DNA of 64,000 nucleotides. It comes from Clavaria fumosa (taxonomy: Eukaryota; Basidiomycota; Agaricomycetes; Agaricales; Clavariaceae). Position 1 is the stretch's first letter, and the number at the start of each line of letters is the position of its first letter. A model generated the notes under the pieces. The model had not been told where the DNA came from. It saw only the letters and a list, made by a program, of their open reading frames with translations, and did no database searches. Where the stretch lies: contig OX637796.1 of NCBI GenBank assembly GCA_951802425.1, positions 3,782,001 to 3,846,000 of the forward strand, given 5' to 3'. The position numbers and the translations under genes were made by a program. Of this stretch, positions 1 to 64,000 are shown in pieces.

Positions 1-2778
1 CCTGAGCACCTCTCCTCCAAGCTGTATTCTTTGACACGGCAGGAGATGGTGGAGATGAACCGTTGGGTGGATGAGCAGCTTGCTTCTGGACGAATCCAGC
101 CCTCAAAATCCCCGTATGCCAGCCCCTTCTTCTTCAAACATGAGAAGGACAAACTGCGGCCAATCATCGACTACTCGAGGCTGAATGCACACCTGATCAA
201 GGACAAGTACCCCCTCCCCCGCATCCGAGACACAGTGGATGTGCTTAAAGGAGCGTCGATCTACTCTAAGATTGATGCAAAGGGAGGTTTCCCATCTATG
301 CAGGTCTGGCCCGAGCACCAGCACCGCTGCGCCTTCCTGACACCCCGTGGACTCTTCGAACCAGCTGTCATGTGGTTTGGACTGCAGAATGCCCCTGCTA
401 CCTTCCAACGCTTCATGAATCATGTGTTGAGGGAGGAGATTGCAGGAGGACATGTGAGGGCCTATGTGGATGATGTCATTGTGTTTGCAGAGGACTTGGC
501 TACACACCGGTACTGGATGGATCGGGTCTTGAGGAAGTTTGGAGAGAATGGGTTGTGTCTCAAACTCAGTAAATGCGAGTTTGAGAAGAGCGAGATCATC
601 TTCCTGGGGATGAAGATCTCCCACAACAGACTAGAGCATGATCCGGCCAAGGGTGCGGCAGTCCGAGATTGGCCACGTCCCAAGAATGTGAAGGATGTCC
701 AGAGGTTCAATGGAATGCTGAACTACCTCCGCCGACACATCCCGAATCTTTCTGCCCGGGCAAAGCCACTCTTCCGGCTGACTGGGAATGTTCCATGGAA
801 ATGGGAGGAGGAGGAGGAAGCAGCCTTCCGAGATCTCCGCCAGGCACTCGTATCGGCCCCGGTCTTGGCTCTGCCTCAGGACAAAGGGAGATGGAAGGTA
901 GAGACAGATGCAAGCAACCTGGCAACTGGTGGAGTGCTCTCACAGCAGCAGATGGATGGAACCTGGAGAGTTGTTGACTATATCTCCAAGGCCCTCACTG
1001 CAGCTGAGAAGAACTATGATGTGTACGACAAGGAGTTCTTGGCTGTGATTCGGGCACTTCGCGAGTGGCGAGCATACCTCATTGGAGCAGAGGAGACGAT
1101 TGAGATCTGGACGGACCATGCAAACCTCCAGTACTTCCGGAAGCCCCAGAAGTTGAAGCCGAGGCAGGTTCGTTGGGTTGGAGAGCTCCAGTGCTTTGAC
1201 TTTGAGATAAAGTATCGCACTGGCAAGTCGAATACAAAGGCAGATGCACTCTCCCGGAGACCGGACTATGGAGAGATGGTGGAGGAGGATGCACCGGTGC
1301 AGGTTTTCCCGGAAACGGAAGTCCGTGTGTCATTCACATCGGAAATGGAGACGCTACTCCAGAAAAATAGCGCGGTACACATACAGAAGCCGGAGGAGCT
1401 TGATGATGAGTGGACACGAGATCGTGCTGGACTCTGGCGGAAGGGGATAGTCACTTGGGTCCCCCTAGGAGCTCGTGAGGCCGTTCTTGAGTTTGAGCAT
1501 GACCTCCCCGCTGCTGGACACCCTGGGCCCCGGAAGTTGAGAGCAGCACTAGTGAAGGGTTATTGGTGGCCGGACATGGTAAAAGATGCGGATCGGTATG
1601 CCCAGGGGTGTGAGACATGCCAGCGGACAAAGCCCGACCGTACCAAGCGTGCTGCCCCACTGCACCCCCATCTGGTGCCCAATGGTCCCTGGTCAGTGAT
1701 TTCATGGGACATAGTCGGTCCCCTCCCCCTCTCCCGTGGACATAATGCCATCCTTGTTATTGTTGACAAATTCACGAAACGGACACTGCTCGAAGCGATT
1801 GGGCTCGACCTCACAGGACTTGGAGCGGCGCGTCTCCTCCGGGATCGAGTGTTTCGTGACCATGGAGTCCCTCACAAGGTTGTGAGTGACCGGGGGTCCC
1901 AGTTTGTGTCCCGCTTCATGAAGGAGTTCTACTCCATGATCCGGGTAAAGGCAAATCCAAGTACTGCCTTTCATCCACAGACTGATGGACAGACGGAACG
2001 GGCGAACCAGGAGATGGAGATCTATCTCCGGGCTTATGTGGACCATCTCCAGGATGACTGGGCTGAATGGTTGTCCACTGCGGAGTTTGCTCTTAATAAT
2101 CGTGAGCACTCAGCAACAGGACAGACACCTTTCTTCCTCGATTATGGACGACACCCATGGAATGGGGGGCTCCGGCCACCTTCTGAGGTGAACCCAGCGG
2201 CAGACGAGTGGATGGCTAAGCTCACGGAGTCCCGAAGAGCAGCCAAGGAGGCAATGGAGAAAGCGGTGGCAGCGATGAAGAAGAGCTACGATAAGGGGAA
2301 ACGCCCAAGTCGGGAGTACTCTGAGGGAGATCTGGTCTGGCTGGATACTAGAAACTTGAAGATGGACCGGCCCTGTAAAAAGCTTGACAACAAGAGAGCA
2401 GGCCCCTTTGCAGTTGAGGAGAAGGTGGGACCTGCTGGGTATCGCCTCAAGCTCCCTCGGGCCTGGCGCATCCATCGAGTCTTCAATGAGTTGCTGTTGA
2501 CACCATACCACCCCCCCTCCTTCCCTTCTCAGAACCTGCCTCCCCCTCCACCCCCTACGATTGATGACGACCACCTGGAGTATGATGTGGAGGCGATCCT
2601 TGATGTTAAGAAGGTGGGACGTGGGGTGAAGTACTTGGTGAAGTGGTTGGGATATCCAGTGGAGGAAAACACTTGGGAGCCCCGTAGGAACCTCACTAAC
2701 GTAACGTTGCTTCTCCGGGACTTCTTCCTCTCCCACCCCGACAAGGCCAAGCTAGCTGGTCGGGACGCCCAGCCTTAA
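1..2778 (+). CDS. Gypsy Pol polyprotein, 5'-truncated (RT, RNase H, integrase, chromodomain)
   Basis: The frame is open from base 1 to the TAA at 2776-2778 (about 925 residues), with the start outside the window. Visible in order: RT with the YVDD active site near residue 155; RNase H starting at ETDAS near residue 301; an integrase HHCC zinc finger near 500-545 (GHPGPRKLR, CETCQRTK); the integrase core with D in SWDIVG (about 570), D in SDRGSQF (about 630) and E in QTERAN (about 666); and a C-terminal chromodomain (YLVKWLGYP, ENTWEP) near 860-905. Known role: it makes cDNA from the element RNA and inserts it, and chromodomains can steer insertion to heterochromatin. All catalytic residues are present, so activity is possible if the missing 5' part is intact. 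Confidence 0.93.
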   Translation, partial: PEHLSSKLYSLTRQEMVEMNRWVDEQLASGRIQPSKSPYASPFFFKHEKDKLRPIIDYSRLNAHLIKDKYPLPRIRDTVDVLKGASIYSKIDAKGGFPSMQVWPEHQHRCAFLTPRGLFEPAVMWFGLQNAPATFQRFMNHVLREEIAGGHVRAYVDDVIVFAEDLATHRYWMDRVLRKFGENGLCLKLSKCEFEKSEIIFLGMKISHNRLEHDPAKGAAVRDWPRPKNVKDVQRFNGMLNYLRRHIPNLSARAKPLFRLTGNVPWKWEEEEEAAFRDLRQALVSAPVLALPQDKGRWKVETDASNLATGGVLSQQQMDGTWRVVDYISKALTAAEKNYDVYDKEFLAVIRALREWRAYLIGAEETIEIWTDHANLQYFRKPQKLKPRQVRWVGELQCFDFEIKYRTGKSNTKADALSRRPDYGEMVEEDAPVQVFPETEVRVSFTSEMETLLQKNSAVHIQKPEELDDEWTRDRAGLWRKGIVTWVPLGAREAVLEFEHDLPAAGHPGPRKLRAALVKGYWWPDMVKDADRYAQGCETCQRTKPDRTKRAAPLHPHLVPNGPWSVISWDIVGPLPLSRGHNAILVIVDKFTKRTLLEAIGLDLTGLGAARLLRDRVFRDHGVPHKVVSDRGSQFVSRFMKEFYSMIRVKANPSTAFHPQTDGQTERANQEMEIYLRAYVDHLQDDWAEWLSTAEFALNNREHSATGQTPFFLDYGRHPWNGGLRPPSEVNPAADEWMAKLTESRRAAKEAMEKAVAAMKKSYDKGKRPSREYSEGDLVWLDTRNLKMDRPCKKLDNKRAGPFAVEEKVGPAGYRLKLPRAWRIHRVFNELLLTPYHPPSFPSQNLPPPPPPTIDDDHLEYDVEAILDVKKVGRGVKYLVKWLGYPVEENTWEPRRNLTNVTLLLRDFFLSHPDKAKLAGRDAQP

Positions 2779-2789
2779 GAGGGGGGTGA

Positions 2790-3089
2790 TGTTAGGATCG
2801 CTTATGTAAGCCATCCCAAAGTGCAGTTGTGGAGAAACTGGGGAGGGTTGTTGGAAGGTCACATGACCTGTGGCTGTGGTCAGATTACATAATCGTAAGA
2901 TCACATGACCTGGGCCTGGGCGCATCACGTGATCCGAGAGGTCCGAGCGTGGGAACGCCGGCAAATGCCGAAGCGTTCGCTATATATACTACGTCTTTTC
3001 CATTCTTGTACCCTTTTCCCCTTATCTTAGTATTGTCGTCATGACCTTACGCTTAAGTTGTGTGAGACCCAGTCTGATAGGAGCTGACA
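2790..3089 (+). repeat. 3' LTR of the first gypsy element
   Basis: It starts TGTTAG just after the polypurine run and ends CTGACA, giving the TG...CA ends expected of LTRs (300 bp). A TATA-like CTATATATACTA lies near 2981. The U3 part has three palindromic boxes: AGGTCACATGACCT (2856-2869), TCACATGA (2901-2908) and ATCACGTGAT (2924-2933). The partner LTR is outside the window, so the 5' boundary is inferred from the polypurine tract and the TG rule; a start at 2787 is also possible. Confidence 0.75.
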
Positions 3090-4052
3090 GGGAAACCGGG
3101 GATTTGGGAGGGGTCAAAACCATGGAGAGCCGAAAAGGGGGTAACATTGGAATCATGAATAGGCCACAGGTTGAGGGTGAACTGGGCAAGGGGAAGTATG
3201 GTGGCCCAGTCAGCCTGATCTTCTTTGGTCAACACCCAGAGTACTACCTTGACTTCTTGGTTGGCCCTTTCCACTAGTCCATCCATCTGGGGATGGTAAG
3301 CTGTAGACATGGCCAACTTGATCCCCAGCTTGTCATAAACCTCATGCATGAACTTGGAAATGAATTGGCCCCCTTGGTTGGACACTACTTTCTCCAGAAG
3401 TCCATAGTAGGCATATATTTTCTCCAGGAGGATTGAGGCCACTCCTTCCAAGGTCAGTTCCTGGACAGTCAGGACAAGGACAATTGTTTTGGTAAGGTAG
3501 TCCTTGATTACCAGGATGGTGTCATAACCTGAGGATTCCGAAACAGGGCCAATAAGGTCCCAACCAATGACCTGCCAAGGTCACGAGGGGATGGGGAGCA
3601 GGTGGAGAGGTGCTGGCTTCCATCCACATCAGGGTTTTATCCTCAGGCAGACATTGCAGGTGATAACATAGACATGGGTGTCCTTTTTGAGTGTGGGCCA
3701 GTACCAATACTTCATGACCACAGCCTGGGTTTTGGTAATCCCCAGATGTGCAGTAGTCCAGGCCAAGTGGTGGAGGTTGAGGATGTCCTTTACGAGTGTT
3801 GGTGGTACCCAAAGTTTCTCCTGTACCTGAAAATATCCTTCCCCATCCTTCTCCGCTTCCTCTGGTGGGGACCCTAGGGCCTGCTCAGTCTTCAGCTTCT
3901 CCATCAGGGTTAGAGTTTCATTAACTCAGAAGAAGTGGTTGGGTAGCAAGACCTGGGTGGGGTGGGGAGGCTGATCATCATAGTCGGGATGGCAGGATAG
4001 GGTGTCGGCAGCAGAGTTCAACTTTCTGGAATGGGGAATGTCATGAAAGCGT
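3090..4052 (-). pseudogene. Gypsy element A, RNase H end and integrase, decayed
   Basis: Reading the minus strand gives the RNase H/integrase linker (KLNSAADTLS, near 4020), then an integrase zinc finger (HHLAWTTAHLG... CNVCLRIKP, 3629-3780) and an integrase core piece (VSNQGGQF, STAYHPQMDG, 3200-3400). Stops and frame changes interrupt it (for example NHFF-stop near 3925 and a break between 3451 and 3629). The integrase stops at 3090 where the LTR of the first element begins. At its upstream edge the coding continues in sense with the RNase H piece at about 16286, so the two stretches are inferred to be one older element later split. Confidence 0.8.
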
Positions 4053-4131
4053 CATCCATACTATCAGGCCAACAAATTTCAATCCTTTAACTTAAGAAAC
4101 ACCATGCAAATCAGGTGAACAAGGGGCTAAA
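4053..4131. mobile_element. Left remnant of mosaic segment B
   Basis: This short stretch lies between the element A RNase H/integrase linker and the CTAAA target site of element C. It has no coding match I recognise. It is read as the left end of segment B, whose right part is 14584-16285, because removing element C joins the two and element A coding resumes on either side. No clear terminal inverted repeat or target duplication of B was found. Confidence 0.4.
4127..4131. repeat. Target-site duplication, left copy (CTAAA)
   Basis: CTAAA directly precedes the left LTR of element C and is repeated exactly after the right LTR at 14579-14583. A 5-bp duplication is usual for Ty3/gypsy integrases. 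It fixes both ends of element C to the base. Confidence 0.92.
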
Positions 4132-4356
4132 TGTAATACTTTCTATCCCTCAAAAGAACCGGACTCGACTGTATATTGAGTATGGTAGTTCTATGTAGAG
4201 GGATCTACCCTCTCTGTACAGTCGTGACGCGATATATATAGGCGAGCGGCCCTCTAGGGGCCGCTGAGGTAAGCATAGCCTAAGCGGCTATGCTAGTAGA
4301 CTATTATGGTATGTATATTATGTAATAAAAGAATAGAAAAGGCCTATAGCCTTACA
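4132..4356 (-). repeat. 3' LTR of element C (left in window)
   Basis: 225 bp, starting TGTAATACT and ending CCTTACA on the plus strand; nearly identical to 14354-14578. It contains a run of ATATATATA (TATA-like, about 4232-4240) and strong hairpins: AGCATAGCC/GGCTATGCT (4272-4294, 5-nt loop) and AGCGGCCC/GGGCCGCT (4245-4265, 5-nt loop). Confidence 0.95.
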
Positions 4357-4368
4357 CCCTCCCCCTCC
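4357..4368 (-). other. Polypurine tract of element C
   Basis: On the minus strand GGAGGGGGAGGG lies directly upstream of the LTR start TGTAAGG. A purine tract here is the known primer site for plus-strand DNA synthesis in LTR elements, and it confirms the orientation. Confidence 0.85.
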
Positions 4369-4653
4369 GGAGAGGCCCCAACCAGAGGCAACGCGCGGGC
4401 AGCGCGGGACGACAAGCAGAAGTAGAATAATGTTACAAAGGGCGCATCCCCTTGGGCAAGGTTACCGCCATGTCACAGGGCGCGATCCCCTCCTGGTTCC
4501 TTCGCCTAGTGCTGACGGGTCCTACCCGGTGGTCTGCACGACCTGCCCCCAGTTGGACAGCGCGTCACGAGCGGCACACCCCGGTGGGGGGTGCCCCAAG
4601 TGCCGCTGTCTCGTCCTGTGGGGTAGGCATATGTTTTTAAAGAGCTCGGACGC

Positions 4654-5145
4654 TTAGTCCGAGCCCTGCTCGTAGTCGCATGGCGGCTCGCCCTCGTCGT
4701 CACTCCAGTCGGGCGATGACACAACAGGCCTCTTCGCGGCCTTAGCGGCTGATGACTTAGCCGCTTTCTTTTGTTTTTGAGAGGGCCCCGCACCCTCTGT
4801 CTGGGATATTGTTAAACCCCCAATAGGTAGCCCTAGGGGGTTCCTAACGGTGGACATGCTTCCACCGTCTTCAAGGGGCGCATTGCCCCTCCGTTCGTCT
4901 CCTGCCTTCTCGCTTAATCGAAGATGGCACGGACGCGCCCTGCGCCCTATGCACTCTAGCAGTGCATATGTCCGGGGCGGTACGGGAGGCTTCTCCCGTT
5001 CACCCAGCGCTAGCTGGATATCATCATCCAAGGGGGCATTCCCCTTTCGCACGTACTCGCGTGCCCACGCAAGTACAAATTCGTCCCAGAGCTCCATTTC
5101 CCCAACGGAGACTCCGGCGTCTACAAACGCCTTGTCAGGACCCAT
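4654..5145 (-). CDS. Element C accessory reading frame Y (163 aa), unknown
   Basis: It starts at an ATG (MGPDKAFVDAG) and stops at 4654. The N-terminal half looks folded (ELWDEFVLAWAREYVRKG). The C-terminal third is low-complexity and basic then acidic (KQKKAAKSSAAKAAKR, SPDWSDDEGE), like a nuclear-tail or chromatin-binding segment. I recognise no family. It sits between pol and the 3' LTR, where env or other accessory frames occur in some LTR elements. Its stop codon lies in the loop of a perfect 8-bp hairpin (4644-4664). Whether it is translated alone or spliced to frame X is unknown. Confidence 0.5.
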   Translation of the reverse strand: MGPDKAFVDAGVSVGEMELWDEFVLAWAREYVRKGNAPLDDDIQLALGEREKPPVPPRTYALLECIGRRARPCHLRLSEKAGDERRGNAPLEDGGSMSTVRNPLGLPIGGLTISQTEGAGPSQKQKKAAKSSAAKAAKRPVVSSPDWSDDEGEPPCDYEQGSD

Positions 5146-6613
5146 TCATTTTTCCTTGCCCAAGCCGACTTCACCCACATCCACAAGCTTCCCGACGACC
5201 CTCTACAACCTCGCGAGTCCCTCTATACACTTCCGGGACCTGCTGTCTCCTTCCGGAAGCCTCTCCAACCTCCCCCGCGCTCACACGACACTCGCGACCA
5301 CCATGCTGTACTCGCGACGCTTCCTATTACTTCACCCTACGCGCATACTTCACCCGGACCCACCAATCCTATGCGCTACACACCGATACGCGTCTACTTC
5401 CACCAGCATGTGACTTGCCGCGCGGCACCCCCGGCGCTACCACTACCAGCGCCAATACGTTACCAATGTTATGACCGTTACTTGCGTTACCAGCGTTACC
5501 AACATGACTACCCACCCATAGGTCACCTGCGTCACTAGCGTCACCCCCGTGATCACTCTTATGATCTCGCGACCTTAACACTCAAACGCGCCACCAATGG
5601 TCAGCTGTATGTACACTTCAAATATGCATCCCTTCTTCTCCTCAGTCATCTATAATTATGTTACTTATGATCCGAGAATCCCTCCATAGTTATAGCGACG
5701 TATATACTTATTTAACTAGGTCGCGACCTGTGACAGGTCATCTTCGCAACCTTACCTATGCATACCTAACCCCTCGCAACCTTAGTAGAACACGCGCCCA
5801 GTCACTTTACGACTAAACATACCCCGTACTACTATAGTCTTGTCACCTGGCGACCTCTGTACTTTCCCTTTTTCATTATACTCTCTCTATGTACGTATAT
5901 AATGTCTCGCATGTACTTATGGTACTCTAGACTTGATATTGATGCACATTGGTTTAAGCTTGAGGCTAGTACGCCCTTTGAGCTTAGAACCATCGCGATT
6001 GATAGGTCTTGTCTCTCTTGGTGACCACAAGATCGCCAAGACACACTCTACTCTGTTCTAACTCACCCTCTGCACTCCTACAACTCGCGCGATCTAAGTA
6101 TTCTCTATTATTCGTCTTGGTACTGATCTTGGAACCCTACAGGTTCACCCGTTGGTTGGCAAAGTCATCGCCTTTACCGACATATTTCTCAACACCGTTG
6201 CGACCACCGCGACCCTTCCAACATTGTCTATTTCTTTCACCTCGTCTTTTTCCTTCTCTACGCTTCGTCGGTCGACCTCGCGACCTTCTCAGCATTGTCA
6301 CTTTCTCCCACCTCATCTATTCCTTTCTTCACGCTTCGTTGGTCGACTTTGTGACCCTCTCAGCGTCACCCATTTCCCCCCTCCTCGTCAATTACTTCCT
6401 TTACACTTCATTTACCGACTTTGCGACCTTCCCAACGACGTCTTCCTCCTCTATACTTGTCTTTCTTCGCTCTTACATCTTCTCAGACATCTTCGCGACC
6501 TTCTGGGACCGAGCATTCTCGACTGTGCTCAACAGTTGATTGGTCTTAGCGAGTTTCCAGCATAGGTCACCAACAAGTCGATCTCCGACACTACTATCGA
6601 GACGGGACAGGCC
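5146..6613. other. Non-coding, repeat-bearing stretch inside element C
   Basis: About 1.47 kb between accessory frames X and Y with no convincing protein. It is C/T-rich on the plus strand with many GCGACC and GTTACC words. It holds a tandem repeat (6209-6565) and largely lacks the hairpins that fill the rest of the element. It could be a long intron, a structural 3' region or an older insertion. Confidence 0.55.
6209..6565. repeat. Tandem repeat of about 71 bp
   Basis: Units begin GCGACC or GTGACC at 6209, 6280, 6351, 6423 and 6495 (periods 71, 71, 72, 72). Shared words include CTTCTCAGC, CACCTC and ACGCTTCG..GGTCGAC. Copies are diverged, with the second and third most alike. No protein is encoded consistently across units. 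Confidence 0.75.
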
Positions 6614-8321
6614 CTAACATGCCTCAATCGTCTGCGCAACGGTTGGTGTTATCTTTGTGTTCCAGTGCCTGGAACGTCGTGCAGGGAGGACTCTCCCTTT
6701 AATGGCCTGCGCGTACGCCCCCTTTGACACAAAAAGGGCTACAGCCATAGCTAGGAACGGGCGCCGCATTCGGGCCCGGGACGGTGCGCACGCCATTATG
6801 GTACGCCAAATGGCCACCTTGCGTGCAAAGGACAGGGGTGAGTCCCCATCCTTATCAATACCAAGGATGGCCGCTCTGCCCATCCTTATGTCGGCGGCCC
6901 AACAGCGCAGGTCTGACACTGCGCCTCTGTCGCCTTTCAGGTTCATAGGGGGAATTTGTCGCCTTTCGGGTTCATAGGGGGAATTTCTCCCTTCTCCCCT
7001 ACAAAGGAGAGCCACAGCTCTTGGGGGAGCAACGGCTCCTGGTCTCTACAAACTCCCTAATGGGAGGCGCAACCACTCTTGCCGCTGTCAGCGGCAATGT
7101 CTGGTACGACGGATAGGAGGGTGCTCCCCCTCCTGCGACTTCCAAGGGTCCTGCCCTCAGGGATGGGTCGCCCATCCCTCCGCTCTCTCGCAACATCTGC
7201 CCCTGCAGATGGCATGCCACCCGGTCTGCCGATTTCTCGACGCCGGCAGGAACTCTCCAGTTCCTCAACAGCCAGTCCTCAACTGGCGTAGGCAGCTTTC
7301 CCGCTGCCGCGTTCTTCTGGGCCTCCTTAATGGCCCATCACATCTTCATTACAGCAGTCATATCATAACTGCCGTCAGGCGCTCCATGATGCGCCTGCTG
7401 GTTGAGGGCTATCACCTCCTCAACCGTCTTCAACTCGACAGCCCACGCACCAGGCTTGATGGACATCCCCGATGGCCAGGGATAGCCATCCGGAGCCCTG
7501 TCCGGGCAGGGGGCATTAAAGGGATAACCCTTTGTCAGAGGCGCAAGCACCGTCTCCGCAAATGTTCGTTTATGCCTCAGTGAGGCATCAGGGTTCTGCT
7601 GGCTAACACCAGCAGGTGGAAGAGGGGGATACCCCTCCTCAATGTTCATGGGGACATCCACGTCCCCCATAGGCGGCGCTATGTCCGCATATGAGACAGC
7701 AGTGCGGGCCCTTTTAGGGTCCCGCTCCAAAGGATCCCTGTCAGGTCCCTTCCCTTTCGCCGCCATTCACACCGCGGCGAGCTCCTCGTTGGTGCTTGCC
7801 AACTTTTCTGTCAAGGAGAGAACCTTCTCCTTCGCCTTTCTAAGGTCGGCCTCGACCTTATCCAGGCTATCGTAAGCTTTTTCAAGCTTTTGCCGGTGCC
7901 CGGCGCAAAGGGCATTGCCCCTCTCATACTCTTCATGCAAGTCATCCAACTTGCGCTGTATCATTCCGAGCTCCGGCTCAAGCTCACGCCTAGCGCTTTC
8001 CTGCGCTTCCTTAAGCGTTTGTTGAAACGCTTCGTCCGAGTGCAGCAGCAACTCGAAGATGTGACGACGGAATCCGATACACTGAGTGCACCGGGATCCG
8101 TGGGTGATCGCATGGATCATGCGATCCTGGACCCAGGGGAGAGTTTCCTCCCCTTGCGACAACGACGGCTGGGACAACCCAGCCGTTGTGACGATGCTCG
8201 TCGGCAGCGAGTTCCCTGGCACGAGGCCAGGGACGGCGGCAGTAGCGGTAGAGGCGGCAGTGGTAGCAGCGGCAGCGCGGGTAGCGCGAGGAGATGGGGT
8301 TTCCCCCATCGGATCATCCAT
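6614..8321 (-). pseudogene. Element C accessory reading frame X, broken, unknown
   Basis: It starts with an ATG at 8321 (MDDPMGETPSP). After an Ala/Thr-rich stretch comes a CTQC motif and a long predicted coiled coil (about residues 95-184, heptad-rich in E, K, L). The frame stops at 7767 (TGA), resumes in the same frame (MAAKGKGPDRD), stops at 7338 (TGA) and resumes again to 6999. A frame change then leads to a plausible segment to 6614 (FARKVAIWRTIMAC). Both TGA stops could be CGA arginine cod­ons changed by C-to-T. I recognise no domain. The position 3' of pol suggests an accessory or structural protein. The piece breaks are seen directly; joining them into one ancestral frame is inference. 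Confidence 0.5.
6929..6986. repeat. 29-bp tandem duplication
   Basis: Two adjacent 29-bp copies starting GTCGCCTTTC (6929-6957 and 6958-6986) differ at one base. They lie near the frame change in accessory frame X and may contribute to it. Confidence 0.8.
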
Positions 8322-8407
8322 TGTAACAAATGGCTGATGAAGAAAAAGAGAAAAAGAGGGCGGGCCCTCTTAAGGTTTTGTACCTTACGGTGGAGCCACC
8401 ACGTGAC

Positions 8408-11400
8408 TTAATCACTGTGGCTAACGACCCAGTGGTCTGGCTCGATCGCGTTTACTACTCCGCGCTCTGCTCGAGGGCGCCTAGGTAGCGCCCTCCACGA
8501 GTCTACACCTTGTAGTTCAAGGTAATGGTCTAGAGCAGCCAGCTCTTTGACCCCCATGTACGGCTCCCAGGTCATATCCCCGAGGTTCCATCGAACCTCG
8601 CATTCCAGGTGGCGGCCTTCCCACCTATGGCCAATAATGGCATCTACTAGCCATTCCTCCTTTGGATCCACACCAAAGTCATAAAAGACTTTCACTTCAT
8701 GACGCGGAAACAATGCGTCATCATTTGGTTCATGTCGCCGCAACTGGCTGACATGGAATGTCGGATGGATTCTCCTCGACTTTAGCGAGTCGGGGAGCTC
8801 CAGCTCGTACGTAGACGATTCCAGTCTACACGACCGTATTGGGTATGGCCCAATAAACTTTGGCATGAGCTTTCTAGCTCGTTTTTTAGGGAGATTCAAG
8901 TTCTCTGTTGAGAGGTAGACTAATTCTCCCTCTCTAAACGGGTGCTCTGCCCGTCTACGCTGGTTAGCGTAAAACGTCTGGTGGACGCGACTTTCTATAA
9001 TCGCGTCGTGCGCCATTGCAAGGTTGAGCGCGGCTTTCTCCGCGAACATCCGTACCCCTCTGGGCACCGCCCGGAGGTCATCTGGCAACTCTGCCATCAT
9101 CTGGGGCATGTACCCATAGGTGAGCTCAAATGGGGCAAACCCCGTCGACGTGCTTATTGACGCATTAATGGCGAACTCGACCATTGGGATTCGCTCCGCC
9201 CAGTCTGTCTGGTCCGGTTGGACCACAGATCGGAGGATCTGAGACACGGATCGGATCGACCGTTCCGTCGCTCCATCCATCTGCAGATGGAAAGCTGTGG
9301 ACATCCGCAGCTTGACACCAAGTAGTCGGTGTGTTTCCTGCCAAAAGGCAGACGTAAATCTCGGATCACAATCGGACACAATCGATCCTGGCAACCCATG
9401 CAGTCTCACTATATGGGTTAGAAAGAGCCAGGCTAGCTCTGCTGCCGTTACCGAAACGGTAACTGGTACTAGGTGTACCAGTGAAGTGAGGCAGCAGATC
9501 ACCACCCAGAGGTAGTCCGCCTCTTTCAACATAGGAAATGGACCTACGAAGTCCATTCCTATTGATTCCCAGGGCCGCCTGGGGATCGGAAGGGTGTGTA
9601 GAAGCCCTTGCGGCTTCTGAGGGGAAGTCTTGCTCATCTGGCACACGCCGCACGTCAAGCAAAACTTATTGATGTCTTTAGACACCGATGGCCACCAGTA
9701 GTAATGGCGGACGTAATCCATCGTTATCCGCGACCCCATGTGTCCTAGGACCGCATGGGCTTCCTGGATTATTCTCCCAGGGATGCTTTTCCCTTCATGA
9801 AGGGTACGAGGCATGCAGAGCACCTCGTCTCCCTTTTTATTCTCAGTGAAGATCAGGTCATCCCTGATCTTAAAACCAGTGTAGTTTCCCGGTTTCTCCA
9901 GAATTATTTTGAACAGGCCATCCTGTTCATAGCCGTCATGGATGCTTTGCAGCATCCTGCTATCCCCCCCTTCCACGCGGGGCCTTAAGGGCACGAGCAT
10001 CTCGTCCCTCACCTCCCCGTCCGCTTGGGGCACAGGCGGCGGTTGCTCCTGGTCCGCGGCAGGTGCACGTACTCGTAGTGCGCGCACCTCCTCCAGGCGT
10101 CCATGGGGCAACTCGTCCCCTTCAGGGTCAAGGCAAACGTCCGCCTTCACGTACTCATGATCCGGATGAATCTCATCTGTCGTGTCACTCATATGGTAAC
10201 GCGAAAGGCCATCCACAACTTTGTTGCTCTCGCCTTTAATGTAAGTGATGGAGTAGTCAAACCTCTCCATATATTCCATCCACCTGGCCTGCTGGCCAGA
10301 CAAGCGTGTTTGGTTCTTAAAGAACCCCAGCGCTTCGTGGTCTGTGACCACGTTGATTCGTCTACCAAGGAGTTTATCCTCCCATTTCTGTAGCGATTCG
10401 ACAATCGCTAAGGCCTCCCAGTCCCAGGTTTTGTAACTAAACTGGGCCGGGCTGAACCTTTTAGACATAAACCCTGCCGGACGGCAGGTTTCCCATGTCT
10501 TTCCTTGGCCATACATGGCCCCTACACCTGACACTGACGCGTCGCACACAAGCCAGATTGGCTCCTGTACTGCCGCGTCTACCGGGCGTAATATTGGTGT
10601 TTTACATGCCAATGCCTTAATCATCTCCATGCACTTGTCATGGAGTGGTCTCCAGTGAAATGTTCACGTTTCACTACACAGACTAGCCAAAGGGCCAGTG
10701 TAAGCGGACAGATCAGGCATGAACTGTCCAATGTACTGTACTAATCCAAGGAACCTCTGCACCATTAACGCTTGTTGGCGTTTTCCAGTTATGGATTTTA
10801 TCCATTTTATCCACTGTGACGTGGATTCCTTGGGCATCTATAATATGCCCTAAGCAATCTACGCTCTTCACGTATAACGAGCACTTCTTCTTGCTCAAGA
10901 AAAGGCTCGCGCCTTTGAGGGTCTCAAAGACCATCTTTAAGTGACGCTCATGGTCCTCCAAGGTCTTGGAGAAGACGAATACATCGTCTAAGTACACATG
11001 CACGTACTTTCCTAATTGATGACGAAATATGTGCGTCATCAGGCGCTGGAAGGTAGCAGGGGCATTACAATCCCCTATCTGCATCACCTGTGAGAACATG
11101 GTGCCCAAGACAGTTGCGAACGCCGTCTTCCACACGTCCTCAGGCTCTATGCGTACTTGCTCGTACGCGTCTGATAGGTCAATCTTTGACCTATACACGG
11201 CTCTAGCCACGTCCTGCCTGATCTGGTCCTAATCAGGCAACGGGGTAATATCCCGTACTGTGTTCGCATTCCGTTTCCGACAGTCTACGACTGTCCGTAG
11301 CAGCGGGTTCCGGCTGCTTTTTGGTATCCATAACATAGGAGCTGCTTGCGATGCTGCTCCTGCCTCCCACCAACCGTTAGTAATATAACGGTTCACTTTC

Positions 11401-14315
11401 TCAAGGAATTGTTCCTTAAATGCCTCAGCACACCGAGGCAGGTAATAATTATAGACTTGCTTTTCGTCTATTAAGGGTATGCAGTGGTTCACCGCCCGAA
11501 ACGGCGGCAGCCTGAGGGGAACTCCCCCAAAGAGCTCAGCGTACTGGTTAAACCAGTACTCACGCCTGCCTTCGAGGTAGGCGTCGTCTATCTTTACAGA
11601 GGCATTAGCCTCTCCCCCCTTCCAGGGCTCACCCGCATCCCGGGGGCCCGAGTGTAGTCAGCTCTTTCGAGCTTCCTTCCTCGGCGCATTCTTAGCCGTT
11701 ATACGGACACATAATGCTTCCGTCTCCTCACTGGGCGACATCGCCTGAAGGGTTTTCCCCTTCCCTTCGCCAATCCGGATTGCCCGTCAGTGCACATCCA
11801 GTATCACACGGCGGTCATACATGAACGCTGTTCCGACTATGATATCATAGCGATCGATGTTCGCTATATCAAAATACTGGTCCTCCACCAGTATTCCTCC
11901 CAAATCTACCGCTACGCGGCATCCGCATGTAATCGTCGATCGGCTGCTGATACAGCCGAGTTGGATAGGAACTGGATTATCCAGTTGGAAGGTTGGTACC
12001 TTTGTCACCCAGGCAAAGTCCAGGCTCATCAGGTCCGGGGTACTTCCAGAATCGAAAAGCGTATACGCTTTTACACCGTTCACGGTGATGTAGGCCCCAA
12101 GGCATTGCCTAGCCTCCTTTGTCACTGCCAGGCGCAATCCCGTCCGCTCCTTCCGGACATGCGCCCGAAACGGCCTGTTGTCGACATGGCCGACGCGTAC
12201 TTCTGCCGTGTAGAGGACCTCGTCCTCTTCCAATTCCTGGATTCCAGTGACCTGGTCGCTTTCCGCCTCCTCCTCGAGCTCTTCAAGGACGAAGAGCTCG
12301 TCTGAATCGTACTGGTCCCTGCAACCAGTGTAGTCGTCTTCCGCGACTTCCTCCGGTAGGGCTTCACCCTCTGGCTCCACACTTTCAACCGCAGGTGTTT
12401 CCAGCGGTTCCTCGGGCTCCGACTCGCCCGGCTCCTCTTGTAAGGCGTAGTTCCTTACATTTCCCCTAAAAGCCTCTGGCTTTCGCTGTGACTGAGGGCA
12501 CACATTCGCGTAGTGCCCTGCTTTCCCGCACATATAGCATGTTAGAGGAGCTTTCCGCTCCTCTCCGCCTCGCACCCCAATCTTGGGCACCGCCTTAGGC
12601 GGTTCTAGCCAGGGTTTCCTTCCTCCGGTTTGGACGCGGTCGATCCGCAGGGGAACAGGTTCCCCTGGCCTCCGGTCTGTGTGCGGCTGATACGGCCGCA
12701 GTCTCACAAACCTCTGCCCTACAGGCACTCTGCCTGTAGGCGGGTTTCCTTTGGGACCTGCCTGGTTCCCTACCAAAGGCACTGCCCTCCGCTGCTGGAG
12801 GTAGTGGAGGGTCGCTTCCACTTGGCGACTAGCGTCGATAATATCCTCAACCGAGGATAACTCGATGCTAATTGCGCAAGTTTTGAAGATGGCCTCCACC
12901 ATCTCGTTAGGCAGTCCGTTAAGGAACTGCCTTTTCATCGTACCGGCGTCAGGCGGGGTGAGCATTCTCTCTGCCACCTGGGCCAATTCGTTCCAGAATC
13001 CCAAGGCGCCCTTTGCCTTTGTAAACTTCACCTGATAGAAGGCATCCACTGCCTTCTGGGCCATTACCTCAGTCAGGAACCGCTTAAACATAGCGGTTAT
13101 CAATTCCTCGAAGGTCCACCTTCGAGGAGCACGGGATAGACCCGTTACTTCTTGGGTATACCAAGTAGCAGCTATTCCGCTTAAGCGTGACCCCACTAGC
13201 ATAACGCGTTGGTGCTCCAACTGCAGGCCGACTACTCTATAGAAGTAGAAGTAATTAAGGAGGCCATCGAGCCACCTTTCCCAGACGACGAGGTCGTCTC
13301 GTCCATCATAAAGCTCAGGGGGGTCAATCTTAATCCCCCTAATCTCAGCTATTGCCTCAGGCAATAGCGAGGTTTTATCTCATATCATCACAAGGTAGCG
13401 ATGTAATACATCGCTCTGGTAGTTTGTAGAACTCGGGGACACCTCCTGAGTAATCTCCTGCTCCTTCTGGGGCGGTTCCATCCATCCGAACGGGCCCATC
13501 CGGCCTGTTGGCTCTCGCTGACCCAGCTGTGGGTAGCACAACATAAGCCGCGGCTCCGGCCCTGCTGTTTCTCGAGGGCTGCCGCCCTCCATTCCTGGTT
13601 CGCCAGGGGTTCGAGAACCATCCACGCGGTTCTCCCTTCGCCACCCTTCCTCGTGGTTGGCTGGCGCCTGACTCGGCGGGGCAGGCCCCCCTTTGGGTTC
13701 CAACGAATCACGGCGTTGCCACTGTAAGGGGGCCGCTAGCGCGGTTCCCTGCTCATCTAGCGAGTCCAACACCCGCCTAACGTGGGTAGCCTCCTCACTT
13801 AGCCGTTGCCGAATAGTGGCTTGGCAATTTTTCATCGCCCTTACAAGAGCCTCAAACTCTTCGTCCTGGTGGGAAAGTTCCGCCTGAATGTCCGAGAGTC
13901 TCTCGGCTACAGCGTTAGCTCGCCCTATCGCTGTGGGCTCATTTCCACTATTGGAGGGAGCCCACGAGCTTGACCGCTCTCGTGGCCACCTCTCGCGGGT
14001 TTCTAAGGGCTCTCTGCCCTCTCCTTTTGAAGGTCCGGCCTTCTCAAACGATGGCGCCTCGCCAGTGACTTGGCGCATTGTGGCGCCCTCCTCGTGGCGA
14101 TTGCCACATGTCGACGGTGTTTCGGACCTAACACCGTTGTCAGGGGCCAGTGACGCCACGTCAGCCCTTAGCGGGAGTTCACCGCTGGGCTCGACAGAGG
14201 GTCCTATTCCCTCTGGCTGCGCGACGCCTGTGTCGCGCAGAGGTCCTACCAAGGGAGGAGTTTCTCCTCCCTTCCTGTTGTGCTTCTTCTGCGTGGCTAT
14301 ACGGGTGTAACCCAT
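8408..14315 (-). pseudogene. Element C Gag-Pol reading frame, broken
   Basis: From the ATG at 14315 (MGYTRIATQ) the frame encodes Gag with a coiled stretch, a second Gag part (13364-11787) with a CCHC knuckle (CYMCGKAGHYANVC) and a retropepsin-like DSGS motif. RT follows (VHVYLDDVFVF, about 10990), then RNase H (VCDASVSGVG), an integrase zinc finger (HAVLGHMG, CGVCQMSK) and integrase core (MDFVGPF, SDCDPRF, DGATER). A chromodomain-like end (CEVRWNLGDMTWEP) precedes the stop at 8408. Stops lie at 13380, 11787, 11658 and 10664 (TGA) and 11229 (TAG), with a frameshift at about 10745-10785. The stops at 13380, 11787, 11658 and 11229 are all in one frame. This copy cannot make a full polyprotein. 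Confidence 0.9.
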
Positions 14316-14353
14316 TTCTAGCCACACTCGTTGTGTTGAAGGTTCAAAAAAGT

Positions 14354-14578
14354 TGTAATACTTTCTATCCCTCAAAAGAACCAGACTCAACTGTATATTG
14401 AGTATGGTAGTTCTATGTAGAGGGATCTACCCTCTCTGTACAGTCGCGATGTGATATATATAGGCGAGCGGCCCTCTAGGGGCCGCTGAGGTAAGCATAG
14501 CCTAAGCGGCTATGCTAGTAGACTATTATGGTATGTATATTATGTAATAAAAGAATAGAAAAGGCCTATAGCCTTACA
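14354..14578 (-). repeat. 5' LTR of element C (right in window)
   Basis: 225 bp, matching 4132-4356 apart from a few differences (for example GACTCAAC for GACTCGAC and GCGATGTG for GTGACGCG), most of them C/T or G/A changes. TG...CA ends are preserved and CTAAA follows. Confidence 0.95.
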
Positions 14579-14583
14579 CTAAA
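14579..14583. repeat. Target-site duplication, right copy (CTAAA)
   Basis: Exact copy of 4127-4131 directly after the right LTR of element C. Confidence 0.92.
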
Positions 14584-14625
14584 CCCCAGCTATATATTTT
14601 ATCGCAAGATAAGTACAATACTTAT

Positions 14626-15550
14626 CTACATGAAAGAAAGCCAAGACCCCTCTTCATCAAGGGAAGAGCCTGAGGTGCCATACTCAGACCCCCAAGACTC
14701 CTCTTCCCACAACTCATCAGAAGAGTCTGAGAAGTCAGACTCACCCACGAACCCAAGGGCAACCCTCAAGGGATGGGAGGCGAACTGACCATCCCAGATT
14801 CCAGCCTCTAAGGCAGCCTCTCGCAAATCTCGCACAGTGCCGAGAGAACCTTCGTTGTCCAGAGTAGGAGATGGGAGGGAGGAATAGGTGGGTGGGAGGT
14901 CAACAGTAGGAAGGGAGGGCGACGGAGGAGGCACCACCAACAGGGTATCCAGAGGTTGGAGATCTGGGCCTGAGGACGGTAAGCCAGATGTACAGGACCA
15001 GAACCGATCTCAGCCCAATCCTGCCCACCTTGATACCAAGTGCCCTGATCACCCCAAGGGGTAGTGGCCCAGATGATTGGCAAGGGAGGATGGGGAGGAG
15101 CCCAGTCCCAATCTATAAAGAATCAGACTTACTGGAGACAGAGAGAAGCAACTCGGCTAGCTCACCATGAGGATCCTTGAGAAGGTCACAGATATGTCAA
15201 TAAGGACCTTGAGTCAAGGAACAATCCTTGACAAGGTGGGAGGGATCCCCACAGGCAAAGCATCGGTCGAGGACCCAGTAAAGGTCCGCATCAGCAGGGA
15301 CAAGTTGAACCCACCAATGAAAGGTATTGCAGGAGAGTTTAACCCCAGTGCGGGGAGCGAAGAGGGAGGAGCTATGGAAGAACTCGACAAGGTGGTGGCC
15401 TTGGAAGCACATAGCAGGCAGACTCTGAAGGGACAGCGAGAGGAGGAAGACTGTCTTTTTATCCAGTAACCGCCACAGGCTGATCTCAACCTCGATTGGG
15501 AAAACCCCTATCCACCAGACACAATCACCCCTAAGAAGATCTCTGATCAA
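14626..15550 (-). pseudogene. Zinc-knuckle Gag-like remnant
   Basis: The minus strand at 15197-15550 encodes a piece ending in a CCHC knuckle, CFACGDPSHLVKDC, typical of retroelement nucleocapsid proteins. A second open piece at 14626-14940 is Pro/Ser-rich then acidic (VGESDFSDSSDELWEEES), with a frame break between the two. No pol is attached in the same segment. It could be the Gag of a non-autonomous element or a fragment. Confidence 0.5.
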
Positions 15551-15661
15551 AGATCAGTTTCACTCGATCACTGCATCACATCGATTGATCAAGTGATCAT
15601 GACTCAGAACAGCTCGATCACAGATCAACTGATCCTCCGATCTTATCCCCAACAAGATCAG
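15531..15661. other. GATC/TGATCA-rich cluster
   Basis: About 11 GATC tetramers fall in 130 bp, several as TGATCA palindromes, between the minus-strand zinc-knuckle remnant and the plus-strand TATA box (GTATATAAGACC, about 15851). The position fits a promoter or terminal-repeat control region of segment B, but function is unknown. Confidence 0.5.
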
Positions 15662-15939
15662 ACACAGCCAACCATGATGTAATGCATTGAAGTGGGGACT
15701 CTACCCGGTCGCTGATGACATCATCATCACAAGGATCCCAACAAAGATCGACACTCAGCATTCCAGTGCAAACACGCAGCTTTCCTGATCATCTATCAGT
15801 TCCGATATTTAATCAATGACTCATCCATCATGTACAGCCCATAGCTAGAGTATATAAGACCTGGGACCAGCCCACATGTACCCTAGCTTCGATCTTTTCG
15901 TCTATACACTTAATTGAGAGACCTCAACTAAGTCTGACA

Positions 15940-16254
15940 GCAAACGTTGCTGCTGAGAACTTCACACTGGAAGGATTCATCTTCCCACCTTTAAGGTTGC
16001 AAGTCATCCCTCCTGAGAGTTTCACCAGCCACCCATCGATTGAACAGAACCTCTATCAGTTCAAGTATTACCAGAGGTATACAAGGACTTGGATAAAGGA
16101 CCGACTACTCAGAGCCAATCCACAGACCTATTACCAGACACTTCAACTATTGCAGGAGTATTCCCTGCATATCGAGAGACAAGTCCACCAGGACTATCGA
16201 CTAGCGTTAGAAACTGAACAGACCCTTCGCTCTACCCTTGCACACCAAAGGGGT
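15940..16254 (+). pseudogene. Short plus-strand coding remnant downstream of a TATA box
   Basis: A frame with no ATG in view runs from about 15980 to 16254 and encodes a charged helical stretch (QYKYYQR-like and LQEYSLHIERQVHQDY). It follows GTATATAAG at about 15851 and a pyrimidine-rich start region, as in a transposon 5' end. It breaks off where element A resumes. No family recognised. Confidence 0.3.
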
Positions 16255-16285
16255 TTTGCTGTCACAAGCCCAACAGGGAACGGTC

Positions 16286-17740
16286 TTGAAGTGGAAGGGG
16301 GAAAGGAATTGCCTCCAGCAGTTCTGGCATCCATTAAGTGGGTTCAGCTTTCGGAAATATGGAAGGTTCTTATGGTCTGTGTGGATCTCAAAGTCTTGTC
16401 CAAGGAGGTAATGTTGCCACTCCTTGAGGGCCTGTATTACTGCCAGAAGTTCCAGGTCATAGACATCATAATTCATTTGGGCATCCCAAAGCTTGGTTGG
16501 AAGACAGTCCACCATTCTCCATATTCCATCCTGCTGTTGGTAAAGGATGGCTGAGGTTGTGACCTTGCTGGCATCAGTCTCGACCTTCCAGGGCATCCCA
16601 TCCTGGGGGATCGCATCCTGGATATCGTAGAATGATTTTAGTGTGGTGTCTGTTAATTTAAATTCACCCTTGCCAGTGAGGGTGTGGAGTGGGGCAGCAA
16701 TTTTGGTGTAGTTCAGGATGTACTGCCAGTAATAACTCCCAAGGGCTGTGTACCTTTGTGCATCCTTGGCAGACTTCAGAACCAGCCAGTTATCAATTGC
16801 TGAACACCGTTTCTTGCTCTTCTTGATAGTTCCTTGTCAAATCTTGTTCCCAAGGAAGGTAACTTCAGTTCATTTGAACTTGCATTTCACAGGTTTGATG
16901 GTCAGGTGGTTTTCCTGGAGAACCTGGAAAACTCGTGCTGTGAGGTTGCAGAGCTCCTCACAAGTATTGGAACAGATTAGAATATTGTCAATGTAAACAA
17001 AAACTTGACTGGTGGACACAAGATCTTTCAGGGTGTTGTCCAGAGTTCTGTGTGATAGGCTTTGGGTGTTGGGTAAATCTGAGATCGGTATGGACAGGCA
17101 CCATCCTCCAGCTGGATATCAATGTTGACTCTGGGGCGGTGTGGGGGCAATACTCCTCCCTGAAGACTTGTGGGAAGAGGGTTGGCCAGTTGGGGGAGTC
17201 ACTTGTGATGGTACAGACCATAGCGGCACAGGGTTGGTCATGGCAATTCCGAAATTCGAGGGTACAGGTCTGCCAGTTGATGAGGGGGTTGTGCTTCTGG
17301 AGCCAATTGTTGCCCAGTACAAGGTCAAAGTTGGGGTAATCTCCTAGGTAGCACTTGACAACCTTGCAGTGTCCAAGGCCAAACTCAACCGTGACCATTG
17401 CAGTGTGTGTGATGGGTCCTTGTGAGTTGGGTGTGCCATCCACATTCCTTGTGATCATTGGGGTCAGGAGTTGTTTCATAGGAAATCAATTTTGCTTGGC
17501 GAAGTTGCTGTCCATGACCAAGGTGGTACTTCCGCTATTGATAAGTACTTTGCTGAGTACTGCCCTGGTTGGGAAGGTGGGGGGGGCAAGCTGTACTTGA
17601 AGAATGCAGAAAGTCAGCTGCAGCATGATTGGGACCTACAAAAATACAAGGATTGGGAAGCCAAGCCACTGGTGATAATTTGTGTGACACACCTCCCCAA
17701 TCCACATCTTGCATTGGAGATCATCAAATGAGTAGCTGCT
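16286..17740 (-). pseudogene. Gypsy element A, protease, RT and RNase H, decayed
   Basis: Reading down the minus strand, a retropepsin-region piece (FDLVLGNNWLQKHNPLINW, near 17290) is followed by RT (VYIDNILI, near 16990, with a stop a short way after KPVKCKFK) and RNase H (KVETDASKVTTSAILYQQ at 16590, HTDHKNLPYF near 16370). The sequence matches in order the RNase H end plus integrase at 3090-4052. Several stops and frame changes make it inactive. The upstream boundary with host DNA near 17740-17800 is not sharp. Confidence 0.75.
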
Positions 17741-17893
17741 ACCTCACAAGGCCTTTCTGATCAGATGACAGTCCAACAATCCATGAAACCTCCTCTCTGT
17801 CAGTGACATATGTGGAGCGAGATTTTGTTTTGGCAGAAGCGTTGTTTACAATTGTTGTCCAATGATCGAATTACGCCCTAGGTGGCTATGCAC

Positions 17894-19009
17894 TTACTGT
17901 ATAATAATTCGATTCGAACTCCATCGCAACAATTTGTCCATCTTTCCAAGGCTCCCGGTTGCATATGTTCCCTTGTGTCAACGTTGAGCACCGCAAAAAT
18001 CGAATCGATGTCTCTTACCCCAAATATGACCATGTGGTTGAGGTAATGGAACAATTCATAAAGGTCTCCGCGTTGCTCGTACTCCTCTACCGGGTCGTTC
18101 TTGTCATGCATCTCATGATACGCCTCGTAAAATGATGCTGGAAAACCCCAGAACATTCTTGAGATTGCCAGGCTTCATAGAAGGAATCTTAATCAAGGGA
18201 TTTTAGGCATGGGAACTCTTGCTTACTCTGCTTCATTGTGCCCGAAGTAGGAGGCTGGGTCGAAGATGACAGGTTCGCCCGTCTTCTTATCTACTCCAAC
18301 ATTTCCACCCTGTCACTAATAATTGAGAGCTGCGTTGAAATTGCAGATCGGCATGTATTATTCACCCAAAGATCGCCATGCAGGAGCACTGGTTGGATAG
18401 CGAGCTTCCCAAGAAGCTTGGGAATAACCCTGCAAGCCGTCAAATTCTCGCCATGTCGAACACGTTGTCAGCGACTCACAATGACCGCACTTGTTGGCCC
18501 TTCTCCACGATTTTCCCGAATCCTCCCCTATCATCCAGCTTGTCCAACAGACCCCCAATCAGCCCATCGAAGCACGCCTCCCAACTCTTGTACCACCCAT
18601 TCTCCAGTCTCGTCTCCCCGCAATACGTAGGCACAGAGAATCCGAAACCCTTCGTGCTCTTGTGCATATGCAGCTCGGTGGCCATTCGAACGCCCAAGCG
18701 TCGAGCCGCATTGTCCGTGAGTGGTGATAAATCGTTCTTCTCTGATATGAAGTAAGGAAGTCCAGAATCGTCGTCTATGCCATTAGAAAGAAGCTTTGGA
18801 GCAAGCCCTGGTGCCGCAAGGTGGATTGCTTTCAGAGACTCCGCTTCTGCAACATACTTGTCTATCTCCTTCGAAGACCCAACCTTGGCAATGTAAGTTG
18901 AACCGGAACTGGAACGATAGCCATTATGGACTGGGGTGAAGGTGGCGTTGGGTTCAATTTGCTTTAAGTATCGCAGGAGAATCTTCTCTTTCGAGGTATT
19001 GGATGGCAT
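17894..19009 (-). CDS. Fructosamine/ketosamine-3-kinase-like protein (302 aa)
   Basis: Five exons: 19009-18480, 18429-18366, 18309-18227, 18172-18019, 17971-17894 (909 nt, in frame, GT-AG introns of 47-56 nt). The spliced protein has the family signature LLHGDLW then GGNVGVD across intron 2, FDPASYFGHNEAD, and a C-terminal block MFWGFPASFYEAYHE...LYELFHYLNH. Known family role: phosphorylation of glycated lysines or small ketosamines, which makes them unstable and so repairs glycated proteins, in the cytosol. The aspartate of HGDLW is the expected catalytic base. The start was chosen at MPSNTSKEK because upstream codons do not resemble the family. It is the first host gene beside the transposon nest and looks intact. 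Confidence 0.88.
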
Positions 19010-19053
19010 TGAGTCGTTCGTGATAAGGGGAATGATGACATCAGTCAGCTTGT

Positions 19054-19676
19054 TCAGGGTAATATCTGAGCAATAAGTAAATTCATTTTTAAATGACCTT
19101 GCTTCAGCAAGGTCTCCCACCGCCGAAACGGAGGCCAAAAAGGGGGCGAGTGCCCTGAAAAGCGAAAAGGTGCGAGCTTTGCAGAACTCAACACGTAAGC
19201 AAGGTCGCCGCTGACGAAGTCCGCCTTACTAGTAAGATACAATGTCGTATCTATTGCAATTTCCTCTGTGACGCCGAAAGCTTGCCAGCGCGTAGCTACC
19301 GCCCTCCATAGAAACAAGCTCGTCAAAACCAACGCTATGGCAGCTTTGGCCCTGCCAGGTAACACAGATACAGTCATAATAGAATATCTCTCTGAAGAAG
19401 AGAACAAACCTCGGGCTCCGTCAGGAATGGCTCCGTCAGCGAAGAGGCTGGGAGGCCAAGAGAATACGCAAAAGTCTCATACAAAAACCTGTACCCCGGG
19501 TGCGAGAGTGTGAGAGTTCCATATATCACGGCTACACGGGGCGATGGAGCGGCGTTCGCCACTTCTAGTAAATAACAGCTCAGCATTGAGATAGAACGCG
19601 GGCTCAGCCTGACCAGGGTTACCATACCCAAGTCTCCCTGCCCGGACGCCGCCGCCTCAGCTGGTCGTAGCCCCAA
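19054..19676 (-). CDS. Unclear gene or remnant, unidentified
   Basis: Two overlapping minus-strand open stretches (19676-19374 and 19407-19054) look coding but no intron joins them cleanly. The first has hydrophobic, tyrosine-rich sequence (YRFLYETFAYSLGLPASSL). The second has a possible membrane segment (AAIALVLTSLFLWRAV). A GT...AG pair from about 19497 to 19413 is possible but leads to a short tail. I recognise no family. It may be a small real gene upstream of the kinase gene, or a decaying one. Confidence 0.3.
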
Positions 19677-19809
19677 CGATGATGTGTCAGAACAGAATTT
19701 TTAAGTAGTGATAGTCACTGGTTGATTTCATCATTCCAGTGGCCAAACCCACCACACAAACCACAGCATCCTATTGAAATGGATGCTAACATGGGTGAGA
19801 GACAAAATA

Positions 19810-21870
19810 TCAGCTTCTCCCTGTCATACCCGCCTCGACCATCTCCGTTATCCAGCTCATCAATACGTCGTCCTTCAAGCGCACAGACTCCATAAGGGCG
19901 CGGACAACCATGAACGCTCTTCTGCCACGGCGCTCCCCTTCCCGCTCCGCGTTCTCTGCATCGTCAATGTCGGCATCGGCCTCCGCGCCCTGGTCATCGC
20001 CGTCCTCTACAACCCCGGGGAACCCGAAATGGTCGGCATCCGCGCGCGGCGCTGTGTCCATCGACGCGAACGAGGCGCGGAAAAGAGCACGGATGCAGAG
20101 CAACGCAGTGAGACACGAGGACGGAGGATCAGCCGACGGCCTCTGGAATGTCACTGCCGTTTTCCCAGGAGGCGGGAGTGGGCGTTGCGTTGGCGTGCTG
20201 GTCGGGTACGGGTACGGGCCTCGAGGAAGAGTAATGGTATCACTCTGCGATGGAGGCAGTGGCAGCGACTGTGACCCAGCAAGATGTGTCGTGACGTGCG
20301 CTCGGAGGAAAGGCCTATTTGCTGGCTTTCTAGAACACGTCTTCCACAGGCACACGGTGTCTGCATTCTTATTGATATGCTCCTGGAGATGCTCGTAGAG
20401 TGCGCCAGGCGAGTCGAATATGCCTGCAGTACAATGCGCGCGTTCCCAATGGCATTTGAACCGTTCGTCAGGGATGGGATCCTTGCGCCTATCAACCCCA
20501 CGAACGACGAATCTTTGCGGGGGGCCTTGCAATACCATCGCCTGAGCTTGCGGAAATACCACGTTCACATTTTTGATAACGTCTGATGCCACAAGAAGAG
20601 GGAATTGTTCCTGATGCGGCGAAAAGACATCCTTGTACAAGTGCCAAAAATCGACTTGCGTGAGCTCTCCTTCGGCTTTGGCCACAAACATAGTTTTCAT
20701 CCTCAAAGGTCCAAATCAGTAACTCCAATTATATAAAATAAAAGCCAAGATATGAGTTCACCATTCATAGCATCGCTGAGGTTCCGGTTTTTCAAGCAAC
20801 GTGTCCAATTCCTCCGGAGAGATTTCATGGTCCTTCGTATTGGGCGAAACGACAGAGACCGTCTGTACCTCTCCTCCCACATCCACTGACACAGTCTCCT
20901 CAACCTGCTCATGCAGGAGCAGCTGGACAAGAAGCCTCAATGTAGCTGGCATGTCCGGATGCATAAGAAACGCCTTGGTCATCGCCGGACGCGACAAATG
21001 CACGTGCAAGTAGTTGACACAAGCCTCTACGAGCGGCTTGTCTGCAAACAGTGGGAGGTAGCGCAGCGCAGCAGACAGGGCGGGCGAGCTCGCGGAGAGG
21101 TGTGCCGTGTTTGGGGTCGACGCGGACAGCACAGACGTGAGCGCCGTCAGCGCTGCGACGATCAACGTACGGTTAGACGAGTGGTCTGCGATACGCTGCA
21201 GCACGAACACGGGATTGCTGCTGTCATCCTGCGATGAGGGCGCGGGTAGGACCACATGAGACGCGACCGCGTTCAGGAGCTCAATGGCATGCAGGATAAA
21301 CTCGATGTTCGTGTCGAGGTCTGCTCTCCTGTTCTGGAGCGTCTTGAAGATCATGGGCTGCGTGCGCGGGTGTCCTGCCAGCTCGAGTGCATTCGGCTCG
21401 TTCACGGCTGCGTTTCGAAGGATAAAGAGCGACTCGAGGGCGTGGCGGCGTTGGCGGTCGGACGCGCGCGACGGCGCAAAGAGAAGCGACTGGTTTTCAA
21501 CACCCGCGTCGTCTGTCTCGCTCGCGTACCGCTCTGGCCATTCGAACAGCGTGTCCGTCAGGCCCGGGATGGCCCTCAACAGGAACTGCTCGTTATCGCA
21601 CAGTCGACATAGGCGGTCCAACGCCCACCCGATCTCGGAGTCGATCCCCGAGCGCAGGGAGAGCAGCATTCTGTTGTTGGGAGATGCCTCGGTGTACCAC
21701 CCTAACGCCACATTCGCGTCAAGTTCTGGACCGTAACACTAGGAAGCGGCCACACGGAGAGACGTACGTTCATAGTCATCAGTGATGTTGGGGCGGTTAA
21801 CAGGAGGGGCATAGGCGGGGCGGAAGTAAGGTGTGGCCGCCGGTTTGACCGTGGACGCATATGACAACAT
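19810..21870 (-). CDS. RSC9/ARID2-like chromatin-remodelling subunit
   Basis: The main exons are 21870-20762 and 20701-19810, joined by a GT-AG intron in TGAATG/GATGAAA. The N-terminal part (YFRPAYAPPVNRPNITDDYER) leads to an armadillo-like helical region (residues about 60-330), then an RFX-like block (FWHLYKDVFSPHQEQFPLL, VVFPQAQAMVL) and a zinc-finger block (CHWERAHC...H...H). These match fungal RSC9, a subunit of the RSC/SWI-SNF remodeller in the nucleus. No ARID domain is visible upstream. An in-frame TAG at 21739-21741 interrupts the N-terminal part (see findings), so the gene is mutated, mis-sequenced or spliced in a way I cannot see. A short upstream exon (to about 21966) may exist. 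Confidence 0.7.
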
Positions 21871-22041
21871 ATTTCCGTCCTTGCAGCACCTTGCCCTCAC
21901 ATCACGTGTAACTTCAAGTCGCTGTGTTATTACAGGCAACCAGGTGTCTACAAAATCCAAAGACAAAGGTCCGTATGGTTTAGAGCCAATGGAAAGAAAT
22001 GGAGCTTAATGAACGAATAGTCTGTCCACTTTGGTAAATGT

Positions 22042-23948
22042 TCAAACCAAGAATTCTTGCATGGCAGCAAGCACGTTCTTCCAAAACGTCTCCAGCACCA
22101 CCCTGTCAAAGGCGTTTTCGTCATACCCGAAACTGAGCCACATCTGGCCGGCAAACGTGTACCCAAACAGCAGCATACCGCCGTTGCGCTGCCTTGACCC
22201 CGTCGTGAGCGTGCGCAGACGCAACGAGGGGTACTCCGTGTGCTTGTAGATGGCATCCAAGTTCCCAAGCATCGACGTCCCCAACAACGCCGACGTCGGG
22301 GCACGCGCGGCAGCGGGGGTGCTAACGTTGACCGTGGGCGCAGCAACCGAAGGCTTCTCGCTCCCCTCTCTCGCTTGCTCATCGTCCACTCTTGCCCATG
22401 TGCGCGCGATTCGCGCGCGCTCGCGGGCCATCTCTAGGATACGCGTCACGATCATGCAGCTCTTGGCGACCTTCAGACTTTGCTGCTTAACCATCCGCGC
22501 TCGATGCCAGAATATATCAGTCGCGTCTTGGTCCGTAGGGAAGAACGATGGTAGTATGATGTTGAAGTAGCTGATAGCCAGATACCAGTAGGAGTCATTC
22601 TTGGGTGGCCGTGTGACATATGGCCGCACATTGATGGGAGAATACATTAGGCTAGTCACGGTAAGTTCACGTCAGATTTTGGATATCCAGAAGTGGACGA
22701 GGCAACTCACATTGGTAGGTCGCGCTTCTCCTTGCAGGTCCTAGCCCAGGCCGCGTTGCAGATAGCGAACATTGCTGCCGAGATGGAGACACCATGCGCT
22801 TTGCAAGCCTTTAACATCTTCTTGGTGTGTTCCGGGTCAAAGGGTACTGTTGGCACGACAGTATGGCGAACCGGATCGGACCTTCGGGGGAAAACATGCC
22901 CGCCCTAGTAAAAGAGATGTAAGAAAAGTGTACGGAGAACGGAGGATGATAAACGAACTATCTGTTTCTCAAGGTATCGTTTGAAATGAACGCGACTAAC
23001 GGCGGAACGAAGCCGGCCTGGAAGCGGTGCAAAGTTGTCCTCCAAAGCGCTGGGAAGTGCAGTTTCCTGGCCCAGATCATCTAGCCCAGTTCTCAGCAGA
23101 CGAAATGACACAAAGAACTCACAGCATCAACATAGCGAGCCTTGTACTTGCGATGTTCCTCTGCCAATAGCTGCTCTAACTCGCTTTGACTCTTGCCGCC
23201 ACCGAGGAAGGCCAGAATATCGTGCGCGCATTGGTGACCCGCCATCCCATCACCCAAAAAGTGGGTCGCACAAATCATCAGCTCGTACTGGGATGGCGAC
23301 GGGGTCCGAGGAAACTCCGTGGTTAGGTTTGGAGTAGGCGGTGGAGTGCTGACACTTGGCATGCTTGGCTCCGAAATAATCAGGTACGCGAGGCGATCAT
23401 CAGAAAGCGTACGCGGTCCGTTGAGGTACGACTCAAGAAGTTCTTTCGACAGAGAAACAATATCACAATGAGATCATGAGTTTTAGGACTCGTGGACGGC
23501 ACACCTTGCTTCGTTTGTGTACATAACAGGAAGGTTTTGTCTGCCTCGGCCAGGGCGTCCTCTACGGTCTGGGGTGGGGTGTACCTGGAAGGCGCATAAA
23601 TGGGCTGAGATGTCGACGCTCACATAAAAAATTATATACTTACACGAAACGAATGTCGTCGTAGTCGTGCATGGCGACCCTGGAGGCCAATAAAGGGTGT
23701 CGCAAACGCAGAATGGCCCATATGACGCGGACGCGGGCGTGGTGCACAAGGAATGGTGGTCCGTCAAATCCCACAAGCAGGTACCTGCGGCAGAATCATG
23801 GCATAAGCACAAATCATTAGCACGTCGAAGAGGAGTTAGCGCACATATCATTGACGCCGTTCTGGCGAGACGGGAGAAAGTAAGAAGCTTCGGCATCGCC
23901 GAGGCGACGCTCGAAACGAGTGACGGGGGAGGAGTCCGTGGTGGACAT
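22042..23948 (-). CDS. Condensation-fold acyltransferase-like protein
   Basis: It starts at ATG 23948 (MSTTDSSPVTRFERRLGDAE). Exon 1 runs to a GT donor inside the NDM codons; later exons include FDGPPFLVHHARVRVIWAIL, RFV|YTPPQTVEDALAEAD, QELLESYLNGPRTLSDDRLA, then an HxxxDG-like motif (HFLGDGMAGHQ), PTVPFDPEHTKKMLKACKA, and a last exon ending MQEFLV. The HxxxDG motif and two-domain layout are those of CoA-dependent acyltransferases and NRPS condensation domains. In this version the motif reads H-F-L-G-D-G, one residue of spacing to check. Substrate unknown. No membrane anchor seen. Confidence 0.65.
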
Positions 23949-24000
23949 ATTATTCTGCGGGTGTAGGAATTGTTCTGTATCGCAATCCATGAGGGTAGCA

Positions 24001-24974
24001 AAAGAAAGAAAGGAAAAGGCGATTGGTGAGGCAGGGGAAATAAGCGAGATAAAATACCCCGAAAAAGACTGTCATTTCCAGCCTCCGAAGATTAAATTCA
24101 AAAAAGGACGCATACATTAACGTTGACATTGTCAGCCCCCCAGTCAGGCTCTGCCGAAATCAGAATAGGGTTACGGCAGTCCGATGTGTGGGAGTGTGGG
24201 CAGGAATAGGGAGGAAAGTGATGGGGGACTCTGTATAACTGCCCCCGTTAGCCATTTTGAGCGTAACCGCGTTCCATTTTGGGAGCAACCGATGCGGCGA
24301 ATAGGAGGCAGTATCGTATCGTGTGATGTAGACTCTGACGATGCACGGGGTGATGTTGCCCTTGGCAGATATCCTCTGCCCCCGAGAATCAAGATGCTAG
24401 ACTTGGAAGCAGCGGTTTAAAGTAAGCGCAGAGATGAGACTCTCGAGAGTCCACTTCAGCCTGGAGCGCCGGGTGGCGGGGGGTTCGCAGATCTGCGCCC
24501 CGGCGAACGATGTGCATACCGGGCGCCATCGCGTCATCTGCCACAGGGCTGAATGGGTGCTGATTGATGGAAGCAGATGCGGCGGTGGAGTGGTGGAAAG
24601 AGACCAAGTCTCGTTGCACGGTAGATTCTACTTCGGCAATTTTATGTCCATTCGCGAATGCTTGAACGGGTTCAGATTTGAATCGATGTTGGGGGTCTAA
24701 GCCACAAAAGGCTAGGTTGTGCGAGTGCCAAGCTACAACACCGAACGAATTTCAAAATACAGGAGTTCGGGGCCAAATGGTCACGGGACTGATGATCTTC
24801 GCTCTCGCAAATGGCAATGTACGTACATCTATATCTGTAGCTGGAGATATTCTCAATCTGGGGAAGCTGTCCAATCGTCCACCTGGAGATAAGAAATGGT
24901 AAAATCGTGTGCAAAGTCCACGTTATTCGCAATGTCAAAGCATCCTTGCTCCGAGCTCCTCTCCAACACCGATA
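24001..24974. other. Intergenic, no gene recognised
   Basis: About 1 kb between the start of the acyltransferase gene and the 3' end of the transporter gene. Short open frames occur on both strands but show no protein-like pattern or splice support. It must hold the acyltransferase promoter and the transporter 3' end. No repeat or RNA gene seen. Confidence 0.6.
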
Positions 24975-26332
24975 TCATGGCATGCGCTTCTCGTCCATCT
25001 TCTCCGTTACCCCAACAGGCACCGTGGATAGTTCGGCGGTGAACTTGCCTTTCTCCACGTCTGCCGAACAAGGCCGATTAGGCGGGCTAGCTCCCTCCAC
25101 CGATTTCACCCATGTGTAGTACCTTATGGCAGAAGAGAGTGATCATGTGCAAGGGAAACAGGTCTTAATATGGTCGAAAACGCACATTGTCCCCGCAAGA
25201 ATGACCATGATTGAAGTGGCGCGATTTCTATTTTTGATGCACACCAATGGGAGCAGACGAAGTGATCAGGGGCCTGGAATGAGGTATTTTCGTCATCGGA
25301 CACTCACACGGTGAGGAGATCCTGGAATAACCAGACACCTAACAGCGTCTGAATAACCGATCGGGCGGCCTGCAACACAGCCCTCGTCACGTCAAATGAT
25401 AAGGGAAAGGGGCTGAAAGACGCCTCGTACACTCGAGAACATGTGCGTGATAGGACTGGTGACTTTGATGCTGATCGCCGCCGAAATGCAGAGGAGGAAG
25501 CCGAAGAACCCAGTGACGAGGCTGCCCCATACAAAGAGACTGATGTCGGAGTCTGGGGCGTGGAGCAGCTGACGAAAGCGCATGGGGTCGTTACTGAGCG
25601 CGACGAAGGGCAGAAGCAGCACGGCCGAGCCCGCGTTGGTCCAGTACGCGAGCTGCATGGCGGAATAATTGCAATGCGGGAGCGCCGTCTTGACGAAGAC
25701 AGCGTGTAGGGCGATGAAGAGCGAGGAGAACACGCCGTAGATGAGGGATAGGACGGATGGGGCGGACGCCACCGGTATGCCTGCAGGGGACACGCCCAGA
25801 AAGAAACCGGCTGTGACGATACAGGCGGCAAGGAGAACACGGCGGGAAGGGCGAGCGCTAGTGCAGATGGCGGAGATAACGACCGTGAGTGGTAGAATCA
25901 GTCCGCGTGCTATCTGGAAGAATGAAGCCTCCACACCCCGCAGACACAGGGTGTTGAAGACAAGTCCGATGACATTGACCGAGATGACTGGGAAGAGTTT
26001 TTGGGCGGTCCCATAATCCAGTTTCGGTATCTCGACCTTCTTGGACATGAATGAGGCCGCATGGAGGAGCACAACGGCAAGTACGAGCTGGTTGAACAGG
26101 AACAGCAACGGGAGATCGCCAAATGAGGTCAGTACTGCCTTGTTCCTGCAGCGGGTTGAGTTGCGAGTAGCGTTGGAAAAGTCAGATTCTTACACGAAGA
26201 CCATCTACAGCAACGACGATAAGACAGTCGAAAAATGTGGAGGATGTTACGACTGACCACCAACGCGGCGCTCATGTAGAACGAGACGACCGCGGCCACC
26301 TGTGAAGGCGTTGCATCTTTGCTTGGGCTCAT
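24975..26332 (-). CDS. Nucleotide-sugar (GDP-fucose type) transporter, SLC35C-like (350 aa)
   Basis: Six exons: 26332-26258, 26204-26194 (an 11-nt micro-exon), 26145-25431, 25369-25308, 25227-25186, 25122-24975 (1053 nt, in frame). The spliced protein has about ten membrane segments and the family words MVFVNKAVLTSF, LNTLCLRGVEASFFQIARGL-like sequence and ITHMFSSAARSVIQTLLGVWLF. Known role: Golgi antiport of GDP-sugars. It stands head to head, 275 bp apart, with an O-fucosyltransferase-like gene, which supports GDP-fucose or a related sugar as substrate. The C-terminal tail after TWVKSVEG is polar and variable. Substrate is inferred, not shown. Confidence 0.85.
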
Positions 26333-26607
26333 TGTTGTAGATAGAGGTAAGTGAGCGCTAGAAGCAAGAAGGCAAATTGCACACTTACAGATATCCTATC
26401 GGAGTATATCCCCACCCCGTGTCCGTGACTGGCCACACGAGCGTGATCGAAATTGCAGAACGCTTTGCTTCGATCAAACAACCCAATTGGGAAATTCGAC
26501 ACAGCCACCGCCGTGGCACGCTTTCTCCTGACTGTGTCCGGACGCCCTTCCGTCTTTGTCCTCCTCCTGAAATCCGTTGGTCGTCAGAGTCCTTTTTCTA
26601 AGAAGCC
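26333..26607. promoter_or_regulatory. Shared bidirectional promoter, transporter and fucosyltransferase 1
   Basis: 275 bp separate the two divergent ATGs. Part of the sequence next to the fucosyltransferase start (GTCAGAGTC and nearby) recurs before the second copy at about 29230, so it was duplicated with the gene. A shared promoter would allow co-expression. Confidence 0.5.
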
Positions 26608-28530
26608 ATGCTGCTCGAAGTGCCATCTGCTCTTCGCGAAAAGGATAAAGAGTTGCACGTGTCCACCAGGATGCCTAGATTCGAGCGGATCAGGCGACGG
26701 AAGTTCCTCGTCTTCCTCCTCGTCGTGGTTCTCGCGGCCGGTTTGGCATACGCCCATTTCAATCTCAGCACACAGGTTCCTCTTCTAATTCCAAGGCCAT
26801 CTAAAACGCTGGACGTGCCCAAAAAGCAGTATCCCTCCTTCGAAATTCCACCTGTGCATGAGGCCGACTTCGAGCCACCGGCCCACACTGAACCAACCCC
26901 AGGCGCCTCTCCCTCAGCAATTGACCCGTTGGACCCGTTGGCTTCTCTCAATGGACCACCCACGGACAGTGTATGGGGTTAGTTGCGCCGCACCAACGCC
27001 GTTGCCTATGAGCTCATCTTTTTTTCCCTTTTCTTTTTCTTTCAGAAAACCTCCGAAATGACACTAAGTACATGTCTTCGTGGATATCTGCCGGATGGAG
27101 TGAGTTCATATAATTTAATTTATTTCTCTTTTACCTCATCTGACCCTGATTTTCAGCTAATGACGTGATGACATATGCGAGTCTTTGGTGCCTTCCTCCA
27201 CTGGAAGTTTTACCAATTGAATTTAAACCAGGATAATCTAATTTACCTTGCACTTATTACCGAACGCGTACCAATCATAGGACCCTTTACCGCGTCCCAC
27301 ATAGGCCATGCCCCACCTATACCATTCGGCGAAGTGTTCGATATGCCTCGTCTGCGCAAGCTCCTTGGCAAACCCGTCCTGGAATGGCATGAAGTCAAGA
27401 AGGAAACAAGTGATACGTGGGACGATCTCGGCTGCTGGAGCGTATGGCAGTCTGTCCAGTACAATGACGATCAACCTCGAGGAAGCTACTCTTTAGAATT
27501 GCTCAAGCTCGGTATGTCCACTGAGAAATTACGTCGTCTTTTCTTAGCAGTTGAACGATCCCTGCCAGACATCTCCTACACAACCACCCCAACATGGATC
27601 AAGATGGTACCTGGTTACGAGCACGATCAGCATACTCCTTTTTGGGCTATCGCTAAGCTTGCTTACCCAGAAACGCGCAACCAAAGTCTGCAGACACCCA
27701 TTCCATCCCGGCGTCATGGAGTATCGCTCCCTCCTAACGAACATCTCGTATGCTACGACTATCTGTATTACGTCGCCGCACACCAGGTAAAAGACAACAG
27801 ACCTTATGCCGCCTACCACGCATTCACTCACACGCACAATCCGCAGCCTTTTGAATATTCATTCGATTACAGCCCTGCATGGAACCATGTCGGCAGGCAC
27901 ATACATTGGACTAAAGCTATTGAAGACCTAGCAGCCAGCTACGTCCGAGCCACCGTCGGCGCGCGTGGCTCGGAGCACACACCACTAGTAGTGTCCCCTC
28001 TTCATTCTTTCTTCCCTGTAGCGAATACTCACCGTTTCCCCCTGTATCGTAGTACATCACTATACACGTCCGCCACAATGAATTCGAGAACTGGTGCTAT
28101 GGCGTGCCCAAGGTAGAATGCTTTGCGAACATCACGGTGATCGCACGCCGGGTGCAGGAGGTCAAGGACGAGCTGCTTGAGCGTAAGGGTCTGGACGTGA
28201 AACATGTGATCATGACGAGCGATGAGACGGACCCGGAGTGGTGGGCAGAAGTCAAGGCGCAGGGATGGCTGACCGTCGATCACTCGTACACGGTCAAGCT
28301 GTATGGCAAATGGTGCGTTTTTCTTTCCTCGTCTTGTTGTGCTCTCAACGTCACGGCTGCTACGTAGGTACCCGGTTTTCATCGACGCAGCCATTCAGTC
28401 GAATGGCATTGGATTCGTCGGCACAGACAGGTCGACATTTTCCATGCTCGCAGACCGCCGTGTCAGGTCTTGGCATGACGGGGTGACTCGAATGGTCAAA
28501 TGGGGCACACCGAATGCGGACGATCATTGA
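26608..28530 (+). CDS. O-fucosyltransferase-like protein, copy 1 (507 aa)
   Basis: Eight exons: 26608-26977, 27046-27099, 27157-27176, 27232-27511, 27551-27786, 27847-27987, 28053-28312, 28368-28530 (1524 nt). A type II membrane anchor (FLVFLLVVVLAAGLAYAHF, about residues 33-52) follows a basic cytosolic tail. A Pro/Glu stem leads to the catalytic region: ENLRNDTKYMSSWISAGW, DNLIYLALITERVPII, FGEVFDMPRLRKLLGKPVLEW, PFEYSFDYSPAWNHVGRHIHW, ITIHVRHNEF, HVIMTSDETD, FVGTDRSTFSMLADRR. This is the basidiomycete O-fucosyltransferase-like family; the IHVR arginine is the expected GDP-sugar contact. Intron 3 needs a GC-AG pair. A later start at 26671 is possible. Confidence 0.85.
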
Positions 28531-28689
28531 CAATTTCACGTTTACTGCATCTTTTGGTACCCATATCAGGAAATCATCGTGTATTTTCGTTCGTAGCTTC
28601 CTCCCACGTTGTTTGCGTACTGCAATACGCCCAAGTGCTTCCGAAACCTAGATAGCCTCCTGTAATGCTCACCATACCTCTAGCGCCAC

Positions 28690-28815
28690 CGTCTTGGCGG
28701 CAGGGCAACGAAGAGCGGGGAGAACATGCCGTGGATGTATAGGACGGATGCCTGAAGAAGACACACCTAAGAAGCCGGCCCTGACGCTGAAGACGGCGGC
28801 GGGAAGACTGTGAGG
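28690..28815 (-). pseudogene. Relic of a second nucleotide-sugar transporter gene
   Basis: The plus-strand text around GAAGAGCGGGGAGAACATG, ATAGGACGGATG, GAAGACAC and GGCGGC matches in order the transporter gene at about 25710-25840 (GAAGAGCGAGGAGAACAC, ATAGGACGGATG, GGGACACGCC, GGCGGCAAGG). Only about 120 bp survive, with indels. It lies at the position expected if the transporter-fucosyltransferase pair was duplicated together. Confidence 0.7.
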
Positions 28816-28824
28816 CACTGGCAC

Positions 28825-29115
28825 AAAACTTGTGACAAATTTCTGGGCTTCCCTTTGAAGCTCAGTGATAGTGAGCATGAGGTAAAACAATCCTGGAATT
28901 GATTTGAACAGATTGTCCAAGAGACAAATTTTTTGATTTTGGCCTCTATATTTACAAAGTGAAGCACCAAATTCAAATGGCAGAGGTCAAAAAAGTGATA
29001 ATGAGGAACATATAATGGGCTAGATACAAATTGTGAGAATATAGTAAGTTGCTGGAGGATATGGATATAATATATAGAAACAATGTCTCTCAAACTATGT
29101 CTGCATCAATTTTAT
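28825..29115. other. AT-rich, CpG-free insert of unknown origin
   Basis: About 290 bp with no CpG, between CpG-rich flanks, just downstream of the transporter relic and before the region shared with the copy 1 promoter. It looks like a decayed mobile-element insert. No clear terminal repeats and no coding. Confidence 0.45.
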
Positions 29116-29256
29116 GGGCAATAACACCCACGTGACCAGCGCAAGATCATCAACCCCCGATTATGGTGTCCACGAACTGGCACTTTTCTCCCTACTGTAT
29201 CTGGGCCGCTCTTTGTCCTCCTCCTTTGGTCGTCAGAGTCTATTTTATGAGAAGCT

Positions 29257-31170
29257 ATGCCGTTCAGAAGTCCATCTGTTCTTCGCGAAAAGGATAAAGA
29301 GCTGCATGTGTCCACCAGGATGCCTAGATTCGAGCGGATCAGGCGACGGAAGTTCCTCATCTTCCTCCTCGCCGTGGTCCTCTCGACCGCTTTGATATAC
29401 GCCCATTCCAATCTCGATGCACAGGTTCCGATTCCGATTCCAAGGCCATCCAAGACGCTGGACGTGCCAGAAAAGCAATATCCCGCCTTCGAGATCCCAC
29501 CTGTGCACGAGGCCGAGTTCGAGCCACCGGCACTCGCCGAGCCAACCTTGGGCGCCTCCCCCTCAGCAATTGATCCGTTGGACCCGTTGGCTTCTGTCAA
29601 TGGACCACCCACGGACAGTGTATGGGGTTAGTTGCGCTGCATTATTGCCGTTGCCTATAGGCTCATCCTTCTTGCAGAAAACCTTCGAAACGACACCAAG
29701 TACATGTCCTCGTGGGTATCTGCCGGATGGAGTGAGTTCACTTAATTCTTCTTCTCTTTTACCTCATCTGAGCCTGATTTTCAGCTAATGACGTGATGAC
29801 ATATGCGAGTTTTTGGTGCCTCTTTGGTGCCTTTCTCTATTCTGACGTTTTCCCAATTGACCTTAAACCAGGATAATCTAATTTACCTCGCACTTCTTAC
29901 CGAACGCGTACCAATCGTAGGAATGTTTACCGCGTCTCACATAGGCAGTGCCCCATCTATACCATTCGGCGAAGTGTTCGATGTGCCCCGTCTGCGCAAG
30001 CTCCTTGGCAAACCCGTCCTGGAATGGCGTGAAGTCAAGAAGGAAACAAGCGATACGTGGGACGACCTCGGCTGCTGGAGCGTATGGCAGTCTGTCCAGT
30101 ACAATGATAAGGAACCTCGAGGAAGCTACTCTCTAGAATTGCTCAAGCTCGGTATGTCCACTGAGAAATTACGTCGTCTTTTCTTAGCAGTTGAACGGTC
30201 CCTGCTAGACATCTCCTACACAACCAGCCCAACATGGGTCAAGATGGTACCCGGTTACGAGCACGATCAGCATGCCCCCTTTTCGGCTATCGCTAGGCTT
30301 GCTTACCCAGAAACGCGCAACCAAAGTCTGCAGACACCCATTCCATCCCGGCGTCATGGAGTATCGCTCCCTCCCAGCGAACATCTCGTATGCTACGACT
30401 ATCTGTATTACGTTGCCTCACACCAGGTAAGAGACAACCAACCCTATGCCGCCTACCATGCATTCACTCACACGCACAATTCGCAGCCTTTTGAGTATTC
30501 ATTCGATTACAGCCCTGCATGGAACCATGTCGGCAGACACGTACATTGGACTAAAACCATTGAAGACCTATCAGCCAGCTACGTCCGAGCCGCCATTGGC
30601 GCGCGTGGCTCGGAGCTCACACCACCAGTAGTGTCCCCTCTTCATTCTTTCTGCCCTGTGGCACAATTCTCACCGTCTCCCCCCACATCGTAGTACATCG
30701 CTATACATGCTCGCCATACAGATGCCGAGTCGTGGTGCTATGGCGTGTCCAAGGTAGATTGCTTTGCGAACATCACGGTGATCGCACGCCGGGTGCAGGA
30801 GGTTAAGGACGAGCTGCTCGAGCGTAAGGGTCTGGACGTGAAACATGTGATCATGACGAGCGACGAGATGGACCCGGAGTGGTGGGCAGAAGTCAAGGCG
30901 CAGGGATGGCTGGCCGTCGACCACTCGGACACGGTCAAGTTGTATGGCAAATGGTGCGTCATTTTTTCCTCTCTTGTCGCGCTCTCAACGCCTCAGCTGT
31001 TTCGTAGGTACCCGGTTTTCATCGATGCAGCCATTCAGTCGCACGGCATTGGATTCGTTGGCACAGACAGGTCGACCTTTTCCATTCTCGCAGACCGCCG
31101 TGTCAGGTCCTGGCAGGACGGGGTGACTCGAATGGTCAAATGGGGCACACCGAATGCGGACGATCATTGA
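29257..31170 (+). CDS. O-fucosyltransferase-like protein, copy 2 (507 aa)
   Basis: Eight exons with exactly the same lengths as copy 1: 29257-29626, 29678-29731, 29785-29804, 29872-30151, 30191-30426, 30487-30627, 30694-30953, 31008-31170. It has the same anchor (FLIFLLAVVLSTALIYAH), stem and catalytic blocks, and is about nine-tenths similar to copy 1 by eye. It differs at the GDP-contact block (IAIHARHTDAESWC instead of ITIHVRHNEFENWC). Intron 3 also needs a GC-AG pair. It is intact and so probably functional. It arose by tandem duplication with the transporter, whose second copy decayed. Confidence 0.85.
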
Positions 31171-31386
31171 CAATTTCATTTCGCCTTTACTGTATCATTG
31201 TAAGGTATTATCGAGTGTCTCCATTCGTGGCTTCCTCCCACATTATTCGGCTACTACAATACGCCCATACGCTTCCGAAACCTCGATACCCTTCTGTACA
31301 AGATTCCTCATCTACCATTCATATCCTCTAGTGGAATGGGCCGTCTATCACGGTTCGTTGAGCTCTCTGAGTCCCAATGAGTCAAC

Positions 31387-32814
31387 CTAGGGCAGGTGAA
31401 AACCGGATACCGCGAAAAACATACTACGTTGGTGTGTGGGTGCGTGCTTATTAAGACCCTTCTCGCCGAAAGCCTCGATGACAGCAAGTACAGAAGGCGT
31501 GAGGACAATGAGTGCGAGAATCTAGGATATTGGGTTGGTGAAACCAAGTCCGCAGCAGTCGAATGCAAAGTCCGACCTGACCAAACCCCCATTTGCCTGC
31601 AGAGTTATCTGGACCATGGTTGCGACGCAGCAGCAGCTCGCTGGACACGACAAAATAGACGATGACGATCGTCAGTGTGACGACGCCCAGAAACATGGGG
31701 TCGACTTGCGCGAACCAACTTCTCATACCACAGGAGTTGTCAGCAAACTTCTGGAGACCTGCGGCTGACAAAGGAGAAACGCACTCCCTGCGGGGAGGTC
31801 GGCGAACCCGCCTTGCTCCGCGATCATTCGCCTGAGCCTGAGCCTCTTCGTCCCTGCGGCAAATCGCGCTCGAGCCCGCGGGATTGTCTCGGGCAGAGGT
31901 GCGGGGTGCCTCCGCTATGAGAGGGTTCAGGACCTCCGGTGGAGGGACGACGGGGGGTACTGGAGCGGTAGCCGCGGTCGCAGGCGCGTCCGGCTCTGTG
32001 ACGTCCGATCTAGCGCGTTCCCTGCGCCGTCGACGCCGGGCGTGCGCCGAGCGCAGCTCCTGCAGGGTAAGCACCAGGTAGACGACAAGCAGCACTGACG
32101 AAACAGTCAGCGCGAGTACGCGGCCTTTACCGCTCGCAAACAGGCCCCACGCGAAGACGACGTATCTCACGGTGGCGAAGCACGCAGGGGTCTCGTTGCC
32201 AAAGGTGGCAGCGTTCTTCCTGTTTGGGTGATTGATTGTGTGTTACAATGTGACTTTTTCCCGACGCAGGTTGAAGTGAGGAAAGGAAAATACATTCACC
32301 ATAGATAAATCGTCAGACACATGGAAAACAGAGTTTGAATCGTCGCACCGGTCGCGACGTAGCGGTCAGACTTGCGTGCTTTCGGGTTAGGACCCTTGTG
32401 ACCCGCTTCCTTGCGTACGTATGTGGCAGTCGCGAGGAAAATGCCAAAGTTCGCCATCCTGACGGCGTAAAGACATGGAGTTAGCCCCTTCTCAAAACTC
32501 ATTTGTTGGAGACACGGACCACACCAGGTTTGAGACTTGAAGAGCTTGGAAGAAGGACAATTGTCCGGTTCTGCTTTGCACGATCGCGGCGATCGTCAGG
32601 CCAAAGCTCGTGGATATGAAGGTCCACAGTAAAGGGGGAGCATCCTGCCATGAGCGTTCCGCAAGGAGAACTACATGGACATCGAGCAGTCAATAAAGTC
32701 AATGATGACCATGCTCTTGCAAATATCACCTAGGAAGAGTGTCTGGAAGTAAAAACTGGTCCTGACTCCAACCCCGCTGATGTCAGGGTTATTAATCAGA
32801 CAATGGTCCGCCAT
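31387..32814 (-). CDS. Multi-pass membrane protein, unknown (390 aa)
   Basis: Five exons: 32814-32730, 32670-32520, 32458-32300, 32219-31577, 31521-31387 (1173 nt, all GT-AG). It starts MADHCLINNPDISGVGVR. About seven hydrophobic segments are seen (for example FISTSFGLTIAAIV, MANFGIFLATATYV, VVFAWGLFASG, LALTVSSVLLVVYLVL, LGVVTLTIVIVYFVV, ILALIVLTPSVLAVI). A long Arg/Ala/Pro-rich loop lies before the sixth segment. It resembles a large family of uncharacterised basidiomycete membrane proteins with an ISGVGVR-type N-terminus. Function unknown. Confidence 0.7.
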
Positions 32815-33028
32815 CAGGACGATGGTTGAAGGAAAGGGTATGTCGCATGAATGAGCGCCATGGGCGGCTAGACGCCTGTCCAGCCTTCCGCCGGGCTGTC
32901 AGTTTGCGGGAAGGTAACATCCTTTCCGAGCGATGATGGCTGTGTCGCCCGCATAGCTGCTTTGCTCACTGTGTAGTTGGATACTTGGTAATGATATATT
33001 AGATAGATATTAGTGCAACAGGCCATCG

Positions 33029-34342
33029 TCAAACAGTCTGGTCTAGTGGTATTCCAGACCGCATCTTGATTAAGTTCAACAGCGTCGCCGTAGCTGGCAT
33101 CGGAACGCCATACCTCGAACCCAGACCAAGGAGGTAACCATTCAAATACTCGATCTCTGTGGCATGGCCATTCCTGATGTCCAAAAGCATCGGTGGGGTG
33201 CTGTTCTTAGCGAGTTCAGCAACACGGAAAACCTCCTTCTCCATCGTATACACACTTAGAGCCTTCGGAATACGTCCCAATGCGAACTGCTTCTGCTCTG
33301 ACTCGTCATCCAGTTGCTCTTGCTCCACATCCAGCTGCCCCTCCTCAACATCCAGCTGCTCTTCCCCATCTTGCCGCTCTTTCTTGCTATCCTGGTCTTT
33401 CTTGGTCTGTTGGTCCAGCCATTGCTGTGTTGCCGCCACGGCCTGTGCGGTGTAAGCTTTTGCAGCCTCAGTGCATACCCTACGCACGATGCGGTGCGCG
33501 GCCGTGGATTTGAACAGGTCAGCCGACCGACAGCCCATGATGGCTGCGAGCGGCTGGATGATCGCGTCGGCGACCAACCGTTTCCTAAGGATGGTTTGTA
33601 CGTGCGACGCCGTAACCCATGACGTGTTGAGCATTTGCATGCTGGAGAGGACAGCAACCGTGCTCCGCAGTGAGCGATAGCGTAGAAATTCTGGGTCGTC
33701 TTGGCCTGTGGTGATATTGTCGAGATTGAGTCCTTGGAGTGCCGGAGAGTCTGTATCAGATTGGGATACTTCAAAGCCACGTCCACCCGGGTCCGGGACA
33801 ATTCCAAACACAATCTTCCCCGACCAGGTGTGTACCACGTTGTACAGCCGTTTCTGCCATGCCTTGTGGGTATTAAGCGCGAGAATGAAATGGGGACGCT
33901 TTTTCTCCTCGACGAAGCATTTGCCCACGAGCTCCTCGTAGACACCGAGGGCATTGTGGAGCAAAACGATGGTGCTGTTGGCTGACAGGCGTGGCAGGAG
34001 GAGTTTGATAGCTGGTAACGTCTGATGGGCCTTGGTTGAGACAAACAGCGAGTCGATTGGAAACGACGACGGGACCCGGCGCTGCGCCCGATTTTCGCCG
34101 ATGGTAGCAGAGACGGCGTGGGTGTTGAACGCGTCTGGCGTCCACATCCATTCTGATTCGATTCCTTTGGCAGGCACAACGACTCCATTGCGCTCGTATG
34201 TGGTGTCAAAGGCACGGGCCTTGGCTGCAAAGCGAGTAGTCTTGTGTAAGCGAAGAACTGAATGCCCCTCCGGTAGGGTGATGCGAAGGTTGTATGCAAG
34301 CAGAGAACCGAGTGGGCCGAGTCCGAGGACATGAAAGCGCAT
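33029..34342 (-). CDS. 2-dehydropantoate 2-reductase (ketopantoate reductase) family (437 aa)
   Basis: One uninterrupted exon. It starts at MRFHVLGLGPLG, whose GLGPLGS is the NADPH-binding glycine motif. The STKAHQ motif (N-domain conserved lysine) and the C-terminal block RNGHATEIEYLNGYLLGLGSR are signatures of ApbA/PanE proteins. Known reaction: reduction of ketopantoate to pantoate for CoA synthesis. Fungal genomes carry several divergent paralogues, so the substrate is uncertain. An acidic Gln/Asp/Glu insert with a repeated QLDVE motif (about residues 330-375) breaks the C-domain. An upstream in-frame start (34420) is less likely because it adds non-family residues. Confidence 0.8.
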   Translation of the reverse strand: MRFHVLGLGPLGSLLAYNLRITLPEGHSVLRLHKTTRFAAKARAFDTTYERNGVVVPAKGIESEWMWTPDAFNTHAVSATIGENRAQRRVPSSFPIDSLFVSTKAHQTLPAIKLLLPRLSANSTIVLLHNALGVYEELVGKCFVEEKKRPHFILALNTHKAWQKRLYNVVHTWSGKIVFGIVPDPGGRGFEVSQSDTDSPALQGLNLDNITTGQDDPEFLRYRSLRSTVAVLSSMQMLNTSWVTASHVQTILRKRLVADAIIQPLAAIMGCRSADLFKSTAAHRIVRRVCTEAAKAYTAQAVAATQQWLDQQTKKDQDSKKERQDGEEQLDVEEGQLDVEQEQLDDESEQKQFALGRIPKALSVYTMEKEVFRVAELAKNSTPPMLLDIRNGHATEIEYLNGYLLGLGSRYGVPMPATATLLNLIKMRSGIPLDQTV

Positions 34343-34836
34343 AAGACGGACTTGTGCGATTTCAGTGCTTTTCCTCGCCGGGCAAATTTCGCACTTCACG
34401 TGATCGTACATGGTCACCACGTGACCTTAAATTTCATAATTTTTGGGGGTTCAGCATTTTTATACCACAAGAAGTGGTCCTCAGTTGTACATATTGTATG
34501 TGAATTAGAAATATGAGGCATTAGGAGGTATGTAAATAGAGTCTGGTGGGTTGTATTTCCTTTGATTTAATATGGGTTGAGGGGCTCGGATGGATCTAGG
34601 CTGGGGAGGTCTGAGGGGTTCAAGTTGGTTAGCTTGAGGGGTCTGCCAGTCGCCCCGGATAGGTGTAGGAATTTGGCTATGGCGAGGAGACCCTTGCAGC
34701 TGAGTAGTGAGTGAATCTCTGTGGATCGCGGTTAAGATGTGCTGGTGCTCGTTGTGACCTGATCGTGACTTGACCGTGGTTCGGACGTTCAGGATCAGAT
34801 TCCAGGTTCTCTAATTGCCTTCTTCACCCCAGTCAG
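34343..34836. other. Intergenic, divergent promoters
   Basis: About 490 bp between the divergent ketopantoate reductase and aldo-keto reductase genes. T- and G-rich, with GAGGGGTCTG-like short repeats near 34575-34645 and no coding signal. Confidence 0.5.
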
Positions 34837-36259
34837 ATGGAGTCCCTCAAGTTGAAGCGAACTGGGCAAGAGGTGTGCACGCCTCAAAGATCTCTAATCC
34901 CAAATACGTTCTAAGAAGCGATTATCTAGATGCCTCTCATCGGGTAAGCTTTAGTGACGTTTGTTCACGAGCTCTATCATGAGACTGTAACCGTGTAGGT
35001 TTGGCTTGTGGCAAGTCCCCCGATCCATATGTGCTGAGGTGAACCTTCAAATCATGCCGCTACGCGCCGCTGTATTTTCATGCCTTAGTGTAGGTCGTAT
35101 ACGAAGCCATCAAGGCTGGATATCGCCTCTTAGATGGCGCGGGAGATTATGGAAATGAAAAGGAAGCAGGAGAGGGTGTGCGCCGTGCATTGGATGAGGG
35201 TTTGGTGAAACGTGAAGATTTGTGTGAGTAGATCCCTCGTCAATCCGTCTTTCTCGGTAATGAAGGGGTACTTCAGTTATCACGTCCAAGGCGTGTTTAT
35301 TTCGCATTTCAGATAATGCGGTGATAGATGATTTTGTCCGTGCAGCTGTGGAATACCTTCCATGCCCGCGAACACGTTAGTTTTCACCTGTCAACCCTTC
35401 AAGAGCAACTCACAACTCACCTTCACTCTATCAGGTCAAGCCAATTGCTAAGCGACAACTCAAAGATTGGGGTCTGGATTATTTCGACCTGTATTTGATG
35501 CATTTTCCCGTGGCACTTCAATACGTCGATCCCGACCACCGATACCCAGGGGAATGGCGGGGAGATGACCAAAAAGTGCACTTGCGTAGGTTTTTAATCC
35601 ATAGCCAACGTTCTAGGCTGCATTTGCATATCAGAAAACACCCCAATCCATGAAACTTGGGTCGCAATCGAGGAGCTGGTTGATGAAGGTTTGACCAAAA
35701 ACCTTGGCATCAGGTAACTCGAACAGTGGATGGCCCGAATGCACGTTCATATAACTGGCATAGTAATTTCCAAGGCTCGATGATTATCGACCTTCTTCGA
35801 TATGCAAGGATCGAGCCTGCAGTCCTTCAGGTGGAAATACACCCGTACCTGACTCAAGAGCCTCTCTTGAATCTCGCCAATATTTTGGGACTCGCAGTCA
35901 CTGCGTACTCCTCGTTCGGCCCACAGAGCTGGTTGGATTTGGGCATAGGCCACAACATTCCTGGCCTCCTAAGTCATGACGTGGTCGCCGCCATAGCCAG
36001 AGACCACAACAAAAGTACGTTGGCACGACTTGATCGAGAATGGCCTGAATTTATCCATGATCGTACAGCAACTGCGCAGGTTCTGCTGCGGTGGGCCACT
36101 CAGAAGAAACTCGCAGTAGTTCCGAAGAGCAACAGTGTGGAACGTCTGAAGGAGAATCTGCAATGCAACACGTTCACCATCTCCGAAGCTAACATGCGGC
36201 TACTCGATGCCCTGAACATGAATATCAGGGTGCGGCAAGCACACCGTTTGCAGAACTAG
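34837..36259 (+). CDS. Aldo-keto reductase, xylose-reductase-like (329 aa)
   Basis: Nine exons: 34837-34872, 34930-34943, 34999-35038, 35094-35223, 35277-35290, 35346-35375, 35435-35585, 35635-35713, 35764-36259 (990 nt). The protein begins [22 protein letters not shown]. Catalytic residues of the family are present: D in [12 protein letters not shown] in DYGNE, K in ITSKLW, H in YLMHFPV. The cofactor block near the end reads [14 protein letters not shown]. Known role: NADPH-dependent reduction of aldehydes and sugars in the cytosol. The intron after ITSK starts GC rather than GT. Two exons of only 14 nt are needed to keep frame. Confidence 0.83.
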
Positions 36260-36533
36260 GCGCACTGACTCTCAACTTAGCTCAATAACCCTGCCAATAT
36301 CGACCCACGCCTTGAGATATTTGCCTGAAGGCGGAATGGCCAACCTTCTGTAGCATTCTTGACAGTCCCTTGAAATGTACCCCTACTCGCAACACATGAT
36401 CGATCTGTTGTCACCTGTCACGTTTCATGCTCCGCAGGCACTGCGGACTGACCATAAAAGGGACCGCCAGCACATATATAGCGTAGCGTTGAGACGTTCT
36501 CTATCCCTCTCTTCCCCCCAAACACTGTACACA

Positions 36534-38784
36534 ATGTTTTTGTTCAAGCTCACAGACAGCGATGGCCTCATTCGTCGTGTCGAGTTCGCAGAAAAGCCCA
36601 ATTGGCCGACTTTGGCCACTCGGATCTCTAGTCTTTACAAGATTCCGTTGGATCGCGTCGCCGTCACCTACGTCGATGATGACGACGACGAAGTGACCTT
36701 GAGCTCGATCGAAGAGCTTCAAGATTACTACAGGTCTTGCTACAAGCCAGGAGTGGTCATCAAGTTCCTCGTGCGGGATCTGGGCCGAGCCAAAGTCGAG
36801 CAGGACGCGAACACTCGTTTCACTCCAATGACGGGCGCTCGCAAGCCTTTTTCTCCCTTGCCCGTTTTCGGAGACGTGGATGGCGATTGGACACACTTCC
36901 CTCCGCTTGCCAAAGTGTTCCTGTCGCGCGACGACGACGACGACGACAGTGCCCCTCATGCCTATGTCGAGACCCTCACCAGTGAATCAAAGGCGAGTTC
37001 CCAGGCTCATGACAACGACACTGCGACGGAGAAAGGTGGAAAGAGCTTCATCGAAGACGAGTCTACTCCAGTTCGGGACAAGGGCAAAGCGACCCTGAAG
37101 GCGAATGAAGGACCTATGCTCAAGGACAACTACCCCTCCGCCGAATCTCTTATCGCCAACAGTCCTCCTACCAAATTCCCGATCCATGTCTACGACCTTA
37201 ACAGTTCTGCAGGGTCTAAGAGAGTTCCCCAACATGAGAAGGATAAGGTCCCCAGTAGACGTACTTCTCGAGTCACAGTGGAGGACGAGGTGCCCGACCT
37301 GCGAGACACAGACGCAGAGAAAACCGGCCAAGTCCCTGCTCCAGATCCGACCCTTCCGTCTCAACCCAGCTCTTCGCTGTCTCAAGATGTCGCTTCCCTT
37401 CTCAACGATTTGATGAATGTCTTTAACACGCACCCAGAAATATCCGAACGTTTCCGCAACATCGCTCGAAACGTCTCCAATGGTGTATATTGGCATTCTC
37501 ATCGCGACACCCTCTCTCGCGCGGCAGACGATGTTCGTCGCGCCGCTCAAAGTGGCACCGCCGGCGTTTCTGATGATCTTCGTCACGCGGAAGAGGAAGC
37601 AGGAAGGCGGGTCTCGGAGGCTCTCGCGAATCTGATGGGGGCTCTGGGAGGTGTTGGGTCATGGATTAATCCTCCGGGTACGATTTTTCTGTCACACTAC
37701 GGCTCCTTGGATGACAGAAATTGACGCATCTTAGCTTCTGCAAATGCAGTGCCTCAGGCGACGTCTCCGCCTCCTCCACAGCCTCGTCCTGAGGATGCTC
37801 GCCCCTCCTCTTGGTCAGGCATTCCGCGTGACAATGCCTTTGGCGGAGCACCGCCGCCCCCTCCGCCCCCTCCCCGCCCTCCGGTCCGGGACCTAAGGCC
37901 ACATTTCTACGGCTATCCCCGTCCGTGGTGGGGCAACAACCCTTACTCTTTCGTAAGCGGTCCAGCTCCGCATCCTCCTCCAGTAATCCCCAGGCACATT
38001 CCCCCCCCACCGCCTCATTCCGGCGTTCCTCCATTTGCCCATCGTCCCCATTGGTCTCACGGGCCTCACGGTGCGCAGAACGGGGTTTGGCCGCCGCCGC
38101 CGCCGCCGCCCAATGCGCAGACGGAGACTGCACCGCAGACGCCGCACGACCTGCGCGACGGCCTCGAGGCTGCCAAGGCACAGTACAAGGCTCAGAAAGA
38201 GAGGTACCTCCGCGAGAAAGAAGCGCGCAAGAAAGAGCGAGAGCGCAAGCTCAGCGAATGGTGAGTCTATTTGTTGCGCGTCGTCGCCCCTGGCCTGGTG
38301 CTCAGGCTTGCATTGTAGGAGAATGCCGGGAGATTTCGTCCAGGGATCAAGCCATACCGCGAAGCCGGCGGAAGAGTCGAACGTCCACCTTGTCAGCAAT
38401 GCTAGAGGACCCTTCCCTAAGCTTGAGATGTACGGCGTTCCTGGGAGGCGGTCGTACTGGCCGTCACAATCGTATCATGTTGGGCCTCAGGATCTGGTGG
38501 ATCGCATCGCCAGAAGGCTTGCAGATGTTAGTAACTGTTTTGTATTTCTTTTTGGGGGGACACAGGCTAATGATACATATTCTTCGCAGATGGGATTCAC
38601 AGAGGCAAATGGCCATACCGACCTCCAAGACAAAATCAAGGCCAAGCTGACTTCGGAGATCACGTCGAAGGAAGCGGAAGACGGGGTCGTCGATAGCCTT
38701 CTTGACGATATTTTGTCGCAGCATGCCCATGCTCCTGGTTCTGGTTCTGGTTCGAAGACGTTACCTGGCTCCTACCAACCGTGA
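36534..38784 (+). CDS. PB1-domain protein with proline-rich middle (685 aa)
   Basis: Four exons: 36534-37677, 37750-38260, 38319-38526, 38590-38784 (2058 nt). The N-terminal 85 residues form a PB1 domain (MFLFKLTDSDGLIRRVEF, then YVDDDDDEVTLSSIEELQDYY, the acidic OPCA-type motif). A polar middle, a region of PPPPP and His/Pro runs, a basic coiled coil (about KERYLREKEARKKERERK) and a C-terminal UBA-like segment (LVDRIARRLADMGFTE) follow. PB1 domains join signalling and autophagy scaffolds by head-to-tail binding; PB1 plus UBA-like ends recalls p62/NBR1-type receptors, but no ZZ domain or clear Atg8 motif was seen, so the role is open. Confidence 0.75.
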
Positions 38785-39560
38785 GGGTATGATGGAAAAT
38801 TTGTGCCTTCTGGCAAGAATTTCGCGAGATCACATGTACGATTGTAAAATGCTTCAAATATGTAAATATGCGATCCTATGCTTTATTGTTCAAAAATGGA
38901 AAACGAGAAGTTCTGATGACAACGTATTGTGATCGCCATCAGAATTGGAGCATTTAGCGTGGGTCATTGTGAACTGGTTCGTTCAGGAAAGTGTGGAGCG
39001 TATTTCTGTTAGCACGAGGCAGTGATAGACATCCTATATAAAAAATACGCTTATCGAATGGATGACGAATTTCGGAAACCACTAGATATCAAAGGGCTTT
39101 GCATCTGACTTACCCTCCAGAAGTTTCATTAGGCGGAGGTCGGCATGGCAGTCCGGAGAGCAGTAATTCGATTTGCTAGAGAAGTCGGACATTGCACGAA
39201 CCACCCTTGGTGTAATGCACGATGGGTATTATAATCGCAAGAGAGAATTCGTAAACCCATGATAAGATTGGGCAATGGTGACCAGCCAGCAGAAGGACCA
39301 CCGCTCAAATAAGAACGCACGTTGAATGTTCAGGAAGGAAGCCAAGAAAGAACAGTAACGTCGGTTCCCCTTCGATCTCCATGAACCGGGCGCGTTTGGC
39401 GGTACGGTAGAGGTTCTGGATCCGAACTCGTATCAATACTCGTCGAAACTTCTGTTTTTAAGGGGAACCAGACCATATGAGCCTTGTTCGTTCGGTGGAC
39501 CACATACCAGGCGGGCTTGTTTATTCCTTCATCTATGTGCAGAGGCCAAAGCGAAACGTT
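38785..39560. other. Intergenic between converging genes
   Basis: About 775 bp holding the 3' ends of the PB1 gene (+) and the acidic protein gene (-). AT-rich near 38850-39090. No gene, repeat or RNA recognised. Confidence 0.5.
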
Positions 39561-40702
39561 TCATCCGCTGCCGGGCGGGGGAGAAACGGTGATCGGACTT
39601 TCAGGCTTAATCACGCTCCCGAGAGGAGGCATACTCGTCTGCACAGCAGGTGTAGCGGAGTGCGTGGTTGAATTCGACATCACAGACATAGAGATTGGCG
39701 ATCCGGGCGGCCAAGGTGTGGGTGCTGCGCTAAAGGGGAAATGTGTGATGCCAACTGAGCTGGAATGCGAGTGATGCTTGTTCTGCGTTACGAAAGAGGG
39801 GGTCTGGAGGGCGTGGAAGGTCGTCACGGCCCGAGAGAGTTCTTCCATCTGAAGCAGGGTCAGAAGGTTGAGCCCATGTGCATTTCGTGAAACATAAAAG
39901 GGAGGCTTGCCTTGCTCATGATCTCGTCAATGGCGTCCTTTCTGTCGGTAAAGGTGTCGGCTAGGCGCGCAAACTCCTCGTCCCTTGCCATCTTCGTCTC
40001 TTTCTCCTCATCTGCCTGGATCTCCTCTTCCTCCCCTTCTCCATCCTCTTCCAGCGCAGCGTCCTGCTCCGCGAGCCCCTTCTCCGCGGGCCCCTTCGTG
40101 GCAGAGCGCCGGGCAGTCGGCGCACGGCGCGGTACCCTCGCGCGTGCGCGCGAGCCGATGTTCTCCATGCGCGCGTGCATGCCAGCAATGTCGCCTTGCA
40201 GCTCGAGGATGCGCGCGAAGTGGCTCCAGAGCTCCTCCTTGGGTGCCGGCGGGTCGGGCGCGAGTACACCAAGCAGTGACCCGGAGAAGGGGTCGTACAG
40301 CGGCTCGGAGGGAATCGCCGGCGCTGAGGCGACCGTACTCGCTGCCGTCGTCATAGTCACGGATGAAGCGCCGTGGGGTGGCAGTAGAGACTGCATCAAA
40401 GTCGCGCGTAGTTCGAGCGACTCGGGGCCGCTGGTCGAAGGGTTCGACTGACTTTGATCGGAAGAGCTAAATAGTTCTGAAAGGATCTCATCGTGTGGTG
40501 TGACGAAGGGTAGGGCTGGACTGGCCCCATGCGAATCAGCGCGAGGTGAGCGGGATGGTGGATGTGGCTTGTCTAACGATACCCTAGGCAAGGGAGAGTG
40601 AGTGGTTTCCTCGACACGAGCGCCTTTGGGTTCTGGCTCGTCAGTTGGGCTTTCAACGGGAGGTTTAGGGCTGGACGTCGGTGTAAACCATGGGCTTGCC
40701 AT
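39561..40702 (-). CDS. Unknown Pro/Ser-rich acidic coiled-coil protein (359 aa)
   Basis: Two exons, 40702-39911 and 39848-39561 (1080 nt), with a GC-AG intron (AAG|GCAAGC ... TTCAG|ATG). It starts MASPWFTPTSSPKPP. The first half is disordered (Ser/Pro-rich). The second half has a helical stretch (ELWSHFARILELQGDIAGMH), a basic RRAPTARR patch, an acidic EEDGEGEEEEIQ run and a coil running over the intron (FTDRKDAIDEIMSKMEELSRA). I recognise no domain. It begins 62 bp from the stop of the GNL1 gene on the same strand. Confidence 0.55.
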
Positions 40703-40764
40703 TTGCAAGAAGATGTACGGAGGAGGCACGCGTCCGCACCACAGCATGTCACGTGGTATTGTAG

Positions 40765-42821
40765 TTAGTCCTCCTCCAGCGATAGTGCTGCGAATCTTCC
40801 AACACCAACGGCAACCCCCTTCCCGGGCTCCTCAGACCCACTTTCCGCGGACCTTTCTTCCTCCTCACTCTCCGTTTGCAACGCGGCATCGTCATCGTCC
40901 TGTTCCAAGTACTGCCCGTCACTCTCTTCCTCTTCCTCGGGGTTCTCCGGCAGGATCGTGCCAGGAACCCAGATACCATACCCTGAGTCAGATGGCACAC
41001 CCTCTACACGAGGGACAGTGCCTTCGGGCCAGAAGGTCCAACGAACGCGGCCTTCAGCCACCGCACGCAAGATGGCGTTTCCCGCTCTCATCACATCGGG
41101 CCTCCCTGCCTTGGCGGTCAACCACCCGTTCTGCTCTGCGTACGCTGTAAGAATCTCCATGGCCGTCCATTGTGCTGTCTCGCTTTCCGCGCGTGCCGCA
41201 GGCTCCGTCCCAGGTTGTGATCGGGCACCTTCCCGCCATGTTCGTTTGTCAACCACGGGAGGGGCATTTGATGATGAGTGGGTGAGGCGGAAAATGCGCT
41301 CCAGAGGGAGTAGACGAGCGGCGTGATGAACGCAGGAAGGGATAGACGATATCGAAGCAATGGGAAGAATGCCAGAAAGCACCTGTGAGGATACGAAATC
41401 GAACGAACGCAAAGCAGACAATAATTCAAAATCATACCTGCATTTCTAAGGGTACAAAATTCGGCATCACGAGACCTGGGCAATCGACCAGTCGTACTTC
41501 TGGTGTCCAGAAAAGAGTTTGGAAATGTTTCGTCTGCAAGAATATTTAAGCGATACGTCATCTGAGGCATGCGAGAAAATAAATATACCTTCCCCGGGGT
41601 TTTTGAGGCTTTGACCTTGTGCGTCTCGAACAACGCATTCAACAGCGAGGACTTGCCGACGTTAGGCTGGCCGATTAGACCGATTGTCAACACGGAAGGC
41701 TCAGCGTCTGGCAATTCAGTGTCGCCCATATCTCTCTCTTTAGGGGCGGTGGGACCACCAACAGTGCTCCCTACCATGTCCCCATGCGCATTGAGCACTT
41801 GCTGCCAGTTAATCTCTCGCTTGATATGCGGTGAAGAGTTTGAATTTTTGGGGCTGGCTTCTTTTGAATGTGCCAGCAACTCCTCATGTGCCTCTTGAAG
41901 CGCCTGAACGAGCCTCTCTCGGAAAGTCATGGGAAGATGGGGATCAAACATTCTCCGTCCTTGAGACTCATCTGCGCGTTCTCTGGCAACGTAGGATTCG
42001 ACCTGCACAATGCGGAGTGTAGGGTATTTCGCTTTCAGGTGGGCAGTCCAGGCGGTGGCGCAGTTTGGACCAGCGATGTCAATTTTTGTGAGAACCAGAA
42101 TAACTTTGTGGGACGACAAGAAGGCGGATAAAGAAGGAGGGAAATGAAGAAGGGGGCAACGAGAGTCAAGAAGAACGAGTAGAATCTGCGAGATCTCGGT
42201 CACGCGCCATCTGATATCATCATTTACTGAGACGAGATACGGAATTCAGTTGAACACTTACAGTTGTCTCCATACTTCCAAATTCCGTTCGTAGTATGTC
42301 GGAGAGCGAGGCAGTTCAAAGGATTGTCCATCCTTGGGTGGTTCAGCAGTGGGGGCCTCTCGCCATTTGGTGACGATGTCATCCATGTCTTTGAGCCAGA
42401 TATTGAACATGCCTTCCTCGTTTTTCTCGATTTCGTTCTTACTCATGTCGTATCTCCATTTAGGGCGTCGTGGGCAGGTCAGGGCACCGAACTTGGCCAA
42501 TGCAGCATGATCGATCTCGAGAAGAATGGATGCGGCAGAAGGTATCGGCCTGGGTAAAGGCACTTCTGAAGCCAGACGCTTCGCGTCCTGCAAGAACTTT
42601 TCAGGCATCTTGACGAATGACGACTGTAGCCGCCGCGTGGAAAGAGGGACATCGCTTGGAGCTGATCCTACTGTTGGCCCTCTGCGCGATGGATTTGGCT
42701 TTCTGCGGTGGGGAGTAGGGGCTTCCGAGCTTTGCGGGGGTACATCCCCACGCTTTACGGCACGCTTGAGCTGTAGTTCCGCCTTGTGTTGCTTTCCAGA
42801 TGCTGGCTTTCGACGAGGCAT
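40765..42821 (-). CDS. GNL1-type circularly permuted GTPase
   Basis: It starts MPRRKPASGKQHKAE (exon 1 42821-42262). The G motifs appear in permuted order: G4 TKIDI, then G1 GQPNVGKSS, then G3 DCPGL, as in the HSR1/MMR1/GNL1 group. Introns lie after WRQL, after KTPGK, and after PLEMQ. The C-terminal half ends in a long acidic tail (ENPEEEEESDG, QTESEEEERSAES). Known relatives act in ribosome assembly or export in nucleus and cytosol. The layout, with N-terminal basic region and G4 close to LLDSRCPLLHFP, fits GNL1 better than LSG1 or NUG1. Confidence 0.85.
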
Positions 42822-43119
42822 CCTAGCACGGTCACAGGCACAAGCACAAGCAACGTTGTATCCGTTTCCGTTTCTTCTCCGTGATCGATAGAAACTCCGG
42901 ACCGCGATCGGCCCGTCATCGTGAATCATTTTCCAAATTAGGAAATTAGCCCGCGGGTTGAGCCGAACCGTTTGTTCACACCGCAGCTTTAAAAGGGTCG
43001 TGAGTCGGCAATGGGACCTTGTTCCCCGCACAGACATTTCCAATTCCATCAGTCAGTTTCAGCGGAAGAAAGCTTTTTCTAGTCTTTTTTCGCACTGGAA
43101 CCACAGAGGCTGCAGAGCA
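42822..43119. promoter_or_regulatory. Divergent promoter of GNL1-like and methyltransferase A
   Basis: 298 bp between head-to-head ATGs. No clear TATA. The sequence is mixed and no binding site was recognised. Confidence 0.4.
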
Positions 43120-45411
43120 ATGCCCACGCGCTCGTCTGCCCCTCGCGCGGCATGCAAGAGCTCGACCCTTTCACTCCAAGATGATGTAGAGGAGGCCATC
43201 ATTTCTAGCCATCCTCATCACATTTTCGATCGCAATCCTGCTAAAAATTCAACTGTGGCGAGCAGACAAAAAGAAAGCCACTTCCGGTACAAGTATGGCC
43301 AAAGGCATCACTTATATGATTCCGAGAAGGCGCCCTACCCAGTATCCTATGACCGTCAGGTTCTCGAAATGTTGAGTCGTCTCCTGACCCTATTCAGAGG
43401 CATATATACACGGATTGACCTTCTCCTGTTCCCGCCAGCGAAGCCATGGCGACGCATTTTATTCTTCGAACTATAAGCGACGTGTCTTTCGTCAAGTTCG
43501 ACTCTCCCCCTAAAAAGACACTGGACTTGGGATGCGGTGTACAATTTTCTTCTTTACCCTTGAAAGCCGTGTGCCACTTTTCTGAAGTTATCCCGTGTAG
43601 ATGGGCATATGGATTATCGACGCTGCCAAACATTGGCCTGATACTCATTTCGTGCGTCCAAATTCATTCATCCCCCAATACGAACACTCATTCCACGAAT
43701 CAAGATTGGCTTTGATCTGGTGAACGTTCAGGTCCCATTGTCTACCCTTGAGCCCTCTATCGCATCTCGCATAACATGGATGCACGGGAATTTGTACGTA
43801 TTGTTTCCAGGATAGAATATCCGATGTTCAACTATCGTCTGCTAGTCTCTCGACGAAGCTACCCTTCGACGACGACGAATTTGATCACGTGCGGATGAGA
43901 CATATCGCGAGAGGTGTGCCAGAGCACAAGGTTTACTCATATTATGTCGTAAATAATATGCTGCTAATGTGTCCGCCTAGTGGGGTGTCCTGTTCGAGGT
44001 CTGTACATTCAGCCGACTACAACTTTGCATGTCTGCTCACATGGACATCATTTGTCTAGGAAATCAGTCGAGTCCTCCAACCTGGCGGCGCAATTGAATC
44101 CATAGAAGACGGTATTTATACTTCTGTAGTTGTTCCATCATGTATTGGTTCAGCGACCGCCTCTCAGACCTTGTTTTTCCGACGCTCCCACGCTGGTTTA
44201 CCTCACCTCTTCGAGTCAACGCACGTCGAGCGGCTGTCCATGTCCCAGACGGCGCACAACCTCCAAGAGCACCGTCTACATCATTGCCATCAGAGGACAC
44301 TCCCACTCATGATCACGCTTTACTTGAATCCCTGTTCACTTCTGTTTTTGAAAGCCGTTTCATCAATCTCCAACCAACTTGTGCGTCCTTCTCATTATTG
44401 GTGACTTGGACGGACTTTGACCCCAAACTGTTAGCCATTGTGCCCGTTTATTTAACAATGTACTTCAGGAAAACATGGTTGAGCCCACAAGTCAGCATAC
44501 GCATGCCATCCGTACCCCCTCCCCAACCGTTACTCCCGCGGGCCATCTCATCTTACACTACCAGTCCCTCACGTGATTGCACATCCGTCACCTCAGCCTC
44601 AACTTCACCCCGTCCAATATCGATATCCTTTTCCACTTCCTTCAACGGGACGACTTTCTCTGGCGACCCGAAGGGGTCTTCCAGCCCCGCGAATGGTGCT
44701 ATTCTAGGCGTTCGTCCCAAGTCCGCATCGTTCTCAAGCGTGATAGGCGACATATCACGTGAAGCCTCCCCAAATTCGACTCGGCCCCCGTCACCGCCCC
44801 CACCCCTCTTCACCACGCCGGCCGAACATAACGATGAGAAGCAGCAGGCGGACCCCTCCTTGAATTGGTTCGAGTTCGACAAGTCAGGGACCTACGGATT
44901 TACCGTGCGCGATTCGGAGGGAATGAAGGCGTTGCTCACGGAGCGGGCCATGGTGATGCATCTGTATTGTTCATACCAGTGTGTGTTGGGGAGTCAGGAA
45001 GCGATGTGGGACGAGTTGAAGGACCGCATAAGGAATAGGAAAAAAGAGTTGATCAAGTTTGGTTGGGACGATGACGAGGAATTACAGGAATTGCAAGGGC
45101 GAAAGCGGTTCGAGAGGCTGATGGAACGGTACAAATCGTCAGTGAAGTATTTATTCCTCGCCCACTGGCGCTTGTCTCACTTGTGTTTGTCTAGGGATAT
45201 CCTGACGCGTATGGCGCTATGGTGCTCTCTTGTCGGCATGGGCTGGCCATTTCCCACGCGGGAGCCCCTCTCTAAAGCGGAGGTGATCGAAGAGGAGCGA
45301 ATACAACAAGAGATGCTGCGGGCTCGACAACGCCCTGCGGAAGAAGAAGACGACGAAGAGTATTGTCGTGTGTCGAGGGTCCTTGTAGGGTTCAAGGGTC
45401 ACTCAGATTGA
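43120..45411 (+). CDS. SAM-dependent methyltransferase A
   Basis: It starts MPTRSSAPRAACKSS. Exon 1 (43120-43370) carries KESHFRYKYGQRHHLYD and PYPVSYDRQVLE. Exon 2 (from 43439) brings the SAM-binding motif I, LDLGCG, continued as MGIWIIDAAKHWPDTHF after an intron. Then follow FDLVNVQVPLSTLEPSIAS, LPFDDDEFDHVRM, GVLFEEISRVLQPGG and ESIEDD, which are class I methyltransferase motifs II-IV. The C-terminal half is a serine/proline-rich insert then helical (ERFERLMERYK, LWCSLVGMGWPFP). At least eight short introns. The family is expanded in mushrooms and loosely related to LaeA-type proteins; targets unknown. An inverted paralogue lies at 51796-53988. Confidence 0.75.
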
Positions 45412-45581
45412 TGTACTACCAGTGCGGTCACGGGAATACAATTACATAATACCCCCGACGCGTCGTGGTTCGAGCGACGCGTCTGTGGCTGGACCTCCCA
45501 CGCGCGGGAATGTTCAAATAGATCGCGACCGCATTGTTTCCGCTCCCAGGCCCTTGGTGTTCCCCAACCACCATCTTAATC

Positions 45582-46524
45582 ATGCATGCACCCCAGCGCA
45601 AGTTCTCCGCTCCTTCATCCGTCATCCACGAATGCTCTTTGGTGCATGTATCGGCGCCGGCAGATCCTATTCAACCTCGTCGTCGACCTTCCCCTGCCCA
45701 GCTGCAAGCCCTTCAGAGGATGTTTCGACTCAAGTCTCATCCTACTCACGGAGAGCGCGTCGCATTAGCGGTTGAGATTGGGATGTTGGTTATCTTTTGA
45801 CCTTGTCCCATGTCATCCGTCCGTCTGACCCAGACGGCGCGACCACAGGGAGTTAAAAAATGTAACAATCTGGTTCCAAAACAAGCGTTCTTCAACGAAG
45901 AAGCAAGCACTTATTTACGCGGTAAACAACGCTGCGCCGAGGCCTCCGAAACGTACTCAATCTTCGACCACGATCGACTCGACTATGAGCAGCGGCTCCC
46001 TTCGACAAGCCGTCTCGTTGGACTATGTTGCGCAACTCTCTGAGCTACCCACCGGCCCGCTAGCTCGCGACATCTCTAACTCAGCGCCGTTGCCCGTCAC
46101 GCCACGCCGCACGCCTGCAAGCGCAGAAATATGGGAGCGCATGCTCTCTTCACCGGTCACTGGCCCGCCCTCTCCAGGTGATAAAGCACGACTTGCAATT
46201 ATACCAAACCATTCGAAGTCCAAGAAGTCTCTCGAGTGGGCTTGCGCGAAAGCCCGTGTCGTAAAGGGTCATGGCGGGAACGAGGAGAACCGACCGATCC
46301 AACGGAAGGCAACGGTACCCAGATGGGGAATGCAGGATCAGGAGGGCATAGATGAGGAAACGGACACGGACACCGATATTGATGACATCTTAACGCCGGA
46401 CTCGAGTGCAGATTGGGGCCTAGCCGTCGGGTGCGATGCCGCGGAGAGGAAAGCTGTGACGGCGCTACAGTCGGAGGATATGGAGGCAGCCATGGTCTTG
46501 CTCGACTTTAAGGGACGACATTAA
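45582..46524 (+). CDS. Homeodomain transcription factor (292 aa)
   Basis: Two exons, 45582-45784 and 45849-46524 (879 nt). The homeodomain spans the intron: RRRPSPAQLQALQRMFRL ... HPTHGERVALAVEIGM|ELKNVTIWFQNKRSS, with the recognition-helix WFQNKR intact (about residues 28-88). The rest is disordered, with an acidic DEETDTDTDIDD run. Homeodomain proteins bind DNA in the nucleus. The usual neighbours of the mating-type homeodomain locus are absent and no divergent partner is seen, so a mating role is not supported. Confidence 0.8.
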
Positions 46525-46965
46525 ATTGAGTGAGGAAACCGGCAGGTTCGATGAGCCTTTCATTTTCATATTTTGTGATCAGCTTATGGATGAATCTTCC
46601 GGGTGTGTACTGCACTGTCTCTTTTTCATATCGCATTCCATACTTCTGTGACAGTCATCTACGGAATCCAAGAAACAGGACGTATATATATATATATTTG
46701 CCTGCATTGCTCTCCACCATTGATGTGGCTGTTTGTTGCTGCGCGACAAACTTGGTGGGTCGCTCTCTCCGCTGATCACATGACCGTGATACATTCGCGC
46801 GTTTAAGTCAGCCACTCATCTTTGTGGCTGTCTGGTGGGCCATATAAATGGTGGCGGCCGCCTCAAGCGACACCTTCAGCTGCACAACGACGTATCCCGC
46901 TTCCGCCCTCTCCTTCTCAGTACACAACTATATCTCACTCTCCATTTCAACCTCCTAAACCATCC
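46525..46965. other. Intergenic
   Basis: 440 bp between two co-oriented homeodomain-type genes. It has an AT run (ATATATATATATAT near 46683-46697) that could be a promoter or terminator element. No gene. Confidence 0.45.
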
Positions 46966-48071
46966 ATGCAGCCACCTTTGCGCTCCACGCGCTCCTACCG
47001 ATGGAGGCAAGATCAGAACTACCAGCCGCTAGTCAGTAAGGGCAGCGAGAGCAAGCCGGGCGGAAAGGCTACAGTTTTGAAGAACGATGACTTGAGCGAC
47101 ACCGTGATAGCCGCCCTCGAAGCTTGGATGAAGGACAACCCCAAGCCACGGAGACAGGAGAAGCGGGAGATGGCTGCGCGAATGGGAATGTAAGTCATCG
47201 CAGCGCACTCCTCTCTGCGCTTGGGACTCACCTGCTCGTCGCCAGGACTCAGAAGGCGCTGTTCAACTGGGTCAAATGCAAACACGTCGCCGAGTCCAGC
47301 AAAGACTCAGACGAGACCCCTCCTGCGCCTCCCGCCATATCGTCTGCAGCAGACGAGGCCGCGAGCGCCTCGGCCCCGGCGTGTTCTTTCACATTCGTTT
47401 GTCCTTCGTCTGTGAAGAGCGCTGCCAATGACGCCCCGTCCGACCCCGCGACGAGCGAACGCAAGCCACTCTCTGCTGTCTCCAACGCGCAGCTCGACGT
47501 CCGCGTCACGAGATCCTCTGTTGCGCCTAAAGCCGAAGGGAAAGAGGCTATTTCTGTTGCGCCCAAAGCTGGGGGGAAAGAGGCCATTTCTGTTGCGCCC
47601 AAAGCTGGGGGGAAAGAGGCCATTTCTGTTGCGCCCAAAGCTGAAGGGAAAGAGGCAACTAAGTCTGCAGGAACCGCCACAGGGAAAAAAGCGCGTTCGA
47701 GAGAATCTCGCGCGCGTGGCTCGCGCAAAACCCAGAACACCTCTCCTCTTGATGGCGCCAAGTCTTCGTCGGCCGAGCAGGTCGCAGGCGGCAGCGCGCT
47801 CGAGCAGCGCACGCCCTCGGAAAGGACGACTAAGAAACAGAGGAAACGTAAGCACTGTAACGTAGCGGAGCCCCAACAGCTCGAGAACGAGTCGTGCAAG
47901 CGGCAGCGCCCTGAGTCGGGTAGCTTCGAACTGTTGTTCTTGGCCCTGATTGCCAACGCAGAGCCCGCAATTCGGCTGTACCGCGATGGTGACCTCTGGG
48001 CGAGCACCAAGGAAGTTGAGCTTCCTGCAATTTGGTTGTACAACTTCCGGCATCAGAACTGCGGAAAGTGA
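46966..48071 (+). CDS. Homeodomain-like protein with internal repeats (349 aa)
   Basis: Two exons, 46966-47189 and 47246-48071 (1050 nt). Residues about 40-90 resemble a homeodomain: DLSDTVIAALEAWMKDNPKP, EKREMAARMGM|TQKALFNWVKCK, where ALFNWVKCK stands at the recognition helix in place of WFxNxR. Downstream are four copies of a 12-residue unit (SVAPKAGGKEAI), a basic SRESRARGSRK patch and KKQRKRKH, a likely nuclear signal. It follows another homeodomain gene on the same strand. DNA binding is inferred from the helix pattern only. Confidence 0.6.
47517..47660 (+). repeat. 36-bp coding tandem repeat, four copies
   Basis: Units start TCTGTTGCGCC at 47517, 47553, 47589 and 47625, encoding SVAPKA(E/G)GKEA. 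The second and third units are identical, suggesting recent slippage. The unit length keeps frame. Confidence 0.85.
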
Positions 48072-48310
48072 AGGCACCTGTGTAAAATACGGATCGTTTC
48101 ACCAACTCATCTTACAGTAAGGTTACACACACCCATGAGATTTCAATTAGCATGCGTGAGGACAGGATTTGCTGCGATCAAGGAGGCCATGATGTGGATG
48201 TGGGAACAGGAATGATCGACTATAATGCAAGGTAGAGAGATAAATGATGGTGTATATATCACGGTCATGGGTAGAACCCAACATGTACAGCTATATTCCT
48301 CCAATTCCGT

Positions 48311-51300
48311 TCATATTGATGTTCTTTTTTTCTTCTTTTGCGATGGGTGAGCAACCAGAGCAGGGCCGCCAGTCTCACATGTGGAGGGGGTCGACATGAC
48401 GCCATTGACCTGAGCCTTGCTGAGAGATGAAGAAAGGGATGGTTTGGCGAGTCCTATGTCTGTCTCTGTTCCAACACCGTTCGCTGGCAGTGAAATCGTG
48501 GGTGTCTGCGGGGCTGCAGGACCATCTGAGGAGACCTCATGGAATGCACATAACAGATATTGGAACAGACGACTCACGCGTCACGGCCCCCGTCCGAAAC
48601 AGCTCCACCAGCATATCCATCTGTTGCTTGTCAACGATTCGTTGCGGCACATTGGTGACCAAGATCGGAGGTTCTTCGTCAGCCATCTCCACATCCACAT
48701 CCTCGCCTTCGACGGCTGCACCGGCTTGACCATGGCTAGTCTCATCTTCCCTTCGTCTCCTGAGAGCTTCCATGATCGACTCGTACAAAGTCTCGAGGGG
48801 TGGCATCAGATGCGCCGGCCCATCAAGTATACTCCCGACGCCGCGGCTCCGTGCAACCCCAATGGACAATTCGACGGACGACGGGGCAGCAGCAGCAGTG
48901 GAGACACTGGGAAAGGCAGACATGCCAAAGATATCCTGGAACAGAGTCCGCCTTTGTGGTAGCTGCGAGTCATTGACAATCTCCCGCGCCGACGATCCGT
49001 CATCCTCTGCTGCTTCAATGTGGTCGCCGAACAGCACCACGCTCCAAGTAGAAGTTATCCCCACAAGTGTATATGCTGATACCTCAGCCGTGGACCGCGG
49101 CCCACGGTACCATGTAACATCGACGAGTGCGAACGGGACTGTATGTATCGCGTAAGGCCGGTCAGAAGAAGGCCGGAACAATGAAATAGAAGTCGAGGGT
49201 AGTTCCGGCGGCGCCGATTGTGATTGGTAGACCACAGCGAATGATTCCTCTGACGGATGACAAAGCACAGTCTGTATCCTCTGTCCGCTACTATGGAGGC
49301 GATGCTCTGCAGAAAAAAGGAACATGAGATATGAAACGCAACCTAAACAGCAAAGGATACGCGCCGGCAAAGGTTACCAGATCCCACAAAGCAAGATCCT
49401 GCTCTCCTGCGATGACGACATAGCGTCCCGTTGTACCCAAAAACCGAGCTGATACGACCGACGGGATGGTCCTTGACTGAAAGAGGCGCAGAAGGGCGGT
49501 GGTCATCGGGTCATACAGAGCGACATGGGTTCCGAGCGCCACTGCGAGGAGGGAGCCATCCGTCGACCAAGAAGCATGGTTGGGAATTTGCGAACGAAAC
49601 TTGAAGTTCGAGCGAGCGACCCAAAATTCTGAAGCATGTATCAGGTTGACCGAATTGCGGATCAACAGCATAGATGGGTACAACGAACCTTCCACATCTC
49701 CAGACTTGGTCTTTGTTTCTTGTCTTCTCCAAGCCTTGATGAAACCATCTTGGCCGACGGTAACAAACTGCGACGAGGCGCCGTCCCTCAATGCAGGATC
49801 GAAAACAACAAAATTGACCGGTTCCAAGCCATGAGGACGGTCAATCCTAGTGTTCAATATCCAAAACCCAGACTTTTTGTCCCAACGCCAGACTTTTAAG
49901 TATATCTCCCCTCTGAAATTCTCGTCGCCCTTCCTGCTGTCTATCGTGGCCATCCACTCTCCATCGGGACCGATAACGGCAACCTCGACACGAGAATGTT
50001 CTATGGGCTTTTCGTCTTGGCGTGAAACTCTATTTGAAGGCGATATCTCTAGTTCGGCGACCAGACGGGACAATGGCGGGGAGTATATCTGTAGTGAAGA
50101 AGGATGTGATGAAGGTAGGATTACGGTGGAAGATAGGGAATGGACGGCAAGAGGTATTGATGCGCCTGGCGGGATGGCGCCCATGGGATCTGACGCAGCA
50201 TCGATATCAGCATGCCATAGAGATGAGACGCGACGCGCGACGGACGAACTCACCAAGTTTGATCCGAGAAAAACTCCTCGTGATCTTCAAGCTGCCAGAA
50301 CTGATGATAACGTACGTTGCATCTGCCAAACCTAAAAGGTATTCTTCCTCACCTTGGGCGCGCCTGGAGACCGCAATGGTCGTGATCGGCGCGCCAACGC
50401 GGGGGACAAACTCCTTCTTGCCGGTGTGCAGCTGCCAAATGACAAGCACAGCCTCCTCGCCTCCCGTAAGTAGGTACGCGCCGTTCGGCGTAAATGCGAG
50501 GGAGGACACTGCGTGTGCGTGCCAGTGCAGCGTGGTCGTCTGCGCCCTTTTCTCAACTCCAACCGCCTTCACAACAATACGCTCGTCCAAGCAGTACCAC
50601 AGCCGGACAACGCCCCTGTCGTCGCCGGTCACGAAGAAATCTTCCGTAGGATGCCTCGCGAGACACGTTATTTTTTCCGGCGAGACGTATTTCACGAACC
50701 GCGGCGTTTTTCCACCAGGAGACAATGGCACCATCGCCTTGGTCACATAGGCTTTGTGGCCTGCCGTTGCAACGACCCATTTCCCACTCGCAGAGATGAT
50801 CAAGCCTGTCAAGAATCTTGTCTGACCCAGCACGGTGACTTGAGAGGATTTCTGTATGCGTTGCGAAGCGGTGGCATCGGTAGGCTTGAGCGCGACGCGC
50901 AAGACCGCGCCCCAATCTTCCTGTCCTTCGACAGGAGCAGAAATTTTGCTTCTAACCCTTGTAGCGCCCACAAACAAGGTGTTTTCGATTTTGTCATGGG
51001 CGCAGAGACGGAGTATAGGTTGTTCGAGGTCGATTACTTGGAGCAGAGAGGCGTCTAGGAAGTCCCAGAGCATGATGCAGCCATTGAGCGAGCCAGTGAT
51101 TAATTGGAATGGGTTGCGTGGGTTGAGGATCGCTGAAGTGATGGTGTCGGAAAGCGGGTGTTGCCAATCTTTTGGTGCATCTTGAGGATGGCTTCTATAA
51201 GGGTGAATACCGGATAGCGTCGAGACAACCTCGCCAGTAGCCGATGAATATATTTTGACGGAAGGACCAACCATTGAGAAGAAATAACTGCAGACACGAC

Positions 51301-51593
51301 GCGACGAGTCTGAGACAAATCATGAGTTGACGGAAGACGACATACTTTCCGTCTTTTGTAAAGACTGGGGGTACATGGCTCGCACTCGAGTCTGTCAAGC
51401 AGAGCCAAGGCCACTCGGTCTTAAGGATCTCCTCCCGCTCAGCAGCGTACTCCGTGGTCGGTGGATGATCATGTTCTTGGCGTAGATCCTTCACTCGCTC
51501 CTTGCCCTTCCCTTTCTTAGTTTTCTTGCTTGAGAACTTTTGGATCGGCGGAACGTCGCCGTCGTCGCGGGGTTGTCGTGAAGTGGACGCCAT
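48311..51593 (-). CDS. NAN1/UTP17 (WDR75)-like WD40 protein
   Basis: It starts MASTSRQPRDDGDVPP (51593), with a basic KKTKKGKGK patch. Successive exons give SMVGPSVKIYSSATGEVV, NPRNPFQLITGSLNGCIMLWD, KITCLARHPTEDFFVTGDD, AVSSLAFTPNGAYLLTGGEEA, then a second propeller (NHASWSTDGSLLAVALGTH, RYVVIAGEQDLALWD). A helical C-terminal region (LETLYESIMEALRRRRE) and a basic end (QKKKKRTSI) follow. This two-propeller layout matches the t-UTP/UTP-A factor Nan1, which supports pre-rRNA transcription and early SSU processome assembly in the nucleolus. Exons are separated by short introns near 48540, 49290, 50210 and 51280. Confidence 0.82.
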
Positions 51594-51795
51594 GGTCCAA
51601 CGGGGCTTGTGCAAAGTAACCAGTCGGGTGTCCCACTCTGCATGTATTTCAGCACATTTCCTCAACAGAAAAAAAGTCGGCGCCTCGACCATTGAAATTC
51701 CCACGCATGCTAAAACAGGTAAGAAGGTCAGGTGACTTGGCCAGTCGCGTGACCCTCATCGTCGTTTAACTCGTAGTGCGAGTCGTACACATGCA

Positions 51796-53988
51796 TTAAT
51801 TATCTTTGAACCCTACAAGTACCCTTATAGTACGGAAAATAGGTTCCGCACCTTCCTGCAGAGCGTGCTGTCTCGCCTGCAGTAGTTCGTGTTGGACCCG
51901 CATCTTTTCAATCATATCAGCCTGAAAGAGGGGTTCGCTCGCCGGGAATGGCCACCCCATTCCAACAAGCGTACACCAGAATGCCAAACGCGCTAACATG
52001 TCTCTGTGTGAGGCAACAGTAAGCGCACGAAACATGTATAAAGGGCGGCGGGTGCAAATGGTTCACTGACGACTTATAACGTTCCACCAGCCTCTCGAAC
52101 CGCTCTCGCTCTTGAAGTTCTTGTAGCTGGTCGTCGTCCTCCCAACCGAACCCAACAAGCTGCTCCGTCGTGTTCCTTATGCGGACATTCAGCTCATCCC
52201 ACATTGCTTCCTGACAACCCAACACGTTTTGATACGAGCGGTACAGATGCATCACCAGGCTCCGCTTGCAAGCCTGTAATAGTCTCGTTTCTAGGCCCGG
52301 CACAGCGAACCCGTATGAGGCAGACCTGTCAATCTCGATCCACGGTTCGGACGAGTCCAGTGACTGGTCGTCGCGCTCCTGCGGCTCGGTAAAGAGCGGA
52401 GGCGGGGATTGCGGCGGAGTGTGAAACTCCTCTGCAAGGAGGGCCGTGGCAATGGCGCTAGGGGAAAAAGACAGGGAGGCAGGACGAGGAGTGGTCGGGG
52501 TTGAAGAAGTGGTGGACATGCAATCATCTGAGGCACTTTCTGCATACAACGTGAAGCTGAAGGCCCGCGGAGGTAATGGTTGGACAGGGTGCACAGGCGG
52601 CATGCGTAAACTGACTTGCGGGCTTAAGTATGTTTGTGTAAAGTATGTTGTCAAATAATTCGGAAGAATGGCTACCATTCAAGAGTCAACATTTTCGAAA
52701 GTGATTGATGATGAGGAGTACACACAGGTCGGCTCGCGGTTGACGAAGCGGTGTTCGAAAACAGAATTAAACAGGGATTCAAGTAACGCGTGGTCGTGAG
52801 GGGGAACGCGCATTAACGGTGATGATGGAGAAGATGTTGTTGAGGGCGGCGAACTGTTACAGAGATGGAGGGATGCGGTTTGGTGTGCTTTGGGTCGAAT
52901 ACACGACGTAAACCAGCGTGGGAGTGTCGGAAAAATAATATCTGAAGAGTGATAGCTGAGGCAGTGTATCAGAGCGTCGATGTGTGTAAATACCATCCTC
53001 CGATATCTCAATAGCACCACCTGGTTTGAGAACCCGATTAACCTCCTTGATAGGAAATGTTCGAGTGAGTGAACGTCAGAACCGGCTGTCCAATCCACAA
53101 ACCTCGAACAGGACACCCCACTAGGTGAAATGTATCAGCGGAAGCGTCGTAGTCCACAATGATGACATATCTGTACCTTGTTCTCTGGCACGCCCATTGC
53201 GATATGCCTCATTCGCACGTGATCAAACACTTCATCCTCGAAGGGCAGCCTGGTAGTTAGGCTGAGATGACATGAACATTGTGCGGTCTATTCAGAAAGA
53301 GGAACAGACAAATTTCCGTGCACCCATGTTATGCGGGATGCGACACCGGGCTCCACCATGGATAATGGGAGCTGGATATCCACCAGATCAAAGCCAATCT
53401 TTGATCGCAAAGATCCACAGCAGTGTTCAATGAACAGAGTCAACGTTGGATGTTCTATACTCACAATTTGACTTTCAGGCCAATGCTTGGCAGCTTCAAT
53501 AGCCCAGACGCCCGTCTGCGCAGCAAGGCTTTAGTGAACGTTGCGCATGACTTTCTGGAGCGAGAGAAGAGGACTGTACACCACATCCCAAATCTAGAGA
53601 AATTTTTGGGGGAGAGGGGAAGTTGATAAAGGTCACATCGCTCATTGTATGATGGACAAAGTGCGTCGACATGGCCTCGCTGAAATAAATTGATCAATTA
53701 ATGTGTCTGGCCCTAATGGAAAGGGCCACTCAACAGCTCAAGGACCTGACGATCGTAGGACATCGGGTACGGCGCCTTCTCGACGTCGTACTGGTGAAGC
53801 TTCTGCCCACACTTGTACAGGAAATGGCTCTCTTTCTGACGGCTCTTCGCGGCTGGAACCTTGTGACGGCCTGAGAACTGACGTGGGGGGCAGGGACTGA
53901 CAGCGCCCTCTGAGTCATCCTTGGGGTTGAAGCAAGGGGAAGATGGGCTTGGGTACCTCGCCCAAGGAGCGGGAGAGAACTCGAGCAT
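51796..53988 (-). CDS. SAM-dependent methyltransferase B
   Basis: Inverted paralogue of methyltransferase A. It starts MLEFSPAPWARYPSP. The block KESHFLYKCGQKLHQYD and PYPMSYDRQVLE is followed by ISLDLGCG near 53600, FDLVDIQ-type sequence near 53390, IFPTLPRWFTS, YLTTYFTQTYLSPQVSLRMP and a C-terminal LQELQERERFERLVERYK then FWCTLVGMGWPFP, ending FKDN. Exon and motif order match copy A. The middle insert (TSSTPTTPRPASLSFSPS) is quite different from copy A. All core methyltransferase motifs seem present, so it is likely functional. Target unknown. Confidence 0.72.
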
Positions 53989-54260
53989 CGCTATGCATCA
54001 AGGTAAATGAGGAGGGCTTCCCTTGAAACCACGGTTACATTTTCGTTTTGTCCTGTCCGGCAAAGAAAGCCTATCCCGATAGCGGTCAGCCGTGGTCTGC
54101 ATCTGCACCCAGCTGGGCTTAGCACACAACGCAAGCGGACGCTATTTTGGACACGTGACTTGCAATGATTGCACGTGGACAGCTAAGCTAGAAGTGTGGA
54201 TGGTAAAGTTTTGAGGCTCGAACCATCACTACAAATCATCAAACGCCGCATAGGGCACTA

Positions 54261-56065
54261 TCATGGCGCCTCGCTAGGCGCATCAGGCCGCGTCCTACCT
54301 CGCTTTCTCGGCCGATCGCCATCGGCATTCCCCTCCCCTCCGCTACCTCCTCCTGACACCTCCTGCTTATCCGCAAGTAGCGCCCTCCGCACGATCAGCT
54401 CCCACATGGTATCGTTGAGCGCCTTAGCCTTTCCCAACTGACTTCGCAGCGAGTCGACCTCTGATTGCAGGGATTGGACAGAAGACGCCGCTGGAGCCGA
54501 GGACTGACCCCGTAAGAAGAATGCTTGTTCGCGTAGAATAGTTTGCCTCAGCGAAGATGATGAAGAGGGGGAGCTTGGTCTGTACGGATCGCAGGAGTCG
54601 ATCGAACTGCTGTCTAGCATCCAAATCTCTTTCTCTTGCCTTGCTTTTGCATCCTTCATCTTCATGAACGGTACTACAGGCCTAGGCACAATTTTACACC
54701 CGCCTTTTTCGTTCACGCTGAGGCTGAGGCTAACGTGGCCGATCAAATCGAGTGGCTTCAGGATCGCAGCAAGACTGGTGATGCGCAGTCCTTTGTCCTT
54801 GTGTGTGGTGATGGAACGCAGGTGTTGCTGCGAGGTGATGTCATATATTTGGACTGAACCAGTTGCTGTGCCGACCAGAAGAAAAGAGGAGGTGGTGGAG
54901 ATGGCGAGACATGTCACTTGAGATCTGGATCACAATACATGCCATCAGCCGGACTGGATGGTCATAAGAGAGGCCTGGAGACACACCCAGCCAAGATGAG
55001 TCGCTTCTGCTTCAGCATTTCGTCATCGACACGAACTACCTCCTGGGGCACCGCTCCACCCACAGCTTGCGCGCCTATGTCTGCTTCCCCTTGTCGGAAT
55101 AGATTCATGCGATACACAGACCCCTCATCATCCTGTGCAGCGGCAAAGAAGAATCTTTCAGACGGGTCCCATGCGAGACATGAGATTGCCTTAGGGAATT
55201 GGAAAGTGGTCAAGAGTGAATGGTCTCGTGTCGAGAGATCCCAAAGTTTGACAGAGTGGTCGATCGATGATGTCAGAACTCTGCACTGTGGGAAGGCGCC
55301 CACTCCGCATTTGATGTCTGATATTGACAAGGTGTGGTCAGAGAATGTGCAGTATTGCATAGGAAGCTCATTCTGCAGTTCTTCGTCAAGTAGTCTATGT
55401 TGTGAAATGGGTAACCAACTTTCCTACGAATGAATCACGAGAAAATTTACCTAGACATCGACCAGACGCTGATACCAGAATCATCACTCCCAGAAAGCAG
55501 CGCAGAGCCATCATGAGTGAAGCGAAGCACTGTTACTTGGCGGTAATGCGCGTCCCATGCACCGTACATAATTCCGGAAGGCACCTAATGATTCGAGGTT
55601 GTTGAAGGATGCTTCCGGTAGAAGCACAGACATGCCTCCCATAGATATATTCGACCTTGGGCTGTCCCGCCTGCGCAAAACTCTCCCCTGCGATCCACAG
55701 CTAAGCACGACAACCGCTCGGGCAAAACCATTTTGAGAACGAGCTGGTCCTGCAATGGAGCCGAACAGTATGGCGTCAGATCAAGTGTGAAACATCGCGA
55801 ATGTTTGAAAGGTCACTTTTTGAAAATTGTAGACGTTCAGGATAGACTTGTCTGGCTGAGCCGCAAGCATGAACCCGCCCTGAGCATTGTCTGACTGCAC
55901 GACAGCGGTGCAGTGAACAGCAGCACTAGTTTGTTTAAAAGAAGCAAGCGCAGAGCCTGTCTGGATGTCGTGTATAGAAATTACACCCAAGCCAGCGCTC
56001 GACGACGAAGGAGCCGTTGCACAGAGCACGACTTCATAGAGCGATGTAGGCAAGCGGTCAAGCAT
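54261..56065 (-). CDS. IPI3/WDR18-like WD40 protein
   Basis: It starts MLDRLPTSLYEVVLCATA (56065). Exons give SIHDIQTGSALASFKQ, then HTLSISDIKCGVGAFPQCRVLTSS-type repeats with SIDHSVKLWDLSTRD, SCLAWDPSERFFFAA, MTCLAISTTSSFLLVGTA, and a C-terminal helical and basic part (LNDTMWELIVRRALL, RPRKRGRTR). This is the layout of Ipi3, part of the Rix1 complex that works in late pre-60S maturation and DNA replication licensing in yeast. At least four short introns. The product is 500 aa-class by estimate, usual for the family. Confidence 0.78.
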
Positions 56066-56940
56066 GGAGTCACGGCGTCACATGGCTAATTTCCGTCACT
56101 TCAACAACCTCCAAATCTACGCATTCCATGATGTGGCAATCGCAGAGTAAAGCACTGCTATGGGCGAGAATGATATCCAGAAAAGGTGCCTGTGACATTC
56201 AGTCCATCATTGTCATGTATTGGCCTGCAAATGCCAGTGAAATCTTCAGAACACTAAGTCCAATACATTGAGAGAACAGCTACAAAAAACCACTGAATTA
56301 AATAAAAAAAACAATTGGGATTAAGCCTAGAAACCTTTGTTCAAGGTCAATAAAAATAATCCAGCCTGAATAAACTCTCTGGATATATCTTCTCTGCTAA
56401 AGTAAGCCAAAAAATATGTGGAAGCATCTGAAGACTGCAGATTTGATGTTGTGAAGTGCAGTGTTTATGGAACCAACTGCTGTAGGCTGCAAGGCTTTAC
56501 ACAGCAGTTTGGTAACCCTTGCAATGGCTGACTGTTACTAGTCCATTTCATTCAATTGACCTCTCACACCCCATGGCCCCAAATCAGCTGAAATTCATGC
56601 CTGTTAGGTGAATTGCTGTTTGAGTTATGGTTGTCTAATGTAGTAATTATGTGAAAAGCAATGGTGGGCAGGCAACAATCCTTTATATCACACATTATTT
56701 CTACTTTCAGTGAATTCAAACTTTGACTGGAGGTGTCATGCATCACACCATCTGGTCAATTGAATGAAATAGTACAGTATCCTGACTACTGACAAGCAAG
56801 AGAAGTGAGACAGAGTGCTATGTAAGCTCACCCACAGTAATTTGAGCGCATATTTTATTCAAAATACAAAGTATTCCTGATTTCATATCCCTAGACCTGT
56901 ACATGACTGTGTGGGTTGTGGGGATCAGCCAGAGAATTTA
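56066..56940. other. Intergenic, AT-rich and CpG-poor
   Basis: About 875 bp between the IPI3-like start and the receptor stop. No coding or repeat recognised. CpG disappears from about 56175 on. Confidence 0.5.
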
Positions 56941-59900
56941 TCAAAGGAGAGGTAAATGGATTTGAGCATTGAGGTAGGAATACAGGGCAGTGCATTGGAG
57001 AACAACAAGGAAGTTCTGGGCTGTGATTGCTACCATTTGGTCAACCATGGATGCAATTATTCTACAATAAGTCACAGGTATCCAACAAAGCTTGTGTCCT
57101 GTGAAAGCATTGTATAACCACCCATTATTTATGATGTATGGCCATGACTGCCCATAGTTTGAATCACTGTGAATGATGTGAAGCACCCCAGTTCCTGCAT
57201 CCCACACCCTCACTGTCCTGTCATAAGACCCTGAAACTATCCTTGTGCCATCTGGAGAAAATGACACTGATGTCACCCAATGAGAATGGCCCTCAAGTGT
57301 CTGCAGATGACCACCAGTGACTGCATCCCACAATCTCACTGTTTTGTCATTGGACCCTGAAACTATCCTTGTGCCATCTGGAGAGAATGACACTGATCTG
57401 ACCTGATGAAAATGGCCCTCAAGTGTCTGTAGATGACCACCAGTGACTGCATCCCACACCCTCAGTGTATTGTCATAAGACCCTGAAACTATCCTTGTGC
57501 CATCTGGAGAGAATGACACTGATGTGACTCGATGAGAATGGCCCTCAAGTGTCTGCAGATGACCACCAGTGACTGCATCATATAATCTCACTGTTTTGTC
57601 ATAAGACCCTAAAACTATCCTTGTGCCATCTGGAGATAATGACACTGAAGTGACCTGATCAGAATGGCCCCCAAGTGTCTGCAGATGACCACCAGTGACT
57701 GCATCCCACACCTTCACTGTCCTGTCAGAAGACACTGAAACTATCCTTGTGCCATCTGGAGAGAATGACACTGATGTGACCCAATGAGAATGGCCCTCAA
57801 GTGTCTGCAGATGACCACCAGTGACTGCATCCCACACTCTCACTGTACTGTCATTGGACCCTGAAACTATCCTTGTGCCATCTGGAGAGAATGTCACTGA
57901 TGTAGCCCAAAAAGATTGGCCCTCAAGTGTCTGCAGATGACCACCAGTGACTGCATCCCACACCCTCACAGTCCCATTAAGAGACCTTGAAACTATCCTT
58001 GTGCCATCTGGAGAGAATGACACTGATGTGACCTGATGAGAATGGCCCTTGAGTGTCTGCAGATGACCACCAGTGATTGCATCCCACAATCTCACTGTAT
58101 TGTCATCAGATCCTGAAACTATCCTTGTGCCATCTGGAGAGAATGACACTGAAGTGACATGATCAGAATGGCCCTCAAGTGTCTGCAGATGACCACCAGT
58201 GACTGCATCCCACACTCTCACTGTACTGTCACCAGACCCTGAAATTATCCTTGTGCCATCTGGAGAGAATGACACTGATGTCACCCAATGAGAATGGCCC
58301 TCAAATGTCTGCAGATGACCACCAGTGACTGCATCCCACACTCTCACTGTTACATCATCAGACCCTGAAACTATCCTTGTGCCATCTGGAGAGAATGACA
58401 CTGATGTGACCTGATGAGAATGGCCCTCAAGTGTCTGCAGATGACCACCAGTGACTGCATCCCACACCCTCAGTGTATTGTCATAAGACCCTGAAACTAT
58501 CCTTGTACCATCTGGAGAGAATGACACTGATGTGACATGATCAGAATGGCCTTCAAATGTCTGCAGATGACCACCAGTGACTGCATCCCACAATCTCACT
58601 GTATTGTCATAAGACCCTGAAACTATCCTTGTGCCATCTGGAGAGAATGACACTGATGTAACCCCTTTAGAATGGCCCTCTATGACTTGTACACATGTGC
58701 TCCATTTTTTTGTTAATGCCCCTTTCAACATCATTGCACCTTCCATCTGCTTGTGATAGGTTTTGTATATTTCAGTGCCCAATGGGGTGAAGGGTAATGC
58801 TGTAAAATAGACATGCAAGGCAGACACACTGATGGCTGGAAAAAACTCTTGGATCAGTCTTTCACCATCATGTAAAAGTTCTGAGACTTCTATATCCATA
58901 TGATTGTTGATCTACAAAAGACCACATGTAAGTTTCACCAACCTTCCTTGACAAGTACACATACTTACTGCAAGACAGGCATGCACAGATGCCAATATTT
59001 GTAATGCATCTCTCAGATACCCAAGAAGGCTGCAGACCTCTATCCAGTGTAGCAAATGATTTGTGCAAAAGTATCCCAGAAGCTGCAATACATTGCTTGA
59101 AAGCTTGCCATGGCAAATGTGCACACCCCAATATCTACATGCATACTGCAAACTGCATGAGATGTGTTTTGATATCTTCTCTGGGAGATCTGGCACCTCA
59201 TTGTTGAATTTGGTGGGATCCCTTATGCCACAAATATCCTTCTTCAACCTTTGCATCATGATCAGGCATTTCTCAGCAAGGATGCTGTGCTGCTCATGAG
59301 GATCAATTCTAAATTGTTGGTCTTGGCATCTGGTAGGTTCCACAATGAAGTCAAAGAATGATGGGTGGATCAATCTAATAGCTCCAACATCATCATTTGG
59401 AACTGTGATGATTGCCTGTAATTGGTGAAGGTAACCATTCACGCTAACATCACATTCAAGCAGATCCTCCAGTTGATTTGCTGAGAGAGGATCCTGTAGG
59501 ATAACAATAGTGCCAAGTATCAATTGCAATTTGGCTCTGAGGTGATCTGAAATTTTTGGAAATGCAGTGTTGAGCACTTGGGAGTACAACTGGTCCAGAT
59601 GCTGCAGAGGAGAGAATACAGTGACAGACTTTGTGTTCAATAGTGTCTTCAATTGCCCCATGGGATCAGCAACATCAATGAACCTTGCTGCAGTAGCAGC
59701 AAATATGAACAGCCCTGAGGACATATGGGTCAAGGCCTCAACATCTGTAGAGGTTGGCCAGGAGGAAGGAAGGTGATATTTCTGCTTGATAATATCAAGA
59801 TGCCATGTCAGATAGTACTGGATATCACTCTTAATGACATCCAATTTGACTTGATGAAGAATCAATGGCAGGGTTGTATTGTTGAGCTCTGGATGTTGAA

Positions 59901-60361
59901 AAGCTCCAGTGATTTGGAGAATTGGTCTGCTTGTGATGAGGAATTGTAATGGGAATAGCTTATCAATGTGTTGAGATAAAGATGCCAGAATGGTGGATGT
60001 GGAATTGTCATCCTTGCATTCATCCAAAGCATCAATTACAACTACACTAGGAGGGAACCTATTCCTCATTGCAAGCAATGGTCCAACAATAATCTTTTCC
60101 AACTGATAAGAGACACTGGAGTAAATAACATCAGGGTCAGATTTGATAACTTCTGAAAGGCCAGCTTTGAACTCTGGACAAAACTGCCCCAATTGATAAG
60201 CAATGGTAGTGAAAACCAATTTGAGATTGCTGCAATCTGCATTATCCCTGGAGCAAAAGAAGCTTGCTGCCAGCATTCCATGGTCTTCACAGAATTTTGC
60301 AGCAGTAAAGGCAATTGTGGTCTTTCCACTCCCAGCTACTCCATTGATCCAAAATATCTGC
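56175..60361. other. CpG desert over the receptor gene
   Basis: I count three CpG dinucleotides in 4.19 kb (about 56845, 57503 and 59441), against several per line in both flanks. It covers the 3' flank, the WD40 region and most of the NACHT exon, and ends abruptly near the P-loop codons. Confidence 0.8.
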
Positions 60362-61463
60362 CGAGTCCCCATGACATGCAAATGGTCAGAGGATGTGAGA
60401 ATGCCCTTCTGGGAGAGGCATTCAACACCATGACTAATCCACCAGTACAGCTCATCGAGAACCTCTTTCCGAGTACCACCAAGACATGGGACTAGTTTAT
60501 CATTACACCTAAAATTCGCAGTGATTGCACGAGGTAGATTGAGACCAGCTGGATAGCCCAACGTAAGAGCATTATAGCTAAATTATGAATAGGCCATTAC
60601 CATAGACATCAAGCCTTGTCTTGATTTCCTGATAAATTAATCATATGAGAAACAGGACAAGGAGACAGACCGGAAGAGACAAACCTGGAAGCTGGCCTCA
60701 GCTCGCACGGCATGTTCCTCAGCTCGCATAGCATGTTCCTAGCAATCAGTCAGCACTGGTCAGCGCCCACACCAATGCACCAATTTATTGCTCATGAGCT
60801 TACTCCAAGTGTGATCTCAATGGTAATTGCACTTTGAACCTTAGGGTGTCCGCACCTCAATCACAGTGTCCGGATGAATAAGTTATCTACTTACCAGGAA
60901 ATGTTGTATTGAGTCATTGACAACAGAAATGAGGCCCATAATCTCAACAGCATCACGGTCACGGGTCAAGACACGCTTGAAGCGGTTGCGCATGATCATA
61001 TGCTGAGCTTTCTCGCCAACAGATTTCCATGACCTGCCGTCCGAGACCAAGATCAACACAAATAATATACTAGGGGATAATGACTCACTCGGACAAGTGG
61101 TTGATACGGTCAGTCATTGCTGGATGCAGGGTGCCGCCATTGGATGCATCACACAGTATTGTGTTCAAGTCTCGAACGCGACGGTCCAATAATTCCAAAT
61201 CATTGCTGTTCTGCGAGGTTTTCTGTGCAGAGGATTAGTGAACAATACAAAACAGCATGGCAAATGATATGTGTTTCACACACTTGAATAGCATCGAGGA
61301 GGATTGCGAATCCATTGATACCTTCCTGTAGTCCTGGTACGGCCGACTTTCCCGCAACCTCCTTGAGAAGATTGAGAGCATTCTGGAGACTGATGAATGC
61401 AAGAGACTGAGGTCCCGAAGAGGACTTGAGCTTCGCTAGGGTGGTGTCAAGAGCTTTGCGCAT
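56941..61463 (-). CDS. STAND/NLR receptor: N-terminal helical domain, NACHT, 12 WD40 repeats
   Basis: It starts MRKALDTTLAKLKSSS (61463). Short exons encode a helical N-terminal domain (LLDRRVRDLNTILCDAS, RSWKSVGEKAQHMIM, RDAVEIMGLISVVNDS) and a coil (EEHAMRAEEHAVRAEASFQ). The big exon to 58969 carries NACHT with P-loop GVAGSGKTT and Walker B VVVIDALDEC, then ITSRP. After an intron (58968-58912) come 12 WD40 repeats and a C-terminal tail. Known family: fungal NLRs such as HET-E/HET-D, nonself sensors in which ligand binding by the repeats drives NACHT oligomerisation. The N-terminal effector type is not recognised. All frames are open, so it is probably functional. Confidence 0.85.
57169..58680 (-). 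repeat. Array of 12 WD40 repeats, 126 bp each
   Basis: Twelve 42-residue units of the form EGHSxxVTSVSFSPDGTRI then (V/I)SGSxDxTVRVWDAVTGGH. Most differences lie at the two residues after HS and at the residues around SGSxDx, while the rest is almost invariant, also at DNA level. This is the pattern of concerted evolution with diversifying binding-surface sites known from HET-type receptors. Confidence 0.93.
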
Positions 61464-63335
61464 GGTGGTGCAGTGTCGACGAAAGATGCGAGCCCGCTTA
61501 TCGATGGTGATCAATACCAAGGTACGCAAGCGTGACCGTCACTGGTGTGACATTGCCCTCATCCTCCTCCATCGTTAACCCGTAAACAACGAAAAGAGGG
61601 GCTTCCCAGCCTCTCCTGAGTTCGTCTGACTCTTACCCCATGCAATCGCAAGGCCCCCCACGCCACTCCGTCCCCAGATCTCAACCCCTGTTGCGCCTCC
61701 TCGCGCATACCTTCTCGCGCCACCCCGAACAGTTCACATGGTTTGGGCCAGCAACGTCCACGTACGCGTACCTCCTCGCAGCGCTGCAGCGCGTGTGCCT
61801 CGTCCAGTCTCCTGAGGTGATTGTCTTCATCCACCGCGGGCACCATTAACTCCCGCGCACACGGGTCGTCATCGTCGGTGTGCCCCGACGGCGGGGCTTA
61901 TTCGTCGCAGCTGCAGGCACAAAGACTCAGTCCCTCCCAGTTACACAGTCGGACACCTTAACAAACGCTTCATCCCCCAGCGCCGTACGCCATGCCTACT
62001 TCCTGATATCAAGCTCCGCCCACGCGTCCATGTTGCATTACTGCCGCAATGACGGCGAGCTCGCGTGGCGCTGCAGAAATCACCCGTCAATGTACGAGAT
62101 GTTGGCGTTGGTCAGTGGAGCGATATACAGTCAGCGGGTCTGCCGGCGGTCTATGTCGAGATACTACCTCTGCCACTGCAACTGCTCGAGCGGACAAGTT
62201 GTGGATCCCCGCAAGATGACATCGAAGGACCATCAACCGCTTATATACCAGCCTGGGGTTAATGCATCGGTACATGCCAACTAAAGCCGTAAGAGGATAC
62301 TTCCGTGGGGCCGTGATCTCAACTATGTCTGTATTGCCAGGTCCGCAACCGCTCTCCTGACTTGTTGTACAGCACAACCGCGGAACCACCCATCTCTGAC
62401 GTGATGGCTTTCGGGACCCCGCACGCCTCAGAAAGGAAGACAAGCACAAAGCCTTCTCTCCGTCAGCGTCAGAAATGACGCCGAGGCGTACTGGGAGCTC
62501 TCCTTCCGCCAAGAGCCCAGTTTCTTAAAGTCCAATACCCTCTGGTTGTACATCACCGGCCGCGTCTTTTTTGGCTCGCCACACGCCCTTGTCCACCCCG
62601 GCAGACGCTATGATCCACTTGCTCCTCTTCATTTCCCACAGGCTTCATCTGGAGCAGGACCTTGCCACCGCAGTGCGCGCGCACGACGTCGACCGCGTGT
62701 CCCACTTCCGCAAGGCTCTTGAAGCGTGGCAGACCTTTATCATTTTGTGTCGGCCGATCATGCGAGACAGGGATGGTGCCAGACGCAAAGGGTTCTAACT
62801 GTGCTCTAATTCTCCTGCCTCGCTTGACATGACGATATTGCTGTGAATCTTTGAAGGCTTTGGGTCGCCTCCCACCGTGTTCTCCACGTGCCAGATACTA
62901 GTAACTTAACAGCTTGTGAATACCCTTTGCGGATTACAACAATTGATTTTGATTACTAACTGCATGGTAATATGACTGCCCATTATTGCACAAGCATGCA
63001 GAAGCCCAAGACCATCGATACGAGTGAGCGAGCGCAAGCTCTGGATGGCGAAACGTGTGCGAGCTAGTGTCAAGTTCATTTTTTGACCTTTTCCTTCGCT
63101 CGTCCCTCAATTATCGTTAGCGAGAGTCATGTCCTGAATGATATATGGCAATAAATCATATACCCAGGCATACAAAAGGTGCCCAGATTAGGAAGGCAGC
63201 GCCTCAGCATGGATGTTGGAAAGCAGATATATCTATATTACAGACATAGGAATCCGAGGATTGAAAAAGTGCCTAAGAATAATAATCCTTTCGCGTCCGC
63301 GATTGGGCCGCAATCCAGACGCCTTAGCAGGGCTT
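61464..63335. other. Unidentified region, possible gene remnants
   Basis: About 1.9 kb between the receptor and the VTA1-like gene. GC-rich open frames occur at 61640-61849, 61880-62284 and 62571-62798 (+) and 62087-62512 (-), but frames overlap, no splice chain gives a credible protein, and I recognise no motif. It could be a decayed gene. 62900-63300 is AT-rich without features. Confidence 0.45.
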
Positions 63336-64000
63336 CTATCCGCCCAGGAGTGATAAAGCATTTCGCAGCTCACGACGCGCGGTTTCTACGTCCTCGTATT
63401 CGAGTGCAGATATAGCAAAGCGGCAATGTTTCTGCGTCTTGGAGATGAGGGTCGGTGTCAATTCCAGCGCAGGTTCCCGCGGAGGTTCGCGAGGGGACAA
63501 ATATTGTTCCTGACGAACAGGTTGGTACTCGTAAGATTGGGGTAAATTGACATTTGATGGTGGAGTCGGAGGAAGACGGGGTGGCGGGGCGAAAGATTGG
63601 TGTAAATCGATATTTGGTGGTGAAGTCAGAGGAGGATTGGGCGGTGCGTATGGTTGGGGTAAGCCGAGATTGGGCAGTAGGTCAGTTGGAAGATGATCGG
63701 GCAGGTCAGATGCTGGCTCCACATAGTCCTGCGTGGACAACGGAACTTCGGCCGTGGCGGACATCAAGACATCGTCTGGCGCTCCCACCGTCTCGGCATT
63801 TGTTCGTAACGAGTGAAATTCTGGCTGAGGAGGCGACGCTGCGCGTTCTGTAGGCGGTGATGGGGGGTAATTCACAGAGGCGACAATTGGAGGTAAAGGC
63901 GGCGCTTCAGTCTCAGGGGTGGGTGCAGCATTGGCAGGACCGGGCAGCGGCACCCGGCCTTCACGAAAAGCTTTAGCGATTTCCGCAGCTTTCCACTTGG
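63336..64000 (-). CDS. VTA1/LIP5-like ESCRT cofactor, C-terminal part
   Basis: The frame is open to the window edge, beginning KWKAAEIAKAFREGR at 64000. A long Pro-rich linker with PPSP and LPQSY-type repeats precedes the C-terminal domain QKHCRFAISALEYEDVETA then RRELRNALSLLGG, typical of the Vta1 C-terminus that binds Vps4. Known role: stimulates the Vps4 ATPase at late endosomes for multivesicular body formation. The N-terminal MIT-like part is outside the window. Confidence 0.75.
   Translation of the reverse strand, partial: KWKAAEIAKAFREGRVPLPGPANAAPTPETEAPPLPPIVASVNYPPSPPTERAASPPQPEFHSLRTNAETVGAPDDVLMSATAEVPLSTQDYVEPASDLPDHLPTDLLPNLGLPQPYAPPNPPLTSPPNIDLHQSFAPPPRLPPTPPSNVNLPQSYEYQPVRQEQYLSPREPPREPALELTPTLISKTQKHCRFAISALEYEDVETARRELRNALSLLGG

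Follow-up and report, generated by a model that had tools for sequence, protein, structure and literature searches.

A Ty3/gypsy retrotransposon of Clavaria fumosa is filled with short perfect hairpins and is probably kept folded by selection

The LTR retrotransposon named element C, found in the genome of the fungus Clavaria fumosa, contains 88 perfect hairpins with arms of 7 bp or more and loops of 0–10 nt (8.4 per kb). They occur in its coding frames and also in both LTR copies, as the initial annotation of this DNA had proposed. Element C is likely kept folded by selection, as single-stranded intermediates and from end to end. This reading is favoured because the hairpins fill the length of the element and because hardly any of the variants shared between its copies break a stem at a third codon position.

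Element C lies in assembly GCA_951802425.1, contig OX637796.1, within the 64,000 nt of forward strand from 3,782,001 to 3,846,000 that were analysed here (the window). The LTR ends (TGTAA...TTACA, of the TG...CA type) and the flanking 5-bp duplication were read directly from the sequence. The LTR length also came out as 226 bp in one comparison, owing to one flanking G common to both copies. The domain order on the minus strand (RVP_2, RVT_1, RT_RNaseH, Integrase_H2C2) is that of Ty3/gypsy elements, with the rve core under the cut-off. By its LTR ends, target duplication and domain order, element C is a Ty3/gypsy LTR retrotransposon. The zf-CCHC match in the gag frame scored 20.0 bits (cut-off 20.8), and Rfam gave two matches with E values of 1 or less, neither reaching the gathering score. 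The features are the following, in window positions:

14579–14583, minus strand: target-site duplication TTTAG, 5′ side
4132–14578, minus strand: element C, whole LTR retrotransposon in Ty3/gypsy order, with LTRs, target duplication, domains and the 88 hairpins
14354–14578, minus strand: 5′ LTR, 225 bp, with hairpins at 14467–14487 and 14494–14516
13380–14390, minus strand: open frame of 336 aa that begins within the 5′ LTR, without Pfam match
11787–13364, minus strand: gag-protease frame, RVP_2 protease above the cut-off, CCHC knuckle slightly below
13105–13128, minus strand: hairpin with the longest perfect arms of the window copy (11 bp, loop 2)
10713–11210, minus strand: reverse transcriptase frame (RVT_1)
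8408–10630, minus strand: RNase H and integrase frame (RT_RNaseH, Integrase_H2C2, SH3_Tf2-1; rve under the cut-off)
9537–9557, minus strand: example hairpin AATGGAC/GTCCATT, within the highly conserved integrase stretch GMDFVGPF
7767–8321, minus strand: additional 3′ open frame of 184 aa
5135–6618, no strand assigned: nested foreign dispersed repeat unrelated to element C, a hairpin-poor internal control
4132–4356, minus strand: 3′ LTR, 225 bp, with hairpins at 4245–4265 and 4272–4294
4127–4131, minus strand: target-site duplication TTTAG, 3′ side

Under the same definition of a hairpin, positions 1–4131 of the window hold 2 (0.48 per kb) and positions 14579–64000 hold 38 (0.77 per kb). Perfect 8-bp arms number 70 in element C, where dinucleotide shuffles give 1.35. 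Shuffling of synonymous codons (mean of 100) led to expectations of 1.75 hairpins for the RNase H–integrase frame (18 observed, some spanning highly conserved motifs), 0.40 for the reverse transcriptase frame (4 observed), 1.24 for the gag-protease frame (19), 0.88 for the 5′ frame (8) and 0.89 for the 3′ frame (8). The excess in these five frames is thus 9- to 15-fold, whereas the pol frame of the neighbouring gypsy element (31–2778) has 2 hairpins for 1.34 expected. The density in element C is therefore far above that of codon- and dinucleotide-preserving shuffles and above that of the neighbouring gypsy element, in which the initial annotation had seen no such excess by eye. All 14 hairpins listed in the initial annotation are found at their positions, the one at 12718–12740 having 10-bp arms; the nine counted between 12,640 and 13,410 lie fully within that segment and a tenth ends at 13415. 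For arms of 6 or more the spacing has a median of 38.5 bases and a mean of 59; taken as a median, the estimate of a hairpin every 30–50 bases agrees with this. Element C is not uniform, however: the scarcity of hairpins in segment 5135–6618 comes from the nested insertion there of a different repeat, also present elsewhere in the genome (at least 54 match pieces, its own piece counted, with 40 of 753 candidates scored). The sister element aligns on both flanks of this segment and lacks the insert. In all, a short perfect hairpin is found roughly each 60 to 100 bases of element C, with a spacing that is not clearly regular (CV 0.77–0.91).

The excess begins at an arm length of 5 for loops of 3–10 nt, while for loops of 0–2 nt it concerns chiefly arms of at least 7. 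Once loops exceed 10 nt, the excess of arms of 7 or more falls to background; arms of 6 stay somewhat elevated up to loops of ~14 nt. Mirror repeats are not enriched in element C (1.53 vs 1.70 per kb). Arms of 12 bp occur in another copy of the element. The distribution of hairpins over the codon phases (35/34/22, vs 385/280/329 in shuffles) is suggestive only. A loop motif common to the hairpins, such as would mark packaging signals, was looked for and rejected, as none stands out beyond an A-rich, C-poor composition. The arms are not GC-rich (57% vs 59% in shuffles), which is odd if selection acts on stability.

The folding energy predicted for 44 pieces of 200 nt is 24.1% below that of shuffles for the sense strand and 23.9% below for the other strand (Wilcoxon p 0.77 between strands). 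For 25 pieces of 350 nt the values are 22.9% and 24.0%, against 0.6% for positions 1–4131 of the window and ~1% for its remainder. The folding check that the initial annotation proposed, run in pieces, thus gave 23–24% better energies than dinucleotide shuffles on both strands.

Variants among 43 copies of element C in the same genome were compared with matched expectations. Columns were left out when too few copies covered them or when local identity was low, and so were CpG variants and those whose commonest base is found in <60% of copies. P values are Poisson or Fisher with sites taken as independent, and expectations shift slightly between random draws. Non-CpG variants were relied on because CpG decay, being symmetric, partly confounds the equal numbers of G.U and A.C mismatches in whole copies. 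Shared variants (n = 168) abolish stems of 6 bp or more 15 times, vs 38.0 expected, and create 17, vs 7.3 expected. The corresponding figures for private variants (n = 330) are 80 losses vs 75.3 and 19 gains vs 14.9. At third codon positions stem losses are 2 vs 19.5 expected for shared variants and 28 vs 24.1 for private ones. Counted by site, shared variants fall on 1 of 245 paired third positions vs 87 of 782 unpaired ones, and private variants on 22 of 245 and 81 of 782 (shared/private contrast, Fisher p 7e-6). Selection is thus supported within the named ORFs, since private variants strike paired third positions almost as often as unpaired ones and shared variants almost never do. Loop bases and the 5 nt adjoining stems vary freely (shared third-position variants: 9 in 68 loop sites, 15 in 114 sites beside stems, 58 in 596 elsewhere). 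Hairpins with loops of 3–10 nt are maintained and those with loops of 0–2 nt are not; loops of 11–14 nt have 8 gains vs 3.2 expected and no clear deficit of losses (8 vs 9.8). Control stems with loops of 15–22 nt gave a null result, and the mirror-repeat control is not quite flat (6 gains vs 3.1, 6 losses vs 3.2). First and second codon positions taken alone are not significant (2 in 243 paired vs 19 in 826, and 3 in 256 vs 11 in 828, respectively), while an alternative stem definition gives 0 in 426 vs 28 in 1266 for the two positions together. Diversity is lower at paired than at unpaired third positions; beyond the named ORFs no such depletion is seen (shared variants, 7 in 280 stem sites vs 15 in 593 elsewhere; 8 stem losses vs 10.3 expected). 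The density of hairpins declines with copy divergence (3 of the 43 copies, with <3000 bases each, were dropped from this correlation); CpG decay, which correlates too (0.44), may contribute to this. A reverse transcriptase or RNA polymerase that is more accurate on a paired template, so that stems are spared without selection, would account for the missing shared losses. This explanation is very improbable: it accounts neither for the hairpin excess nor for shared stem gains at 2.3 times the expected number.

Besides selection for folding, the initial annotation had put forward template switching, in which the nascent strand folds back during reverse transcription, copies bases and returns, so that near-palindromes are perfected with no benefit needed. 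Such a process is documented in yeast genes, where it homogenises inverted-repeat arms and inverts spacers by multi-nucleotide changes (PMC8604942). Template-switch events probably happen in copies of element C: copy L051_L022 carries the commonest loop, CGCGAACG (16 of the 41 loops read), as its exact reverse complement between intact arms, a spacer inversion like those of yeast and the one case in 43 copies. Private gains point the same way, with 8 transversion gains vs 3.4 expected and 17 gains of stems of 7 bp or more vs 9.6, which suggests some templated change. Pairing past the arm ends drops to about chance level, and this, together with arms without GC preference and strand-symmetric folding, is also what template switching would leave. 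However, 16 of the 17 shared stem gains are transitions, vs 36% of the possible one-step gains (P 8e-7), and in 16 of 17 the partner base is unchanged, whereas mutual copying of arms predicts many paired changes. Among the gains, the partner is changed in 1 shared and 2 private cases. Template switching is further opposed by the lack of maintenance of loops of 0–2 nt and by the arm residues of the RNase H–integrase frame, which match relatives as often as other residues do. A scan for inversions of hairpin loops of 5–14 nt (4265 loops, all copies pooled) flagged none, but it overlooks short loops and also misses the known inversion. Because the shared gains are nearly all single transitions, template switching is unlikely as the main cause of the hairpins, and of the two alternatives it is selection for folding that stands, within the named ORFs.

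Selection for folding could act on the sense RNA alone, as ordinary GORS, the genomic RNA being selected to fold and G.U being avoided merely as a weaker pair. Genome-wide RNA structure of this type is known in RNA viruses (PMC7642675). Sense-strand loops are A-rich and C-poor (A 0.312 and C 0.176, vs 0.248 and 0.251 outside), a hint of selection on the sense RNA alone that counts against a role of both strands; losses at third positions (to G.U 2 vs 9.4 expected, to A.C 0 vs 7.4) perhaps indicate slightly more tolerance of G.U. Yet the two strands have an equal folding excess, and G.U makes up a smaller part of the predicted pairs (0.086) than in the remainder of the window (0.12). One-mismatch stems have G.U no more commonly than A.C (26 vs 4.4 expected and 31 vs 5.4), although CpG decay in genomic copies supplies the two equally, and shared non-CpG losses to G.U are 6 vs 16.9 expected (0.35) and to A.C 6 vs 14.3 (0.42). 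We therefore see sense-only GORS as rather unlikely.

Under selection for folding, the folded molecules would be the single-stranded intermediates, namely the genomic RNA and, likely, minus-strand cDNA or antisense RNA as well. The second strand is included because the pairs have to be Watson–Crick, as though each strand counted. Self-folding of each strand would prevent sense/antisense annealing, and folded strands would escape silencing triggered by dsRNA. The host genome carries Dicer, Argonaute (Piwi) and RdRP domains. We tentatively suggest, as a possibility with the odds against it, that the hairpins are a two-strand armour: RNA and complement would each fold on themselves within a fixed protein sequence and so deny the silencing machinery a long double strand to cut. 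No precedent for such a whole-sequence counter-defence in a transposon was found in the literature searched.

The sister lineage retains 41 hairpins, vs 14.7 +/- 3.3 left by simulated neutral divergence when all of it is placed on one branch, and vs 23.8 +/- 3.7 (maximum 34) with half the divergence. Element C differs from the sister L065 by some pair-keeping changes (7 or 10 by side, partly the same pairs), which were considered as covariation. This reading was dropped and the changes were not counted, because many of them affect CpG sites in the two arms and CpG is depleted in L065 (0.13 observed/expected). The family of P0001–P0003 has 59–63% protein identity. No DNA-level relative was confirmed in other organisms among the viral contigs searched with P0001, A1 and A2 and the genome contigs searched with A2.

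The initial annotation knew of no described element with this property, and none was found among retrotransposons in the literature searched. A close likeness is to the GORS viruses, with which element C has in common consecutive stem-loops in coding sequence, energies below dinucleotide-preserving shuffles and less diverse paired sites. Values given in the survey are 7.5–10.7% for HCV, 12.5% for human pegivirus and ~15% for SARS-CoV-2, and the 22.9–24.0% of element C in 350-nt pieces, the same size as in the survey, is on par with its highest recorded value (23.4%). The folding predicted along the element is not tied to one cis element and, at 22.9–24.1%, would count as GORS by energy. Element C differs from these viruses in its equal folding of both strands, its excess of short perfect Watson–Crick stems and the near lack of shared variants where third positions are paired (1 in 245 vs 87 in 782). 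By analogy it appears to work like GORS; it is not filed as GORS, being an integrated LTR retrotransposon of a fungus and not a positive-strand RNA virus. The coding palindromes of Nematomorpha mitochondria are likewise perfect inverted repeats in coding sequence whose arms encode conserved residues, but their arms are reported as at least 15 bp, with a mean of 43 and up to 142 (PMC6649704), while those of element C reach only 11–12 bp, with short loops and in a mobile element. Ty1, Ty3 and HIV-1, of the same broad element class, have folded genomic RNA, as is predicted for element C. The section on those RNAs describes them as mosaics with stable regions of up to 30% (Ty1, Ty3) or ~40% (HIV-1), and describes neither uniform hairpin density nor silent-site selection (PMC11381356).

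Whole-genome folding under selection is already known in RNA viruses, and what is new here is its likely occurrence in an LTR retrotransposon. For such elements, clocks based on silent sites and statistics of codon use should accordingly not be treated as neutral. The genome itself contains a control group, the private, drifting changes in ~40 inserted copies, and the purpose of genome-scale structure can thus be tested with no virus involved, in a fungus whose genome has Dicer, Argonaute and RdRP domains.

Element C is a Ty3/gypsy retrotransposon whose 225 bp LTRs (TGTAA...TTACA) are flanked at both ends by TTTAG. Its protease, reverse transcriptase, RNase H and integrase zinc domains are found by Pfam in Ty3/gypsy order, and its rve core and CCHC knuckle score below the Pfam cut-offs. 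The 48.8 Mb genome (17 contigs) holds at least 41 match pieces of its RNase H-integrase piece, its own included, and at least 40 matches of its LTR. The closest pol among the matches listed is 63% identical to that of element C; named matches of pol and of a host gene come from basidiomycetes such as Collybia, Phanerochaete and Trametes, which belong to the class Agaricomycetes. Features of the window include:

4132-14578, minus strand: element C, defined by LTRs, target repeats and Pfam domains
5135-6618, inside element C: nested dispersed repeat with at least 54 match pieces, itself included, and 75-97% identity elsewhere
27175-28116 and 29803-30693, plus strand: a pair of very similar open frames with starts ~2.6 kb from each other, apparently duplicated genes
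56941-60561, minus strand: two adjoining frames, by eye an NTPase-like frame and then ~12 near-identical WD40-like repeats, which we take to resemble fungal NLR-type receptors

Element C carries 88 perfect hairpins with arms of 7 bp or more and loops of 0-10 nt (8.4/kb), and the density beside it is 0.48/kb on one side and 0.77/kb on the other. All 14 hairpins listed in the initial annotation were found where it had placed them. For these arm lengths the excess ends at a loop of ~10, and mirror repeats show no excess in element C. Perfect arms of 8 bp exceed their number in dinucleotide shuffles 52-fold, and the RNase H-integrase and gag frames have 18 and 19 hairpins versus means of 1.75 and 1.24 after synonymous-codon reshuffling, confirming the proposed enrichment over shuffles. 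The neighbouring gypsy element lacks the property, as had also been suggested (2 hairpins in its pol frame, 31-2778, versus 1.34 expected under the same reshuffling). Hairpins of the RNase H-integrase frame span highly conserved protein stretches (e.g., GMDFVGPF, DAIIESRV). Its residues agree with the majority of 19 relatives equally often in arms (0.636) and outside (0.631), with site conservation of 0.731 and 0.709, respectively, from which we infer that synonymous codon choice was the main way in which the hairpins arose. The only hairpin-poor stretch of element C, 5135-6618, is absent from the sister element described below and found at many further places; it is the insertion of a different repeat and provides a natural internal control. 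The plus strand of this repeat in the window folds 19.4% better than its shuffles (7 pieces), the other strand barely so (5.3%).

The predicted folding energy of 200-nt pieces (n = 44) lies below that of dinucleotide shuffles by 24.1% in the sense strand and 23.9% in the other (Wilcoxon p 0.77), versus an excess of ~0 in 45 pieces from the rest of the window. With 350-nt pieces the values for the two strands are 22.9% and 24.0% in element C (n = 25), 0.6% and 0.6% in window 1-4131 (n = 11), and 1.4% and 1.2% in the rest of the window (n = 40). A survey of viruses that include coronaviruses (PMC7642675) lists 7.5-10.7% for HCV, 12.5% for human pegivirus and ~15% for SARS-CoV-2, with 23.4% as its top recorded value.

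Selection for a fold, one of the two causes initially put forward, was addressed by aligning 43 copies of element C (5770 usable columns, 192,665 copy-bases) from 1.87 kb to ~7.7 kb of the element, a span that takes in ~60% of gag and lies between the 5′ frame and the 3′ end, clear of both LTRs. Private variants, found in one copy, presumably arose mostly after insertion, while shared ones (two or more copies) presumably come mostly from the still-moving lineage. CpG variants, which recur in parallel, were excluded, and expected stem losses and gains were drawn from base changes of the same kind with codon position and CpG state matched. For stems of 6 bp or more, the 330 private variants lost 80 (75.3 expected) and gained 19 (14.9), whereas the 168 shared variants lost 15 versus 38.0 expected (P 2e-5) and gained 17 versus 7.3 (P 1.5e-3). 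Control hairpins with loops of 15-22 gave no signal (gains 5 versus 4.0, losses 6 versus 6.2). At third codon positions shared losses fall to 2 (19.5 expected) and gains reach 9 (3.4), versus 28 private losses (24.1). Shared variants occur there at 1 of 245 paired and 87 of 782 unpaired sites, private ones at 22 and 81 (Fisher p 7e-6). By place, shared third-position variants affect 1/208 stem positions, 9/68 in loops, 15/114 within five bases beside stems and 58/596 elsewhere. The freeze of shared variation is confined to paired bases. First and second positions alone show no significant depletion in the paired/unpaired shared-versus-private count, and outside the named ORFs none was seen (7/280 stem sites, 15/593 elsewhere). 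The pattern among copies points to selection rather than drift, and supports the proposed selected fold inside the named ORFs. Hairpin density drops with copy divergence (Spearman -0.40, p 0.011; 40 of 43 copies) and also with CpG loss (0.44). In 30 copies, 698 of 873 shared variants are CpG transitions, which fits decay driven by methylation; the host genome has DNA methylase domains.

The other proposed cause was template switching, by which arms would copy each other and any mismatch would be mended. It is not supported as the main cause: 16 of the 17 shared gains are transitions, versus 36% of possible one-step gains (P 8e-7), and all but one of the 17 leave the partner base as it was. Private gains are somewhat raised for transversions (8 versus 3.4 expected) and for stems of 7 or more (17 versus 9.6). 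In one copy, L051_L022, both arms of hairpin AGTGAAA..TTTCACT are intact and the 8-nt loop is an exact inversion (reverse complement) of the common CGCGAACG, the other orientation being present in 40 of 41 loops read; hairpin-mediated inversion therefore does happen.

The retention of hairpins was also followed in a sister lineage found at three other loci of the genome:

L065, 2490-7152; L067, 1-3600; L066, 2170-3677: relatives of element C that form the sister lineage

The L065 element misses ~1.1 kb of pol and is therefore likely non-autonomous; it differs from element C by 10.9% outside CpG. Its CpG observed/expected is 0.13 (0.08-0.24 across sister loci, L066 and L067 including flanks, versus 0.53-0.99 in 40 copies of element C), and this lineage seems to have undergone a decay specific to CpG. 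It retains 41 hairpins versus 14.7 ± 3.3 left by neutral divergence from element C plus CpG decay (maximum 23 in 40 simulations, all divergence charged to it) and 23.8 ± 3.7 if the simulation assigns it half of that divergence, compared with 41.6 under CpG decay alone. On its two strands the folding excess reaches 19.0% and 16.3%. Near it, L065 1-1944 forms a near-perfect 1.9-kb palindrome, 99% identical to its reverse complement from end to end. Further matches of ~77-81% identity include several near contig ends.

Maintenance depends on the loop. Losses are 8 versus 24.2 expected for loops of 3-5 nt and 11 versus 25.9 for 6-10, while hairpins with loops of 0-2 show none (13 versus 9.1), which points to real single-strand hairpins rather than palindromes of double-stranded DNA. 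Losses to G.U (6 versus 16.9) and to A.C (6 versus 14.3) are avoided alike, gains come from both (10 versus 3.5 and 6 versus 2.9), and the two are equally enriched in one-mismatch stems. Two-strand selection or very strict pairing would give this equality. Folding of both strands is more likely than of sense RNA alone, although the A-rich, C-poor sense loops and the fact that both third-position losses go to G.U count against it.

The literature searched (in part top-ranked matches only, few subscription journals covered) listed no retrotransposon whose whole genome carries hairpins kept by selection. Element C probably works like GORS, the folded genomes of positive-strand RNA viruses, but its type of element and strictness of pairing are not described in that literature. 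Since the host genome has Argonaute/Piwi, RdRP and Dicer domains besides the DNA methylases, silencing is a plausible pressure behind the folding.
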